DNA of 64,000 bases, taken from assembly GCA_030248295.1 (NCBI GenBank), contig JASANH010000882.1:372001-436000 (forward strand), read 5' to 3'. Each line of letters starts with the position of its first letter. Positions within the stretch are counted from its first letter, which is position 1. Below are positions 1 to 64,000 of this stretch, in pieces. The notes beneath the pieces are model-generated. The model had not been told where the DNA came from. It saw only the letters and a list, made by a program, of their open reading frames with translations, and did not search any database. Source of the DNA: Mesodorylaimus sp. YZB2_4 (Eukaryota; Nematoda; Enoplea; Dorylaimida; Dorylaimidae). The translations under genes and the position numbers were made by a program.

Positions 1-1432
1 GGCAGCACCGCCAACACCGGCAGCACCGCCAACGTTGCTCGAACCGGAGCCTGGACCAAATCCTTCACCAATGCCAGCTCCGCCACCTCCAATCGGAAAT
101 CCGCCGCCTCCGCCTGATCGCGATCGAGCTGGGCACTATAAAGGCCGAACTAACTATACGTAAACGCGTGTAATGCCTTGGCACTTACTGGACAGTATTG
201 AGCATCTGGACCAGGACCTCCTGGGGGACCAGCTGGGCCGGCCGCGCCTGAAATAACATTTTGCTTTTAGTTGGATTGTTCATTAGAATCTGCTTGACAG
301 GCTTGCCTTGGTCTCCTTGTTTCCCAGGTGGACCTTGTCCACCTGCCGTACCAGCGCCGCCGCCTTCGCCAGGAGCGCCATCCTTGCCATTGGGACCTTT
401 GTCTCCTGGTGGTCCCTGGGGTCCTGGCTGACCTTTTTCTCCTTTCTTCCCACGAATTTGGGTTGTTGGCGCGCCAGGTTGCCCTTTGGGTCCTACACGG
501 AAGATGGAATGTTGCGTTCAGAGAAGAGGTTAAACTTGTCGGATTCTTACCAGGCTTTCCATCAGGGCCTGGGCCACCTGGAGGTCCCATCTCGCCAGGA
601 GATCCGGGTTGACCATCGCGTCCTGGCATACCAGGCTGGCCGTCAGCACCCTTCATACCTTGCGGGCCTACATAGAAATCCAAGTTTTATAAGGTCGGCA
701 TCGAATTTAGTAAGGTGCTAATATGACCCACCTGGAGTGCCCGGGGATCCTGGTGGGCCGGGTGGACCGGGCGGGCAAGTCGAGCAAGCCGTGCTAACAG
801 GTGGTGCCTTTCCTGGAGGAGCGTCTTGACCAGGAATGCCATCTTTGCCTGGGATACCGGGCTCGCCAGGCTCTCCGGGCTGGCCTTTAGGTCCTGCCGG
901 ACCAGGTGGGCATGTTCCTGAAAAAGAGGTCCTGCAATGCAGCCTCTGCGCAAATATCCACCACACGCGGTCCGTACCTTGAGTATTGCACTGACACACT
1001 TCCGGTGGTGGACGCGGTGGTTGAGTAGGAGGAGCTGGGGTCACGACTCCAGGAGGCCCTGTCGGCACACTGCCGCCTGGAATGTATCCACCAGGTGTAG
1101 GATATCCCTCACCCCCTGGCGTTGGTGGCGGAGGCGAAGGAATGTTGGTTGGTGGACCATAAGCTTGACGTCGAGACCGGCCGTTTGACATCACCATCAT
1201 CTCCGCCCACAGATCATTGGAGCTTGTCTACACGAGAACTCTGCTCTGGCACAATGCCCACATGGCTTATCACTCCTACCTTGAACTCCTCCATTTCCAA
1301 ATCCAGCTCGCTCCAGATACTTTGTACTTCGCTGTAGATCATGGGTACAGCGATGAAGCATATCAGCAGCGTAAAGACGCTGAACGCAGTTGCGCATGCA
1401 GTGGCCACACGAACTCCAAATACGGTAGCCAT
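1..1432 (-). CDS. Nematode cuticle collagen, 7 exons, 3' end off window
   Basis: Structural collagen of the cuticle, secreted after trimerisation. Exons by splice signals: 1432-1280, 1227-978, 917-732, 667-551, 492-307, 247-189 and 135 to beyond base 1. Phases agree at every junction. The start is the ATG at 1432 ([10 protein letters not shown]). Residues 1-50 form the nematode collagen N-terminal domain, with one hydrophobic helix around residues 10-33 and an acidic stretch ending DLEMEEFK. After it comes a basic NGRSRRQ stretch that could be a furin-type cleavage site (inference), then a Pro-rich linker, a CQC cysteine cluster, and interrupted Gly-X-Y blocks bounded by short Cys motifs ([14 protein letters not shown]). 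Exon 7 begins with the second half of YCPCPARS, the usual C-terminal cysteine motif, then a Gly-rich tail runs off the edge. The intron at 306-248 appears to use a GC donor. The family is certain; which member it is cannot be said. Confidence 0.93.
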
Positions 1433-3850
1433 TTCCACGCCAGATTTCGAGCAGAATGACGATCACATTGCCTCGCCATTTATATACTGTTCAACGGGTG
1501 GCGGAAGAGGACGTTACAAGAAGGTCAGCATGTCAGTGGGTTTGTGTCAGAAAAGAAAAAGAACAAACAAATCGTACTCATCCCGTTTAGGCGTGGAAAT
1601 GAGATCACCTCAACAAGAGAATACCCCACCAAAATTCTGTACCATCCATTTTTGAACACCCAAATACGCGCATCTGTGTTCACCCTTCCCACCAGGTCGC
1701 CCTTATTCTCATTTCTGCGTAACAGGAAAAGGAAGAAAATTTCATGCACGAATAATGGAAATGGGTGAGCACGATGCAGGAAAATAAGACATTCGCGACT
1801 GTGGGGGGGGGGGGGGTGATCGTCCAATAGATTTGCAATGCCCCATTCGAATGTCCGAATGTAGAATGATGACTTACATGCCTCTCATAGATTGACAGAT
1901 GATAAAGTTGCGAGATGTAATTGAGATAACCAAGTGGGTCTTGGATAAACTGCATTTGGGAAAGTGGTTTTCTTCTCCAGTTCTAATTGTAATGTAAAAG
2001 AAGGGTTGAAAGCCAGGGTGAGGGGACACGGCTCGTGCATGAAGCTCAAAGAAAAAGGCCACAAGATAGTGAGAGGAGAGGATAAAAGTATTTGAGGGGA
2101 CATTTTCAGTGCATCGTATCGAAGAATACTATTTCCTTCTCCAAATGTGTGGACGCCCCGTCCCGCCTGAAGGAACTCTTCCAGCGAAAGAAACACCTGT
2201 CTGAACCGTGTTTCTTCTCTCTCACAGAAAAATCAGCCCTTTTCTGGTCATCTATCAGTAACATAAACCTGTGTACAGTATGTTGGGGGGGGGGAGGACA
2301 AGGCATTGATATACACCTTTTCTAAGGGATTGGAGAGGGTCAGTGGGAAGACCGTTTGACGGGGGCCAAAAGCGAAAGTTTTTACCGAGATCTAAAAATC
2401 TTGGCAGCGACTCTAGAAGAATAAGGTCAGCTCCAGGATCCACCATTTTAGTGATGTGCGATATAAAGGGCACCCAATTGTTTGCAATAGATCGTCGTGC
2501 GCACGGACTGTGCCATGGCAATGCCATGGGAATGTACGGTATATGTTCCTCCGTGAAAAATCACTTTGAAAGGGATGGGTCGTAATCCCACTCCTGATCC
2601 TGATCCCGACATTGAGGCATCGGGATTTGCATTATGATATGCATAGGCATGCTACACTCTGATCCATCATATCTGCGATGAAGCAGTAGCGATGAAGAGG
2701 CAGTAGCAACATCAGCTTAAATCGATAATGATAGCAGCACTGATTTTACTTTAGGCTGACCATGCTGGACATGTATCGAAACTGCGAATGTACTCAGCAT
2801 GTGTCGGTGTCAGCATATATATAATGACTGAAAATCAACCTAATAAAAACCTGGATGACTGAGGTTTGCTTTAGTGAGAGAAATAGGCTCATAGGCAAAT
2901 GACAGAAAAATGCAAAAGATCCTGATCCCGATCGGGATTGCCCTGATCCCGACCTATTCCTAGTTTCAAATAGGTGAGGGGTAGGCCTGTATGTGAACAT
3001 TTGACAACGAAGTCAACAGGACGAAAAGCTTGGATTAGCTTGGTCTCGAATTTGTTTATGTATACTGGACACCTACTGGAATTTTAAAAAAGAGATCTCG
3101 CCATTTCTGGCTGTAAAAAAATTGTGCAAGTGAAATGCTAACTACAGTACCAAGACCAAGCAACATCGGCCTCATTAGCAGACAGCTGATATGGATCCGA
3201 CAGACATGCCTTATGTGGGAGTCGAAGAACTACAGTTCCAAAAGCTTTTACAACATCTCGCACTGGCAAGCATCCCGCTATGTCCCGATACAAGTGTGCG
3301 GCGCCCAGAAAGGTCTAAACATATTGGTCAGAGTACTCATGCCGAAAAGAAGAGGACGCAGTGCCAAAGTGGGTCTTGCTTGGCATCAACCGATGTTCGT
3401 TTCGCCCTCTTCCTCTTTTTGAGTGAGTAAATTTTTTAAACTTTAGCAAGACATCTCACATTGACAGTTCAACATCAGCATCAGACGGAACAGCCGGCGA
3501 GGCGACGTGGCGACACGGCTAACGTAACAAAATTTACACTAGATGACCAGTTATTTCTCACTGGCTGGGACACGATTTTTTGTATTATTTGCTTGCAATA
3601 TTCCCTGCCTTTCAGTACACTGATGCATAGTATAAGTAAAATTATTTTAAACTAAAGTACGGCTTGAAAGTAGCGAAATACGCGGTAAAAATGATTTTTC
3701 ACAAGTTTTAGCAAGTGAGATATACTGCATTAACCACGCTTGCAGACTTTTCCTTCCATTCGGATTTTCCTTCATCATTTCTTCGTACAATGGAAATAAA
3801 CATGTTCAAAAAGCATTATTTGTAAAAATTATCGTCCAAATTTCTTAATA
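1433..3850. other. Intergenic stretch with repeats, no convincing gene
   Basis: The 2.4 kb between the divergent collagen and VPS54 genes should hold both promoters. It contains a G run at 1802-1816 and a shorter one near 2285. Two clusters of CCTGATCC/GATCCCGA words at about 2587-2625 and 2918-2962 may mark the ends of a roughly 370 bp repeat. A short open frame from ATG 3191 (MDPTDMPYVGVEELQFQ) to 3430 has plausible composition but no recognisable domain and no clear splice partner. It is not part of the VPS54 model. Confidence 0.4.
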
Positions 3851-6800
3851 ATGGCAGCAGCGATCGGAAAAAGTGCAAAATTTCCTTCCTCATCTTCAAT
3901 GCCGTCCATTTTCTGGCAGTCCTGTCTTTATTGTCCAGCATCGAGTAATCGAACTTCATTCCGATCTCCGCAAGAATTCGCGGATCATTTGAGACATTTC
4001 CATTGCGTCAAGGAAGGTGGCTCCTATGTTTGCAAGTAGGTTTTATATGCTGGTGTATTTTTCGTTTCATTAGCGATTTTACGAGTGCCAGTTATTTTGT
4101 CTGACAAGAAATACGATCATTGTTTGCAGATACGGTCCGCATAACGTCTGTTTGACCTTACCTCTGGAAGGCGTAGCTGATCGCGATTATGTTGAACATG
4201 TTCGAAAAGTACATATCGGCGGTAAGAATTCAGTAGAGCGCCTTTTTAAGTCGTATTTTCTGTTTGACAATTAATTTTTTCAGGCTACCACAATACTTCC
4301 GACGATGGATCGAGTTCGGGCGCAGAATCGAAGGAGCAACGTGTCGAAAAACCGTCGTGGACATTGTATTCGTGTACTCAAAATTTGCCATCCATTTTGA
4401 ATGATCCTCGAAAAACTCGAAGGGAAACTGCCGCTTTTTTTACTCGACATTGGGGCGAATGGTTTGTGGAAAAAACGGATATAACACCATCGACGGTAAT
4501 ACCGAAGGTGACTGCAGCCAATTTCGAGGTTTATTCAAACACGATTGGAAAAGTAATCGAATTTGCTGGGTTTTGAAATAATATGGTTTAACTTTTTCTC
4601 ATTTTAGCGTTATCGTCAATTGAAAAAAGAAGAAAGACGTCTTTTATCGTCGAGGCGATCTAGAGACTCGACAACAGGTTTGTCGGATCAAAAAAGTGGA
4701 AGCGGGCAAGAAAAAGAACAAATTCCTAATGTAATTGGGATCATTTCACCATTTCAAGTTTTCTAACGGCAAGTTTATTCGTTTTCAGATGTTTTTCTCC
4801 CCAAAATTTTCTTTGGATGATCCACATTATTTCTGTTCCTTATTCTCAAATGAGAACACGCAAAGTACTTCGGTGGCGATGCCTGATATTCAAAGACATA
4901 CATCTACTCCGGTGGACACACCAAAACTGAGACCGAGTAAATTAATGCTAGAAAAAGTAAATTATTTTTGTTCTTTTCTACGGTACTTTCTTTAAAGAAT
5001 CTTTTTTTCATGCCTTTTATGGGTACTTTGGCTTGGGTGAACGTAATGAGCATTAGCTTCCCTTCAAAAAGACCGTTTTTCGTTTTAGCTAACTCATTAT
5101 TTGGATATTGTCGAAATCGATATCGCTCGTCAGGTGGCTGCGCGATCGTCCTCATTTTTCGATGCGATGACTTCGCACGATGAATTGCAACAAGAATTGC
5201 AACAGACCAAGTCTTCCGTACAAGTCCTACGTGGTCGTATGTTACGCTTAGATCAAACGTTGGCCATAAGACCATTGAGGTTGCTACGGTTGAAGAAAAG
5301 TCGAGCGAATTGTGAAGATGCTTTGAAGAAGGTGAAAAAACTTGATTTTTATGGTTTCATTTGTTTGTCAATTTTGTTGTTTTAGCTGGAATTGATGGCA
5401 ACAGTTCGACAGACGCAATCGATGGTACAAACCTTGTTGAATTCGTCGGATTATTTGGGCGCTTTAGAATTAATCTCGACGACTCAGGCTGTGCTGAGCG
5501 AGGAGTTGGCTAATATCATATGTTTTCGGTAAGTGTAAACGATCGGTGGTGTCTGCTACATAGCTCAGTTCGGTAGATCCAACCTGGGAGTTGAAGACCC
5601 TCTTAAATTGTGAGGGAATCGCGTGACAGTCAGTGGGGGGGCCAAGCTGGTTAGTATGACGGGACTCAGCAATGGGTTGTAACGTTATCTGTCAAGATAA
5701 GGCAGTTGAAACATGCACGCCTTCTTGGTCGTCAGCATGCATTTGATCGTGAGATAGTACAGATCGAGGCTGCTTCCACTAGAAAACCCCCTAATTGTGC
5801 CGAGATGCGTCAATGCTAATCTCGCTGTTCGATTATCCGACTTTAACAATCTGAGGAATTCATGCACTTGCACGCAATGCCTGCGAAGCCTTTACCGATT
5901 CCGGATATATACCTATGCAAACTTTGCATGTTTCGTATTTCAGACATCTTAGCACGCAGTTAAATGAGCTGGAGGCCCTGATTAGTAAAATGCTACAAGA
6001 GGAATTTGTCAAGTTTGTGAAATTAGAATTGACGAAACCTATTTTGAACGAAACACAGCTGGTCGTCGATGAGGTACTGCTGTTTGTTTGTTGAACAAAT
6101 CAGTTGAAAATTTTTAATATTTTGTGGAATAGGTGCAATTAACTTCGTTGATTCTTGGTTTACTTCGAGTTCGAGAATTTCGATTTTTCGTCGTTCTAAA
6201 AGAAGAAATCTCAACGGCTATAAAAAATTTAGTACGAGATGTAAGTTAATGGATTTGTTCGAAGTTGATATTGTGGTCTGATAATGAAGGTGATTTGTTC
6301 ATTGTAGTGTATTCGAGAATATGTTAGTGGAAGCGAAATAGATGCAAGCGAAGGGTGAGTAGACTGATTTGAGGGTGGGGTCATATATGGGTATGCACAC
6401 TCTTTAATGGTGATTAAGTGTCGCAGTGATTAGTAATGCGCACGAAAAGCTGGTTAGTGTTTGGTGCACTACTGTGAGCAGTCATAGGAGCGCGGGTTCG
6501 AGTCCCTGTTAGGGCTCATGTTTTTTTTACCTCGAAGCAGTTTCTTTGTAGATGTGGGTTTGGGACATTAGTTCGCGTGCAGATATCCTGAAAAGAACAT
6601 ACCCTTTTGCTTTTGCAGGAGTTTAGCTGATCAAATGCGGAAACTAGATTTTGACTTATGGCTGCAATTAATGGAATCGTTGATCAATCAGTTGGTTCTG
6701 TTTTGTCGCAAAGTGCAGGTAATGATGGGTTAGCTGAAGGGTGTGTGCACCAAGCAAAGCCACTAGGAGAAGAAAACTCATTCCTCTGCTTGGATTTATA

Positions 6801-9800
6801 CAATATGGGGAGGTATCGAGACCGCGTAGGTCTCGATCCCTCCCCATAGAGTAGTAAGTCAGGAGGTCTCAGGTTTGAACCCTGGTTGCCCGATTTCTTC
6901 CCTGATCGTAAGTTGTAAAGCTGATTGCCGGATCCACCGATCTGATCCGCGGTCAGGATCGGCCGGATCGGATCAGGATTGGGCTGATCCGCTTCAAAAA
7001 CTAAAAGGTTGATGGGGATGACGTATTTGGCAGTGCGTGCTCATCAACCTTCTGTTTCCTCGCTGCCACTCTCTGTCAGACCGCTCCAAAGTACATACGT
7101 AAGCAGCCCCTAAAGCTGGATTTTAGATGCTAATTTGAGCGGAAAATCGTGATTTCTCATTGTAGTATGCTACACCATATCATTTTCCAGCAGATAAAGC
7201 GCGAAAAATTTTAGTTCCCAATCCAACAGTCGGATCAGCAGATCGAGAACTGAATCTATCCCTGCTGGATTGGTCGATGCTTGGCTGATTGTGAGTCGTG
7301 CACATTAGTTTAAGATCAGTCTAGTTTTAAGGCTTAGAGCATATAAACAGAGGAGAACCAGTCTTTGAGGTTCTATAGATGAGGGTTTGAGGCTCACATC
7401 AACTTAGCCCTTCCGCCAAAAGAACTTTCAGTGATTCCTAAAAATTTGCGGTCATATATATACTGACAATAGTTTCACTTCCTTCAGCTTATCAATGGAA
7501 TCTTGTCAGACGTCCTGGATATCACTGCTCGACGACGTCGTCCGCCGTGTTCGTCCTCGTTCGCCGCCGAGGATCAGATTGGCCAGTATGATGGCAGTTA
7601 TGCAGAAGGAGAGTGCCAAGCGGAATTGCCAGTTACAGAACATTTGCTATCGCCAGTCGTGTGAGTACTGTCTTCTCGTTGTTCATGATGGCTGGTTATA
7701 GGGCTGTTGGTTTCGCGTTTATGCTTCCCTGGATCGACTGTCGAGTGCTTTCTCTAGCTGCTAAAATTGCAGTGGCTGGTGTAACCTCGTGCCTGGTAGG
7801 CCATGGCGAGTGAGAGAGAGTGATCGATAGTCTTCCATGGCTGGGAGACGTCAACCCATCGGGTTGATGTTTCAATCGTAGGTATAGTCAGTTGCAAGAC
7901 TTACCTGGTCCAGTCGGAGTTTTTGCCCCATCGACTTCAGTCAGCCACCTCCTTCCTACGCCTACCAGCCTGGACTGGCTTCACTGGAATTATCCTGAGG
8001 CCCTATTCCAGAAAGTTTGCTGGAAAGTAGTGGCATGAAAGGAAAATTCCAGTGATGAGTGAGGTAACTGATTTGTGACTGTAGATGTTTCAGTAATAGC
8101 AAACGCAGCCCTCTCACTAGAATCCAGTCACTTAACTGTAAAATCTCGCTGGGAAACGCTTCTGGAGTACAGCCTCTGAGAATATTACGTTCTGAATGTT
8201 TCTGATGCTGTGCTACTTACTATTAGAGCTTGGATTTGCTTTAGCTGTTTGGGGCTGCAGGGTCATCCCTGGAGTTCTGGTCGTATCATGTTTTTCTGAC
8301 GCCTGGATTTTACTTTCAGATCTTACGAATTTTTTGATGTAACAATCAGTGACGCTGATGACAAAAATCTCCGTGAAAACTTATCCGATATTGTTCCTCA
8401 AACATGCACTTCGGCCCAAGAACGATGCGTTCGAGTAATGAATGCCCGAGCGAAAGATTCATTTCTGGAAAAATTGACGGTGGAAGAATTCTTGCGTCTT
8501 TCTCGAGCTGTTGAATACTTCATTTCGGAATGCGAATCATTAAGCGATGGTCGAAAAATTTATGCAATGCGATCGTGTTTGCAGACATACGCGTCGAAAT
8601 TGGCTCATCGATTCCATGAAGATCGGAAAATGAAATTGGGCAATGTGTTGGATACAGAAAATTGGAAGCGCGCTGATGTGCCAGCATTATTCCAAGAATT
8701 GGTCGACCAGTGGGCAAAAACTGGATTGTTCTACGATGTGACGCCGAGTGATCAATTAAAATTGAGACCACCACAATCGCATCTTGTCGTGGATGGGGAG
8801 AAATTTGTGGTTGTAGGGTAAGCGACGCAGATTTATGAGATTAGGAGGAGCGAAGTGGACAGTGTGGTTTTCTTTCACTTCCAAAGCGTTGAGTACCGCC
8901 CAGCATATGTATTGCTGAAAAAACTGGTAATTAGCTTTGGTAAATTAAAAATTCATAGAACCTATTTATTACTTGGAAGCACTGGTTTTCCAGGTTTTTG
9001 TTGGTTCATGATGATAAGATTGCAATTTTAGGACTGCACTGCTTTTGTTGCAAACGATGGCTCAATATTGTCAATTCGTGGATCAGATGCCTTCTCTTAG
9101 TGCAGATTTATTATCTCGATTAGTGGAAGTTTTGAAAAATTTTAATTCGAGGACGTGTCAATTGATTTTGGGCGCTGGGGCATTGCAGTTGGTGGGATTG
9201 AAAACGATTAGCGCTAAGAACTTGGGTAAATGATTTGTTCCATCGATCTACTTGCGGGATAGTAAAATTTTATATTTTAGCCTTAGCGTTACGCTGCCTA
9301 CAATTGATTATCTTATTTATTCCAATCGCTCAAAAGCATTTCGATAGTCACTTGCCTTCGTCGCAGTCGCAAATGACGAGGCATTTGGCGCAAGTCTTGA
9401 AGGTAAATGAATTGACATTTGATGCACTTGGATGCAGATTTATGTTTTTAGGACTACGAAAATCACGTAGATGAAATTTTTAGTCAAATGCTTAATTTAG
9501 TCGAGAATCAGTTCGTAGTATGTTTGAGGAAATGGGAAGTGAAACCGCCTTCGCCATCGCCTTGCTTTCAACAAGTTGTGAAAGTAATGAAACGATTTCA
9601 CGACGGCATCGGCGACATACTGCCTTCTGGTCAACTGCAGAAACTGTTTCTACGACTGCACGATAAATTCAAAACACTGCTGCGTCAGGAATTGAAACAA
9701 TTGAGGATCGGACCGCAGGACGGCTCGCTGTATATGCTCGTATGTTCGGAATACAGCTATTATATGGAGAATTTGAAATCGTTGCCTTGCTGCGCCTCTG

Positions 9801-9841
9801 TGGACGACAGCCTTCAAGATGTGTTAGCTGGCCGTGATTGA
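3851..9841 (+). CDS. vps54: VPS54, GARP/EARP tethering complex subunit
   Basis: Subunit of the tethering complexes that capture endosome-derived vesicles at the trans-Golgi (GARP) or recycling endosomes (EARP). Sixteen exons: 3851-4035, 4130-4221, 4284-4552, 4608-4730, 4789-4956, 5089-5331, 5386-5528, 5944-6073, 6133-6240, 6308-6354, 6619-6718, 7488-7660, 8320-8817, 9032-9225, 9281-9402 and 9452-9841. They total 2985 nt, a clean 994-codon frame close to vertebrate VPS54. The N-terminus has a CxxC...HxxxH zinc-finger-like segment followed by EGGSYVCKYGP. Next come the conserved LPSILNDPR block with FFTRHWGEWFVE, the coiled-coil core with HYLDIVEIDIARQV and LMATVRQTQ, then LADQMRKL, RAKDSFLEKL and FNSRTCQLILGAGALQLVGLKT. 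The C-terminal Vps54-type domain contains PSPCFQ and DILPSGQLQKLFLRLH. Most introns are short; those after exons 7, 11 and 12 hold repeats. The identification is by remembered family motifs and is strong. Confidence 0.95.
5550..5660 (+). repeat. tRNA-like A-box repeat in VPS54 intron 7
   Basis: Within the 415-bp intron after exon 7, the string TAGCTCAGTTCGG at 5561 fits a tRNA A box. About 30 bp later GAGTTGAAGACC resembles a weak B box. No cloverleaf can be drawn. This looks like a decayed tRNA-derived SINE, not a tRNA gene. Confidence 0.35.
6449..6528 (+). repeat. tRNA-derived SINE-like unit with T8 terminator
   Basis: In VPS54 intron 10, GGTTCGAGTCC at 6495-6505 is a perfect RNA polymerase III B box. 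TGGTTAGTGTTTGG at 6451 fits an A box about 40 bp upstream, and eight Ts at 6521-6528 would end a Pol III transcript. The acceptor and D arms do not pair, so a functional tRNA is unlikely. A SINE or tRNA pseudogene on the same strand as the host gene is the best reading. Confidence 0.5.
6719..7487. repeat. Repeat-filled VPS54 intron 11
   Basis: This 769-bp intron is much longer than its neighbours. It holds a 20-bp-arm hairpin at 6804-6848 (arm core GGTCTCGAT on one side, one mismatch, 5-nt loop). A B-box-like GGTTTGAACCC follows at 6872-6882, then a GATCCG/CGGATC word cluster at about 6928-6992 related in wording to the arrays near 35888 and 37412. The size difference is best explained by repeat insertions. 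Confidence 0.5.
7661..8319. other. VPS54 intron 12, no recognised content
   Basis: A 659-bp intron between exons ending at 7660 and starting at 8320. It contains a small palindrome CAACCCATCGGGTTG around 7852, but no open frame with recognisable domains and no clear repeat boundaries. Confidence 0.4.
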
Positions 9842-11997
9842 CGTTGATTTGCTTCAAATTTTTTCCACTTCACTGGCCCTGTGTCTTTCATATCAGCTAA
9901 ATTGAGTCGGTTGTGTGATAGCAAATTTTCCGCATAAGCTGTGTTCTGCAAACCGTGGGTCTTGGATTAAAAATTATGAGCTTGGTGGAAGGGGAAAAAG
10001 GATATCGAGTACGAATAAACCAGAATTTGGACGTGTTTTGTAATGTTTGAAATTAAGGGCACTCGCCTACAAATGATGGCGAAGACAGATGATTTCTAAG
10101 CAGTTCGATACAAGGCGGATATGGTCAAGCTCTATGAGCTGCTTGACTAATAAATGGGTCGCATGGAATTCTGCGCGTTCTCTGGGCGGGATGGCTCCCT
10201 CTGACATCGCGCGCCCCAGGGCGTCTGGCTGTGTTTGTCTCACCATGGACATTCGTGGGTAACTGCAACGTTTGTAGCGTACACAGCTGTTGCAATTTGT
10301 CTGACGTCTACTCTACCCACAAACCCCTACAGGCTCATTTTTATCCCTTCCCCTAACGCGATGGATCTACTGACGAAAAACACTAGTGGCTTATCTCTAG
10401 CAGATACAGAGAATGCCTGGAAATTGAGCTGAGAGCTGTAATTTGATATCTGATGCGAAACAATCCAGGTTTGACCCAATCCCAACCCATTCGCTAGTGA
10501 ACCCAAACCCAAGCCATAAAAACCTATATTTTTCGAAAACTTGACTAAAACCAAAAAACCACATTTGTTCAGTGAAGTATGTCAGTATGACGCACATTTT
10601 GGTTAAAACTATCATTCTTCACTAAACGACCTCAGGAAAAGCAATCTTATCGTTAGCACAGTGGCTTTACTCAAAAGTCTTTCTTGAGAGAGAAGTTACG
10701 AGGTTAGTGGGCTTCTCCCGGGCACATTTTGACAGTGCACAAAACCCTAAAACTTATCCCTAAAACCCTAAAACATACATTTTTGAGCAGCTGAGTGAGT
10801 CGTGCCCCGCTCGCATATTTTATCTACCTTCAGAAAGATCTCCAGAGAAACCAGAAGCAACTTATCTGGCAGATGATTAAGACTTGCGTGATCTCATCTG
10901 ACCACACTTTCAAATTCGATTTTTGGATTCCTTTAAAAACAGATTGTCAACCTGTGAAGTATTCTGCTCACATCTCATGGCCATTCCCTTTTCGAGCTGC
11001 ATGTTTCAAATGACACGACCCCGTCTTAGGGACCACTTTCACCAAGGCACTAACTGCACATCTTACAAGTCCTGTTCCTCGAACTAAGAAATGCTGGCCT
11101 ATAGCCATCATATTCACCCGCTAAAGGACGAAACGGCAGAAGTTCCAATAAAAAAGGGGCCTCCACGGCGTACGAACTTCCTTCGAAATCGTAGAAAATC
11201 GCTCACGCAAGTCTATGCTTTTTCTGAAAACTTGTGAGTTTATGTGTTATAACGTGGTCTGTACAACATATATTCAAGACCAAGCTCGGAAGTGAAAATA
11301 TATTTCCCCAAAAAAAGAAAAACCCCAGCCTGCAAATGAAAAGCATGATCATAGAATAAGTGCTTTCTAGCTAGTCTGTTATGGTCCCTCATGCTTAGTG
11401 CTATAGCGAGTGAAAGACAGAAAAGCGAGCAGGCGAATCCCATAAATGAAAAGGGCAGTAATGCCAAAGGAAAGCTGTGCAGAGACCAGTAACGGGTGCA
11501 TGACTCAGCTAGCTAAAGAAAACTGGGCCATACGTATGAGCCCTACAAAATGGCATCAGCCGCTCGTAGGCAGGCTGGCAACAGACACATTATGAACCAA
11601 GATCGCTTATAGTTCTTGTTAATAAGTCCTGTAAGATTCAGAATCGACGGCTTACTTTGGTGCAGCACGAGTCACTTGTGGACTTGTAACTGGGAGGGAA
11701 CCTGGCCCAGATGTAATTCGAAGTTATTACGCTAGTATTCATTTAGAATGTTTTCCAAAGTCATATGCGAGGGACAGAACGAGAACAACTCTCTGGGAAC
11801 ATATTCAAGGAGTATTTTTAGAAGGAAGACACTGTAATTAGGCATTCTAGTGCTTCCAGTGCGTGTGAGTCGACAAGAGATCAGGTCACAGCTCGATATC
11901 ATCTGCTGACAGACGATTTCTCAGTTCGTCACGGTGGGGCTGACATGTTGAGGTAGACTAACTTGGGACAATGGGCGCTGCCGTCCAGGTTATTCGA
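9842..11997. other. Intergenic region, no recognised gene
   Basis: VPS54 3' UTR, then about 2 kb without a gene. Three or four CCCTAAAA words lie near 10744-10772. A 61-codon minus-strand open frame at 10067-10252 has protein-like composition but no motif I know. The rest is AT-rich and featureless to my reading. Confidence 0.4.
10014..10019 (+). terminator. Likely VPS54 polyadenylation signal
   Basis: Canonical AATAAA 173 bp downstream of the VPS54 stop codon, the first such hexamer on this strand after the gene. The position suits a short nematode 3' UTR. Confidence 0.55.
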
Positions 11998-12003
11998 TCA
12001 TGG

Positions 12004-12250
12004 CAATTCTGCAAGTGTTTTTAATTCATCGTGCAATCGTAGAAGCAGTTTCTGCAGTTGACCAGAAGGCAGTATGTCGCCGATGCCGTCATGAAATCGT
12101 TTCGTTACTTTCACAACTTGTTGAAAGCAAGGCGATGGCGAAGGCCCCACATTCCATTTCCTCAGACAGATTTCAAATTGATTTTCGTCTAAATTAAGCA
12201 ATTGACTAAATATTTCATCAACGTGATTTTCGTTGCCCTAAAAAAATAAA
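12004..12250 (-). pseudogene. Inverted truncated copy of VPS54 last exon
   Basis: Reading the minus strand, a T-rich acceptor ending TTTTTTTAG is followed by ENHVDEIFSQ, PSPSPCFQQVVKV and RFHDGIGDILPSGQLQKL. These match the start of VPS54 exon 16 (9452 onward) closely in DNA, with scattered substitutions. The frame stays open through the copy, then leaves the VPS54 sequence after LKTL and stops at about 12000. Roughly 230 bp are shared and the remaining last-exon sequence is absent. The intronic acceptor is included, so this is a DNA-level duplication and inversion, not a processed copy. No other VPS54 exon is visible beside it. Confidence 0.85.
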
Positions 12251-13093
12251 TCATAAACTCAAATTTCCACCCCCCCCCCTCCCCCGACTTCTGCGGCCTT
12301 AGTATGTCTCAAAGTCGCTCCAGCTTTACAGCAACCCACTCTTGGTGATTTAGCAATTTCTTTTTTTTCAAATCAATGCACTGCATGCCTAAAACTCGGC
12401 AGTATTGTGTATCAGGATGTAAGGAGATCTCGAAATTGTAAAACATCGAGTAAATACTGGCCCTGGCCAGACTGAAACACTCACTTATCTTCTTGAGGAC
12501 CTAGTGCGGCCAAAATCCGGATGCTATGCTATGCTATTTCACTTCTTCTCCAAACACATGATTGTGCACTCAACGGATAAGCGGCAACATGGAGCGAGAT
12601 CATAGATCATTGGATCATCATTTGGCAAAGCCGGCAATCTGGATTCTTAGGTGTTCTGATTGCAAATATTTTTGAAGAAGAAGTGCACTCTGGAATCGAT
12701 GTCGAACAATCGAAAATAGAGTATGATTTACACTTCAGCACCTCCGTTTTATCGGGTAGCCAAAATTTTGGACCGCTATCTCAAGAATCTAAGTCATAAA
12801 TGACAATATCGACAGAAATGACAGGAATAACACTAAACGTGTTCAAAAGCGAGATGTCAGAGCGCGTGATCGTTTTACACTAATCGTAAGGCGTTTCTTT
12901 TTTCATTTATGTCCTTTTTATTGTGCGAGATAACTTGATAATGCTGAAAACACATCAACTTTTTATTTCGTCATTTAGAGATAATTTTATTCGTATCGAA
13001 AATAACCTCGCCCCACCCCCCAAGAACAAAGATATTTAAATGCGACAACGAAAACAATTTCGAAGCGCCCTTGATCAATGCTGCATATCCAAA
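12251..13093. other. Intergenic, C run, no gene
   Basis: Between the VPS54 fragment and the 3' end of the P450 gene. Contains a C-rich run at about 12271-12287 and AT-rich sequence. No open frame or repeat with clear borders was seen. Confidence 0.4.
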
Positions 13094-15589
13094 TCAATTC
13101 TCTTCATTCTCTCTGCTTTCAGCTACAGCACAAAATTTAGCAGGCGACAAAGCAATATCACTTATCTCATAACTTCCCCCACAATTGCTCGTATAGTTTG
13201 GGGCGCACTGAATTCGTAGTTTTTGCATGAACGTAACAAAAGTAAGAAACATAATGTTCTTAGCATGCGCTTCTCCAGGACACAAGCGATTTCCAGCTCC
13301 GAAGAAGAAAAGATTGGCAGGACGACTGAGTCGCCCATGCTCATCTAGAAAATTTTCTGGATTGAAGCTGTTGGGGTCTTTGAATACATTGCTATCGCGG
13401 TGGGCGATCCAAGCTCCCATAAGTACGTCTGTGCCAGCTGGAATTGTGTAACCTCCTAAAATTCAAGAAGCCTTTTTGATGGGTGAGTGAACGAAGCTTT
13501 GTAAGAGTTTCTGACATCGATCATTCACTGCAAGCGAGGTTAGAAACTTACGAAAGTTGACATCAGTAGCGGAACAACGGGGAAGTGAGAGCGCTGTGCT
13601 GTGGCATCGCAACGTTTCCATGATACAAGCTTCGACATAAGGCAGACGGCGCTGGTCGTCAATGACAACTGGTTCGTCGTTAAGGACCTAACAAATTTTC
13701 GTTTTTGCAAATCTTGGTTGAGTAAAGCCGTCATTTACTTCTTTAATTTGCTGGTAGCATTTCTCTTGGATTTCAGGATGAATTGACATTTTCAAAAGTA
13801 GCCAACTAATTGTAGCACTTGTTGTGATGATGCCGCCTAAAACATTGATTTCATCTGGAATAAGCTTTCCTTGGAAATGCCGCGCAATGCGACTTCCTTA
13901 CCGAAAAAAAAATCCAATAACAAGTAAACGATATCAATATCTTGAAAGTTGTTTGCGCCTTTCGCGCTACACGGTTTTAGCCGGTCAATTAGGCGTTGAA
14001 CCGCGCACGTTATAGTGTTCTCTGGACAGACAGATTCCTTGAATCAGCCCACTTACTGCACTATCAAATAAATACCATATTTTCTCAAAATTTGCCCGTC
14101 TAGCCTGTCCTTGGTCTGATCTTACATGTTAGTCAGATGAAATTTCTCTCCGTGGAGGAGTACTCTCACTAATCAGTTGCACTAGCTTAGCAAATGCACT
14201 CTAAACTCACCAGATCGCCCTTTCGCTTCTTGATACCAACGGGCAATGTCCCGCCTGTAGCGATGGAAACTTCTTCTGGCTTTGAGCAGTAATGCGAAAG
14301 ATTTGAAAGTTGGCGAGGAAAGTAAACTAATGAAGGACAAAGGGCGAAGAGCCACGCTTATTATTTCTTCGATTTCGATGTGATCACGACAAAGCCGCTG
14401 GAACTCCGGATCGCGAGGGTTAAATCTGTGCGAAAGTGCGGCAAGACCGCGTTATATTCGATTCAACCTTGCATACCCCACGGATCCGTCAAGCTCATCG
14501 ATAGACGGACTAGAAAAACGTTAATCCTTATTTATACCTTTTCCCAAACATCAGAAGAAAGGTCGTGTAGTAAGTGAACTTTGTCGCTAAACCTCGAACA
14601 TCGATTTCAATGCGCGTTTGGTCATTCATAACATCCGCCACCACCTTGCTAATGCCCTGGACTGATTCTTTTTCTGCTTCTTGGTCTAGCAGCAGCGACC
14701 TTAACATATTCAGTGCAGGACATTTCGATGCTCTTAAAGAAACGGTGCATATTGATGGGCAGGGCTCACTTTGCAGATTGTAAAAGTGAATTCCGCAGCG
14801 TTTGCCATCTTTTCGAATAATTTGAATTGGGTAAATATCGGCAGTATTCATCTCCCATGAAAAGGGCTGCTGCAATAGATGCTAATATTTGGTACAGCTT
14901 CTACTTTGACAAAGTGCACTGATGAACCTGCAGCTCACACTACTTCATCGCTGCTCGATGCGCTTCAAGTCAATTTTTCTAGCTAAAAGTGTCGTGTAGC
15001 ATCGAACTATGAGTATATATGTACTGTATGTACTCTGTACTTACCTTTTCGATTAGTACCGATTAGTAAACGCTTGCAGCAACCCTTTGATCAAATTAGT
15101 CTCAGCAAATGGTGGATCCAGCAGCACAGCGCTGAACACAAAGTCATACTTGCTGCCTCGCCCCCTCATTCCTTTTAATGCCATCATTCAGCGATGCGAA
15201 GTAGGAGTTCTACCTGGTCTCACTTACATAGAGCATTATGGGATGGCCGATCATGAATGCTTTGCTCAACAAAAGCTTCGCGGATCGAGTCCAGTGAGCA
15301 GCAAACGACCATTGGCTTCGAAAAAATCCAGATCGTTATCACGTCGCCATACTTAGCTTTCAAGTCAGCAAAAATTTTATATTTTGGACGTCTGTCGCAA
15401 AGGAATACTAGCAAAAAAACCAAATGCCATCTCAAACAAAAACTGAAGCAGCTGGACCTTACAATGTGCGTTTCCAACGAATGGGAATGACAGCGGACCA
15501 GGCGGCAACAATGCAAAATCTCTTCTTTTTCGAATTGCATGCCAGATACATAAAAATGACACAATTATAACAGCCAAGGCGACATACAT
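13094..15589 (-). CDS. Cytochrome P450, CYP2-like, 9 exons
   Basis: Membrane-anchored haem monooxygenase of the endoplasmic reticulum. Exons: 15589-15463, 15407-15228, 14869-14770, 14732-14538, 14425-14211, 14021-13902, 13854-13739, 13687-13552 and 13455-13094. They total 1551 nt, an open 516-codon frame of normal family length. The N-terminal helix (residues 1-20) is followed by the PPGP hinge and FVGNAH. The C-helix WxxxR is WQTLR (near residue 120), the I-helix GGIITTS (near 317), the K-helix ExxR is ETLR (near 375), the meander NPENFL (near 437), and the haem loop FFGAGNRLCPGE carries the ligand Cys near residue 456. The I-helix lacks the usual acidic residue before Thr. The short third intron (about 37 nt) is the weakest junction. 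The fold is certain; the subfamily and substrate are unknown. Confidence 0.9.
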
Positions 15590-16193
15590 GTGGGCCTTTA
15601 TGGACAGAAATTTCGGAGTACTTATAAAATTTATAGTGCAGTATATCTTGACCCAAGAAAGTTAAGAAATTGCGAACAAATGAAATGTGTATGAGAATGC
15701 ACACGCATTTATCAACCGCATGTCATCAACCTGTGATCGCGCGGTGCACATGTGTACCAGTGTCAGTAACCTCTGTTGAAGGAAAAATCATGGAAAGTTT
15801 ATATTATCTGCGATACTCACGAAGGTGTCTTTGTTTAGGTAACATAGACTGACAAAAAAATGTTTTCGATATTGCTGGAGCGAGAAACTGTTTTTGCTCA
15901 GTTAGCATGCGGAAGTTTGCGGAGGTACGTACCCCAGCACTAACTGTTACTGAATAACAACTAACCAGTTTCTCTAGTATATACGGAGTCATGCGACGAA
16001 TGTGTTGTTCCTGCTTGTCGTGTTCTTCTTGTTTTGGTTAGGTGAATAGGTAGTAGAGTAGTACTAGACGCTACGTTTAGTGTGATGCGCGAAAAAAAAA
16101 CTTCATAACATTCAACAGCCGTCTAACTGAAGCGAGCAATGCACAACTGGCCTCTAACAATAAGTATACCTTTCGAATTGTTTATCGGTAGCT
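15590..16193. other. P450 upstream region
   Basis: About 600 bp upstream of the P450 start, which should include its promoter. No TATA box or repeat could be assigned with confidence and no open frame looks coding. Confidence 0.4.
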
Positions 16194-16815
16194 CCAAATA
16201 TGCCCAAGCCATCTAGCTTTCAACGTGACCACCCATCCTCTATACTTTAGCTTTACATTTGATATCCAAATATGCAAAAAACTGCAGCCTACAGCGAGTT
16301 TTCCAAAAAAATCCATTTTTTTAAATCTTGCAGAACGGATCATAAAGTCGGACATTTATTTTCGGATAGAGCAAAAAAAATGGCGTCGATTGGTTTTTTT
16401 CTCGGCTGAAATTCGACTTCTTCGTGTGAAAATAGAGGGGAAGTTATAAATTTCTCCCGCGACTTCCAGAGTAAGCAGCCCAAACCGCACTCTTGTCATA
16501 AGCAGCGCGCGGGGCGGGAAACTCAAAAGGAGCGTACTTCAGGCACTTTTAGGCCGTTAATTTCTTTCCCTCTATTTTCTCAATTAGAAGTCGAATTTCA
16601 ACCGGAAAAACCTGTCGGTGCCATTTTTAAAGCTCTGTCCGCAAATAAATGTCTGGTTCCCATGATCTGTCTTGCAAGATTTTCAAAAATGGATTTTTCT
16701 GAAAATTCCCTGTACTTGGCAGCAGGTTTTTGCATATTTGGATATCAAATGTAAAGCTTAAGTATAGACGATGAGTGGCCACGTTGAAAGCTAGATGAAT
16801 TGGGCATATTTTTGG
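16194..16815. repeat. Fold-back element, 250-bp inverted arms
   Basis: The left arm (16194-16450) and right arm (16561-16815) are inverted copies, with matching strings such as ATCTAGCTTTCAACGTG and TTTACATTTGATATCCAAAT and an estimated 80-85 percent identity by eye. A 110-bp spacer separates them. Neither arm encodes protein. The terminal string is CCAAATATGCCCAA on the left and CCAAAAATATGCCCA on the right. No clear target-site duplication was found. Likely a non-autonomous fold-back or MITE-type transposon. Confidence 0.75.
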
Positions 16816-17320
16816 CTGGTCAAACCCCGTCTCCCAGTTGGCATAAAGGAACAAGAGGTCTGAAAGTCGTCAACTTGGAGAGCACTTCAACTTGGCGCCT
16901 GGTATCTCAAGATAGGCGAAAGATAACAACCTTTCGCGACAGGCATTCGATTCCTCACTCATTTGCAAATACGCTGATGTGTTGTTGATAATCCCGTGAA
17001 AATCCAGTTTGCACAAAAAAGCACTGTTGCGTCACTATCACCACTCATGGTTGCATCGAATTCACACTAAAAAATGGTAAAGGGGTGGTCGAAAATTGAA
17101 GCTTGGTAGCCTTCAGAACGACCCTTACAGAAAGCCTGTCTTTAAGGGTCAGTGCCATGATGGTTCCCGGAACACGATGGGCAACGTTCTCTACACCCAT
17201 TACCGCACTGTGTTTAAAAACAGATTTCTGTTAGATAAGTCGTCAAATACTCTATTCTACTGTACAAAAGCCGCTCAAGGCGTACAGTACATAAAGATAC
17301 AAGGTATGCAAGAGAAGCAA

Positions 17321-20300
17321 TCATGGAGACAACTTTTTCCGTTTTCTGTACTTCTTGTAATTCAATCTGGCCAAAGCGTTGGATTCAGTCGTATGTTGCT
17401 TGAACATTTGACGGAATTTCATGCTAACGCATCTCGTTGACGCGAATCGACGTCCAATTACATTCAATCGATTGTGCATACGTTCGAGTCCCTGTTCGGA
17501 AATCAATCCTACAGTTTGATATCGTTTAGCAAATTCAGGTACATGGCAACGCAAAATATGCATTTTTGGTGTGACAGTAAGATTGTGAATTTTGCAAAAA
17601 TTTTCGTAAGCTTCTGACCATTCGTAAATTGACCAAATCAAGTAATTAATTTCAATTTCTGATAAAAAACGCGCTGCTCCCATCAATTTCGTGACGGCAC
17701 CAAGTTTGGTTAACAAATCCAAATATGTTTCACGTTCTTGTTCATGTTCTTCCGAGGTCCCATTCAAGGAAGCTGCGAGTTTTCGTGGACCTTCATCTTG
17801 CAACATTTTTTGTATATGATTTCCAACAAATATTCCTCCATGGAACGCTCGTCGATCCACTCCGAGCTCTCGTAAGGCGTTTTTGAAAGCTGTGGTTGTT
17901 GGGCCGCATTTGATTGCAACTGCTTCCTTCTTATCGTCCAGTTGCATCAGCGAAGAGCCCGCGGAATTGTCGCATGAAATAGAGCCAGATTCAAAAAGTG
18001 GAGAATCTTCTAAATTGTCACTCGACGTAGTGCCACATTCCTGGTGCGGGTCACCTGCAGCTTTTGGCTTTATGCACTTGGGACATTGCCCATCCTGAAT
18101 CCCGCTTGATTCCCCCTTGTGCCCGATCAGACAGCAGCTGGTATGCAACCAAATTTTGCACATTTTGCATTTAACCCATTGCACAGGTTTCGCGTATGAA
18201 CCACTCTGGACTAAGCAGACGACAGCACCACATTTCCCGCTTCCAGATTGATATTTTTGGTCACTGTCGTCAAAGTCCATATTGTATCCCATTTCGAAGT
18301 CCCTTTTCATGCAGGCCGATTCGATAAGATTAACCAAATGTGTACCAATTCCGAGCATTAGATGGAGAGTTGGCGGGATGACGTTGGACAGAGGAATGGG
18401 TATCAGAGGGGCTGATCTAACCCCACTGGCTTTCATTTCTTCTTCACTCATGGAATTTTGCTTTGAATAATCACGCAAAAATGCTTGATCCGATAGGAAA
18501 TAGCCTTGTTTCAAAATGTCCTGGGATATGAAGCACCACGGACATGGGCATCGCGCCGAAGAACCAGCCAGACCAAGGATTCGCGAAAGGAATAGAATAT
18601 CGCCAAAAAGAAACACTTCGATTGGCCAATGTTCAGTTGTTATGGAAGAATCGGTGTCCTGATTTGATGAATTACCCTCCATCGATTCGATCGGTCGATC
18701 CTGCTTTAAATAAACTGGTAAAACTGTTGATTTCAATTCTTCCCATTCGTCACGATACAAAGCCAAGACTTCGTTCAAATTATGATAACAGTCATCACCT
18801 TGGTATAATGCTAATATGTGAATGTTACTGAAATTACTTGGCTTTTCAACGTTGCCAAAAGTAAGAACGATTTTTGTACTATCTCCACCTTTATCGCCAC
18901 CAATACCAAGCCATATTTTCTTACCATAACGAGTATCCAATTTGAGAGTGTTATTTTTTTGAGTACGTTCAAACATTTCTTTCACGTAGGAGACTAAAGA
19001 AGGGGCGCGAATACATAGTCGTCGAACGAACGTTTCATTCCTATCTTTTATTTCGCGAAGAGCTAACATATCTTCTCGCATTTGTGTTTAAACTGCTCTA
19101 CTCTCCACTTCTTTTCGCATTTCTTTTTCTGGAGCGAATAATCCGATGCCCATTGCTCGTAATCGTCGGTCGAGTAAACGTTTCTGACTCCACGACATTT
19201 TAACCCAATGCATTAAATCTACCGATTGCGCCCGAGTCAATTTGGTAGGCACGAGTTCACGATATTCATCATCCTCGAATAACATTTTGGCCACGGGTTT
19301 ATTTTGTCTCAAATAATGACCAAGTAAATAGCTTTTTGTATCAGGTTTATCTGTACCACTCAAAATGCCCAGAAAGCTATCCAAAAGTTTTAATTGCTGT
19401 AATGAATTTCGATTGCTTGTTTTACGGAATGGTATTTTAGTAACAGGGACGTAATGATAATGTTTACGGGACGAAGAATCCATCATTCGAATTTGCATCA
19501 AATATTTGTTATTTGGACTCTGGCGGGAAAAACAGTTTCTATTCTTCAAAATCGATTCCAATTCTTGAACTCTATTCGTCAAGGAGATAGTTTCAGGGGG
19601 TAAATTTAATTTTCCTCTCAAATTCCGAATGCGAATGTGAAGATCCGCATTCGACTCTCTCAAAGAGTGAGTTTTCTGTTTCAAAGATTTCATTCCCGCA
19701 ATTAATTTCATATTTAAGCTTTTCAAATTAACTTTTTCTTCTGCCCATTTAGTGGAAAAAGTAGAATCTGAATGCGATTTTGGAGACTTGCCCCACTGAC
19801 TGGTCTGATCTTCGAAAGTAGCTTCTAGAGCAGGCTTAAGAATTGGGGCAGTATCTAATAAAGGCGGGATCATCGATGACTCGAATTGTTTGGGGATGCT
19901 TTTTAAGATTAGTGCGTCGAAGTGACCTTTAGCTGGCTCGGTGCATATCAACACGATCGGCAATTCTGGACATCCCGATACTTGCCATTTGGGCTCGATA
20001 AAAAATAATGGGGAAAATTGCAGAATAGTATATCCGCCAAGTTGTTTTGTGCGAGGCCAAAACACAAATACTCGTCGTTGAAAAAGCGTGGCAGCAGCTA
20101 CGATTTCATTTTCTCCTCCCCATTCGTGATAACTGTCTAAATGTGTCCGTTTGACGTACTCTTTAGGACTGCAACCCAAAAACTCACGTAATCGATCTTC
20201 TTTGCATTCTGAGTAAAATTTTGCAATATCTAAGCGAATAGCTTGGGCAGACGAGCAGGACGGAGTGAATTGGTAAAGCGAGGCGAACAAGCAATTAGAA

Positions 20301-20650
20301 TCAGGATAAATAATACGTTGGTTAAAACTGTTTAAAGAATAAAAAAATATTTTCGAGACGGTCTTACATACTTGAATGCTCGACAGGTATGCATTGCTTG
20401 GCTGATCTTCTTGTTCGCTCGGTTCCATCCGCTCCATGTTTTCTTCTCTCGCTGCATTATCTTGTGCTCCTTCAATCTGATCGTGAGAAGAATCTGGATC
20501 AGCATTCCCGATTGGAACGGGAGCAGCGCTAGAATTCGGTGGATCACTCTTTTTTACTTTGCGATAACCATTAACACGTCCCGCAGGTTGTGATTTCCTT
20601 CTCTTTTCCCATAATTTTCGTAGGTGGAGAAACTGCTTAGATTTTATTTC
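17321..20650 (-). CDS. OTU-coiled coil-PHD-recombinase-like open frame, one internal TAA
   Basis: One frame of 1110 triplets, open except for TAA at 19088-19090; the ATG at 19081 follows six bases later in the same frame. First Met at 20437, though coding-like basic/acidic sequence extends upstream to 20650, so a 5' exon may be missing. Parts in order: OTU-type cysteine protease with DSNCLF (catalytic Cys) and GHFDAL (catalytic His); a coiled coil rich in Leu/Lys; then, after the stop, GIGGDKGGDSTK, FLFGDILFLSR with CPCPWC, a PHD-like finger (CKMC, LHTSC, CPKC) inserted behind HLMLGIGTHLVNLIE, and TPKMHILRCHVPEF followed by GLISEQGLERMHNRLN. The second half resembles multi-copy uncharacterised animal proteins that I believe are transposon-related; its spaced D, D and E could be a DDE-type centre (inference). 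No terminal repeats were found. It may be a transposon, a domesticated gene or a pseudogene. Confidence 0.7.
20328..20371 (-). other. Intron-like 44-nt segment inside OTU frame
   Basis: On the minus strand this segment begins GTATGTAAG, has a T-rich tract and ends AAACAG, matching the short introns of neighbouring genes. Reading through keeps the frame, but removing it shifts the upstream frame relative to the OTU domain. Either it is not spliced, the first exon is read in another frame, or the gene carries a frameshift here. Confidence 0.4.
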
Positions 20651-21780
20651 CTACCTTCGCAAAGAATTTGCCGCGTCAAACTGATTCCAGTACGAAGTAC
20701 AGTATATCTGAAATCAAAAAATTGTTTCCAGTCAACGAAATGTTTAAAGACGTACTTATATTTAGATGCACATACGGGTAAATAGGAAAATAGCTGCCGC
20801 ATGTGAAGACGCAATGGAACTACAGCAGATACATAAACGCTATGTACTAGGTACTATACGTAAATTATGTTTGCATCAGACATCGCGAAATATACTGTGA
20901 GTCGATTGACATTAGCTCCTCTAATCGGTAGCCTAATTTTTTAATGCACTCATATATCTATCTATGTACATCATAATGAACCAGTAATAATGCGGTGGCA
21001 CCTCGACAAAATGCTTTTCTTCACTCAACCGTCTCGGCGACCCGTCCCAGGCAGGCAGGCATACTGTAGCCGCATCCCCCCCCGCACAACTGCGCAGGCA
21101 AGCCTTTGTTCAGGTGACTCTCGCGAAATCCGACCAACGAAGCAAAAGTTTTAGGATGATGAGAACAACAATTTTAAGCGAAGTGTTGAGCGAGCGAGAT
21201 GTTGAGCAGAGTGATTGATGGTCGTTTTTAAGGGTAAAGAATCAGTTTTCCTGACGTTGCGTATTTTTTGTCACGTCTTCGATCCCCGATGCGCCAGTTT
21301 CGAATGAGTCCTTATACGCCCTACTAGCACCCTTTTTGGAATTCGTGAAAGATCACCAGATTGCTATTGATCAGAATACATAGCGAATTACCAGAGTGAA
21401 GAAGCGGCAGGAAAATATAGAACGAAACTTATGTGCCACCGTCGTCTGTACATGGAATTTCCCTACAAGTGCCTATGACCTGATAACAAGCCCACGATCA
21501 TTCGAATTTTTTGAATATAATTATGCAAATGCACAATGTAGGGTGTGCAGATACTATGGGATTCTTTCAAGTTTTTAACTTCACCAGCCACTCCCTAGCT
21601 GAGCACGACCCCCAAGTCCATGTGAAAAAACACTCAGCAGCAACACTGGCACCGTCAGCCGCAAATTCAGCTTGTAGATAAACTTAAATCCTGGGTAGTT
21701 TAGCTCCTGTCAGCCAGCTCGCTCTAAGGTGGCTTGGGTGACTTAGCTGGGCCCGTCAGTGTGTGAACTTGCCTTTAAGC
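20651..21780. other. Intergenic, no gene seen
   Basis: AT-rich sequence upstream of the OTU frame. It carries a GGCAGGCAGGC stretch at 21050-21060 and a C run at about 21077-21085. No convincing coding frame or bounded repeat was recognised. Confidence 0.35.
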
Positions 21781-22974
21781 GGCGTCCACATTTCACCTCG
21801 GCTGCCGAGCTAACCGAGCCAGCCGAGCTGTCAGCTGAGCTGACGTGCGTTCACATTGCATACCTCGGTTGGCTCAGCTCTCGACTGGCTTGGCTTGCGG
21901 CTTGCGGTCATCTCAGCTCGGCTGGGTCGTTCACATTCTTTTCGGCTGCTTTTCGGCGGGCTCGGCTGAGGAGCTCGGTGCTCGGCGCAGAAAGCTTCCC
22001 CAGAAGCAAGACTACCGCAGAGAATTATCATCGTCAAAATCAGACGAATAAAACTAAAATATGTCTGGTATTGGTCTGCTGAACGAAGAGCAGTACATGA
22101 CCAATGCACAACCTGTTGCATCATCTTATCTTTCGCATCACGGACATCCCAACCACGCATACGTGCACTGACGAACAAACACTTTTTACTCAGGAGACAC
22201 GTGGAGTATCAGGTCGATAGTTCTGTCTCTAATGATCAGAATGAGAAGGAACAGTGACGGAACAGCACCAGTAACAGTTTTGCTGGGGTCAGTTCCACTA
22301 CTGCCGTTTTGGTAATACCCTCATCGATGCATATGCTGGCTGGGCAACTTAGTTGTTCGTGCGTGCAGTAAGTTATTTGCTCGTTTCTAGATAAATTCAA
22401 TTAGCGTGCCTTCTGTAAATCTTGAAACACACTATTTCCAGCGTAATTTCCTCGAGACCATTTCTCTAATCCTGTTGGATTAGATTGGATGAAAATGTTA
22501 AATTTGACGCCTCAGTCCCACACTTTCCCCTAGCACACACATGATGGCGACTCGCATCGGACTCCACCCGTTTTTTTCCAATTTACTGGTTCAATCCCTG
22601 AAGTTCTCGTGATTCCTAGTCGCTAGAACCGATAAACCGTTTCATAAGTTCACAATAATTCAATAATTTCATCATAATCCATATTTTTATCGATATTGGC
22701 TACTTTCCTGTTGATAACTCCAGAACGATTGTCCCAAGCTCGGCTGGCTCGGCCGGCAAAGTTGCAACTTCCAAAATTTCGGAAGCCAGCCAGCCAAGCT
22801 GAGCCAACCGCATGCCACAAACCGAGCTAGCCGCAAACTGAGCTGACCGCAGGCTGAGCTTGCTGAGCTGATAGTCGCAGTGTGAACGACACCTCAGCTG
22901 ACAAGCTCGGCTGGCTCGGCTCGCGGCTGGCTCAGCTCGGCTGGCTTGGCAGCCGAGGTGCAATCTGGACGGCC
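21781..22974. mobile_element. 1.2-kb element with word-rich inverted ends
   Basis: The two ends are inverted copies: the left begins GGCGTCCACATTTCACCTCG and the right, read inward on the minus strand, begins GGCCGTCCAGATTGCACC. Both ends (about 21781-21985 and 22735-22974) are packed with variants of AGCTCGGCTGG, AGCCAGCCGAGC and CGTTCACA. The middle has no open frame of note. Such subterminal word arrays are typical transposase-binding regions of non-autonomous DNA transposons. The superfamily is not assigned because no target-site duplication is obvious. Confidence 0.7.
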
Positions 22975-24230
22975 CTACCAACATGCAACCTGCGCTACTG
23001 CACAAGATACATGATCTTTCCGAAAATATTGAAAAATACATGCTGAGTTAATGCAAGCGGTGCACATATTCGTGCATTTTGGATATCCACAGGATTTTCA
23101 AATTCGTATCTCGAATGCGTATCTCTGCTCCCCAAAAGATAAGATATGATACTGTTAATGTCTTAAGTTATGAATATTTATTTTACACAGATACACAGAT
23201 CCAGATATGGATATCCTGTCTTGCTCAGAGCCAGGCAGGGCCACGAAAAGTAAAAGCGTATTTTGAAGGCGACCACAATCAACGAGATAAAAAATTTCCC
23301 ACATTTTGTGTCCCTTTTATATTTCTTACAGCCCCTGCATGTGCGCAGTATTGATTGACACGTCCTGACTTACGAGACCTTCTTTGTGCTATGCGTCAAA
23401 TGTCCAAATGTGAAATTCATGATTAGTTTCTGTCATTGAAAGCAACATTTTAATTCACACGTCTGATAAGAATTGTCTTTTAATGAGAGACATTAGGTCT
23501 TTTCACCCACCTAGGCCTAAATTATGCCTCATATGTCTTTTCAGTCAATCAGAACTCTGGTCAAGCCTTCCCCGTTTAATCGGTGCTCCTCTACAATCCC
23601 ATTTCTATGTACTACATATGCTTGAATGTGAATAGCCGAGTTGAGGAAGCCTGTGAAGAAGGTATACCCAAGCAAAATTATTTTTGTTACTGCAAAGGGC
23701 AGCAAGAAAGAATAAAAACAGCGGAACAATTGCAAAGAGACATTTCAGCTAGGGCTCTGCAATTAGAGATCTGGCACAATGGTAAGGAAAGTTCATAGAA
23801 AACTGCCCTAGGGACTCCATTGGAGAAGCCTTGACTCCACCCATCATCTCGCTTGGTGATTGCTGTCGACGCATTACATTTTAAAGACATTTCTCGACAT
23901 TTGTTTAAAATAAAGTCTTTAGGCAACAATATTTGCCCACTCCACGCTCGTTTTCTGACAGAAACAGTTCGTTTTAAACAACGATTTCATCAACAGGTAG
24001 GTACAGTATGCGTTTTTAAACGAGAAAATGCCCATAACTGCGATGGAATGCTTCCACTTATTGTTACAGTAGGTGACTCGAAAATGGCGGGCTGCACTCG
24101 CTTGTAACAAACAGGAAGCGAACGTACGAACGTATAAATTCAGAGATATACCCATGTAACTTTGATCCTACATTCTTTCAGCATAGCTACGATTACACAC
24201 GGTAGTATCTGTCCGAGGTAAAATACCAAT
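22975..24230. other. Intergenic, one unrecognised open frame
   Basis: Upstream of the receptor gene. A 71-codon plus-strand frame at 23583-23798 has a charged, helix-like end (residues TAEQLQRDIS) but no known domain and no clear exon partners. The promoter of the downstream receptor should lie in the right part. Confidence 0.35.
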
Positions 24231-25340
24231 TTGCCATCGTCAACTCTCAAAATGAACGGAACGAATCAGACCACGACCATTTACCCAACCTTCGATGAGC
24301 GAGTCATCATCAGCTCGTATTATTTTACAATCAGCCTCGGTTGCGCGCTTCTGCACTCATTTGTGGCCACCTGCATTTTGAAAACGCAGATGATCACTAG
24401 CGGATCGTCGAAGCACCTGTCCCCGTTCTACACGCTGACCATGGTGCTGTACGTGAACGACTCGTACAAGGCCCTGCTGTACATGTTCTACGCCTGCCCG
24501 TGCATGATACTCGGCTACCAAGTGTACGGCACGACGGCTGGCTATTATATCGGCGCCACGCAGACCATCAATCACAACAGCATCGTGGCCGCCACGGCCT
24601 TCATCTCGCTCAATCGGGCTCTGAGCATCAGTTCCAAGAAGGCCTGCGCACGGGCCATGTTCGCCCGTCGAATGTGCGTGGTGTATGCAATCTGTGGCTG
24701 GATCACTGGCGTCCTGGTCGTCGTCATGAACGTCCTCATTCTCGAGTGCCACCCAGTTTTCGATGAAAATAAGTTCTCATTCTTGACCTTGTGCAAGGAC
24801 CCTTCGGCCGTGGCCTACATGCCCAGCTCGGTGTACGCCTACGTGGGCATATTCGGACTGGCCATATGCTACGCGTACGCTCTGATTGTCATCAGGAGGT
24901 CGAAAATGTCAGTTAGTGATCAGAGCGTGGAAGCAAGAATTCGCAAGAGGCAACTGAAGCTGTTTCAGCAAGCCATGTTCATATGGCTAGGATTGGTGGC
25001 GAATGCGATCAGTGAGTTTGCAGGAAACGTTTTTTCCTTAAAAAAGGCGCAAAGTCTGGTGTGATTGTTTCACACTATATTGAAGAGTCACTCCTTCCTT
25101 TCTTCCTGAAGTCAACCTTTCAACCTCAACCATCAACCTGTTTCAGGCTTTCGAATCATGGCAGTATTCAAACCGAGTCGTTGGGTGACCCCGATCGTGT
25201 ATGGAGTGTTGATCATTGGTCAAAGCTACGTGACTCCAATCTGCGCCATCATTTACGACAATCAGGTCAGAAATCAAGCCAAGAAACAGCTGCGAATGAA
25301 AGCCCAGATGATTTCTATTGTAGCAATGAATGTGCAGTAG
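24231..25340 (+). CDS. Seven-transmembrane receptor, nematode serpentine type
   Basis: Plasma-membrane G-protein-coupled receptor, probably chemosensory (inference from class). Two exons, 24231-25011 and 25147-25340, give 975 nt and 324 codons. The junction falls in ISFRIM after helix 6. ATGs at 24231 and 24252 are both possible; the second leaves a short N-terminus with NGTNQT, a glycosylation sequon. Seven hydrophobic segments can be counted: about residues 25-50, 62-82, 95-125 (ending LNRAL where DRY is expected), 143-166, 195-218, 244-264 and 278-298. Helix 7 carries TPICAIIY in place of NPxxY, followed by a basic cytoplasmic tail. The first exon is markedly more G+C-rich than the surroundings. 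The family level within serpentine receptors is not resolved. Confidence 0.8.
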
Positions 25341-25430
25341 CGCAGGTTTGCAAAGCACGCGTAATCGCGCTCGCGGGAAATACTAATTCCGTCGCCCTCT
25401 TCTAGTTTCCCTGAACTGATTCTGAGCATA

Positions 25431-25804
25431 CCGTATTTCCTCGAAATTCTCTCCGGGGGAGAAATTTTTTCAAATGGGTCCCAGACGGGGGAGAATAACC
25501 AGAGGGGGGGGGGGCGAGGATGTTCTCGTCCCGTATTCATGCTACTCATAGCCGAATTCAATCAATATGCACGATATCTTCGTCTTCAACCTCATTTTCA
25601 TCATCTGACTCCTCAAGGAAAACATTTTGATCAAGCCAACCCTCATATCCTTCGCATTTTCCACACCTGATCATTCTATGCGGTGATTCAAATTCGTCCC
25701 CCGGGGGGGGGGGGGGGGAGGATTTCCCGGGGGGGAGAATAAAGTTCAATCGGGGTCTAGACGGGGGAGAATAACCAGAGGGGGAGGATTCCGAGGAAAT
25801 TCGG
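25431..25804. repeat. Small G-rich element with inverted ends
   Basis: The ends are inverted: CCGTATTTCCTCGAAATTC at 25431 and, on the other strand from 25804, CCGAATTTCCTCGGAATC. Inside are direct repeats of GACGGGGGAGAATAACCAGA at about 25484 and 25760, and long G runs at 25505-25514 and 25704-25718. It starts about 90 bp after the receptor stop. It looks like a non-autonomous element whose G tracts have expanded. Confidence 0.6.
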
Positions 25805-28688
25805 CAACGTTATTACTTGAGAATATTTCAAATCCAAAATATGCTGTACATTTGAACTCCCCTCTAACGTAGCCCCTAAATTTTCCCCCTCAGGCCCAGT
25901 CGAAACTACAGTATATGATTTGAGTATTCACAGTACAGGTATGCTGTGTGTGCGCACGCGAAAGTTAGCGAAAAAATGTGGTGATCACGTAGTACAGTAT
26001 TTCACACGTTTGCGATTCTTCTTAAAAAAAGTTCTGCTTCTCCTTTACGTTTATCTTTCATAGACTGAGTGAATTAGGACAATAAAATGTGATGAAGTCG
26101 ATGGCTTTGTCGAGCTTGTTTTATTTCATCATTCATTTCAAATAGTTACCTGAGAATAGGAAATGTTTCCAGTTGAAACATTATGGCACACGTGAAGCTT
26201 TGCGGAACCGACGTATGTACATTACGAGATGTCAGCGGCTTATATGCAGACGAAAAGAAATGAAAGGCACAAACTTTTCCTGTCAAGTGATGTTGGGAGT
26301 GAAGTAAGTGAGAGAAGAATACAAAAAGGGGTGCTTAGAGAGCATTAAACGGGCCCAGTGATTAGGTTTATTTTCGAGGACTTATAATTAGGCTTCCATA
26401 TTGTTGGGTTTTCCGTCAGTGATGACGATAAAAGCAAGTTATTGAGGCAGAAGTTGTAAAAATAAAAAAAAAGTGGACGTTAACCCACGTCACGGGTCCG
26501 GTCTCTTCAACTATGTCGCTGTACAAAAGCAACGACGGAATAACGAGGCCTCGGCACTGGTACGGCCGTATAAAAAGCACTTTTACTAGAAATAAAAGGA
26601 AAACTGTGACCATAGAATGAAAAGTACGCACGCCAAATGTATATTTTTTTATGGCGCATATGCCAATACATTATCGCACAAAAGTTTTTACCCAGTTTTT
26701 CACAAATTTTTTACCACTTAAGGATTTCCAAAAGTTTCGACCAGGGGGATGGGATCCTGCCACCGCTATTATGATAACATCATGTACAGTTCTTGTGCAT
26801 GAGCCAGGTGCTGAGCCATGTGTATCCGAAAACGATCCTTTACGAACCTCGCGCAAGGCATTACTTGGCTCTAACAATAAGCCCTGTAGCAGGCACGTCT
26901 AAGTGAGATTGTTCAATTAATGATTCTTTTTGCTTGTCTTATCATTTTGTGTCTTATCCTTGGCTTAGAGTTACGTGTCTGCTGTTTTCTTATTGGACAG
27001 TAGTCAGTTTAAAAAGTATATTTCTGTCAGCTGCAACCGCCACAGTAATCATGTCACTGGTTCTGCGCGCCAGACTGCGCCCCCAGTTCCTTTTTTGGAT
27101 CAGGTGGTGTCTGATTTCCCGATTGCCTGTTACAGTAGTGTTCCTGTGCGCGGTTGATCAGTAAGCACACTGATAATAGATAGCTTCCTGGTTTAGGTTG
27201 GTGGGCCAGTTTAAACAGGGGGATTCAAGTGGGAGTTATGGTACACCTAAAAGGCCTTGGGCGAACCAAATGTTTTGGATTTGCTTTCGAGCTAAATGCG
27301 ACTACTGATAAATTTTTGGAAAAAAATGCAGTTTCAGTCACAGTTAACTTGATCTCAAAAGATTCAGTTAACTGAATCTACCTGAACGATTGACTTTTTT
27401 CATCAAAAAGTTTTCTTTTCTAGATATGAAGTCTTGGCGAAGCTAAAATATCCACTTTTCCTTTATTCAAATACCACATTTTTGCAATTAGACTTCAACG
27501 GCTCACAAGGGAGCCTTGCCAACAGTAATCGAAGTAGACGTAATTAATGATTGTAACTTGTTCAGGTCCAAAAGAAGACTCTGCGCGAAATACATTTTGG
27601 ACCCGCCTGGCCAAACAGTCAGCAGTAATCAGCGCCCAAAATCCCGCCAGTTTCTCAAATCTCCCTGCTCTACTTAGGCTGTAATTCGAAAACTGAATTT
27701 AACTGATTCTAAAAAGATTCACTTAAAGTTAAATTCAATTTTGACGTTGAGATGCAGTTTAAGTTGACTGTATCAAACGTTACTAACGTTATGAGGCAAC
27801 ACGGCGAAAACTTGCTTCTGGCCCACTTCTTTGCTTAAAAAAGACAACACAGAGCCAAAAATAGATCGAAAATACGACTAACAATTACACTCCATTGTCT
27901 ACTTACTCACGCAGTATTTCTACTTGAACACAGCCCATGCGTACTACTAAAAAAGACAGCGATGCAACTCATGGTCAGCCAAACATGCAGTACCTCGTAT
28001 GTACAGTACCGTCTGCGCAGTACTGTGCAGTGTGCTTCAACTGGAGGCATATTGGTCTTGTGCCTTTTTGGCTTTTAAAACCGTCCCTAGCACGCTCGGC
28101 GGTCTGCGCGCTAGGTTGAAATCGGTGACTTTTGCTCTGACTCCTTATTTTCCAGCTCAAATGTTGCGCTAAATCAGTTTAATCTCCATTTACAGTGAAA
28201 ATTAGATCTCCCAATGAAACCTGCTGATAACAAATCTGCCAGTCTTATGCGTAACTAGGAAATATACCAGGAAGATACCAACAACCTTGATCGAAGTTTT
28301 TAACAAAAGTGTGATATCTTGGTCAATCAGCTCGATACTGCAAGGAGTTGTATGAGCTGGGTTATATTTGAATCTGTTTCCTTTTTCAGAACGTGTTGAT
28401 AACTGGAAGAAAGCAATTCCAGCCGCTTGGGGGCTTGCAGCTGCTGCTTATCGCAATCTTATAGTATATTTATAAATGGGCGGATAGGATTAACAGCATT
28501 TGAGCTCTTCTAACTTTGCAAACATGCTGCTGCAAAACATGGCGATTTTTTGGGGTTAGTTCCCTTACCCAAGCGAATCAAAAAGCACAAAATTCTATCA
28601 GCCTTTGCGGTGATCTTGAAACCGACCTTTTTGCATAAAGCGAAATGACCATCTCTACTGAGGCTTCTATTTCAAAAGAAGGCCACTA
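25805..28688. other. Intergenic, no recognised gene
   Basis: About 2.9 kb of AT-rich DNA. Imperfect repeats of AGTTAA/TTAACT words occur at about 27340-27385 and 27690-27780. Short open frames have no motif. Nothing else could be assigned. Confidence 0.35.
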
Positions 28689-30796
28689 GGGTGGAATTAA
28701 ACCAATCAGCTATCATTTGAATTTCACTTTTATCAACCGAACACATCGCAACGGTTCTGTTTCGATTGCATTTGAAGTCATGAAGTCAACAAACAAAATT
28801 TACATCAATCAGGATTTTGCTAGTCTGGTCATCGACTATGCAAAACTTGCCTTAGATGGAGATTTTGTTACATCGAAAAGATCGACAGCTCGCGGTTCAA
28901 TGGGTCAAAAATCGCCCCATGCTTGAAAAAACTGATCCAATCTGCCAAGAATCAAACTTTGTTGCTCTAATTTCGAAATTATGAACTTCAAGCAAACCAA
29001 GCATACACGTTATTTATCCCCTCATTTTATCCCACGATTAAAAGATACTCCACAATGAAAAAGGAGCCGTCACATGCGCAAAATTTGCGACATGGCTGGA
29101 TCGATGCCGCACTCGAAGAATATGGTTCAGCTGCACTATTCAGCTTGTTTCAACCCAGCGGTGCACGTACAGCATTTCCATGTTTGGATAAACCTGCCCT
29201 AAAAGCGCATTTTCATATCTGCATCGATCATCCAACTTATTTAAGCGCTGCAGCCAACACGATACAAAATTTTGTTATGGTTGATGGAAAAAGAATGCTA
29301 GAACGCTTCGAGCCCACGCCTCCATTGTCCTCCTACCTGGTGACCATGGTTATTATGCAAAATTTCAGTCGCGAAAGTATTCAAATGCCAAATGAGAACT
29401 TTTCAATCGAGATTTTTGCACCAAAATCGCATATCGCAAAACACAGTCATCTTTTGAGGAAGGGCATTCGTTCGATTTAATATATGACAAACATCACTAA
29501 CTTTAAATTTCCTCTTAAACGATTTGGCCATTTGGCCATTTGCTGATTCCGGGCTTGAATGGATACCAAATCGCCGGAATGGAACAAATCGGTTTGACTA
29601 CTTTGTTCGCACCCGATATTCTGGTCTTAGTTCACGAAATAGTCCACCAATGGATTGGCGACATGGTGACAATTAGCGATTGGCGAGAAATTTGTTTGCA
29701 AGAAGGTCTGACATCTTATTTCGAGTGCAGCATCAATGACAACATGGGACGAATTCCGTCAAACCTGTCCATGGACTTCAGACAACCACTCATACGGGAT
29801 CATGAAGACGTTTATATGGACTCATATATGGAGGATATTACAGAATGCTACAGAAGAGGTGCTGTGTACTTCCATACTATCGCGCATGGAATGGGCGGAG
29901 TTAAAGTTTTGGAAAACTTTCTCTCAAAACTGCTTCAAAAAGCAGCATATGGAACAGCAGATGCAGATATCTGGGACGAGACTTTGAGCGAAGTGACTGA
30001 TGGCCAGTTGAAAGGGTACATGAATGGTGAGTTTTCAGATTTCAGATTTTCAGTGTAGTTTTTTCTTGTCAAGCTTATTACTTATCTCACTTATCGAACT
30101 AACCCCCTCGTGCCTAGTCAGTCTTGTTCCAGTCAAAATTCAACTTCATACTGCTTTACCGATAATGCATATGTTTAGTACACGGAGTGGAGTTAGAAAC
30201 CGCTAAAATTCGAACCAATGCCCCACCCTTGTATGTACCACCACGACTGTCTTTTTTCAGGCTGGTTCAACGCAGCATCCATTTATTATCCAATAATTTC
30301 GCCCAGTGATGAATCAAACGAAATCATCGTTCGGCAACGGGTGCTTGGTGATAACGGCGAATTACTGCAACCCTCGTCGCCATTGCCCACTCCAGTTTCT
30401 CTGCTTCTAAACTTGCTGAATAGCCCCTCTTTATGTCCAACACAGAAACAGATTTTACTCAATCAAACTGAGCAGCGTATCAACGTAGGTACGAAAGAAA
30501 CGTTTCTCTTAGATCCTGATTCCAACAGTCTGACAATCAAACCCTACTCACCTGACTACTATTTACCGATTCTAAAATACAATAAGCATCCAAACAGCCA
30601 AGCGTTCATGTCGCAAAGTCAAATTGCAAAATCAGCCAAGCAGTTTTGTCATGCAGTGTTAAAAGACATTTTCCGAATCGAGGACTTTTCTGTGAGTGTC
30701 AATCCTTCTACATGGACAGAAATATTTGGATTTACTAGCAAATTGACCAGCGATCAGCATTGTACCGACCGCACCGACCGCATTGACCAGCGTTAA
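28689..30796 (+). pseudogene. Decaying M1-family zinc aminopeptidase
   Basis: Related to aminopeptidase N-like ectoenzymes. Recognisable parts: the N-terminal beta domain (PISYHLNFTFINRTHRNG, 28700-28880); ELQANQAYTLFIPSF and FQPSGARTAFPCLDKPALKA (about 28970-29230); FEPTPPLSSYLV (29310); the exopeptidase motif as AGMEQ instead of GAMEN (29577); HEIVHQW with the third zinc ligand in LQEGLTSYFE (29634-29730); and RRGAVYFHTI (29853). A good intron joins 30026 to 30261, after which WFNAASIYYP continues to a stop at 30796. Breaks: the first block changes frame before 28970, an in-frame TAA lies at 29478-29480, an 8-bp tandem duplication (TTTGGCCA twice, 29523-29538) shifts frame, and the last roughly 300 residues of the family are missing. 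No signal anchor exon was found. Confidence 0.8.
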
Positions 30797-33362
30797 GTGC
30801 ATGGAATCGAACTACGCAGGCATCCTCTGCGAACATTTGAAGATACGGAAGCTTCTGGGACAAAGAGTGACAGCCTAGCACGATATTGGGATGTTGCATG
30901 GCCTTTTAATGGAAACCTATGCTCAAATTAATGGTATGACTACTTTACTCGAAAACACTGTTTTGATTTGCACAGTGACCTTTTGTTTGAAAAGTTGCCA
31001 CATATTCGCACTGTAGCTCGTCTTTTTCTGTAGCTCAACGCCGTCCGAGCAAAACTATAGTTGCTAGAGAAAATCAGTCCACTACTGTACCTAGTCTGTG
31101 CATAACACTGCAGCCGGCTTTTTCATAATTTTGAAGGTTAAAATTATTAGGCGCGCTGTTAAAACGTGTCAACTTTGAAAGCATAACACGATTTGAATGC
31201 AGCTTTGAAAATGTTGCAATACGCCCACAGTACAGCGAGGTTTAGCTTGAAATAAGTCAGGAAATTCAAAATTCTGTTAATTTTGGAAAAAAAATCTAAA
31301 ACATTGTGATAGGTGTTTAGACCAAAAGCATAGAGAAGCTCTTTTTCTCGAAGAGAACACAAACCCTCCTCGCCCTTTTGCGTGATTCATATACCTTTTA
31401 AGAATCGATATTTAGTAATTGGAGTCCTAGTGCAACCTTTATTCAGGCTGCCACCTGCGCTATCACATTAGTTACCTCATCCGTTATCAGCATTCAGCCT
31501 TCGCTTTCTTTCTTGGAGCCCTGAAGCACCTGCTTCTTCGTCCATTAGCCAAGCACCAACTGCTGTGATATTATCGGCGAGGTGGGTGCGTGCTTAGGTT
31601 TGGCCGAGACAGCTGCTTTATTTGGTCCTGGCACCCACAAACACATTACCCTTGACTAAATGTCACGCCAAGGCCCACTTCGCAATCATCCCATTTCTTG
31701 CCTGTTAGGCCTGTTCAGCTGGAAATGTATCGCGCCATCAATAGCGAAAAAAGCAGTAAAAATTAGTTTTTTATGCTCGATGGATACAAGGCTGAGAGCT
31801 TTTCCTCTTAAAACCATGTCCCTCGGATTGATTGACTTGTCTGGCCGAATTTATTCGAGCCTTCCGCCAGAAGCACTTTTTTCTGTCCTTATTTCCCTGA
31901 GTAGGTTTAGTGAGATTTTTGAGTTCTTTTCCAGAGCATTGCTTTTTGTGCATTGGGGTTCGTCAGCTTCGCACAACATTTTCCTTAATTAGGACTCAGG
32001 CGGATTGCTGTGAGTCCGAAATGGAAACGCTTCGTGACAAGTGGAGGAAATAGTTACTTAGGCTGTACTAATGACGCCTGTATGCCTGGGCAGGAAGCGA
32101 GTCCAGATATGATTCCGGTTTTGTTGTGTGGACTTCGCATTTTCGGAAATCTTTGATGCCTATGTTATGTTTAGAGCAGCCCCCCCCCCCCCCCCACCGA
32201 CTCACAATCACGAAACTTGGAGAATAGTGACATCTCATCTTTAGAAAACCTTTGAGGACACCCAAAGCAACATGGCCGCATCTTTAGCATGGATATTTTG
32301 TCACCACCACTGGCTTCTTTTTTTTTGGAGTGTGACTTGAGGAGCTACCGAGGGAGACGGTTCTTCTTACTTCTTCCAAAAAATGTGGTGGGAATCAGCA
32401 TATTTTGAGATCAGACCAAAATGTTTTCAAAAGTGTGACAGTGAGTTTGAATTATTTTTCCCATTTGCCAAAAATTTGCGAACTTCTCATCAAACGCGCA
32501 TTCTGACGTCAATCCAAATCATCTTTGGGGAGTAACGCGTGGTGTACATCCTCAGGGCGACTCGTAGTTTGTTTGAATTGAATTCGAGTTTAGTCAACTG
32601 ACTAACAAAATCGAATTGGAAGCTTCGTATTGACATCAGCGCAAGTCGAAGAAACGAAGTCAGTCGAGTAGAAGAAGGAAGCAACTTTCGCGTTAAATGT
32701 CTGAAAAAAGAGAGAACCGTCGAATGAAGAAGCTGTTTTTTCCAGACTTTTATTACAGCCAAAACGTAAAATTGGCTTAAAAACAGAATTTTTATCGCTT
32801 ACCTCCAGTGGCACGTCAAGCCGGACGATTTTTGGCCATTTGTGGCAAGATTAGCCATAGTCTCAGAGTCTTTGTAAAAAAAAATTTTAGATCCTTCAGC
32901 AATCGATGGCCACTTGTCCTGTGGGATCCTGCAAAAAGAGATGAAATTTCGCTCTATTACATTTGCATATCCAAAAGCGCTTGGGCTGCTCGGAAAGCTC
33001 CTGGGAATTTTCGAAATCAGCGCAAAAGATGAGGCTGAGCCAGTTTTTGCACAAATGGACCCGAAATTAGAATCTTTTACATGCTTTTCTGGATGACCTT
33101 TTTTGTCGTACCTATACGTATGGTATACTATGGTACATATTTCCATGTGCTATATTGGTGTTTCTTGTATTTTGTATCAATTTTAGATTAACTTGGGGAT
33201 TTTAAGATTTTAGTTATTGTTCTATGGACAAAATTATCTCGCTGCCCTGCCGCGACTAGTGAAACATGATCAAATGGAAAGGCACTGAAAGATTTGTAGC
33301 TAAAAACAATCTTCCCCCTTTTAGGCTCGTATTGCTCAGTCTACTTTTGCATTCTTGAAGTC
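30797..33362. other. Intergenic, C run, no recognised gene
   Basis: Begins just after an ACCGACCGC-repeated tail at the end of the aminopeptidase remnant. Contains a C run at about 32180-32197. The longest open frames (110-115 codons near 31660 and 33146) show no domain, biased composition and no splice context. The right end should contain the promoter of the next receptor gene. Confidence 0.35.
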
Positions 33363-34454
33363 ATGATCCACATATCAAATTACTCAAATTTTTCGCCTAC
33401 GATTAATTCGAGCTATTTTGCACCACCACCAACATTCGACAGAACCCCAGTTTTGGTAACTGGAACTTTCGAGCTTATATTTTCCCTGGTCGGTATGCCA
33501 GCTAATTTATTAGTTCTGTATCTTTGGACCATGATAGGTCGAGAGAGTGATCAGAGCGGTCACTGTGATTATGCCATTCACAATAATAACCATTGGTTTA
33601 TTCTTGGAATAACTGTAGCGGATTTGATATTTACAACAGTGCATTCTCCGATGGTAGCAGCTTGGTTCATCGGGAATTATGAGTACAAAGGTATCACATG
33701 TTTATTCTTAGTGGCTATAACCCACGCTTCTACAACCGCCTCAAGTATAAATGTACTTTTATTAAATTTGGATAAATTTTTATATTTGCATAAACCATTG
33801 CGTTACTACGATATCATTACTAAAAAGCATGCCATATCAGCCTTGATATTTGGCTGGACGGTGGCAATATGCTGGGCATTATTCTTTACTTTTGGTCCTT
33901 TGACTAGATTTGGAAGACAGTGCAGCCACATTGAAGTTATTAGGCCACTAGAATACGTGTGCTTTGCATTGTTCTTCTTTATCTTACCAATAACGGTCTC
34001 GTTCTGGATTAGCATCTACATAGCCACCATTACCATCAAAGCATCCAAGGATCAATATGCTGCTTCAAACAGAGAAACAAGACCAACGTCATCTAACCTG
34101 GCTAGTCGACTGAAAACGATGGCGTTCATTTTCACAACTACAGCATGGAGCACTGTCACGTGCTTGCCGTACAGGCTTGCGTACACATTACATCGCGCTA
34201 ATTATGTGGATTACACCCGCTATTTGTGGCTCTATTACACATTCTATGTAATGATGGCTATGACGGCTGCTGGAAATCCATTCATTTCTATATTCACGCA
34301 GCCGCATTACCGAAGGCGACTTGTCAAATCTATAAGAAGCTTGAGCAAAAGGCATAACGAGAGCGAGTCACACCTTGCGTCTTATGCGGGAATGACGCCT
34401 TCATTACCAGCTCAAACCCATGGTGATAAAAGTATGCTGACCTACGCAGCATGA
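33363..34454 (+). CDS. Rhodopsin-like GPCR, intronless, 363 aa
   Basis: Class A G-protein-coupled receptor at the plasma membrane. Single open frame from ATG 33363 to the stop at 34454. The N-terminus carries several N-x-S/T sequons. Helix 1 ends GMPANLLVLYL (conserved Asn), helix 2 has ADL, and the extracellular Cys is at the start of helix 3. The helix 3 end is NLDKFLYLHKPLRY, where DRY is expected. Helix 4 has the conserved Trp, helix 5 the Pro, helix 6 reads TCLPYR, and helix 7 ends GNPFIS in place of NPxxY. A basic tail follows. The shape suits an amine, peptide or orphan receptor of invertebrates; the ligand cannot be told. Absence of introns contrasts with the neighbouring genes and could reflect retrocopy origin. 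Confidence 0.85.
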   Translation: MIHISNYSNFSPTINSSYFAPPPTFDRTPVLVTGTFELIFSLVGMPANLLVLYLWTMIGRESDQSGHCDYAIHNNNHWFILGITVADLIFTTVHSPMVAAWFIGNYEYKGITCLFLVAITHASTTASSINVLLLNLDKFLYLHKPLRYYDIITKKHAISALIFGWTVAICWALFFTFGPLTRFGRQCSHIEVIRPLEYVCFALFFFILPITVSFWISIYIATITIKASKDQYAASNRETRPTSSNLASRLKTMAFIFTTTAWSTVTCLPYRLAYTLHRANYVDYTRYLWLYYTFYVMMAMTAAGNPFISIFTQPHYRRRLVKSIRSLSKRHNESESHLASYAGMTPSLPAQTHGDKSMLTYAA

Positions 34455-35887
34455 TGGCTTACATGCTTTTTTCTGACGAATGCTGCATACTGTGTCGCAA
34501 TGATTGCAGAGTGCTGCGCCTGTGCTGATAAAGGCATGCTGGCACTGGCTGACAGGTGTCTACATATTGTGTTGCCAGCAAGGTCTGTACAGATACTACA
34601 GCTTCTATAGTACTAACGTTAGTTTCGGGAGCATAAAAAATTATCATATCACGATGCTGTATCTGCTAATGCGTTGCAGTAAAATTGACTGGTCAGTAAT
34701 ACTTGTTTCCATTAAAATAATGATCGACCAATGATACATATTATTTCTAAACAAATTTGTTATCATACAACAAAAAGGCAAAATAGCAACCAAATAGGTG
34801 CGCTAGTCAGGTTGCTCTGTTTGGCGTATGCTTTCTCGATACAAGTCCAACAAGCAACCATGGACAGGAGAAGGCAACGAGCAAATTAGATCCAGGGGAA
34901 CTGCAGTAGGCCTCACAGTCAGTCCTCAACAAGCACATATATTTTTACCATGCTGACTCCTCGAAAGCTGGATTTCCTGTTACGGTGTGGCTAGGTAGGT
35001 TCTTCGCATACAGTACTTGTCTCCTCTATCGACAGACGGAATCTTGCTGCAATAAGCTCGCATTATTTCAGGTTAAAGGTAGCACTGAGGTATGTCTTAC
35101 TTTACCCCTGAAGAAGAAAAATTTAATTCATTAGCGGTACTGGGGCCTTTACATGTAGATGGAGGCCCCCCTTAGTAGGGAAGAGTATACAAAATTTTCT
35201 CAGAGGGAACTGATCCCATGACTTTTCGATGCACAGTTGCACAACAGATTCATGCATGCATATTTGAGAAAACGTTGCCCTCGTGGACTTCAGCAACAGG
35301 CAAATAAACGAATCCAAGTAATCGATTAGGCAGTATGCGGAGTAGATAAAATTTTGAGTGTGCTTAAGTAGACAGGGCCCTGAATGCGGTAAACAGCTTA
35401 CCACATTTAGGCGTACATACAGTATCATCAGGGAAAGTATAACCTACTCAAGCATGGGCCGCCGAGGGAGCCCAGCCAACCTGTCTGACCTCGCACTTGG
35501 TCAGAGTACGATGGCTGGGCTGACCTTTTTGTTGTCTGATAACAGATTTTTTTAAGAAATACCAACACTTTCTCCTGGCCTGCGCTTGGGCCTACTGTAA
35601 TACCGACTGAGCACTCAACTGTGAATTTGTTATCAAATACGGTCTTTTATTCAAAATCGAAGACCCATAGTCGAAATTATTGTGTTGCCTCCCCCATCCC
35701 TCGTCAACCCTGACCCTTCAGACCTCAACGCACGGGCCAAACTGTCTCAAAAGTCGCATAAAAATGGGCGAGTTGTTTAAAAAACCTTCCCGCATAGGCA
35801 ACTCGAACACGGATTGGCACAAATCCGCTAGAGTCCGCTGAAAAACCCAAAATTAGCTGCAAATTCCTTCACCGTGATGTGTCACGG
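34455..35887. other. Intergenic, no recognised gene
   Basis: Downstream of the intronless receptor. AT-rich, with open frames under 105 codons that show no motif. No bounded repeat was recognised before the GATCCG array at 35888. Confidence 0.35.
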
Positions 35888-35985
35888 CCGGATCGGATCG
35901 GATCGGATCGGATCTGATCCGATCCGAAAAATCACCATCCGAAAATTCGGATCGGATCATCCGATCTGAACCATCCGATCCGACA
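35888..35985. repeat. GGATC/GATCC word array
   Basis: Four tandem copies of GGATC are followed at once by the inverse word GATCC and several degenerate copies, so the array is roughly palindromic. Related words recur at 36949-36985 and 37412-37498, and inside VPS54 intron 11. Probably the subterminal repeats of a dispersed element. Confidence 0.5.
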
Positions 35986-36179
35986 TTCTATGGTCTCTGC
36001 AATAAGCATTAGGCAGACAACTAACTACCGCGCAATTTTTCTCCACTCACTCTATAGTGTAATGAGTGAAATGAGATCGATATTCTGCATTGATGCTTCC
36101 TTTTTTGCTCATAATCAGAGTTACAAGTCGTCATCTCATTATTATTATTTGAGACCAGAGAAACATGGATGACACGCAA

Positions 36180-36610
36180 GGGAACATCACCAATCGTCAA
36201 GTCGAACTTCACAAACCCAAGAATTATATTGTGTGGCCAGGTGCAAAGGAAAGCTATCTGCAAAATATCAGTGACGTCTGGCCAACTGATCAGCGAAAGC
36301 CTAAAGTCCTGAGAATTTTTGAATTCTCGATAATAAGGAGCCCGATCGTTGAGAAAAACGTGAGGGGTTTTTTCAAACTCGCTTTTTAGGTTTTGGGCTT
36401 CGATTTTGAGCTCCAAACACTCAGGTTTCGGTTTTCTCTCTCAAAAATACCCAAAAAATCCAGAAGAATTAAAAATTCCCTGGACATTAGGCGCTTACCA
36501 CTGCTGACCAGTTGGCCTGATGCCCCAATATTTCTCAGAGAGCTTCCTTTTACACATGGAAACAAATTGCAATTTTTAGTTTTGTCAAGTTCGACGCAAC
36601 GGTTTGCAAG
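36180..36610. repeat. Divergent inverted repeat
   Basis: The segment at about 36180-36345 matches the reverse complement of about 36465-36610, with shared blocks GGCCAACTG, AAATAT and GAATTTTT in the same order. Identity is low (an old copy). The open frames overlapping it have no recognisable protein content. Confidence 0.45.
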
Positions 36611-36755
36611 ATTGCCTTTCCAAGTTTTGCAAATGTTTGGAGTTGGACGTTAAAAATATTTGCGGGGAGTGGAAATGAAGGGGAAATATCCGTGTTATAT
36701 ATTTGAAGTTGTCATTGCAGTCATATTCATATTAGCATCATGGATTATCTTTACA

Positions 36756-37455
36756 TTATCAGCTTGTAAAGTACGTGCAGCAGATCCATGATGAGCAGCG
36801 TGGCAAAGCTTTGAGCGGGGCGCTGCTTGTGCCACGGCACTGTGATAATAAAATATACTGTGTGTTTCTGAAGGCGGAGGAAGCTTTTTCGAAAAAAGTT
36901 CATGCGTTATTGATTGTTGAAAAAATTTCAAGTACCTTTTTCACATGATCCGATCCGGAACTCATCTGATACGATCCGACAAACCCATTGTCGTGGGTGA
37001 TGTACACAAAAAATCAGATGGAGCTAGGTCCAGACTATTAGGCCTATAAAGAAGAGTCTCCCATGGAAATCTTGCAGAGAAGTCAGTCACAACCTCTGAG
37101 GAGTGGGCGGGCGCATTACCGTTATGGAACAAGATTCTAGAATAAAGCTTTCCTGCGCGCTTTTTGCTCGATACCTGAGGTAGCTTGTGCCACAACTTGC
37201 CCCGAAGGCCAAGCTGTCATCGCGCTCGTTCATGTTATCAGCCTGTTATAGACAGTAGATCCATGATGAGCAGAGCGGCAAAGCCTTGAGAGGCGCTGCT
37301 TGTGCCATGGCGCCATGATAATAACTTCTGTATGTTTAGCATGGGGAGCGGGCTTTTGGAAAAAAATGGATGTGTTATAGAATATGAAAAACAATTCACT
37401 AGTATTTCATATGATCCAATCCGAAACTCATTCGATCCGATCCGATCGAAAGCAT
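36756..37455. repeat. Pair of 220-bp direct repeats
   Basis: 36756-36985 and 37235-37455 share the same order of blocks (TTATCAGC, AGATCCATGATGAGCAG, GCGCTGCTTGTGCCA, GATAATAA, then ATGATCC and a GATCCG cluster). The copies enclose the mariner transposase fragment. Estimated identity is about 75 percent. Confidence 0.6.
36986..37195 (-). pseudogene. Fragment of mariner-type transposase
   Basis: A short minus-strand frame contains ILFHNGNAPAHSSEVV and, about 35 residues later, LYRPNSLDLAPSDFL. These correspond to the last two catalytic blocks of Tc1/mariner transposases (HDNAPAH and YSPDLAPSDF). The second catalytic Asp is replaced by Gly and the N-terminal DNA-binding part is absent. This is an inactive relic within direct repeats. 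Confidence 0.8.
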
Positions 37456-37671
37456 CCGATTCGATCAGATCCAGCAAACCCCGTCCGATCCAGCCATGAG
37501 TGGCGTTCAGCAATACCGGACGATAGCAAACACCAAACGGCATTGCTGTGGAAGTTGACTCACCGCAAGTTGCTAGTAGTTATTCCACAAACAAATGTCG
37601 CTCTGATAGGAGTTCTTTCGCGTGCGCCGCTGGCGATGTGCATGACGACCTTGACAAAACTTGGAGCGAGA

Positions 37672-37713
37672 TGTCAAGTAATGCACTTTATCGTTAAAGT
37701 GCATTACTTGACA
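37672..37713. repeat. Perfect 19-bp hairpin
   Basis: TGTCAAGTAATGCACTTTA is followed by the loop TCGT and then its exact reverse complement. There are no mismatches. Sequence outside the stem does not pair further. Confidence 0.9.
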
Positions 37714-38309
37714 AAGGTTAGAGTGCATTCTACCGCCCAGCAACTTCTTAGCTGCTAAACTCATGGTCACTAACGATAAGAAGCGTATAAAACTCTAAAC
37801 ATGGTCTAATGAGTGACTGTTTTCGACTCCGATGTTTTTATAAATTTAACCTGTTTGTTACCTACATATTAGAAAATACTCTGGGTGACCTGGTTTCGAC
37901 CTCGGGCTGCACCAGAGGTAGAGTATAGTTTGTTAATCTCTTGTTTGTCAGACCCTGATGTTCGCTCTGTAGTCACGGTTCCGAGAGTCTACTTCCGTGT
38001 TGAAGGGACTGATATGGTGCCTCTCGTGTTGCCGTGCACGCACGTATCTGGAATCTGTTACGTTCTCTCCATCTCCGCCGCTTCCCAGGAGAAAAAGAGG
38101 CAAGGTCTGATCGTCAACGTCAGTGCGGCATCGGTGGGCAGGGAGGTGTTACTAATGTATTCGAGCATATGTCGGCGAGTCGGCTCCCTGGCTCGTTTAG
38201 TAGAACAAACTCGACCGCCGGCTGTCGGCTATCGGTTCTTTCCACACGCACATACAGCATACAGCTAGCGCTTCTATTATCTGCGCTGAAAAGGAGTATT
38301 TCTGGAATA

Positions 38310-39994
38310 ATGTACGACGAATATTCGAGAAATCAACCTTCTTTAAGTGCGAGTTCGGCTCATTTTTCAGCTGATGGTCAGACGGCGAGTCCTAGGCAAT
38401 CGATTGTAGCTTCGATATGCTCATATAAAGAGAAGCCCAACCACGCGAAAATTCGAGAAGCTGCCCGCGTGAACTTTATAGAAGGTGTGTCCATTGCTGG
38501 TCTTTTAGAAACTTACTTTTCCCCTAATCTTGTACAGCGAGTAATGTGGATGGCAGTGCTTTTGATTGCACTGGGCTCGATTCTTTATCATGCATCCCTA
38601 CTCGTAGCTGCTTATCTAAATCAGAACCCTCAATATGATTTCATCCAAACCGACGACATAGTCATTCCATTCCCAAAGGTGAGTGTGTGCGCACCATCAG
38701 GAATCAATAAATCCTGGCCTGTCAATCATATTCGCTTCCCAAAGAAAGAGCAGGAAATATTCGATAAGCTGAGCGATCCCGAGAAGGCCCAGTTTGTCAG
38801 CACTATTTCCGCATTGATGGGCAACAGTTTCGAATACATTGTGGACAAGGGAATCACCCCCACAGACCCCTTGTATTATGCATATCACCACGTACTCGTC
38901 GAAACCTGGAAACACACGATGCCTGGAGGATGGAATGCTCCTGCTGCAGTGCCCTCTTGCCGAAAGACTGTGTCCAGCTGCCGCTTCGGAGACGTCGAAT
39001 TTGACTGTTGTCGCGCTGCAATCACGCAAGTAATTGATGACGGACCGTGCTTCGATTTGGGAGTGGACATATTTGATCTAAGTCGGAATTATTCTCGCCC
39101 AGTCAACTCGCCTATCTCTTTCACCTTTGATCTTATCATGGATTGGAACTACATACTGCCAAGTGCCAGTATCAATGGTTTTTCAGCCCACATAGCCGAT
39201 CCACTTGTTCTGATGGGCCAACCTATATCTGTGCCGGGCGCCATGCACGCCACTATCGATATCTCGCACCCTACTCTTCGAATGGACAGGTCGCACTGCA
39301 CAGAGAGAACGATGCCTGCTACTGCTGCTGGCCCATATGATTCTCGAGGTCTTTACTGCGCAGCTGTTCGATGCGCCTTCGAAATTATAAGGCTCTACCT
39401 GGGATGCACTTTTGCCTGGGGCACCTATGTTCCAAACTCAACTGACGAATGCACGGGTGCCCAAACTTTGCCGCTTAAAATGTTCATTGCGTATGGCTTC
39501 CGAGGACAAGATGATCAAGAGAGCTTATTTGTAAGTAATATAAGTATGCCTTACACCTGCCTATTTTAATATCTCTGTCAGTTTAGCGCGAGAAAATGTT
39601 TGAAATTATACACGATACAGTCAAATGCCCTCCATTGAGCAAAAGATGGGTATTCACTCCGAGACCAAGCTACTCCCACTTGTTGCGAGAAAATTATTCT
39701 GTTCCAGATGGTAGTGGCGAGTCGAGCAATGTAACGCGCAGCCGCGTAACAATCTACAGCTGGTCGCCGTATTATTTAGCTCGTATCGAGATGAAACCAG
39801 ACCCATTTTATTCTACCTTCCTCTTAATCAATGACTGTTTGGCATTGTATCTGGGACTTTCCATGATTACTTTCGCAGAGATAATCTTTTACAGCGTAAA
39901 ATTATGTTACGTGTATAGAACAACTAGGAAAAATATTGTGCCAATGGGCCAAAGTCCAGTCTCAAATTCTGCGTCTTGGCCACATTTGCTGTAA
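38310..39994 (+). CDS. DEG/ENaC sodium channel subunit, 542 aa
   Basis: Trimeric amiloride-sensitive-type cation channel of the plasma membrane (mechanosensation, acid or peptide gating in the family). Exons 38310-39530 and 39587-39994 join in phase, 542 codons. The start is the ATG before YDEYSRNQ; the frame stays open upstream to 38034 but that part lacks family features. The N-terminal block FIEGVSIAGLLE precedes helix 1 (about residues 78-100), then VIPFPKVSVCAPSG. The ectodomain has paired cysteines (CRKTVSSCRFGDVEFDCC). Helix 2 (about 486-515) contains LYLGLSMITFAEI, with Gly-Leu-Ser at the selectivity filter. The usual run of cysteines before helix 2 is reduced to KCPP, so the thumb domain looks degenerate. 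No close similarity in sequence to the second channel at 51518 beyond family motifs. Confidence 0.85.
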
Positions 39995-40407
39995 ATGTGC
40001 TTGCTGTTAGTGTGAGCTGTTGATGATAGTCTGAGGATTAAAGTCATGTCCATCGACGTCGTCTTCTCAGCCTTGAACCAGAAATCATGCTTCTCGGATC
40101 TCAAGAACAGCTGGCAGAAAAAACCCACAAGGAAATTACCCAGCTTATACAATATTCATGACTACCGTAGACGAACTTGCAAAAACTTTCCCACTTTTCA
40201 GTAGTTATCCTGCCATCGAAAATCAACTCACCCCTGCGCAATCGATCGATGACGCCAGCAAACCCGACTCTGTGTATAGCATGTCATGTTTGCGGAAAAG
40301 TCGCCCCCTCCACATGTTCACGTTAATGTTCATGCTTTATTGTGACTCAAAGCAGCCGGAGCGCACAAAAAGGGACAAACACAATTACAAGATGAAAGAA
40401 AAAAAGT
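39995..40407. other. Spacer after DEG/ENaC gene
   Basis: Between the channel stop and the 3' end of the retrotransposon. A 93-codon plus-strand frame at 40158-40439 ends in Lys-rich sequence; it could be an alternative channel tail exon but has no conserved feature. The target boundary of the retrotransposon must lie here. Confidence 0.35.
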
Positions 40408-43290
40408 CTAAAATGTCAAGGAAAAAACAAATGCTTTAAAAGTCTCCAAATCTGAAAAAACAGTATCCTCTGGTAACGAATTCCATAACATAAAAGTGGA
40501 CAGCTCAAATGATTGGATAAAAGAGTTCGTTCGAAATTTTGGAATCACCAAGTGATGAGTGGCAGTTAAACGGGAACTGCTTCGAAGACCAGAAAAGGAT
40601 CGATGAACGAAATTGATGGTCGAATAATCATGTTGCCCATGATACAACTTGTAAAATTGAGTCAATATCAAGTGCTTGCGTCTGTCAGACAAGCGAGGCC
40701 ATCCACACTTCGAAGACACGTCGAGGGGATTGATAGACCAATCGTTTAGATAGATCCTGGCTGCTAGAAGCTGAGACCTTTCGAGGTTCTCCACGTCCTT
40801 TTTGAGAATTGGATCGTATGCACATGAGCCATAATCGAGAATAGAACGAATACACGACTTGTGAACAGCGCCAATGACTTCTTTGTTGATGTGCCGACCA
40901 AGTTTTCGACGTAAAGCACCCAACATCATTCGGGTTTTCTGGGAAATTTCCTGAACATGCTCTGAGAATTTCATGTCAGACGAAAAAGTTATTCCCAAGT
41001 ATTTTACTTTGTCTGTAAAAATAATTGGCTGGCCATGAATTATCACAGCTGGGTACTGATCAATATGTCGATAATTATAACGAAACAGAATAGCTTTGGA
41101 CTTCTCGGCGCTCAGCTCTAATCCAATTGCTTGTAACCACTCGTGGATAAAATCAACAATAGTTTGACAGATACGGGATGCATCATTTCTAACCTTCATC
41201 GGAATCAGAATGACCAAGTCATCAACATATGCTAATAATTTTTCGAACAGAAATAATTTTGGGAATTCATCCAGTAGCAGATCGATGTAGCTGACGAATA
41301 GCGATGGACCGAGAATTGAGCCTTGCGGAACCCCAGACAGAACATGAGCAAAGTCTGATCGGGCAGAATTTACTTTCACGAACTGGCGGCGATCCGACAG
41401 ATAAGAGTGCAGAAGTCGTAAAAGCTTTTGCGGCACTTCATGGAAATATTCCAAGTTACGGAGAATCGGAGAATGAGGAACTCGATCAAACGCCTTCTTA
41501 ACGTCCAGAAATATTCCAACCACATTGCCGAATTTCATGCTATTCAGATTTTCGTGAATAAACTGTGACACGGAAATCAAAGCAGAGTTTGTACCACGAC
41601 GTTTAACACAGCCAACTGATTCAAACTGATTCGGCGATAAACGTAGTTGGGGACGAATCAGATCTTCAATATGCCGCTCAAATAACTTCGACAAAATCGG
41701 AAGCAACGAAATCGGCAGATATGAGTTGATTGAGTTTCTATCTCCGGCCTTTGGTATCGGAACAATTTTTGCGCATTTCCAGAGCATTGGAAATCGCCCA
41801 CAATCGATACAGCGATTGAATAGAAGAGACAATGGGACTGAAATCGAAATAGCGATTTTCTTTAGAATGGAAACAGTCAGACCATCGTCACCCGTAGCAC
41901 AGTTGTTTCTCAGGCGACTGATTTGTTTCTCAATGAATCGAGGCGAGATGCTGTGGTCACGAAAATCGTCCTCGTCGGCAGGTGGAGGGTTATAGTCGCC
42001 AAAATTGTTGGGATTAAAGTTTTTGCGAACTGGTTGTTGAACTCACGAGCTTTCTCCCCAGACGTGACAATGTGCTCATCAAAGTCATTGATCAGAGTTG
42101 GAATAGACTGGTTGTTTGGTTCAAGTCGCTTAAAATTTGACCAGAATTCCCCAGCAGTTTTACAGTTTGAGAAGGAACGAGTAATGGATTCCGACTTTGG
42201 TGATCGAATTTGCTTGCGGCATTGCTTTATAAGACCAATGGTGGCGATCGGTAATCAAACCAGAAGCTTTCCAATTTTTGTATGCCTCGTTCTTAGCTCT
42301 GATCAAGGCTAAAATGTCACTAGTAATCCATAGTTTCCGCTTTTCCACTCGGATAGTTTTCTGCGGAACATTGTCACAGAGAATTTCACTTCTGGCCGAG
42401 GTCAGTGCTGAACAACCATTGTCGACCGAGGAAGCATTTAAAACCAGTTGACCATAGATTTCGTTCAAGTAGCTTTCGGTTCACAAACCCCAGTCAGCTC
42501 GGTTAATTTGCCAAATCGTTCGCTTATCAAGCGGGCGCTTTTTCGCAAAACCCAAAACGGACAGCGAGATCAAGTTGTGATCGGATGAAGAAATCGGCGG
42601 TAGAATTGACGTGGAGATGTGTCGATCTTGATCACTAATAATCGCCAAGTCGAGCAGCGACTTGCCCAGTCGAGTCGATTCGTTTACAGTTTGGGTTCCA
42701 CCAATGGATGCCAAGAAGTCGCAGAATCTTGTTTTCGCAGGCAAATTACTCAACAAATCGATGTTGAGATCACCCAAAATTACAAGTCGATGGAGCTGTC
42801 GATGAAACGCTCGAAATATATAGTCCTCCAGTTTCTGAACAGCCAACAAACTTGTTTTCGGAATATAGACGATAAGGCAAATAACTGACGAATCACCAGT
42901 GCCGACATAAACGGCCAGTACTTCGAAGCTTGTTTGATCAATTCCAAAATCAGCAGGTCCCTTGACACGATAGGATGAAATGGAAGAATTGTAGAACAAG
43001 GCAATTCTTCCGTCAGGTTCTTGCGGTCTTGTCGGAAAATAGAATATCCTGGACAGAAATTTCGCTATTAGAAACGGAATTGTCGATTTTTGTCTCGACG
43101 ACACCAAAAACGTCATAATTTCCAGATAACGATTCACGTTCCAGGTCTTCACGTTTGCCCGAAATACTGTTTACATTTGAAAAGCCAATTTTCCAACATT
43201 GCTTGGAAGAGGGGACGAAAATTCGAAGAGGGATGGGACGCACCGCCGCACACGGAGCCCCCATTGTCCCACCCCAAATCTGGTGTTTCA
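40408..43290 (-). mobile_element. Dead non-LTR retrotransposon, endonuclease plus RT
   Basis: Reads on the minus strand. An APE-type endonuclease starts at NVNSI (about 43190) with VVETKI, then after a frame change GDLNIDLLSN and SSDHNLISL (to about 42481). A linker in another frame follows (42468-42160), then the reverse transcriptase 41832-40408. The RT blocks are visible: PIPKAGDRNS, GIFLDVKKAFDRVPHS, SGVPQGSILGPSLF, LLAYVDDLVIL (the catalytic pair) and KYLGITF. The thumb/C-terminal region runs to the stop. The arrangement fits the Jockey/CR1 group. At least two frameshifts break the ORF and the 5' part is missing. The long intact RT frame (474 codons) suggests moderate age. Confidence 0.88.
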
Positions 43291-43640
43291 GCGCAGACTA
43301 GACAACAGGCTTTTCGAGCCAGGTATACCCAGGAAGTTATTTGTCATATTCAGGAATCAATGTGATTGTAGATACCCGTACGACCTGCTAAAAGTGATCG
43401 ATTTCTTCTTAGAGAAGCACGTAAGCATATATAGAACACGAGGCATGAAACGAAGCGAGAAGAAAACCGACCGGGTCAGAAATTTACTACTGACAGCAAA
43501 CACAAAACGCTGAATGAAAGTCTTACTTATATTATGAGTTCACCGGCTGGCAGAGAATGAGACGGCGAGTCATTCCAATTAACGGTACCACTGAAGCCGA
43601 TATTTTCTGGACTATTCTATTTTTGTATACGTCTATATTT

Positions 43641-43794
43641 TCTGGAGTTGGATATTTTCTGCGATAGAATCCTCAAATAAGTAAATCCGTCAATTTTCCA
43701 CTTATGCCCAAGGTTTCCCGAAATTTTTGATCCATAATGGTCAAAAATTAACAAAAGACTCACCCGTCGCAAGATAACTCACGAAGCTTTACAG
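43641..43794 (+). repeat. Left arm of a large inverted repeat
   Basis: Inverted partner of 45775-45930. Shared strings include GTCTTTTGTTAATTTTTGACC, ATTGACGGATT and ATCCAACTCCAGA on opposite strands. The arms are about 155 bp, roughly 80 percent identical by eye, and enclose 2 kb. Confidence 0.65.
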
Positions 43795-44209
43795 GCAAAA
43801 ATTTATAAATGCTAAAATTAAATTTGGTGTTTTTTATTTCCTCGTAAAAGACGTAAAAATGTGTGAATGGCCTGCTTAAATTTCTGTAAGCAGTGGTTTG
43901 CGGACTTCAATTCCGTTTTCGATATCATCTAGTCCTCACATGATACCGCTACAAAGTCATACTGTGTAGTGCTGGAAACCAGCTTCTGTCAGATCCTTGA
44001 CTACGGATGGAGGAACGGAAGGGTTATGACTTTTTAAACAGTTAAAACCTGTTGTAATGCTAGCATCCACTGATGTGACCCTGTCCCTGGCCCAGGGTCA
44101 GATCAGTGGTCAGATCATAAGTCACGGTCAGGCTATGGCGAGCCCCACCCATTGAGCAGAGTTGCCAAGAACTTAGAAATGGACCCTTACGCAGAAATTA
44201 CTCCGAGAA

Positions 44210-44310
44210 AGCCGCGGTGGCTCACTTAGTTAAGGCGTTGGTCACACATCGCTTGGGCCAACAACCCTGACCGGGAGGCCGCAGTTCTGTTGCGGCTGAG
44301 GACGGCTATT
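44210..44310 (+). repeat. tRNA-like SINE head
   Basis: GTGGCTCACTTAGTTAAGG at 44217 fits a Pol III A box. A GGGAGGCCGCAGTTC stretch about 50 bp later sits where a B box would be but fits poorly. No cloverleaf forms. The G+C-rich tail to about 44560 may be the body of the same SINE. Confidence 0.4.
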
Positions 44311-45620
44311 TAATAAGTCCGCCGCTGGCCTTGCCCACCTGGCTCTGGGCGACTCGGATGCCGAACGAGTGAAGAATCAGGAAACTGGTTCCAAAACACC
44401 AGTCGGGAAGGTCCCTCTTCTCGCCCAGTATCATCCTGGGATGCTGGTGCTGGCACAAGATGCCCTAATGTGGAGGTGCTCCTAGTGGAAACACACAGAG
44501 GGGAACTGCTGTGAGAGCTGTTCACCTCACGGCCTTGCTTATCGTATCAAGCCTGCTGGCCGGCTATTGACAAAATGGCAGGAAAGTCCCGTGGGGAACT
44601 GGGGCGGCACAGGGCGCAACCCGAAAAATTTAAAAAAAAAGAAAATTGGGTCAGTCACATCTTGGAGTTCATCTGACATTCTTGGAAGTTACGCAGAATG
44701 TAAGTGTGGGAATGCAGGTCTTTATGCATGCATGAAGCGAATTCAGAAAATCCTGGAGTCGAACGGGTGTGAAAAGGTTTCTGAAATTCGAGTAGTGGGA
44801 ACTTGCAAAACTACAGTACTGTTGACCCGTTTGTGTGTCTCTCGAATGCGTATGCGTATTGCGTCATGAACGAATTGCATACTCCAAAAAGTATGCGTGA
44901 AAGTGTGCGTATTGCGTATTTTTCCTGTAGTCAGTGCATCTAAAATATCCAGTCCAACACTGTACCTAATTACGTGATCTTGTCTGCAAATACAGATAAC
45001 CGTTCCGAACAGCATGAAAGACAGTCCTGGACTGAAAATATTGCTGGCCTTGGATCGTGGATTTCCATGTCGAGCAATTCCAAAACCGTGTTTTGCATGA
45101 AGACACCTCGCCAAGTGAAATCAACCCAAAAAACTTACAATAAGAAAACGAAATTCGAAACGAACGACTCGTCGTGCATAGAGCTACTAGCTGATCTCAG
45201 CATTCATGAAGAACATTGCGATTCTAGCGAGTAGTAGAACACAACTCGGCTAATTTCCTCGAAATATCAGCGAAGTAGACTCGTTTTCCAAACTCATAGC
45301 AGGTAACCGGAGATTAGGGTCGGACGATAATAAGCGGGTCTTGACTTAATTTACAATACCGATTGGTCAAACAAAATCCGTGAAGCTCGTGATAGCAATC
45401 CAGCGTTCCTCCGCCAATACTCTTTCAACACTGGAAATCCAACTTTCGGCCTAGTTGGTTATTTCGGTTGGTCAGGCCACATGTGCGATAACACGCAGCC
45501 TTGGTCAGCGTGTGAAGCAGTGTGCAGTGAGAGCAAGGGGGATGATCTTCCTTCAGGCAAGGAGGGGCTGCACTTTACACTCGACCAAGTTTGAGTGAGC
45601 TGCTAGTTTTTCTCTTTTCG

Positions 45621-45695
45621 TGGCCCTGATAGCTCAGTGGTACGACATCAGGATCGCAAGCGGAAGTTTGCGGGATCGAATCCTGGTGGGCGTGG
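45621..45695 (+). repeat. tRNA-derived repeat with both Pol III boxes
   Basis: A box TAGCTCAGTGG at 45629-45639 and B box GGATCGAATCC at 45673-45683 are correctly spaced for a tRNA. The outer GCCC and GGGC can pair, but the D-arm stem and the rest of the acceptor do not. It is therefore a tRNA-derived SINE or tRNA pseudogene. Confidence 0.55.
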
Positions 45696-45774
45696 TACAT
45701 TTGCACTGAGCAGCGTCACTAAAGCTGAGCCCTCCGGGGTGGCTGGTTTAGGGTTCCAGCCTCAAAGCGATCCC

Positions 45775-45930
45775 TAAAGCTTCGTGGGTTATCTTACCAC
45801 GTGTAAGTCTTTTGTTAATTTTTGACCATTTCAGATCAAAAATATTGGGGAACCGTGGGCATACTGTGAGTTGAAAATTGACGGATTCACTCATTTGAGG
45901 ATTCTGTCGCAGCAAGTATCCAACTCCAGA
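45775..45930 (-). repeat. Right arm of a large inverted repeat
   Basis: Inverted copy of 43641-43794; see that entry for shared strings. The outer flank on this side does not continue the match. Confidence 0.65.
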
Positions 45931-46909
45931 TGGCTGTACTCTCTATTTTGCATTCGGTCATAAATTCTGATGACGCCAGGTTTACTATACCAAAATCAGG
46001 ATACGTACAAAGTTTTAAAAATTGTGAGAAGATGACACTTTGACAAAGTTAGACAAATATCGACTTGCAAGAGAAATTCTATGGCTCAAATTTTTTAAAT
46101 TTTTTGCCGGATTTAGAGGCAACAGCTGCCGAACTAAAACGCTAGTCAAATATTGGATATGTTGCGACCAGTAAGGAGAAGATGTGTGAATTACAAGTTC
46201 GAATTCTTCCACCTCTCAATTTGGCTTGAGGTAAGAAATTTCTTTTAATTTTTTTTGGCTCAAGCGGCTAATCAACGAACGCATTGTATGTATTGCGTAC
46301 GAGCAAGTTTGCCAATTCGTATATGCGTACACATTCCGCCTGGTGGACGCATACTGTATACGCATCCAAATTTTAAAGCGATGCACAAACTTTGCGTACA
46401 GTATGCGTATTTTGTATGCAACCAGCCCTACTTATTTTGCATCTGTGCATCGACTGCTTAAGTGACAGAATTACAGCCATATATGGCCGAGTCCGCTTAT
46501 AATCACAGTCGCGTGGGAAGCGACAAAGTTGCGAAATTATAAAAAGCGAGAAAACACGCACCTGCACTATTATGGCTAGATTTTTACTACAGTAGCAATT
46601 TTCTGGCCATTAACATCGAGCAGCGTTTAAGCTAGCCTTGGCCTGTGGCCTAAATTGGGTTAGGTCCCCACCGCGCCTAGTTATGGGCGATCGTGTTCGA
46701 ATTCAGACCATTATGTGTGCCCCTTCACCCTCGATCGAACTGCACCCAATTCTTTTCAGTTACACCACTTTTTTGTGAATTCAGCCCCTAGGTCCGATCA
46801 GGTAAGGAAAGTGTTCCCGACCTGACTCGAAACCTAAAATCCAAAACCCAAACCTGACTCGACAAGGATTTTCTCTGACTCCTTTTCTCTGACCTTTTCG
46901 GGTGAGATT
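45931..46909. other. Repeat-bearing intergenic DNA
   Basis: A cluster of TGCGTAC/GCGTAT/ATACGCAT words at about 46285-46425 echoes the one near 44840. The rest is AT-rich, with no supported gene before the retrotransposon fragment. Confidence 0.35.
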
Positions 46910-46912
46910 TCA

Positions 46913-47760
46913 TTGCCACTTCTGATGCCACCCATTTCCACTCCTGATCACTCGACATTATCGATTCTCGCCTCGGGTGCTTTAAAGAAACGAGTGCCTG
47001 ACAGGCGTACCATCCCGCTGATCAAACGAGTGGACTGGGCTGAAGTTAATGATCACATATCGACCCTGGACCTTGAGCAATTGGTAAACTCGTCGTCAAC
47101 AGTCGGTGATGCCTTGCAACAATTGGCTAGCTCTCCAAATTCAGTTCTGGACAAGCATGTGTCCAAACGTTTGGTTCGCATGGACAAGCTATGTCCTTGG
47201 ATGAACAGCTGTCTGCTTCGCCTCATACAAGAGAAAAATGCGGCATATAAACGTTGGAAGCGAGATGGCAATCTTACTGATGAGTACATTTTAAAAAATT
47301 TGCAACGCCAATGTAAGAAAAAAATTTATGAAGCAAAGCGAGATTTCATTGTCAACACTTTCACTGATGATCAGTCGTCTAACGACTTTTGCGCCGCTTT
47401 CAGGACACTATCAACACATGATCAATCGATTCCCACAGTTTTACGGGATGATATGAACTGCCCCATCTTTGGTTCATTTGCTACTTTAAATGCATTCAAT
47501 GAGCAGTTTGCGAGAAATTTTGAATCTACTGACTGTGGTGTATTTGAGCCACTCCCGTCGGTCACTATTGATGGATCCGACTATTCAGTGTCTAGCAAAT
47601 TCTTTTTGAACTGTATACGTGTCTACTGAAGTCACGTAGCGGACCTGGTGGAGACGGTCTCACTGTGTCGATTTTGAAGAACATCGCACCATCACATTGC
47701 CCTGCTCTCGCGGCTTTGTTCAATAGATCGATTAAATTAGATAAATAGATCGGCAGTCAA
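46913..47760 (+). mobile_element. Fragment of a second non-LTR retrotransposon
   Basis: The frame starts LLMPPISTPDHSTLSIL and continues through the endonuclease end and linker (RLIQEKNAAYKRWK). It parallels LPPISSSDHNLISLS and ALIRAKNEAYKNWK in the element at 40408-43290. After a stop at 47629 the match resumes in another frame as GDGLTVSILKNIAP and ALFNRSI, then ends just before the reverse transcriptase. So it is a relative of the first element, cut at both ends and lying in the opposite orientation. Confidence 0.8.
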
Positions 47761-47940
47761 ATATACTGTATCATGATTATATTTGCCCATACGACCCGCA
47801 TAAAAAATTTGCAGAGTTAACTTTTGTCATATAGTTTAAAAGGATATTTCAGATTGGAGCGCATATGGATGTCATGATAGGTTTCATCGTATTTTTGTGC
47901 ACAGGAAGCACAATCCTGGGATGTACATCCTGGCAGAAGG

Positions 47941-48060
47941 CACAATATTGTTTTAGGTGTCTGGGGAGCAGGTTTTTATCAAAAAGCCTTCTTTTTCAGG
48001 AAGTTGAGTTAAAGGGCAATCTGAACCTGCATCTGGGGCGTTGCAGACCTGGTAACACCT
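47941..48060 (+). repeat. Relic arm of hAT-like small element
   Basis: About 120 bp match the reverse complement of 48684-48814 (CAATATTGTT, TAGGTGTCTGGG, AGCAGGTTTTT, GGGCAATCTGAACCTG, GTTGCAGACCTGG). It is a partial inverted copy of the element at 48684-49090. Confidence 0.6.
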
Positions 48061-48683
48061 AGCTCGCTTGAGTCATACCCCAGCCTAGTGGGAATGAAGG
48101 TGTGCTTGCGTGCGAACGTACTCAGCATTTTGATCAATTCATACTCATATTCAGCTTAAAATGTGGCTTGCTTTCATTTGTGATGAAGCTGTGCTGGAAT
48201 GTTTGCGTGCGTCTACGTGTCTGAGTGATAGTGTAGTGCTGCATACTTCTGGTCTGGCGTGTGCGTTGTTATGCTAGAGGGACCGTTGGTTGACTGTCAC
48301 CGAGAGTAGTTGTGGACGTGCGTTTCGGGGATATTTGTTGCGTGATCAATAATCGAGTATGGCTCATCCTAGTCTCTCCACATTCGGTGAGTGTGGTTCC
48401 GGGTTGTGAGTCCTCATACTACAACCTGAAGCCCCTGAGAACCCGAGCCCGTAGACAAGTGGTTCGACGAGCGACATCGGGATAGTTGTCACACATTATC
48501 TTTGATGGCGACTCGCTACGCTGCATGCTTTGTGGAGTTAAAATATCACAGGTCTAAAATTGCACTGGAAAAACCACTACTCTTGAACTGAAAAATTGAA
48601 CCGAAGGGTTTAGAACCGAAACCGAAAGAACCGAGAACCGAACCGAACCGACTAGCTAGAACCGAAACCAAAACCTAACCGAA
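48061..48683. other. Intergenic, GAACCG words at right end
   Basis: No gene seen. The right end (48598-48683) is dense in GAACCGAA-type words, which also occur at 49198-49235, just beyond the neighbouring small element. Confidence 0.4.
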
Positions 48684-49090
48684 CAGTGTTGCCAGGTCTG
48701 CAACGCAGTAATGACCAAGGTCAGGTTCAGATTGCCCAAAAACTTAACTTCCCGAAAAAATTGCAAAGAAGGCCCTTTGAAAAAAACCTGCTTCCCAGAC
48801 ACCTAACAATATTCTAAGCGAGCCATGATGGCGCATTTGAATACCATATCATGTGAGTGTATATCATATATCAGTATAAAGGCGCCAAAAACTTCCAATG
48901 CTTCGGCGAGAACCACCCAGCTTCTCATAATCGAAAACGCCCTTTGGAGCAACGGCATTGTCGAGAGAGCTAAGACAAGGTGCCAATATCTAAAGATGCC
49001 CTGAAAATCTCAGATTGCCCTTGAAATATCACTGCCCTAGCCCCAGATTGCCCCAGATTTAGGGCAATTGCCCTGCACCTGGCAACACTG
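48684..49090. mobile_element. 407-bp hAT-like MITE
   Basis: Inverted ends CAGTGTTGCCAGGTCTGCA at 48684 and, on the minus strand from 49090, CAGTGTTGCCAGGTGCA. Ends beginning CAGTGTTGCCA are typical of hAT-superfamily elements. No open frame lies inside. Adjacent 8-bp flanks do not match, so the insertion is old or rearranged. Confidence 0.65.
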
Positions 49091-51517
49091 CAGCCAGTGT
49101 TCCCTGTGTGCTGCTAGCGCATGGGAAAGGCTCGTGTAGCCATTGCTACAAGGTTGCGCGACATCAGCTGCTTGGTGCGCCATGGAACTGGCCGCGGAAT
49201 TTCGGTTCGAGACTGAACAAATCGAACCGAACCGATCCGCCCTTGAAGCTCCTTCTGGTGATGCACACTCATGTCACATCAGTGGCTTATCTTTGTGCGA
49301 AAAAAATTGAGGAGGGGAGACAAGGGCGGATGACTCCCAATATGTAGCTCACCGCAGACTGGGCAAAATCAATATCATCAAAGCATGCCATTTAGGAATC
49401 GGCGGCGACCCTTTTTGGCTCGCAACAAAAGGCTAACAGAACCAATAGTTTGAAATGCAAACAGGGGGAGGCAGTTGAACACGACTGTGGTGTCTTTAAC
49501 ATGCTACTTAGTCCATGTCAAAGTGCCCCCCTACCCCAGACAAGGGGGAACTTTGACATTGGATGCACTTTGGACATGTGACACGGCTCAGTTTAAATTG
49601 GACGCAACTCTGTTCGTTGTCCCGGATTTGATCGAGTATAAAGCAGGTTGCTGCAGAAATATGTTGCTTCGAAAGTTTACTGAGCACGTCGCCGCGCCAG
49701 AGCTAAAACCAAGTTAGTACATGGAAGCTTCTTTTACTTCCTCATTTTCTGATCCCGCCAAAATCTAATCGCTAAAGTCGTATGTTTTCCGCTTCAGCCC
49801 CCCGCGCACGCCTTGAACCCCTCGTTTTCGAATCTACGTACACATCGAAGTCTCTATGAATAGTCCATCTAGAATTACGCTCCTAGGCGGGCTCTTTTCC
49901 TTCACTTTTTGCCTGTGGTCGAGGAAGTATTCATTGCCGCGTCAAAAAGTATTCATTTTCGTCTAAGACATAAGGAGCATACAAAGATTTCTTAATGACG
50001 ATGCAATTGCATACATGACAAATTGAATTGATTCGGCTAGGGCACTCCGCTACCACGAACCAAGTGCTCTCCGTTCCAAATGGACACCCTTACTGGGACC
50101 TGCTCAGCCGTAGTTCATTAGGGCGATCGACACGCACGAGTATGTTTGATGTTGGTGCGCCATGGAATCTGTGTATCCGTCGGAGGGAGAGAAATCTACT
50201 CTGTGGATGTGTAGACGTGTGCGTCCTGATGCCTTATAGGCTTTCTTGGACAGCCCTCAATATTCCACCATGACGAATTTTCCTTTCTTCACGTGTTTCA
50301 CCAAATACAGAGGAGCACAAGTGGAAGGACGTTCGCATTTCTGATTGAAGTCCCCAAGGACTGCTATACACCACATTTCGTGCGAACTACGGTACATCGC
50401 TTTGAAAGATATGACGCTGCGCGAACTTAAAAGGGGATTTGTCGAAATCCAATACTTCATGCAGTTATAAGACCCATTAGTTAATGAACATTCCTAGCGG
50501 CTTGGCAGAAGAACTAATCGCTATTTAAAACTCAATTAGGCGTGACAACCAAAGTCGCTAGTTGTGCGTGTATAAATTTGTTTTTCTAGTGTTGTCGAAA
50601 CGACGTATTGAGGCTTTGGGGCGGAATCCTCCAGTACCCAATCCAATTCGTCTTGTGGAGGTGGCACGACATTTTGGCGGATCGCCGACGTGGTTTCAGC
50701 AATTTTCCGTTCCCTTTAGTTGCCCCGATCACATTGGCTTGTTCGTTAGTCTCCTCGTGGCTGCACTGGTTTGAAGGTGGTAGCGAGTACACGGTTGAAG
50801 GTATCGGAAGAAAGGTGAGGTTTTACAGAGCGATTATTCATTACTTTTCCCAGGACCCTCTTCGAGGGCGTCTCAGAATTTAAGAGTCTGAGAAATGGAA
50901 TTTACGAGCCTAAGAAATGTTTTTCAGCATGATAAAATTTAACAATCTTTCATCCGACTTTAGTTTTGAGAAAATGATGAATCTGTAGATGTCTTTGCAA
51001 GATACGCGTATGGATGGCTTGTCAACTGGCAAGCTCGTTCACATCTTCAGTTAAGCCCCGAGAGGCAATATCTGGATCTCGTCATATCCTTTTGAAGGAT
51101 GTGCCTGTCGAAAAAACATCAGATAGCTTATACTTGCCACTTTGCTGCCCTTGCTGCAATAGATCAGATGCAAAGACCAGTTTTAGTTCCTCCTAAATCA
51201 AGACGAAAGACAGCATTTTTTATTCCTTTTTGCGCATAAAATGTGCAGTATGCTCGCATTCGATTCACATGGGCTAATCATCAGTGCAGTTCATTTTGAT
51301 TCAGCAGTCTCCAGGCAATAGTGACCGAGTTCAACAAAGGCAACTTCTGGTACCTAAAAATTACTCAACCTGCACTGTGGCACCATTTTGAGATCCCCAT
51401 ACCCTTTACCCTCTGTGGCATCTTATCAGTCAACGTGAGAAGTTCGCAGCACTTTCTCACCTATTGGCTTATCATTGATGGGTCTAGCTTTCACAGGTCA
51501 TCGATTTCAGGCAGGCC
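49091..51517. other. Intergenic, no recognised gene
   Basis: About 2.4 kb upstream of the second channel gene. GAACCGAACCG words lie at 49198-49235. Open frames up to 91 codons have no motif. The channel promoter presumably lies in the last few hundred bases. Confidence 0.35.
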
Positions 51518-54407
51518 ATGACACCGACTTCTCGCAGGCGATCCATTTGGAGAACGTCAGTGGATACTGCCGATGAAGGCATCCATAGTTTACAAGAAGC
51601 ATTCGAGCAGTTGGATGTGCACGCATTGAAATTTGTCTTCTTGACTCGCTCGTGGTCATTGAGAACCATTTGGTTACTGCTTTTTTTCGCGGGATGCGCA
51701 GCGGCTGGTTATTATATTCGTCAGATTTGTGTCGAGTTTCAAAATCATCAAACCGCAACCAAGGTGAGCTTTACCAATTTTTGAAATGGGACAATTAGAT
51801 GGAGAATTTGAGTTTTTAAACCATTTTTGGAGTTTTTAAAACTTAGTGGCAGCCAAAAGGTGTTTCGAACACAAATGTTTTCTTTCGGTGTTTTACGGAG
51901 CAAAGGCAAATTCTATTAGAAATTTGGACACATACAATAGTCAAAGGGCCATAGTCTGATATTAATTTGTTCCATAATTTTAGTTCTGGTTTTCGTCACC
52001 ATAAAAAGATCTGTCATCACCACATCTCTGAGAATGCATGTTGATTTATACACTGCTTGTTTTCTTAAAGCAAATTTTTTTCTTAGATAAACACAAAAAT
52101 TCAAGAGGAATACCCATATCCTCCGATTTATATCTGTCCCCGTCACAACTGGGATTTGGCTAAAGCTAGCAAACATAATTTATCACGCAACCTCATCGTT
52201 CACGCCGCTTCGCTTGCTCAAAAAAACCATTCCCATCGGCCCCTTCCAGGTCTTGAAACAGAAGCATTTATTGCTGACCACAAGTTAAATGAATTTATTC
52301 GACAAAATGCAGACATGAAGAAAGCAACGTATGCAGAATTCTACAAGTGGATAGCCCGCGATTCGCGGGATATTATTCAAGAATCGACTGGTATTCAGTC
52401 AACTGAGTTTTCTTCAGTGTTTGTTGCAAGTAAGTTGACTGCAACAGTGAACTTTATGAGCATTACGCCTAGTCAAGGAGCCGTCCAGATTCCCAGTAGA
52501 ATTCTGATCTGCGTAATGTAACGTGACATACGTGATGGGGTGAAAACGTTCAACCATCTTTGGTGCATTTTTCCCACAGCGAAGAGTTCATTATCATCGT
52601 TGCATTTTTTGTATATTTCCAAAAGCGTGAAGTAGGAAACCTGAGAACTGTGAAAAGACGCCAAGCGTCTTTAGAAAAAAGAGAAAAATATAGTTGCCAA
52701 GTTTTGAGTTACTCGAGAAAATGTAATGAGCAAGTAGTTTGAGAAACTCAAGAAACTTTTCTTTCCTTCCTTCCGTACAGTACAGTACTCCTGTGAGGGA
52801 CATGCAAATGTGCAAAATTTCAACATTTTTGCCGCCATGTCGCAGAACATGCGTGAAAATTGTAGAATTCAGCAATTTTGCGACAAGATTCGCATTACAC
52901 ACTTTGGTGACTATAGCATTTTAAACCAACGCATCCGGAAGCCATCCATGAGAAACATGACAAGAATGGACGGAGGACAAAGTGCACACTTGCAAATAGT
53001 GTAGGAGCTATTTTTATAGCGGGACAAAACCCTGCAATAAACAAGTTGAGCCTAAGAAGATGCCAGTCCTCATCCGTTTTAAAAACCAATCATGCATTTT
53101 GTGCTCTGCTACTGTATGTAGTACTGAGGATCTCATATGTTGGCCGCCTGTTTGCACTCACTTGCGCGACATGCCTCCACCTAGGCGAAATATGCACAAT
53201 GATGGATTATCGAGACTGTCCTAGCTTGTTCCACGAAATTGAGGACTATCGAGAAAGCTAAAAACGGAAATCCTCTTTACTTTTAGGTCCTAATCACGAC
53301 AACAAACCAGTCACATATCGGGCCTGCTACAATGTCAGTGCTGGCAAGTACAATCCGCACACGGGCGAAGTATTCTATCTTCAATATCTCATAGAAAAAT
53401 CGAACGACACGTCATATTTGGGCTTTGAAACTGATTTCGCTTTCATCAAGGACGATCATCGGGTGGTTTTGGAAAAAGATCGCATCTATCTTCGTAACAA
53501 TCGCGCCACCACTATTCGATTATCAGTCAAAGAATACATCAGGAGAGAAACCAAAGAAAGCAGATGCAAGCTACGCGAGCACGTTTCGGGTGATTATTCG
53601 CAAGAGTTTTGCCGCTACCAGTGTTTTGCCGACGCCGTCTCGAAATGTTCAAAATGTCGAGTCATGTTCGATGACACAGAATTAATTGGTTCAAATTTAC
53701 TATGCTCTTGGGTGTCACAATCCAATTTAACCACCGATTGCGAGGAAACAGCAAATGGAGACACCTACAGAAATTGTATGACAGCCTGCGAACCATATTG
53801 CGAGTACAGAACTTACGATTTCAGTTTGGCTCAAGCCGTACTGAACTCTAGCTCATATTTGGATCCCCGAATCGGTCTCTGGATCTATTTTCTGGTCGAT
53901 GATGGAATTATAGTTTTCGAAGAAATTCCAATTTACAATATCCAAACCCTAATTAGTAACATCGGCGGCCAAATGGGATTATGGACGGGGGCCAGCATAT
54001 TGACAGCCATCGAACTGGCTTATTTGTTAACTCAATTTTTTTGCGCTAATTGGGATTTGAAGAAGCAAGAACGCCGACGACGTCGAGCCGAATCACTTAA
54101 GCAACCGGCTGCAGTAGTTTGCGAAGATGGCGATGCAAACAAGGGCGAGTACGAACTGGCACCCACCACCGATACCGAGAACGAGGATGCGGAAAATGGA
54201 GCACCCCTCGCTGCGGAGGAAAATGGTAAACAAGAGGAGAAAGAGGAAAGTGAAAATGAACAAGATCCATTACTGCTCCGCTCGTCCCCCAAATCACCAG
54301 AGGGCACGCCAAAACAAGAAGGAAATGAAAACACTGAAAACCAACAGGATTCTGTTACCATTGTCGAGGAAACTGCTGGAAATAAAAAGCAAGTTGTGGA
54401 AACCTAG
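51518..54407 (+). CDS. DEG/ENaC sodium channel subunit, 569 aa
   Basis: Three exons by splice signals, 51518-51763, 52087-52429 and 53287-54407, 1710 nt in one open frame. Helix 1 is at about residues 50-67 and is followed by a short YPPIYICP block. The ectodomain includes RACYNVSAG and a cysteine-rich thumb (CRYQCF, CSKC, CSWV, CMTACEPYCEY). Helix 2 carries the diagnostic IGGQMGLWTGASILTAIEL, with Gly-Ala-Ser (about 431-433) at the selectivity filter. The long cytoplasmic tail is acidic and low in complexity (Glu, Asn, Lys). The 857-bp second intron could hide a small exon, since the finger region is short for the family. Family certain, subfamily and gating stimulus unknown. This gene keeps the thumb cysteines that the channel at 38310 has lost. 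Confidence 0.9.
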
Positions 54408-55554
54408 TCGCTTCAACAAAATGTGATACTACAGTATACCATATTTTTAGTTGTAGAAAAACTATTTTTAAGTGTTTTCTATCCTAGCCTCTGTGGGGTC
54501 TGACTCGCGAGTATTATTGGAAGGCTGTACTGTCCTTTACCCCTCACACCCTTCTTTTCCTCGCCGCATCGTCGCTTTGCTTGTCTCTTGTAACGTTTGC
54601 GACGTTTTGACGTGTGCATACTGACTTTTACAGTAGGTACTCAGCTTTTAGGGTTCCTGGCTAATATACAGTATCTGTGCCGTTCTGTGCTGGAGCTGTA
54701 ATAAAATTATCACAGACTTCCTGGGATATAGCCGTGAGATACGGCAGCTGAAGAGAGCGTATCTAGCGCAAGTTATCATTACACTACATTGAAATCCTAT
54801 GTAGGAAAACCCAGATCCCTGAAAGCACAAACCATGATATTTATAGCATATCATAATTACAGGGATCACTGGACAGGTATTTAAGTAGGCACTGCGTATC
54901 TTCACTATTTATCACAAAAGTGAGTGAATGCCGGAATAAGGCTTCATTTATGGTGCCAGACAGCCTTTGAATGAGTACGTCGCTTATCCAGCTGATGTAA
55001 GTGCAATTTGTAGGCTCGCTAACAGTACTGGTTAGCGCCGTTAGCAACGTACCGGTTGCGCCTTTTCAGAAAATCGTTAGTTCTCTTTCTTGTCAGCCAG
55101 GACACGAATTGATTTATAACCAGACATTTTTTGGAATCATAACGGTTATAAGCAGTGTTTTCTTTATTCCACCATGAAGCTTTGAAATGAAGCTTCACGT
55201 GATATTGCTTTAGGAAGCTCTTGGTTTGCTCATTTTATTCGTGTAATAATGTCTCTCATCCGTTTGAGCGCATGCAAGTGCTTAGGTAGGAGTAAAATAT
55301 GGTATGGTGTGAGCGAAACTGTCCAAAGTGCAATTCTGTTAGCTACCAAATATTTCATGACATTCACACAGAAAACAGCTATTGATTTCCTGTATACATG
55401 GCTGTAAGAGCTACAAAGCCAATGTGACAGCCACTGCGCTATTGATTTCCGGCGTCGTTCCGCTTAAAATGTGCCTTTTCAGACTTTTTACGTGGTCCAT
55501 GATTTCAGTGCATTTTCATGTGTTATATAGAAGTCTTGCTGGAGGTTTAGCAGC
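54408..55554. other. Intergenic, no LTR found
   Basis: Lies between the channel gene and the gypsy remnant. I looked here for a 5' LTR matching the TATA/AATAAA-bearing sequence near 61558 and found none, nor a gag gene. GCTATTGATTTCC is repeated at about 55378 and 55438. No coding frame is supported. Confidence 0.4.
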
Positions 55555-58500
55555 AAGGTAGTAATTGTGAGGGGTCGAGGCAGGGATATGCACATAGAGA
55601 AGGGAGAGCCGACGCCTGTCCGTGGCATACATGGCCCACCTCGTGTGGTCGATTCCATCGTGAAATTGAAAGTTCGAATGCATGACAGATTGATCACGCA
55701 GAACTTTATCCTGCTAGATGGTCTCCCGCTACCTGTTGTTGGGGCGAGATTTCCTAGCGAAGTTCGGACCAGAGTCGATTTTTCGGATGGTAGTTTTAGG
55801 AATAGGCCAAGCGGTGATTTGGGTGAGAAAGATGCTGGCCCCGGAGAGCATACTAGTGTTGTGCTAATGGCGGAAACAATGACCATACCAGCGAGGACAA
55901 AGAAATACGTGTATGGCAAAGTGCAGTGTAAGGCGAAAGAGGTGATGTTCATGGGCAATACATACATGCCAGTTAGGGCGCAGGATGTCCTGTAGGGGCT
56001 ATCGAAGTCAGAGCTTTTGATGGCGAATTGTCTCACTAGAGTGCAAAGTGGCCGCATACTGGTCTCGGTGACCAACAGCGGGAGTGCACCTGTCGTCTTT
56101 CGTGAGGGTCAGAAGCTAGGTGTTGCTGGAGCAGGCTTTGAACTATTGGAGGACGTGGAGCCGAGTACACCGGATAGGGGCAGTGCTCAGGAAGTCAACA
56201 AATAGCTAAAGTTCTAAAAAACGGACGTGAAGCCGTTGCAGGCGGCCGAGATGAGACGGTTCCTAGCTGAATGGGCAAGGAAGGGAGTGTTCGCTACCTC
56301 TGACAAAGACCTAACTCCTGTGAATGCCCCCGTAACCCATGTGATCAATACGGTTGACAATCCCCCGGTGCATGTGCCACTGCGAAGGCTACCGTTTTAT
56401 CAGAGACCTATCGTGAAAAAGTTAGTGGAAAAGAAGTTGGCTGCAGGCCAGATTGAGGAGTCAGATGGGCCTTATTCATCGCCGATTGTGCTCGTAAAGA
56501 AGATAAGTACACCGGGTACACCTCTGGAAATGAGGTTTTGTGTGGACTATAGGAAATTGAATAGTCAGACCGTAAGCTTGGAGAGGTTGTTGCCACGATT
56601 GGACGATTCATTTGACTCGTTGCATGGCGCAAGGTGGTTCTCCTCACTCGATTTGATGAGTGCATTCTATCAGATCAAGCTCAATCCTGAGGATAAGGCA
56701 AAGACAGCTTTTACGGTGCCTAGTGGGCAGTACCAGTCTAAAGTACTTCCGTTTGGACTGAGGAATTCAGCCAATACGTTTCAAAAGCTGATGGATAGCA
56801 TATTCTCGAAAATGCAGTGGCAGAAAGTACTCGTGTATATGGACGATATCTGCATATTCGCGCCCACTTTTAAGGAGCATCAAGTGGGGTTGAACGAGGT
56901 CCTGACTCGTTTGCATAAGGTTGGGCTGAAAGTAAAGCTATCCAAGTGTACGTTCCTGAAGAACGAGATAGAATTCTTGGGGTATGACATTGGCGGTGAA
57001 GGGCTGAAAATGAGCCCCACAAAGGTTTGTGCAGTGACAGATATGAGTCCACCTCGTGATGCACGAGGGGTACGACTGTTTTTGGGCATGGTTTCGTTTT
57101 ATAGGCGGCTCATAAAGGATTGCTCGCGCCTTGCCAGACCGCTATTCGAATTGGCGAAAGAGTCTGTCATTTAGGTGGGGAAAAGCACAGCAGGAGGCGT
57201 TCGACGTGCTGAAGCGTAGGCTGTGTGCTTATCCGGTACTAAGGTACCCGGATTTCTCCAGGCCGTTTATCACCTTTGTGGATGCAAGCCGAACAGGCTT
57301 GGGTGCGATCTTATCACAAGCCGATGAGCAAGGCAAGATGCATCCGGTAGCATATGCTAGTCTAGTATTAATTGCGGCGGAGTCAATGTATCCGGTAACG
57401 GAGCTGGAGTGCCTAGCGGTATATTGGGCGGTGAAACATTTTCGGCCGGACGTCTATGGACGGAGATTCACGATTGTTACAGATCGTCTTCCATTGGTGT
57501 ACATGTTTCGTAATAATATCCAAGAAGGGCGCTTTGCTCGGTGGATATCAGCATTGAGTGGTGCCGAGTTTGCGGTGGTTTATCTGACAGGTGCTAAGCA
57601 TAGTGACGTGGACATGTTGTCCCGGCTTCATATGACACCAAAGGTGCACAAGGAAGTGGTACAGGCGCTAGCGGAAGTAGACGTGACTCAGTGGGAGGAA
57701 CGGGTGAAATGGAGTGAGTTTGCTGCTGAACAACGAACCGATCCACTGTTGCAGCAGCGCATTAATTTCGTGGAGAACGGAATTTTACCCCTAAATGATT
57801 CGTTAGCGAAGCAATTTTTCATGGAAAAACCACGATTTGCGGTTCGTGATGGGGTTTCGGTGCATTTGACAAAATGAAGTAAAACTGCCGACCCTACGGT
57901 TCAGGCAGTGGTTCCGAGGCATATGAGGCTCAAAATTTTGCAGCAGTGTCATGGTGATATGTTTGCAGCGCACTTCGGTGTAGCGAAAACTTTCGCTAAG
58001 TTGGCTGCACGGTATTACTGGGATAGTTAATACAAAGACACGGGGCACTTTGTGAAGCAGTGAACCATATGTGCCAGGCTCACAGATGTCCATAAGAAGG
58101 GGAAGGCCCCTTTGCAACCGATACCGTTTGCTAGACCATGGGAGAGAGTCGGGGTGGACCTGCTGGGTCCATTGCCAAAAGCAAGACATCGTAACCAGTA
58201 CATCTTGGGTGGATGCCGTGCCTCTGCCTAATGCGGAAGCTCCCACGGTTGCGAATGCCTTCATTCGAGAGATGATATGCAGGCATGAAGCGCCGGACCA
58301 GTTACTGAGTGATAAAGGTCCGCAAGTTTTGTTTGAGATCATGAAGGGGGTGTTTAAGGAATGTGACATAAAAAAGACGAACACGTCGGGGTAACGCCCG
58401 GCCTGCAATGGTCTCACGGAGCGATGCATCAATGTCATAGGGACCATGTTGGCCATTTACGTGAATGAACGGCAGGTAGATTGGGATGCTGGGCTGCCGT

Positions 58501-59552
58501 TTATACTGTTTGCGTACCGCTCATCGGTGCAAGTAACCATGGGGTATTCCCCATACCAAATCTTGAATGGCAGGGAGCCTAAACTGCCAGGGGAGCTGCG
58601 GGTAATGCTTGCTGACACGAGAAACAAATCACAGTACCTATGTAGCGGATATGATCAAGCGGCTGATGATCATGAACCGTTTTTTTAAAATAACCTGCGG
58701 GAGATGCAGGGCAGACAGAAAGCACATTATGATCGTAATGCTTGGGTAACCAAATATGAGGTGAACAGTTTGGTGTGGCTGAAACTGGAAAGACGGGGTG
58801 TTGGTGCTAAGTTAAAACCTAAGTGGGGTGGCCCATATCTGGTCGTAGCAACCCCCACGCCTGTGAATGTCGTAATCCGACAATGGAAGGCGCTGACTGC
58901 ACCAAGGTTATTGGTCCACGTGGATCGAGTTAAGCCATGCTTTGCGCCATGGCAGATGCCTTCAGGTTGAGAGGATGATGACGATGATGACGATGAGGAC
59001 ATCGGAGCTCAAAATGGGGATATGCCAGGACCAATTCCACGGGTGCAATGAGCACCAGTGCAGGAGATGGTAAGAAAGCCGGTGCTGGAGCAGATACCGG
59101 AGGCAGCTGAGGCTCCTGAGATAATAGAAAGCGTAAAACCAAAACAGCAAGACGGGGGGGGGGCGAGATAGGAGCATTACGCCCGTTAAGATGCAGGTTA
59201 GGATACCATAAACGACACATTCGGTGCGGCGGATGCAGAGATTGGTAGTCCTGGAGTTAAGGCAAGAGGTAAGGAAGTTGGAGGTACAGGAGGAGCGACA
59301 AGCGCGGAATCAGGCGTACCGAAAATAGCGAGCGCACCTGGACTGGCGAATCCACCATCGACGTCAACGATTCAAAAGCAACCATCGATTACAACGACGT
59401 CCCAGGGTCAAGCTACGGTCAGTAGTCAAGCCAAGTCGACCCGATCCAGGCCAGCGCTCCCAGCTCCAACAACAATTCGTTGACAGGAAGGTGGTCGATA
59501 CAATTTGCGAAGTAGTGTGAAGCTACCGGCTCGATTGGGTCAGGGAAAGTAG
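55555..59552 (+). mobile_element. Degenerate Ty3/gypsy-type pol, 5' truncated
   Basis: Remnant of an LTR retrotransposon polyprotein. In order: the tail of a retropepsin-like domain (the catalytic Asp block is absent); the reverse transcriptase at 56227-57174, with LPRLDDSFDSL, SLDLMSAFYQI and the catalytic YMDD (about 56836); RNase H at 57131-57877, with FVDASRTGLGAIL; then integrase with an HxxxxH...C zinc region (57930-58075), a D in GVDLLGPLPK and a GPY-type C-terminal domain (WGGPYLVV, 58825). An acidic Asp run follows, and a tail ends at 59552. Breaks: a frameshift at about 57170, in-frame stops near 57875, 58028 and 58063, and further frame changes to 58700. Gag and a 5' LTR are absent. 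Confidence 0.88.
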
Positions 59553-59913
59553 CGTCGAGCGGTGTTTTTTGGTTGTGCGTTAGGCGTGTGGGCCTTATAG
59601 AGGTATAGACTGCAGAGTTAGGGGAACGCGTTGTACAGAGTGACGATTAGTAGGAATAGTCGTGTTGCGCGCATGGTAGGGCTCGAGTGCTTGAGGATAG
59701 GAGTGCGATGGAATGATTGGGTAATTGTAGTGTTTTAGGGGACTTGTGTTCGGGGTCGAACACTTTTGTGAAACCCCGGCAAGTTGTGATGAAGTTGTGA
59801 GATGTCCATTGTCTAGGGAGTTTGAATGGGGCGCCAATCCATTGTCTGTGTCTCAGGTGTGTCTGCGTGTGAGCGCGTGAGTATTGTCTGGTAGGAAGAG
59901 TTGCAGAGCTGAG
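59553..59913 (+). other. Possible 3' LTR, left part
   Basis: Non-coding sequence right after the pol tail, where the 3' LTR is expected. It may begin TGTTTTTTGG near 59560. Without a second LTR the boundary cannot be set. The inserted element at 59914 separates it from the signals at 61558-61629. Confidence 0.3.
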
Positions 59914-61074
59914 GGGGGAGGGGCTAATCGCAGGAACAGGAACAGGAACAGGAACGATCCTGCGCGCAGGAACGGGGTCTAAAAGCAGAAACAAAAACGA
60001 ACTAGCAGCCCATTGATGCTCAGGTACAGTTTATTTTTACGCAGGCTGGCGCTAATTACGAAAAATCTAACGTTTGTGATTGGAACAGTAGGAAATAATT
60101 GATGGTCAGGTACAAAAAGATTCGATACGACCTGGCGGCAATTACGAAAACGTTGAGTTACTAGGCGAAAAAGACTAGATCGCAATCAAAAAGCGTATTA
60201 TTTACTTCTGGGGCGTGAAACTTACAATCACAGCAGTTTTGCGCGACCCACAGAACCACAGCAATCATCATTACGATGGTCCATTGATGAAATACTCGGT
60301 ACTTTTGCTGTTTGGTCTCCAAGATAGGTTACCTTACGATTAGGCTGATATTGGGCTTATGTTTAGTCTGGTGTAAGGTTAGGCTTAGGCTGATATGCTG
60401 GAATAAGGCTTTTAAGCTAGCCTTATTCCAGCTTTTGCCTGAGGACCAAACGGCAAAAGCGCCTAATCCTCTACATAGGTCATATATGAAACCGATCTAC
60501 CTGAGTTTTGGTGGCTGACTGATTCAGTGGGCCAGAAATAAATAGGTACGGTAACTAATTTGAAGCTTATAGCGTACAGACGTAGAGATTTATACAGTAT
60601 ACATCAGGGTTTGAGGGTATTCATTTACTGGTACACTTCCAGTGCGTATATAGACTGCCGGGTATTTCTAGTCATTCAGGATGACGGTATCATGGCAGAA
60701 TACTTCAACGTCGAAGCTGTTGTTCTTTGAGTTCAGGACTCTTTTTTCTTGTTGCAGTTTCAAAATTGGACTAAAACTTATTATGACGGACCCGTCCGTT
60801 TACGTACAGCACTTCAAAGTCCACGTCCTTCCCTCGATCTCAGTCTCAATCATTTTGTTTCTAGCTTACATCAAAATACACAGCGAAATAACATTACAAT
60901 GCACACAGTTCAAACTAAATACTTTTCATAATATGCGCCAATTCGAGTAAAAGCACACTGTACCTGAGCATCAGTGGGCTGCTACTCTCGTTCCTGTTCC
61001 TGCTTTTAGACCCCGTTCCTGCGCGCAGGATCGTTCCTGTTCCTGTTCCTGCGATTAGCCCCTTTCGAGCTGAG
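59906..61074. mobile_element. 1153-bp inverted-repeat element with 8-bp target duplication
   Basis: Element at 59914-61066, flanked by GAGCTGAG on both sides (59906-59913 and 61067-61074). The ends are inverted for about 110 bp, including GGGGCTAATCGCAGGAACAG, GATCCTGCGCGCAGGAACGG and GATGCTCAGGTACAG. The left arm has an extra AGGAAC repeat. Inside, a direct repeat (TGATGCTCAGGTACA at 60014 and TGATGGTCAGGTACA at 60100) and a small palindrome near 60402-60432 are seen, with no transposase. An 8-bp duplication suggests the hAT superfamily (inference). It sits in the presumed 3' LTR of the gypsy remnant. Confidence 0.8.
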
Positions 61075-61557
61075 GACATCTTGCTCAGTCTCTCGTTTGG
61101 TTCTGGGCGCGTGCGGTTGTGTCGAGAGTTTGAGTAAAGGTGGGCGTGATTGCTCGAGGCCATCAGCGATGAACCACTGGAAGCTTGGTAAGTCTCTGGC
61201 CTAGTTGCGGTCCTTATACCTCAGCTGGGAGATAAAAACCTGGCAGGCCCGGTAGCGTAAGTGTGATATGGCTGTTTGGCTTTGCCGCACAATCAGAGTG
61301 AGGAGCTCTTCTTATGTCAGGATCAAGCGAGCAAGCTCATTTAGAATAGATACGGTTTATCTTATTGATTCTGCCATCATGTTTTTCTTTTTTCCTTGAT
61401 TGGATTTTATTCTGTAGATTTGCATGACGACTGATTAGGCATAGGCACGTGCATTATCCTGTTTTGCATTGACTTTAGACTGCATTCCACTTTTCTTATT
61501 TTGCATCGATTACCAACTAGTCTTGCTATTGGCCTGTGTATTAGGAAAGGTACTTTG

Positions 61558-61629
61558 TATATAAGACGAGACGAGCCCTGCGCATGTTAGCCTCTGTGTG
61601 TATTTCTCGTGCGTCGCGCTTCGAATAAA
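61558..61629 (+). promoter_or_regulatory. LTR-like TATA box and polyadenylation signal
   Basis: TATATAAG at 61558-61565 followed by AATAAA at 61624-61629 is the usual layout of an LTR U3/R region. Shortly after, near 61670, TTATTCA could be the LTR end. Taken with the pol remnant upstream this suggests the right part of a 3' LTR. There is no second copy to prove it. Confidence 0.4.
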
Positions 61630-61674
61630 ACGTCATTTATTCATTGCCATCTTGTCTCGTTATTCAGTGGAATC

Positions 61675-64000
61675 GATGGCCCGGATCGCTGGCTGTCGCC
61701 GCTCGGAAAGACTTGCACCATATCAACGCACCCTCGGTAGCATCATTGAGTGTGGTGTGATTAGGACTGAGGGCTAGGAACATCCCAGCCTGATTGCATC
61801 ACATAAGGCAGCATCGTTACGCGTGCTTAGGCATTTCCAAGACAGGTTAAAGGTCAGTTCAGAACAAGAACTATATCACAACATATGGTCTTAGCCAGAA
61901 CTGTTGATTGTCGCTAGAGTAAGCGAGAAATCAAATGAACTTTGTTGCACATGCCAAACTGATGTTCCTTATAGTGCGAAAATTGTGAACATTTCAACAG
62001 TTCGAGTAAAGGTTTAATCCGAATAGTCGGCTAACTTAGTATTGCAGGCTTTCTCTCGGCTTCGGTACGTGTGCCTGCCCGTCGGTTCGGATTGCTGTGA
62101 AGCTTGTGCGTGTCTGAAGACTCTGTCTCCTGCGAATGGGCCTGTGCACATGTGGTTTCGTAATATACGAGTCTGATATTTTTGTCAAGTCGAAAGCAGA
62201 CTCTTGAAATTTAACTCCAATCCACAAAATAAAACAAATTTAATATGCCAAGCTATAAGAGTTCGCCGCACAACCGCTGTTTTCTATTTCATCAAATTTC
62301 ATAGTACCTCATCGACAAAGGATGTGCGTATGACCCCAGGTTCGCACTTCCTCACCCTCCAACATACAAACACTGAATCGGCGTGAAGAAACAATTTATG
62401 AAAACGCGATCGGGTCGAGGGCTTCGCGTTTTAATCACCTGTTTTTCAGCTTTACTTCCATAAGCCTGTGTGGTCGCTGTCGTTGTGGTGGATGAAGCCG
62501 GTTGATTTCCGCGACCCCTTTTGGATAATTGTTGGACATGGTTGATAATTCTGAAGCCCAGACCATTCCTAAAGATAGGCGATACTTCTACTAAACAATT
62601 ATAGAAAGTATGACGACCAGTGCTACTTTGATCCACTAAGCGTGACAGCCATTTGTCGCTGCAACCGTTCATCCTGCTTCTCACTTGCCTGCTATTAGCC
62701 AACATGAAATTTATAAAGTGGGGTATTAGGGCTGACATTACATGTGCTCAACTATCATGTAGGCATAAGTGACGCTCTTAAGTGAGTATACAGTACTGCT
62801 TCGCGCTAGTTCGAAAAAGCCATTCACTTCCCAGCCATATCCAAGTCATTTTGTTACCATTTACTCAAGAACCCTAGCAATCGAATGGCTGAAGATTCGC
62901 CCATAGGAGCAGTTAGTAACAGGAGCGAGAGAAACAGAGATATTTTTCCGAATTCCATGGTTCGCTTTCCACTACGAGAAGATATGTCAGCTGGTGCAAA
63001 TTAAAGGCGTGCTAGGTCTCGGATTGAACTTGTCTAATATATCAGTCGGTGAGACAAATTGGGAGGGTAGGCGCCTCAAAGGATCGGCTATGTACGTCCG
63101 GTCTCTCATTACAAATGTCCGCTCGTTATCAATTGGGAGAAATTAATTGACTGCCCCCATGATGAAGTTGATTCGTCTGACACGATACCATAGTCTGGGA
63201 AGTTGCTCAGAATGACGATATTCTCATTAAATCTCGCTCATTCACGTATTTGTAACGTTGAATATTGGAAAACGGGAAGATGAGTGCGTTAGGTGCTACG
63301 ATTAAACTCGGATAACTCGGATATGCTCGGACGCTCTAACTCGGATATGCCGAGCCTATGTGGAAATTATTATTCAATTAACTACCTTTACGTATCACGT
63401 GTGTATCGTGTGTATATAAGGGATGACGCACCAAGAATACGTCCTACGTTGAAATCGTGGATGTCGTCGGGTCATCATTTGCACGAGGTTCTTCTGCCCC
63501 TATAAATCTTTTAGTTTGCCTGAATCTCCTGGTGAGGCCATTTCTTAGCGTACACGAATATAACTTTTTTGCAGAGAGTCAATGCGAAATGCTCAGACCA
63601 GCAAGTGCAGGAAACTCTCACGACGCATATAGAAATGCTTTCTAGCCCAAAGTTTGATTCTTACCTTGCAACTTTTGAAAACTTTTCTGCTCGTTTTATA
63701 TCGTTGGTATGTGTTGCAGTTCTTGCTCTTAACTTTGTTTAATTCAGCCTTCGATTCTTGTTTCTTGTTGCTGCCAGTCTCCACTTGTAGTCTCATCCCC
63801 AGATGGGATAAGATGTACCGATCAGTTGTATGGGAAATGTGTGAATCGATTGATGTGGTGTGTCCAGGCGATGCATGCCATGAAGCTTCTGTGTGCGGGT
63901 AATCTATTTTTTTACAGTGTGAGCACACGCTGGCTCCACCGTCAGACACCTGGAAAGGGCTGGTTGGTATTCTATACATGTAAAGAGAAAGAAAAAATTG
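61675..64000. other. Right-end region, no clear gene
   Basis: No domain-bearing frame was recognised. A 128-codon minus-strand frame at 62352-62738 has balanced composition (NHVQQLSKRGRGNQP, then a Thr run) and could be an exon, but has no known motif and no clear splice partners. CGGATA/CTCGGATATGC words are repeated at about 63304-63355. The window ends in AT-rich sequence. Confidence 0.35.

Follow-up and report, generated by a model that had tools for sequence, protein, structure and literature searches.

What did the minus strand between positions 17321 and 20650 of this window (the 64,000-nucleotide stretch of a Mesodorylaimus contig that was analysed as a whole) once encode, and does it represent a new kind of mobile element, a gene domesticated from one, or a copy of something already known? 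A first-pass annotation had read an OTU protease, a coiled coil, a PHD-like finger and a D...D...E region here as one chain and had proposed the locus as a candidate for a new system. All motifs named there are indeed present in this stretch, and OTU motifs, a coiled-coil-like stretch (judged by eye), a PHD-like finger and a D...D...E region do share one frame of 1,109 codons; what had gone unmentioned is that this frame, which lies on the minus strand, consists of two open pieces split by a single internal TAA. The two pieces are called P0001 and P0002 in the following (Table 1).

P0001 contains, in this order, a basic N-terminus, an acidic linker, the OTU-like domain, the coiled-coil-like stretch and the start of a segment matching the Pfam family DUF1280, and P0002 holds the catalytic core with an insertion that carries the PHD-like finger. 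The single internal stop stands against a mean of 71 in-frame stops (minimum 48) in 300 mononucleotide shuffles of the stretch; the plus-strand frame over the same positions has 56. No in-frame Met precedes the basic N-terminus; the earliest in the frame is residue 72 (20437). Codon preference was scored with the same frame from 20302 downstream as training stretch, which includes the OTU domain. The score is positive for this frame in windows from about 20600 to 20360, stands at -2.2 at 20420-20300, where this frame nevertheless outscores the other two, and lends the frame no support farther upstream than about 20600; an upstream exon was not recognised by eye or by this score. Donor-like sites were noted at 20775, 20654, 20371, 20367, 18924 and 17512 and acceptor-like sites at 19520 and 18994, and no intron was seen with them across the TAA under a strict acceptor filter. 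This splice-site evidence is weak because the filter missed even the acceptor of an intron-like stretch of 44 nt (Table 1), a length that is not a multiple of three, so that excising 20328-20371 would break the frame used here.

Table 1. Features of the frame, listed from its upstream to its downstream end (coordinates are those of the window).
Feature	Position	Strand	Details	Basis
First half of frame (P0001)	19088..20650	-	520 aa ahead of stop	
Intron-like stretch	20328..20371	-	44 nt, GTATGTAAG ... TTTAAACAG; directly ahead of OTU Cys motif; donor-like site at 20371	sequence
OTU-like cysteine protease domain	19916..20368	-	residues ~95-245	motif and weak profile match
Lys/Leu-rich stretch	19496..19753	-	residues ~300-385; coiled-coil-like by eye	sequence
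DUF1280 segment	18728..19246	-	residues 469-641; contains D1	Pfam PF06918, profile positions 46-219 of 220
In-frame TAA	19088..19090	-	residue 521, within DUF1280 segment	one profile match bridges the TAA
Second half of frame (P0002)	17321..19087	-	588 aa; stop at 17321-17323	
D1, candidate first metal ligand	18893..18895	-	residue 586, in GGDKGGDSTK	within DUF1280 match; picked by eye
D2	18599..18601	-	residue 684, in FLFGDILFLSR; 98 residues past D1	motif
CxxC, ZnC2-like	18533..18544	-	Cys 703 and Cys 706; first Cys 19 residues past D2	motif
PHD-like finger	18074..18232	-	residues 807-859; Cx4Cx15Cx2Cx4Hx2Cx16Cx2C	C4HC3 ligand pattern
HILRCH, ZnH2-like	17543..17560	-	His 1031 and His 1036	motif
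Candidate catalytic Glu	17483..17485	-	Glu 1056, in SEQGLERMH; 20 residues past His 1036	motif

The kind of recombinase is indicated by a match to DUF1280 (PF06918), obtained with E 1.9e-24 and 86.9 bits when the whole frame was searched with the stop written as X, and with E 2.5e-23 and 83.3 bits for the part after the stop alone, scores that exceed the curated cut-off of 25 more than threefold. DUF1280 has been assigned to the Chapaev transposases, which form one clade with RAG1 in the RNase H-like superfamily (Majorek et al. 2014; PMC3985635, in the extract available), and the idea of a new system therefore does not hold: the recombinase part belongs to an existing family. Published schemes differ, at least in the extracts at hand, on the placement of Chapaev itself: Chapaev and Chapaev3 are put within a wider Transib superfamily beside RAG1 in one (PMC4411706), and Chapaev is joined with CACTA and Mirage in the CMC (CACTA-Mirage-Chapaev) group in the other (PMC4079192); we make no choice between the two. 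A nematode Chapaev is on record, Chapaev-2 of C. elegans (PMC7917558), and DUF1280 domains have been counted in cnidarian genomes (PMC7642931), both according to excerpts of these papers. Chapaev transposases are described, in the portion of the text available, with a Chapa zinc finger and in some subgroups with a RING (Kapitonov and Koonin, PMC4411706). We did not see a Chapa finger, residues 1-560 being devoid of any C-x2-4-C, and neither a RING nor a RING-like cluster of cysteines is visible in the frame. A Chapa-bearing exon at the 5' end of the gene may have been lost or gone unseen; since the finger was not found, we label the protein Chapaev-like (DUF1280) and not a canonical Chapaev.

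The same match bears on the state of this copy. It aligns 173 residues with 174 profile positions and bridges the TAA, and we therefore consider it most likely, from the sequence as it stands, that the stop lies within the conserved segment and not in an intron, and that the copy is a dead transposon relic rather than a working gene. Taken with the missing early Met and the 44-nt stretch whose length is not divisible by three, the simplest reading of the locus would be a young relic. As now read, this copy cannot yield the full enzyme. Domestication, by which the host would have retained a Chapaev-like transposase gene for a cellular role and which had been considered in the first-pass annotation, would require that the TAA be bypassed by splicing or read-through or be a sequencing error. 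Such a history would agree with the well-kept remainder of the frame over 1,109 codons, with the failure to find termini (see below) and with a likely host gene, an Srx-type receptor at 24222, lying 3.6 kb from the frame. It is disfavoured by a stop codon inside one DUF1280 match in which protein and profile lengths are nearly equal and, weakly in view of the strict acceptor filter, by the lack of a visible intron over the TAA. The presumed DDE residues are, moreover, all retained, as is commoner in recent transposases than in many domesticated genes. We regard domestication as unlikely. Of ten other open reading frames of the window that were scanned, eight gave a Pfam match and two gave none, the matches being to Srx and rhodopsin/Srsx-type receptors, two ASC sodium channels, an M1 peptidase and two reverse transcriptases, with a collagen repeat match under its cut-off. 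Sr receptor families are typical of nematodes.

The catalytic residues can be placed by comparison with RAG1. The frame presents D, D, CxxC, HxxxxH and E in this order, and mouse RAG1 has D600, D708, C727, C730, H937, H942 and E962 (PMC4914335, in the part consulted), with which four spacings are identical: 19 residues from D2 to the first Cys, 3 between the two Cys, 5 between the two His and 20 from the second His to the Glu. Against these identities, D1 and D2 are 98 residues apart here and 108 in RAG1, and the insertion between C and H measures 325 residues here and 207 in RAG1, 118 more, and contains the PHD-like finger. The D...D...E order noted earlier stands, with a correction of the presumed catalytic Glu, for which the later of the two Glu in SEQGLE is the most likely candidate; for D1, Asp 572 would also lie at a fitting distance under the loose criterion. 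When the letters of the protein were shuffled 20,000 times, the D-CxxC-HxxxxH-E pattern at the spacings of RAG1 arose six times, the OTU Cys/His pattern once and the PHD pattern never, all three having been composed after the sequence had been viewed (the RAG1 and PHD spacings coming from papers) and the first leaving a choice among three Cys in CPCPWC and two Glu in SEQGLE. A PDB search that accepted matches up to E 10 gave 12 sequences, none of them a RAG1 or Transib chain, and kinship to RAG1 consequently rests on the DUF1280 assignment together with the order of the motifs. An AlphaFold prediction for P0002 alone, run with no alignment, reached a mean pLDDT of 35.0, too low to show an RNase H fold.

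Between CxxC and HxxxxH, inside the insertion, lies the PHD-like finger, followed by a Ser/Asp-rich linker that extends to about residue 920; the 118 residues by which the insertion exceeds that of RAG1 are approximately the length of finger and linker together. The best PDB match of the finger is a PHD, 1we9 (E 0.00058), and Pfam PHD was matched at E 0.042 with 14.3 bits, under the cut-off of 24. Motif and weak profile hits together support a predicted PHD finger at this site. RAG2-like PHDs of protostomes and invertebrate deuterostomes are given the pattern Cx4-7Cx14-16Cx2-4Cx4Hx2Cx11-18Cx2C (PMC7204232, as available in extract), and every C/H interval of our finger falls within this published invertebrate range. 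The likeness is one of spacing and may be a coincidence. In RAG2 a kelch propeller precedes the PHD, and the four Pfam families that the frame matches at E 1 or better include no kelch.

The OTU-like domain at the other end is identified in a comparable manner. A putative catalytic Cys 120 (20293-20291) in DSNCLF and a putative His 243 (19924-19922) in GHFDAL are 123 residues apart and have WGGENEIVAAA between them. OTU domains carry a Cys box, a WGG..E motif and a His box in the order found here. Pfam OTU matched residues 116-197 at E 0.0012 with 19.8 bits, short of its gathering cut-off, 23.3 (with the whole frame as query, E was 0.0036), and the best PDB sequence match of the region was 6dwx at E 0.0054 (0.024 and 0.052 with longer queries). 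That entry is labelled as an RNA-dependent RNA polymerase in its file, and we take it to be the OTU domain from the L protein of a nairovirus. AlphaFold gave the OTU stretch alone a mean pLDDT of 32.9, too low for use as a model; the N-terminal OTU domain is supported, as a prediction, by its motifs and the weak profile hits. Downstream, the Lys/Leu-rich stretch is weakly matched in the PDB, at E 0.22 and 0.32, by chains that carry the name sc-apCC3.

Could the OTU domain and the recombinase be remnants of separate origin, one a piece of an OTU gene and the other Chapaev-like, brought into one frame by chance? The long low-complexity and coiled-coil-like stretch that parts OTU from DUF1280 would permit this, and there is no further copy at hand in which the order is repeated. 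Yet one frame with one stop covers both, codon preference favours the same frame ahead of the OTU domain (with the OTU domain being part of the training stretch), and OTU domains recur in other transposons as far as the extracts available describe them; we therefore hold a chance junction to be quite improbable. The earlier remark that OTU domains occur in several transposon types, Helitrons included, agrees with the available accounts of Helitron and Ginger1 (PMC2836005, PMC9741609), and these open a further alternative, namely that the element belongs to a different class known to bear OTU. OTU domains have been described from proteins of Helitrons and from transposases of Ginger1, and one Ginger1 family has a PHD (PMC2836005, PMC9741609, in extract), but the four families of Pfam matched by the read-through frame at E 1 or better include no Rep, helicase or integrase, the DUF1280 match is strong, and the OTU domain is C-terminal in Ginger1 (PMC2836005, same limitation) and N-terminal here. 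An origin from Helitron or Ginger1 thus appears highly improbable.

The ends of the presumed element were sought with the Chapaev hallmarks in mind, which are given as terminal inverted repeats of the form CAC...GTG and a target duplication of 3-4 bp (PMC4079192, in the available text). With left ends taken from 12000-17330 and right ends from 20640-24400, 67 pairs of CAC and GTG that also had a repeat of 3-5 bp were obtained, and in the best of them 12 of the 20 tip positions matched. When the scan was placed at random along the window 40 times, perhaps with some overlap with the tested placement, the best value ranged from 10 to 15 and was at least 12 in 31 of these placements. The scan consequently found no CAC...GTG termini with a short duplication above random placements, nor did it find a TWA duplication. 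A general scan for terminal repeats (left 13500-17330, right 20640-24300) returned 234 pairs. The best of them, 17025/22264 (18 of 24 matches, GCAC repeat), was rejected because it lacks a CAC start and because its right end lies within another inverted repeat, 21778-22976.

Copies and relatives were equally elusive in the sequences searched. By tblastn no second copy was detected within the 64-kb window, and no relatives were found for P0002 in viral and prokaryotic contig collections or for P0001 in the viral collection. Degenerate GGDKGG patterns occurred at 56 + 1 loci from viral contigs and one from prokaryotic contigs, and tblastn of the frame against these 58 loci gave only scattered matches at chance level, the lowest E being 0.02 in an 8-kb locus searched singly (L058) and away from its pattern match. 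In another of these loci (L057) the hit is a short GGDKGGASTK string that resembles a P-loop ATPase. Nothing was matched in phage sequences by tblastn (up to E 1), in PHROGs (up to 0.01) or in NCBIfam (up to 1).

All in all, we think it probable that the locus is a decayed copy of a DNA-transposon transposase gene of the DUF1280 (Chapaev-like) kind, from the branch of RNase H-like enzymes that includes RAG1. In arriving at this estimate we counted against it the termini that do not exceed the null, the lack of a second copy and of relatives in the viral and prokaryotic collections, the PDB search with no RAG1 or Transib match, the OTU and PHD scores under their Pfam cut-offs, the unsupported fold and the absent Chapa finger.

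In the intact ancestor of such a copy, the two Asp and the Glu would bind metal ions in an RNase H fold, and CxxC and HxxxxH would close a single zinc site at the base of the long insertion. The enzyme would then bind the ends of its own element, excise it and paste it elsewhere, and the PHD finger in the insertion might read a histone tail and thereby direct or permit either cutting or insertion. Ubiquitin could be removed by the OTU domain, either from the transposase itself, which would be stabilised, or from host factors at the break. Comparable roles have been suggested elsewhere, in the passages available: Ulp1 and OTU domains may act in transposition, for instance via the DNA repair system (PMC2836005), and helitron-encoded VTD deubiquitinases might protect transposition proteins (PMC9741609), although the latter paper states that the activity of transposon OTU domains had not been tested.

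With a recombinase of known kind, what would be new is the combination with OTU and PHD, a new domain variant that is degenerate here. In the papers that it covered, our literature search by whole words found no Chapaev joined with an OTU domain, and in the texts consulted there was no description of a Chapaev with a PHD. Such an element may already be listed in Repbase, where Chapaev families are filed. It is tempting to go one step further, though with considerable doubt, and to see in this protein a RAG1-related lineage that had united the core and a RAG2-like PHD reader, placed in the zinc insertion, in one chain, with an OTU domain at the end where a RING would be. The vertebrate V(D)J recombinase, with which this arrangement is compared, divides core and PHD reader between two proteins. 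As to the end concerned, RAG1 and some Chapaevs have a RING, which adds ubiquitin, and the frame has an OTU domain, a kind that removes it. If intact relatives were to share the architecture, the RAG1-related branch would have gained a chromatin reader and an enzyme of the ubiquitin system more than once and along separate paths, the ubiquitin enzyme being a RING in some and an OTU in others and the PHD being supplied either in trans or in cis. A recurring need for histone reading in such recombinases would then become testable, and a DDE superfamily would join Helitron and Ginger1 among the OTU-carrying transposons.

Among known systems, the protein shares with Chapaev the strong DUF1280 match over the D1 segment, the DDE-type residues and the zinc-ligand pattern between D2 and E; it differs in its N-terminal OTU domain and in the PHD within the insertion, whereas the described Chapaevs, to the extent of the extracts used, carry Chapa and in some subgroups RING instead. 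In the group of RAG1, RAG1-like proteins and Transib, it is with mouse RAG1 that it has the order and four spacings of catalytic and zinc residues in common. RAG2 and RAG2-like proteins provide the PHD comparison, the finger here being on the same chain as the transposase core. Ginger1 and the OTU-bearing Helitrons are similar in that their proteins, too, carry an OTU domain, one Ginger1 family having a PHD as well according to the excerpted accounts, but their cores are different, a Gypsy-like integrase in Ginger1 and a Rep-helicase in Helitron, neither of which is among the Pfam matches of this frame.

Ahead of the OTU Cys box (the DSNCLF motif with the putative catalytic Cys), the open transposase frame contains an intron-like sequence that starts with GTATGTAAG and ends with TTTAAACAG, and whose excision would break the frame. 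Inverted repeats are found on either side of this frame. Those just downstream of it are a foldback or MITE-like element. The upstream pair is diverged and has units similar to GCTCGGCTGGCTCGG; it appears to be a distinct repeat element of its own. The other features of the window are listed with them in the table; among these, the ORF resembling the start of a cytochrome P450 was recognized by eye from LLPPGPLSFPFVGNAH and has no Pfam match at E 0.001.

Features in the window around the transposase frame
Feature	Position	Strand	Details
P450-like ORF	15377-15661	-	
Inverted repeat	16196-16811		arms ~250 bp, 82.5% alike (BLAST)
Intron-like sequence	20328-20371		44 nt
Diverged inverted repeats	21778-22976		63 bp, 75% complementary, spacing 1,073 nt
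Receptor-like genes, Srx and rhodopsin/Srsx type	24222-25064 and 33300-34454	+	Pfam; Srx E 5e-14, rhodopsin/Srsx E 1.5e-17, 1.9e-07
Amiloride-sensitive sodium channel (ASC), two genes or gene parts	38013-39569 and 53262-54407	+	Pfam E 2e-13, 3.9e-22
Reverse transcriptase ORF; endonuclease-like ORF upstream	40408-42042 and 42481-43170	-	Pfam RVT_1 E 3.7e-30; endonuclease by eye
Second ORF, of similar kind	46838-47629	+	
Reverse transcriptase	55531-57877	+	Pfam RVT_1 E 4.1e-36

Read by eye, the minus-strand reverse transcriptase and endonuclease-like ORFs probably represent a LINE. The plus-strand reverse transcriptase, whose adjoining ORFs share its strand, probably belongs to an LTR retrotransposon that appears Gypsy-like by eye.
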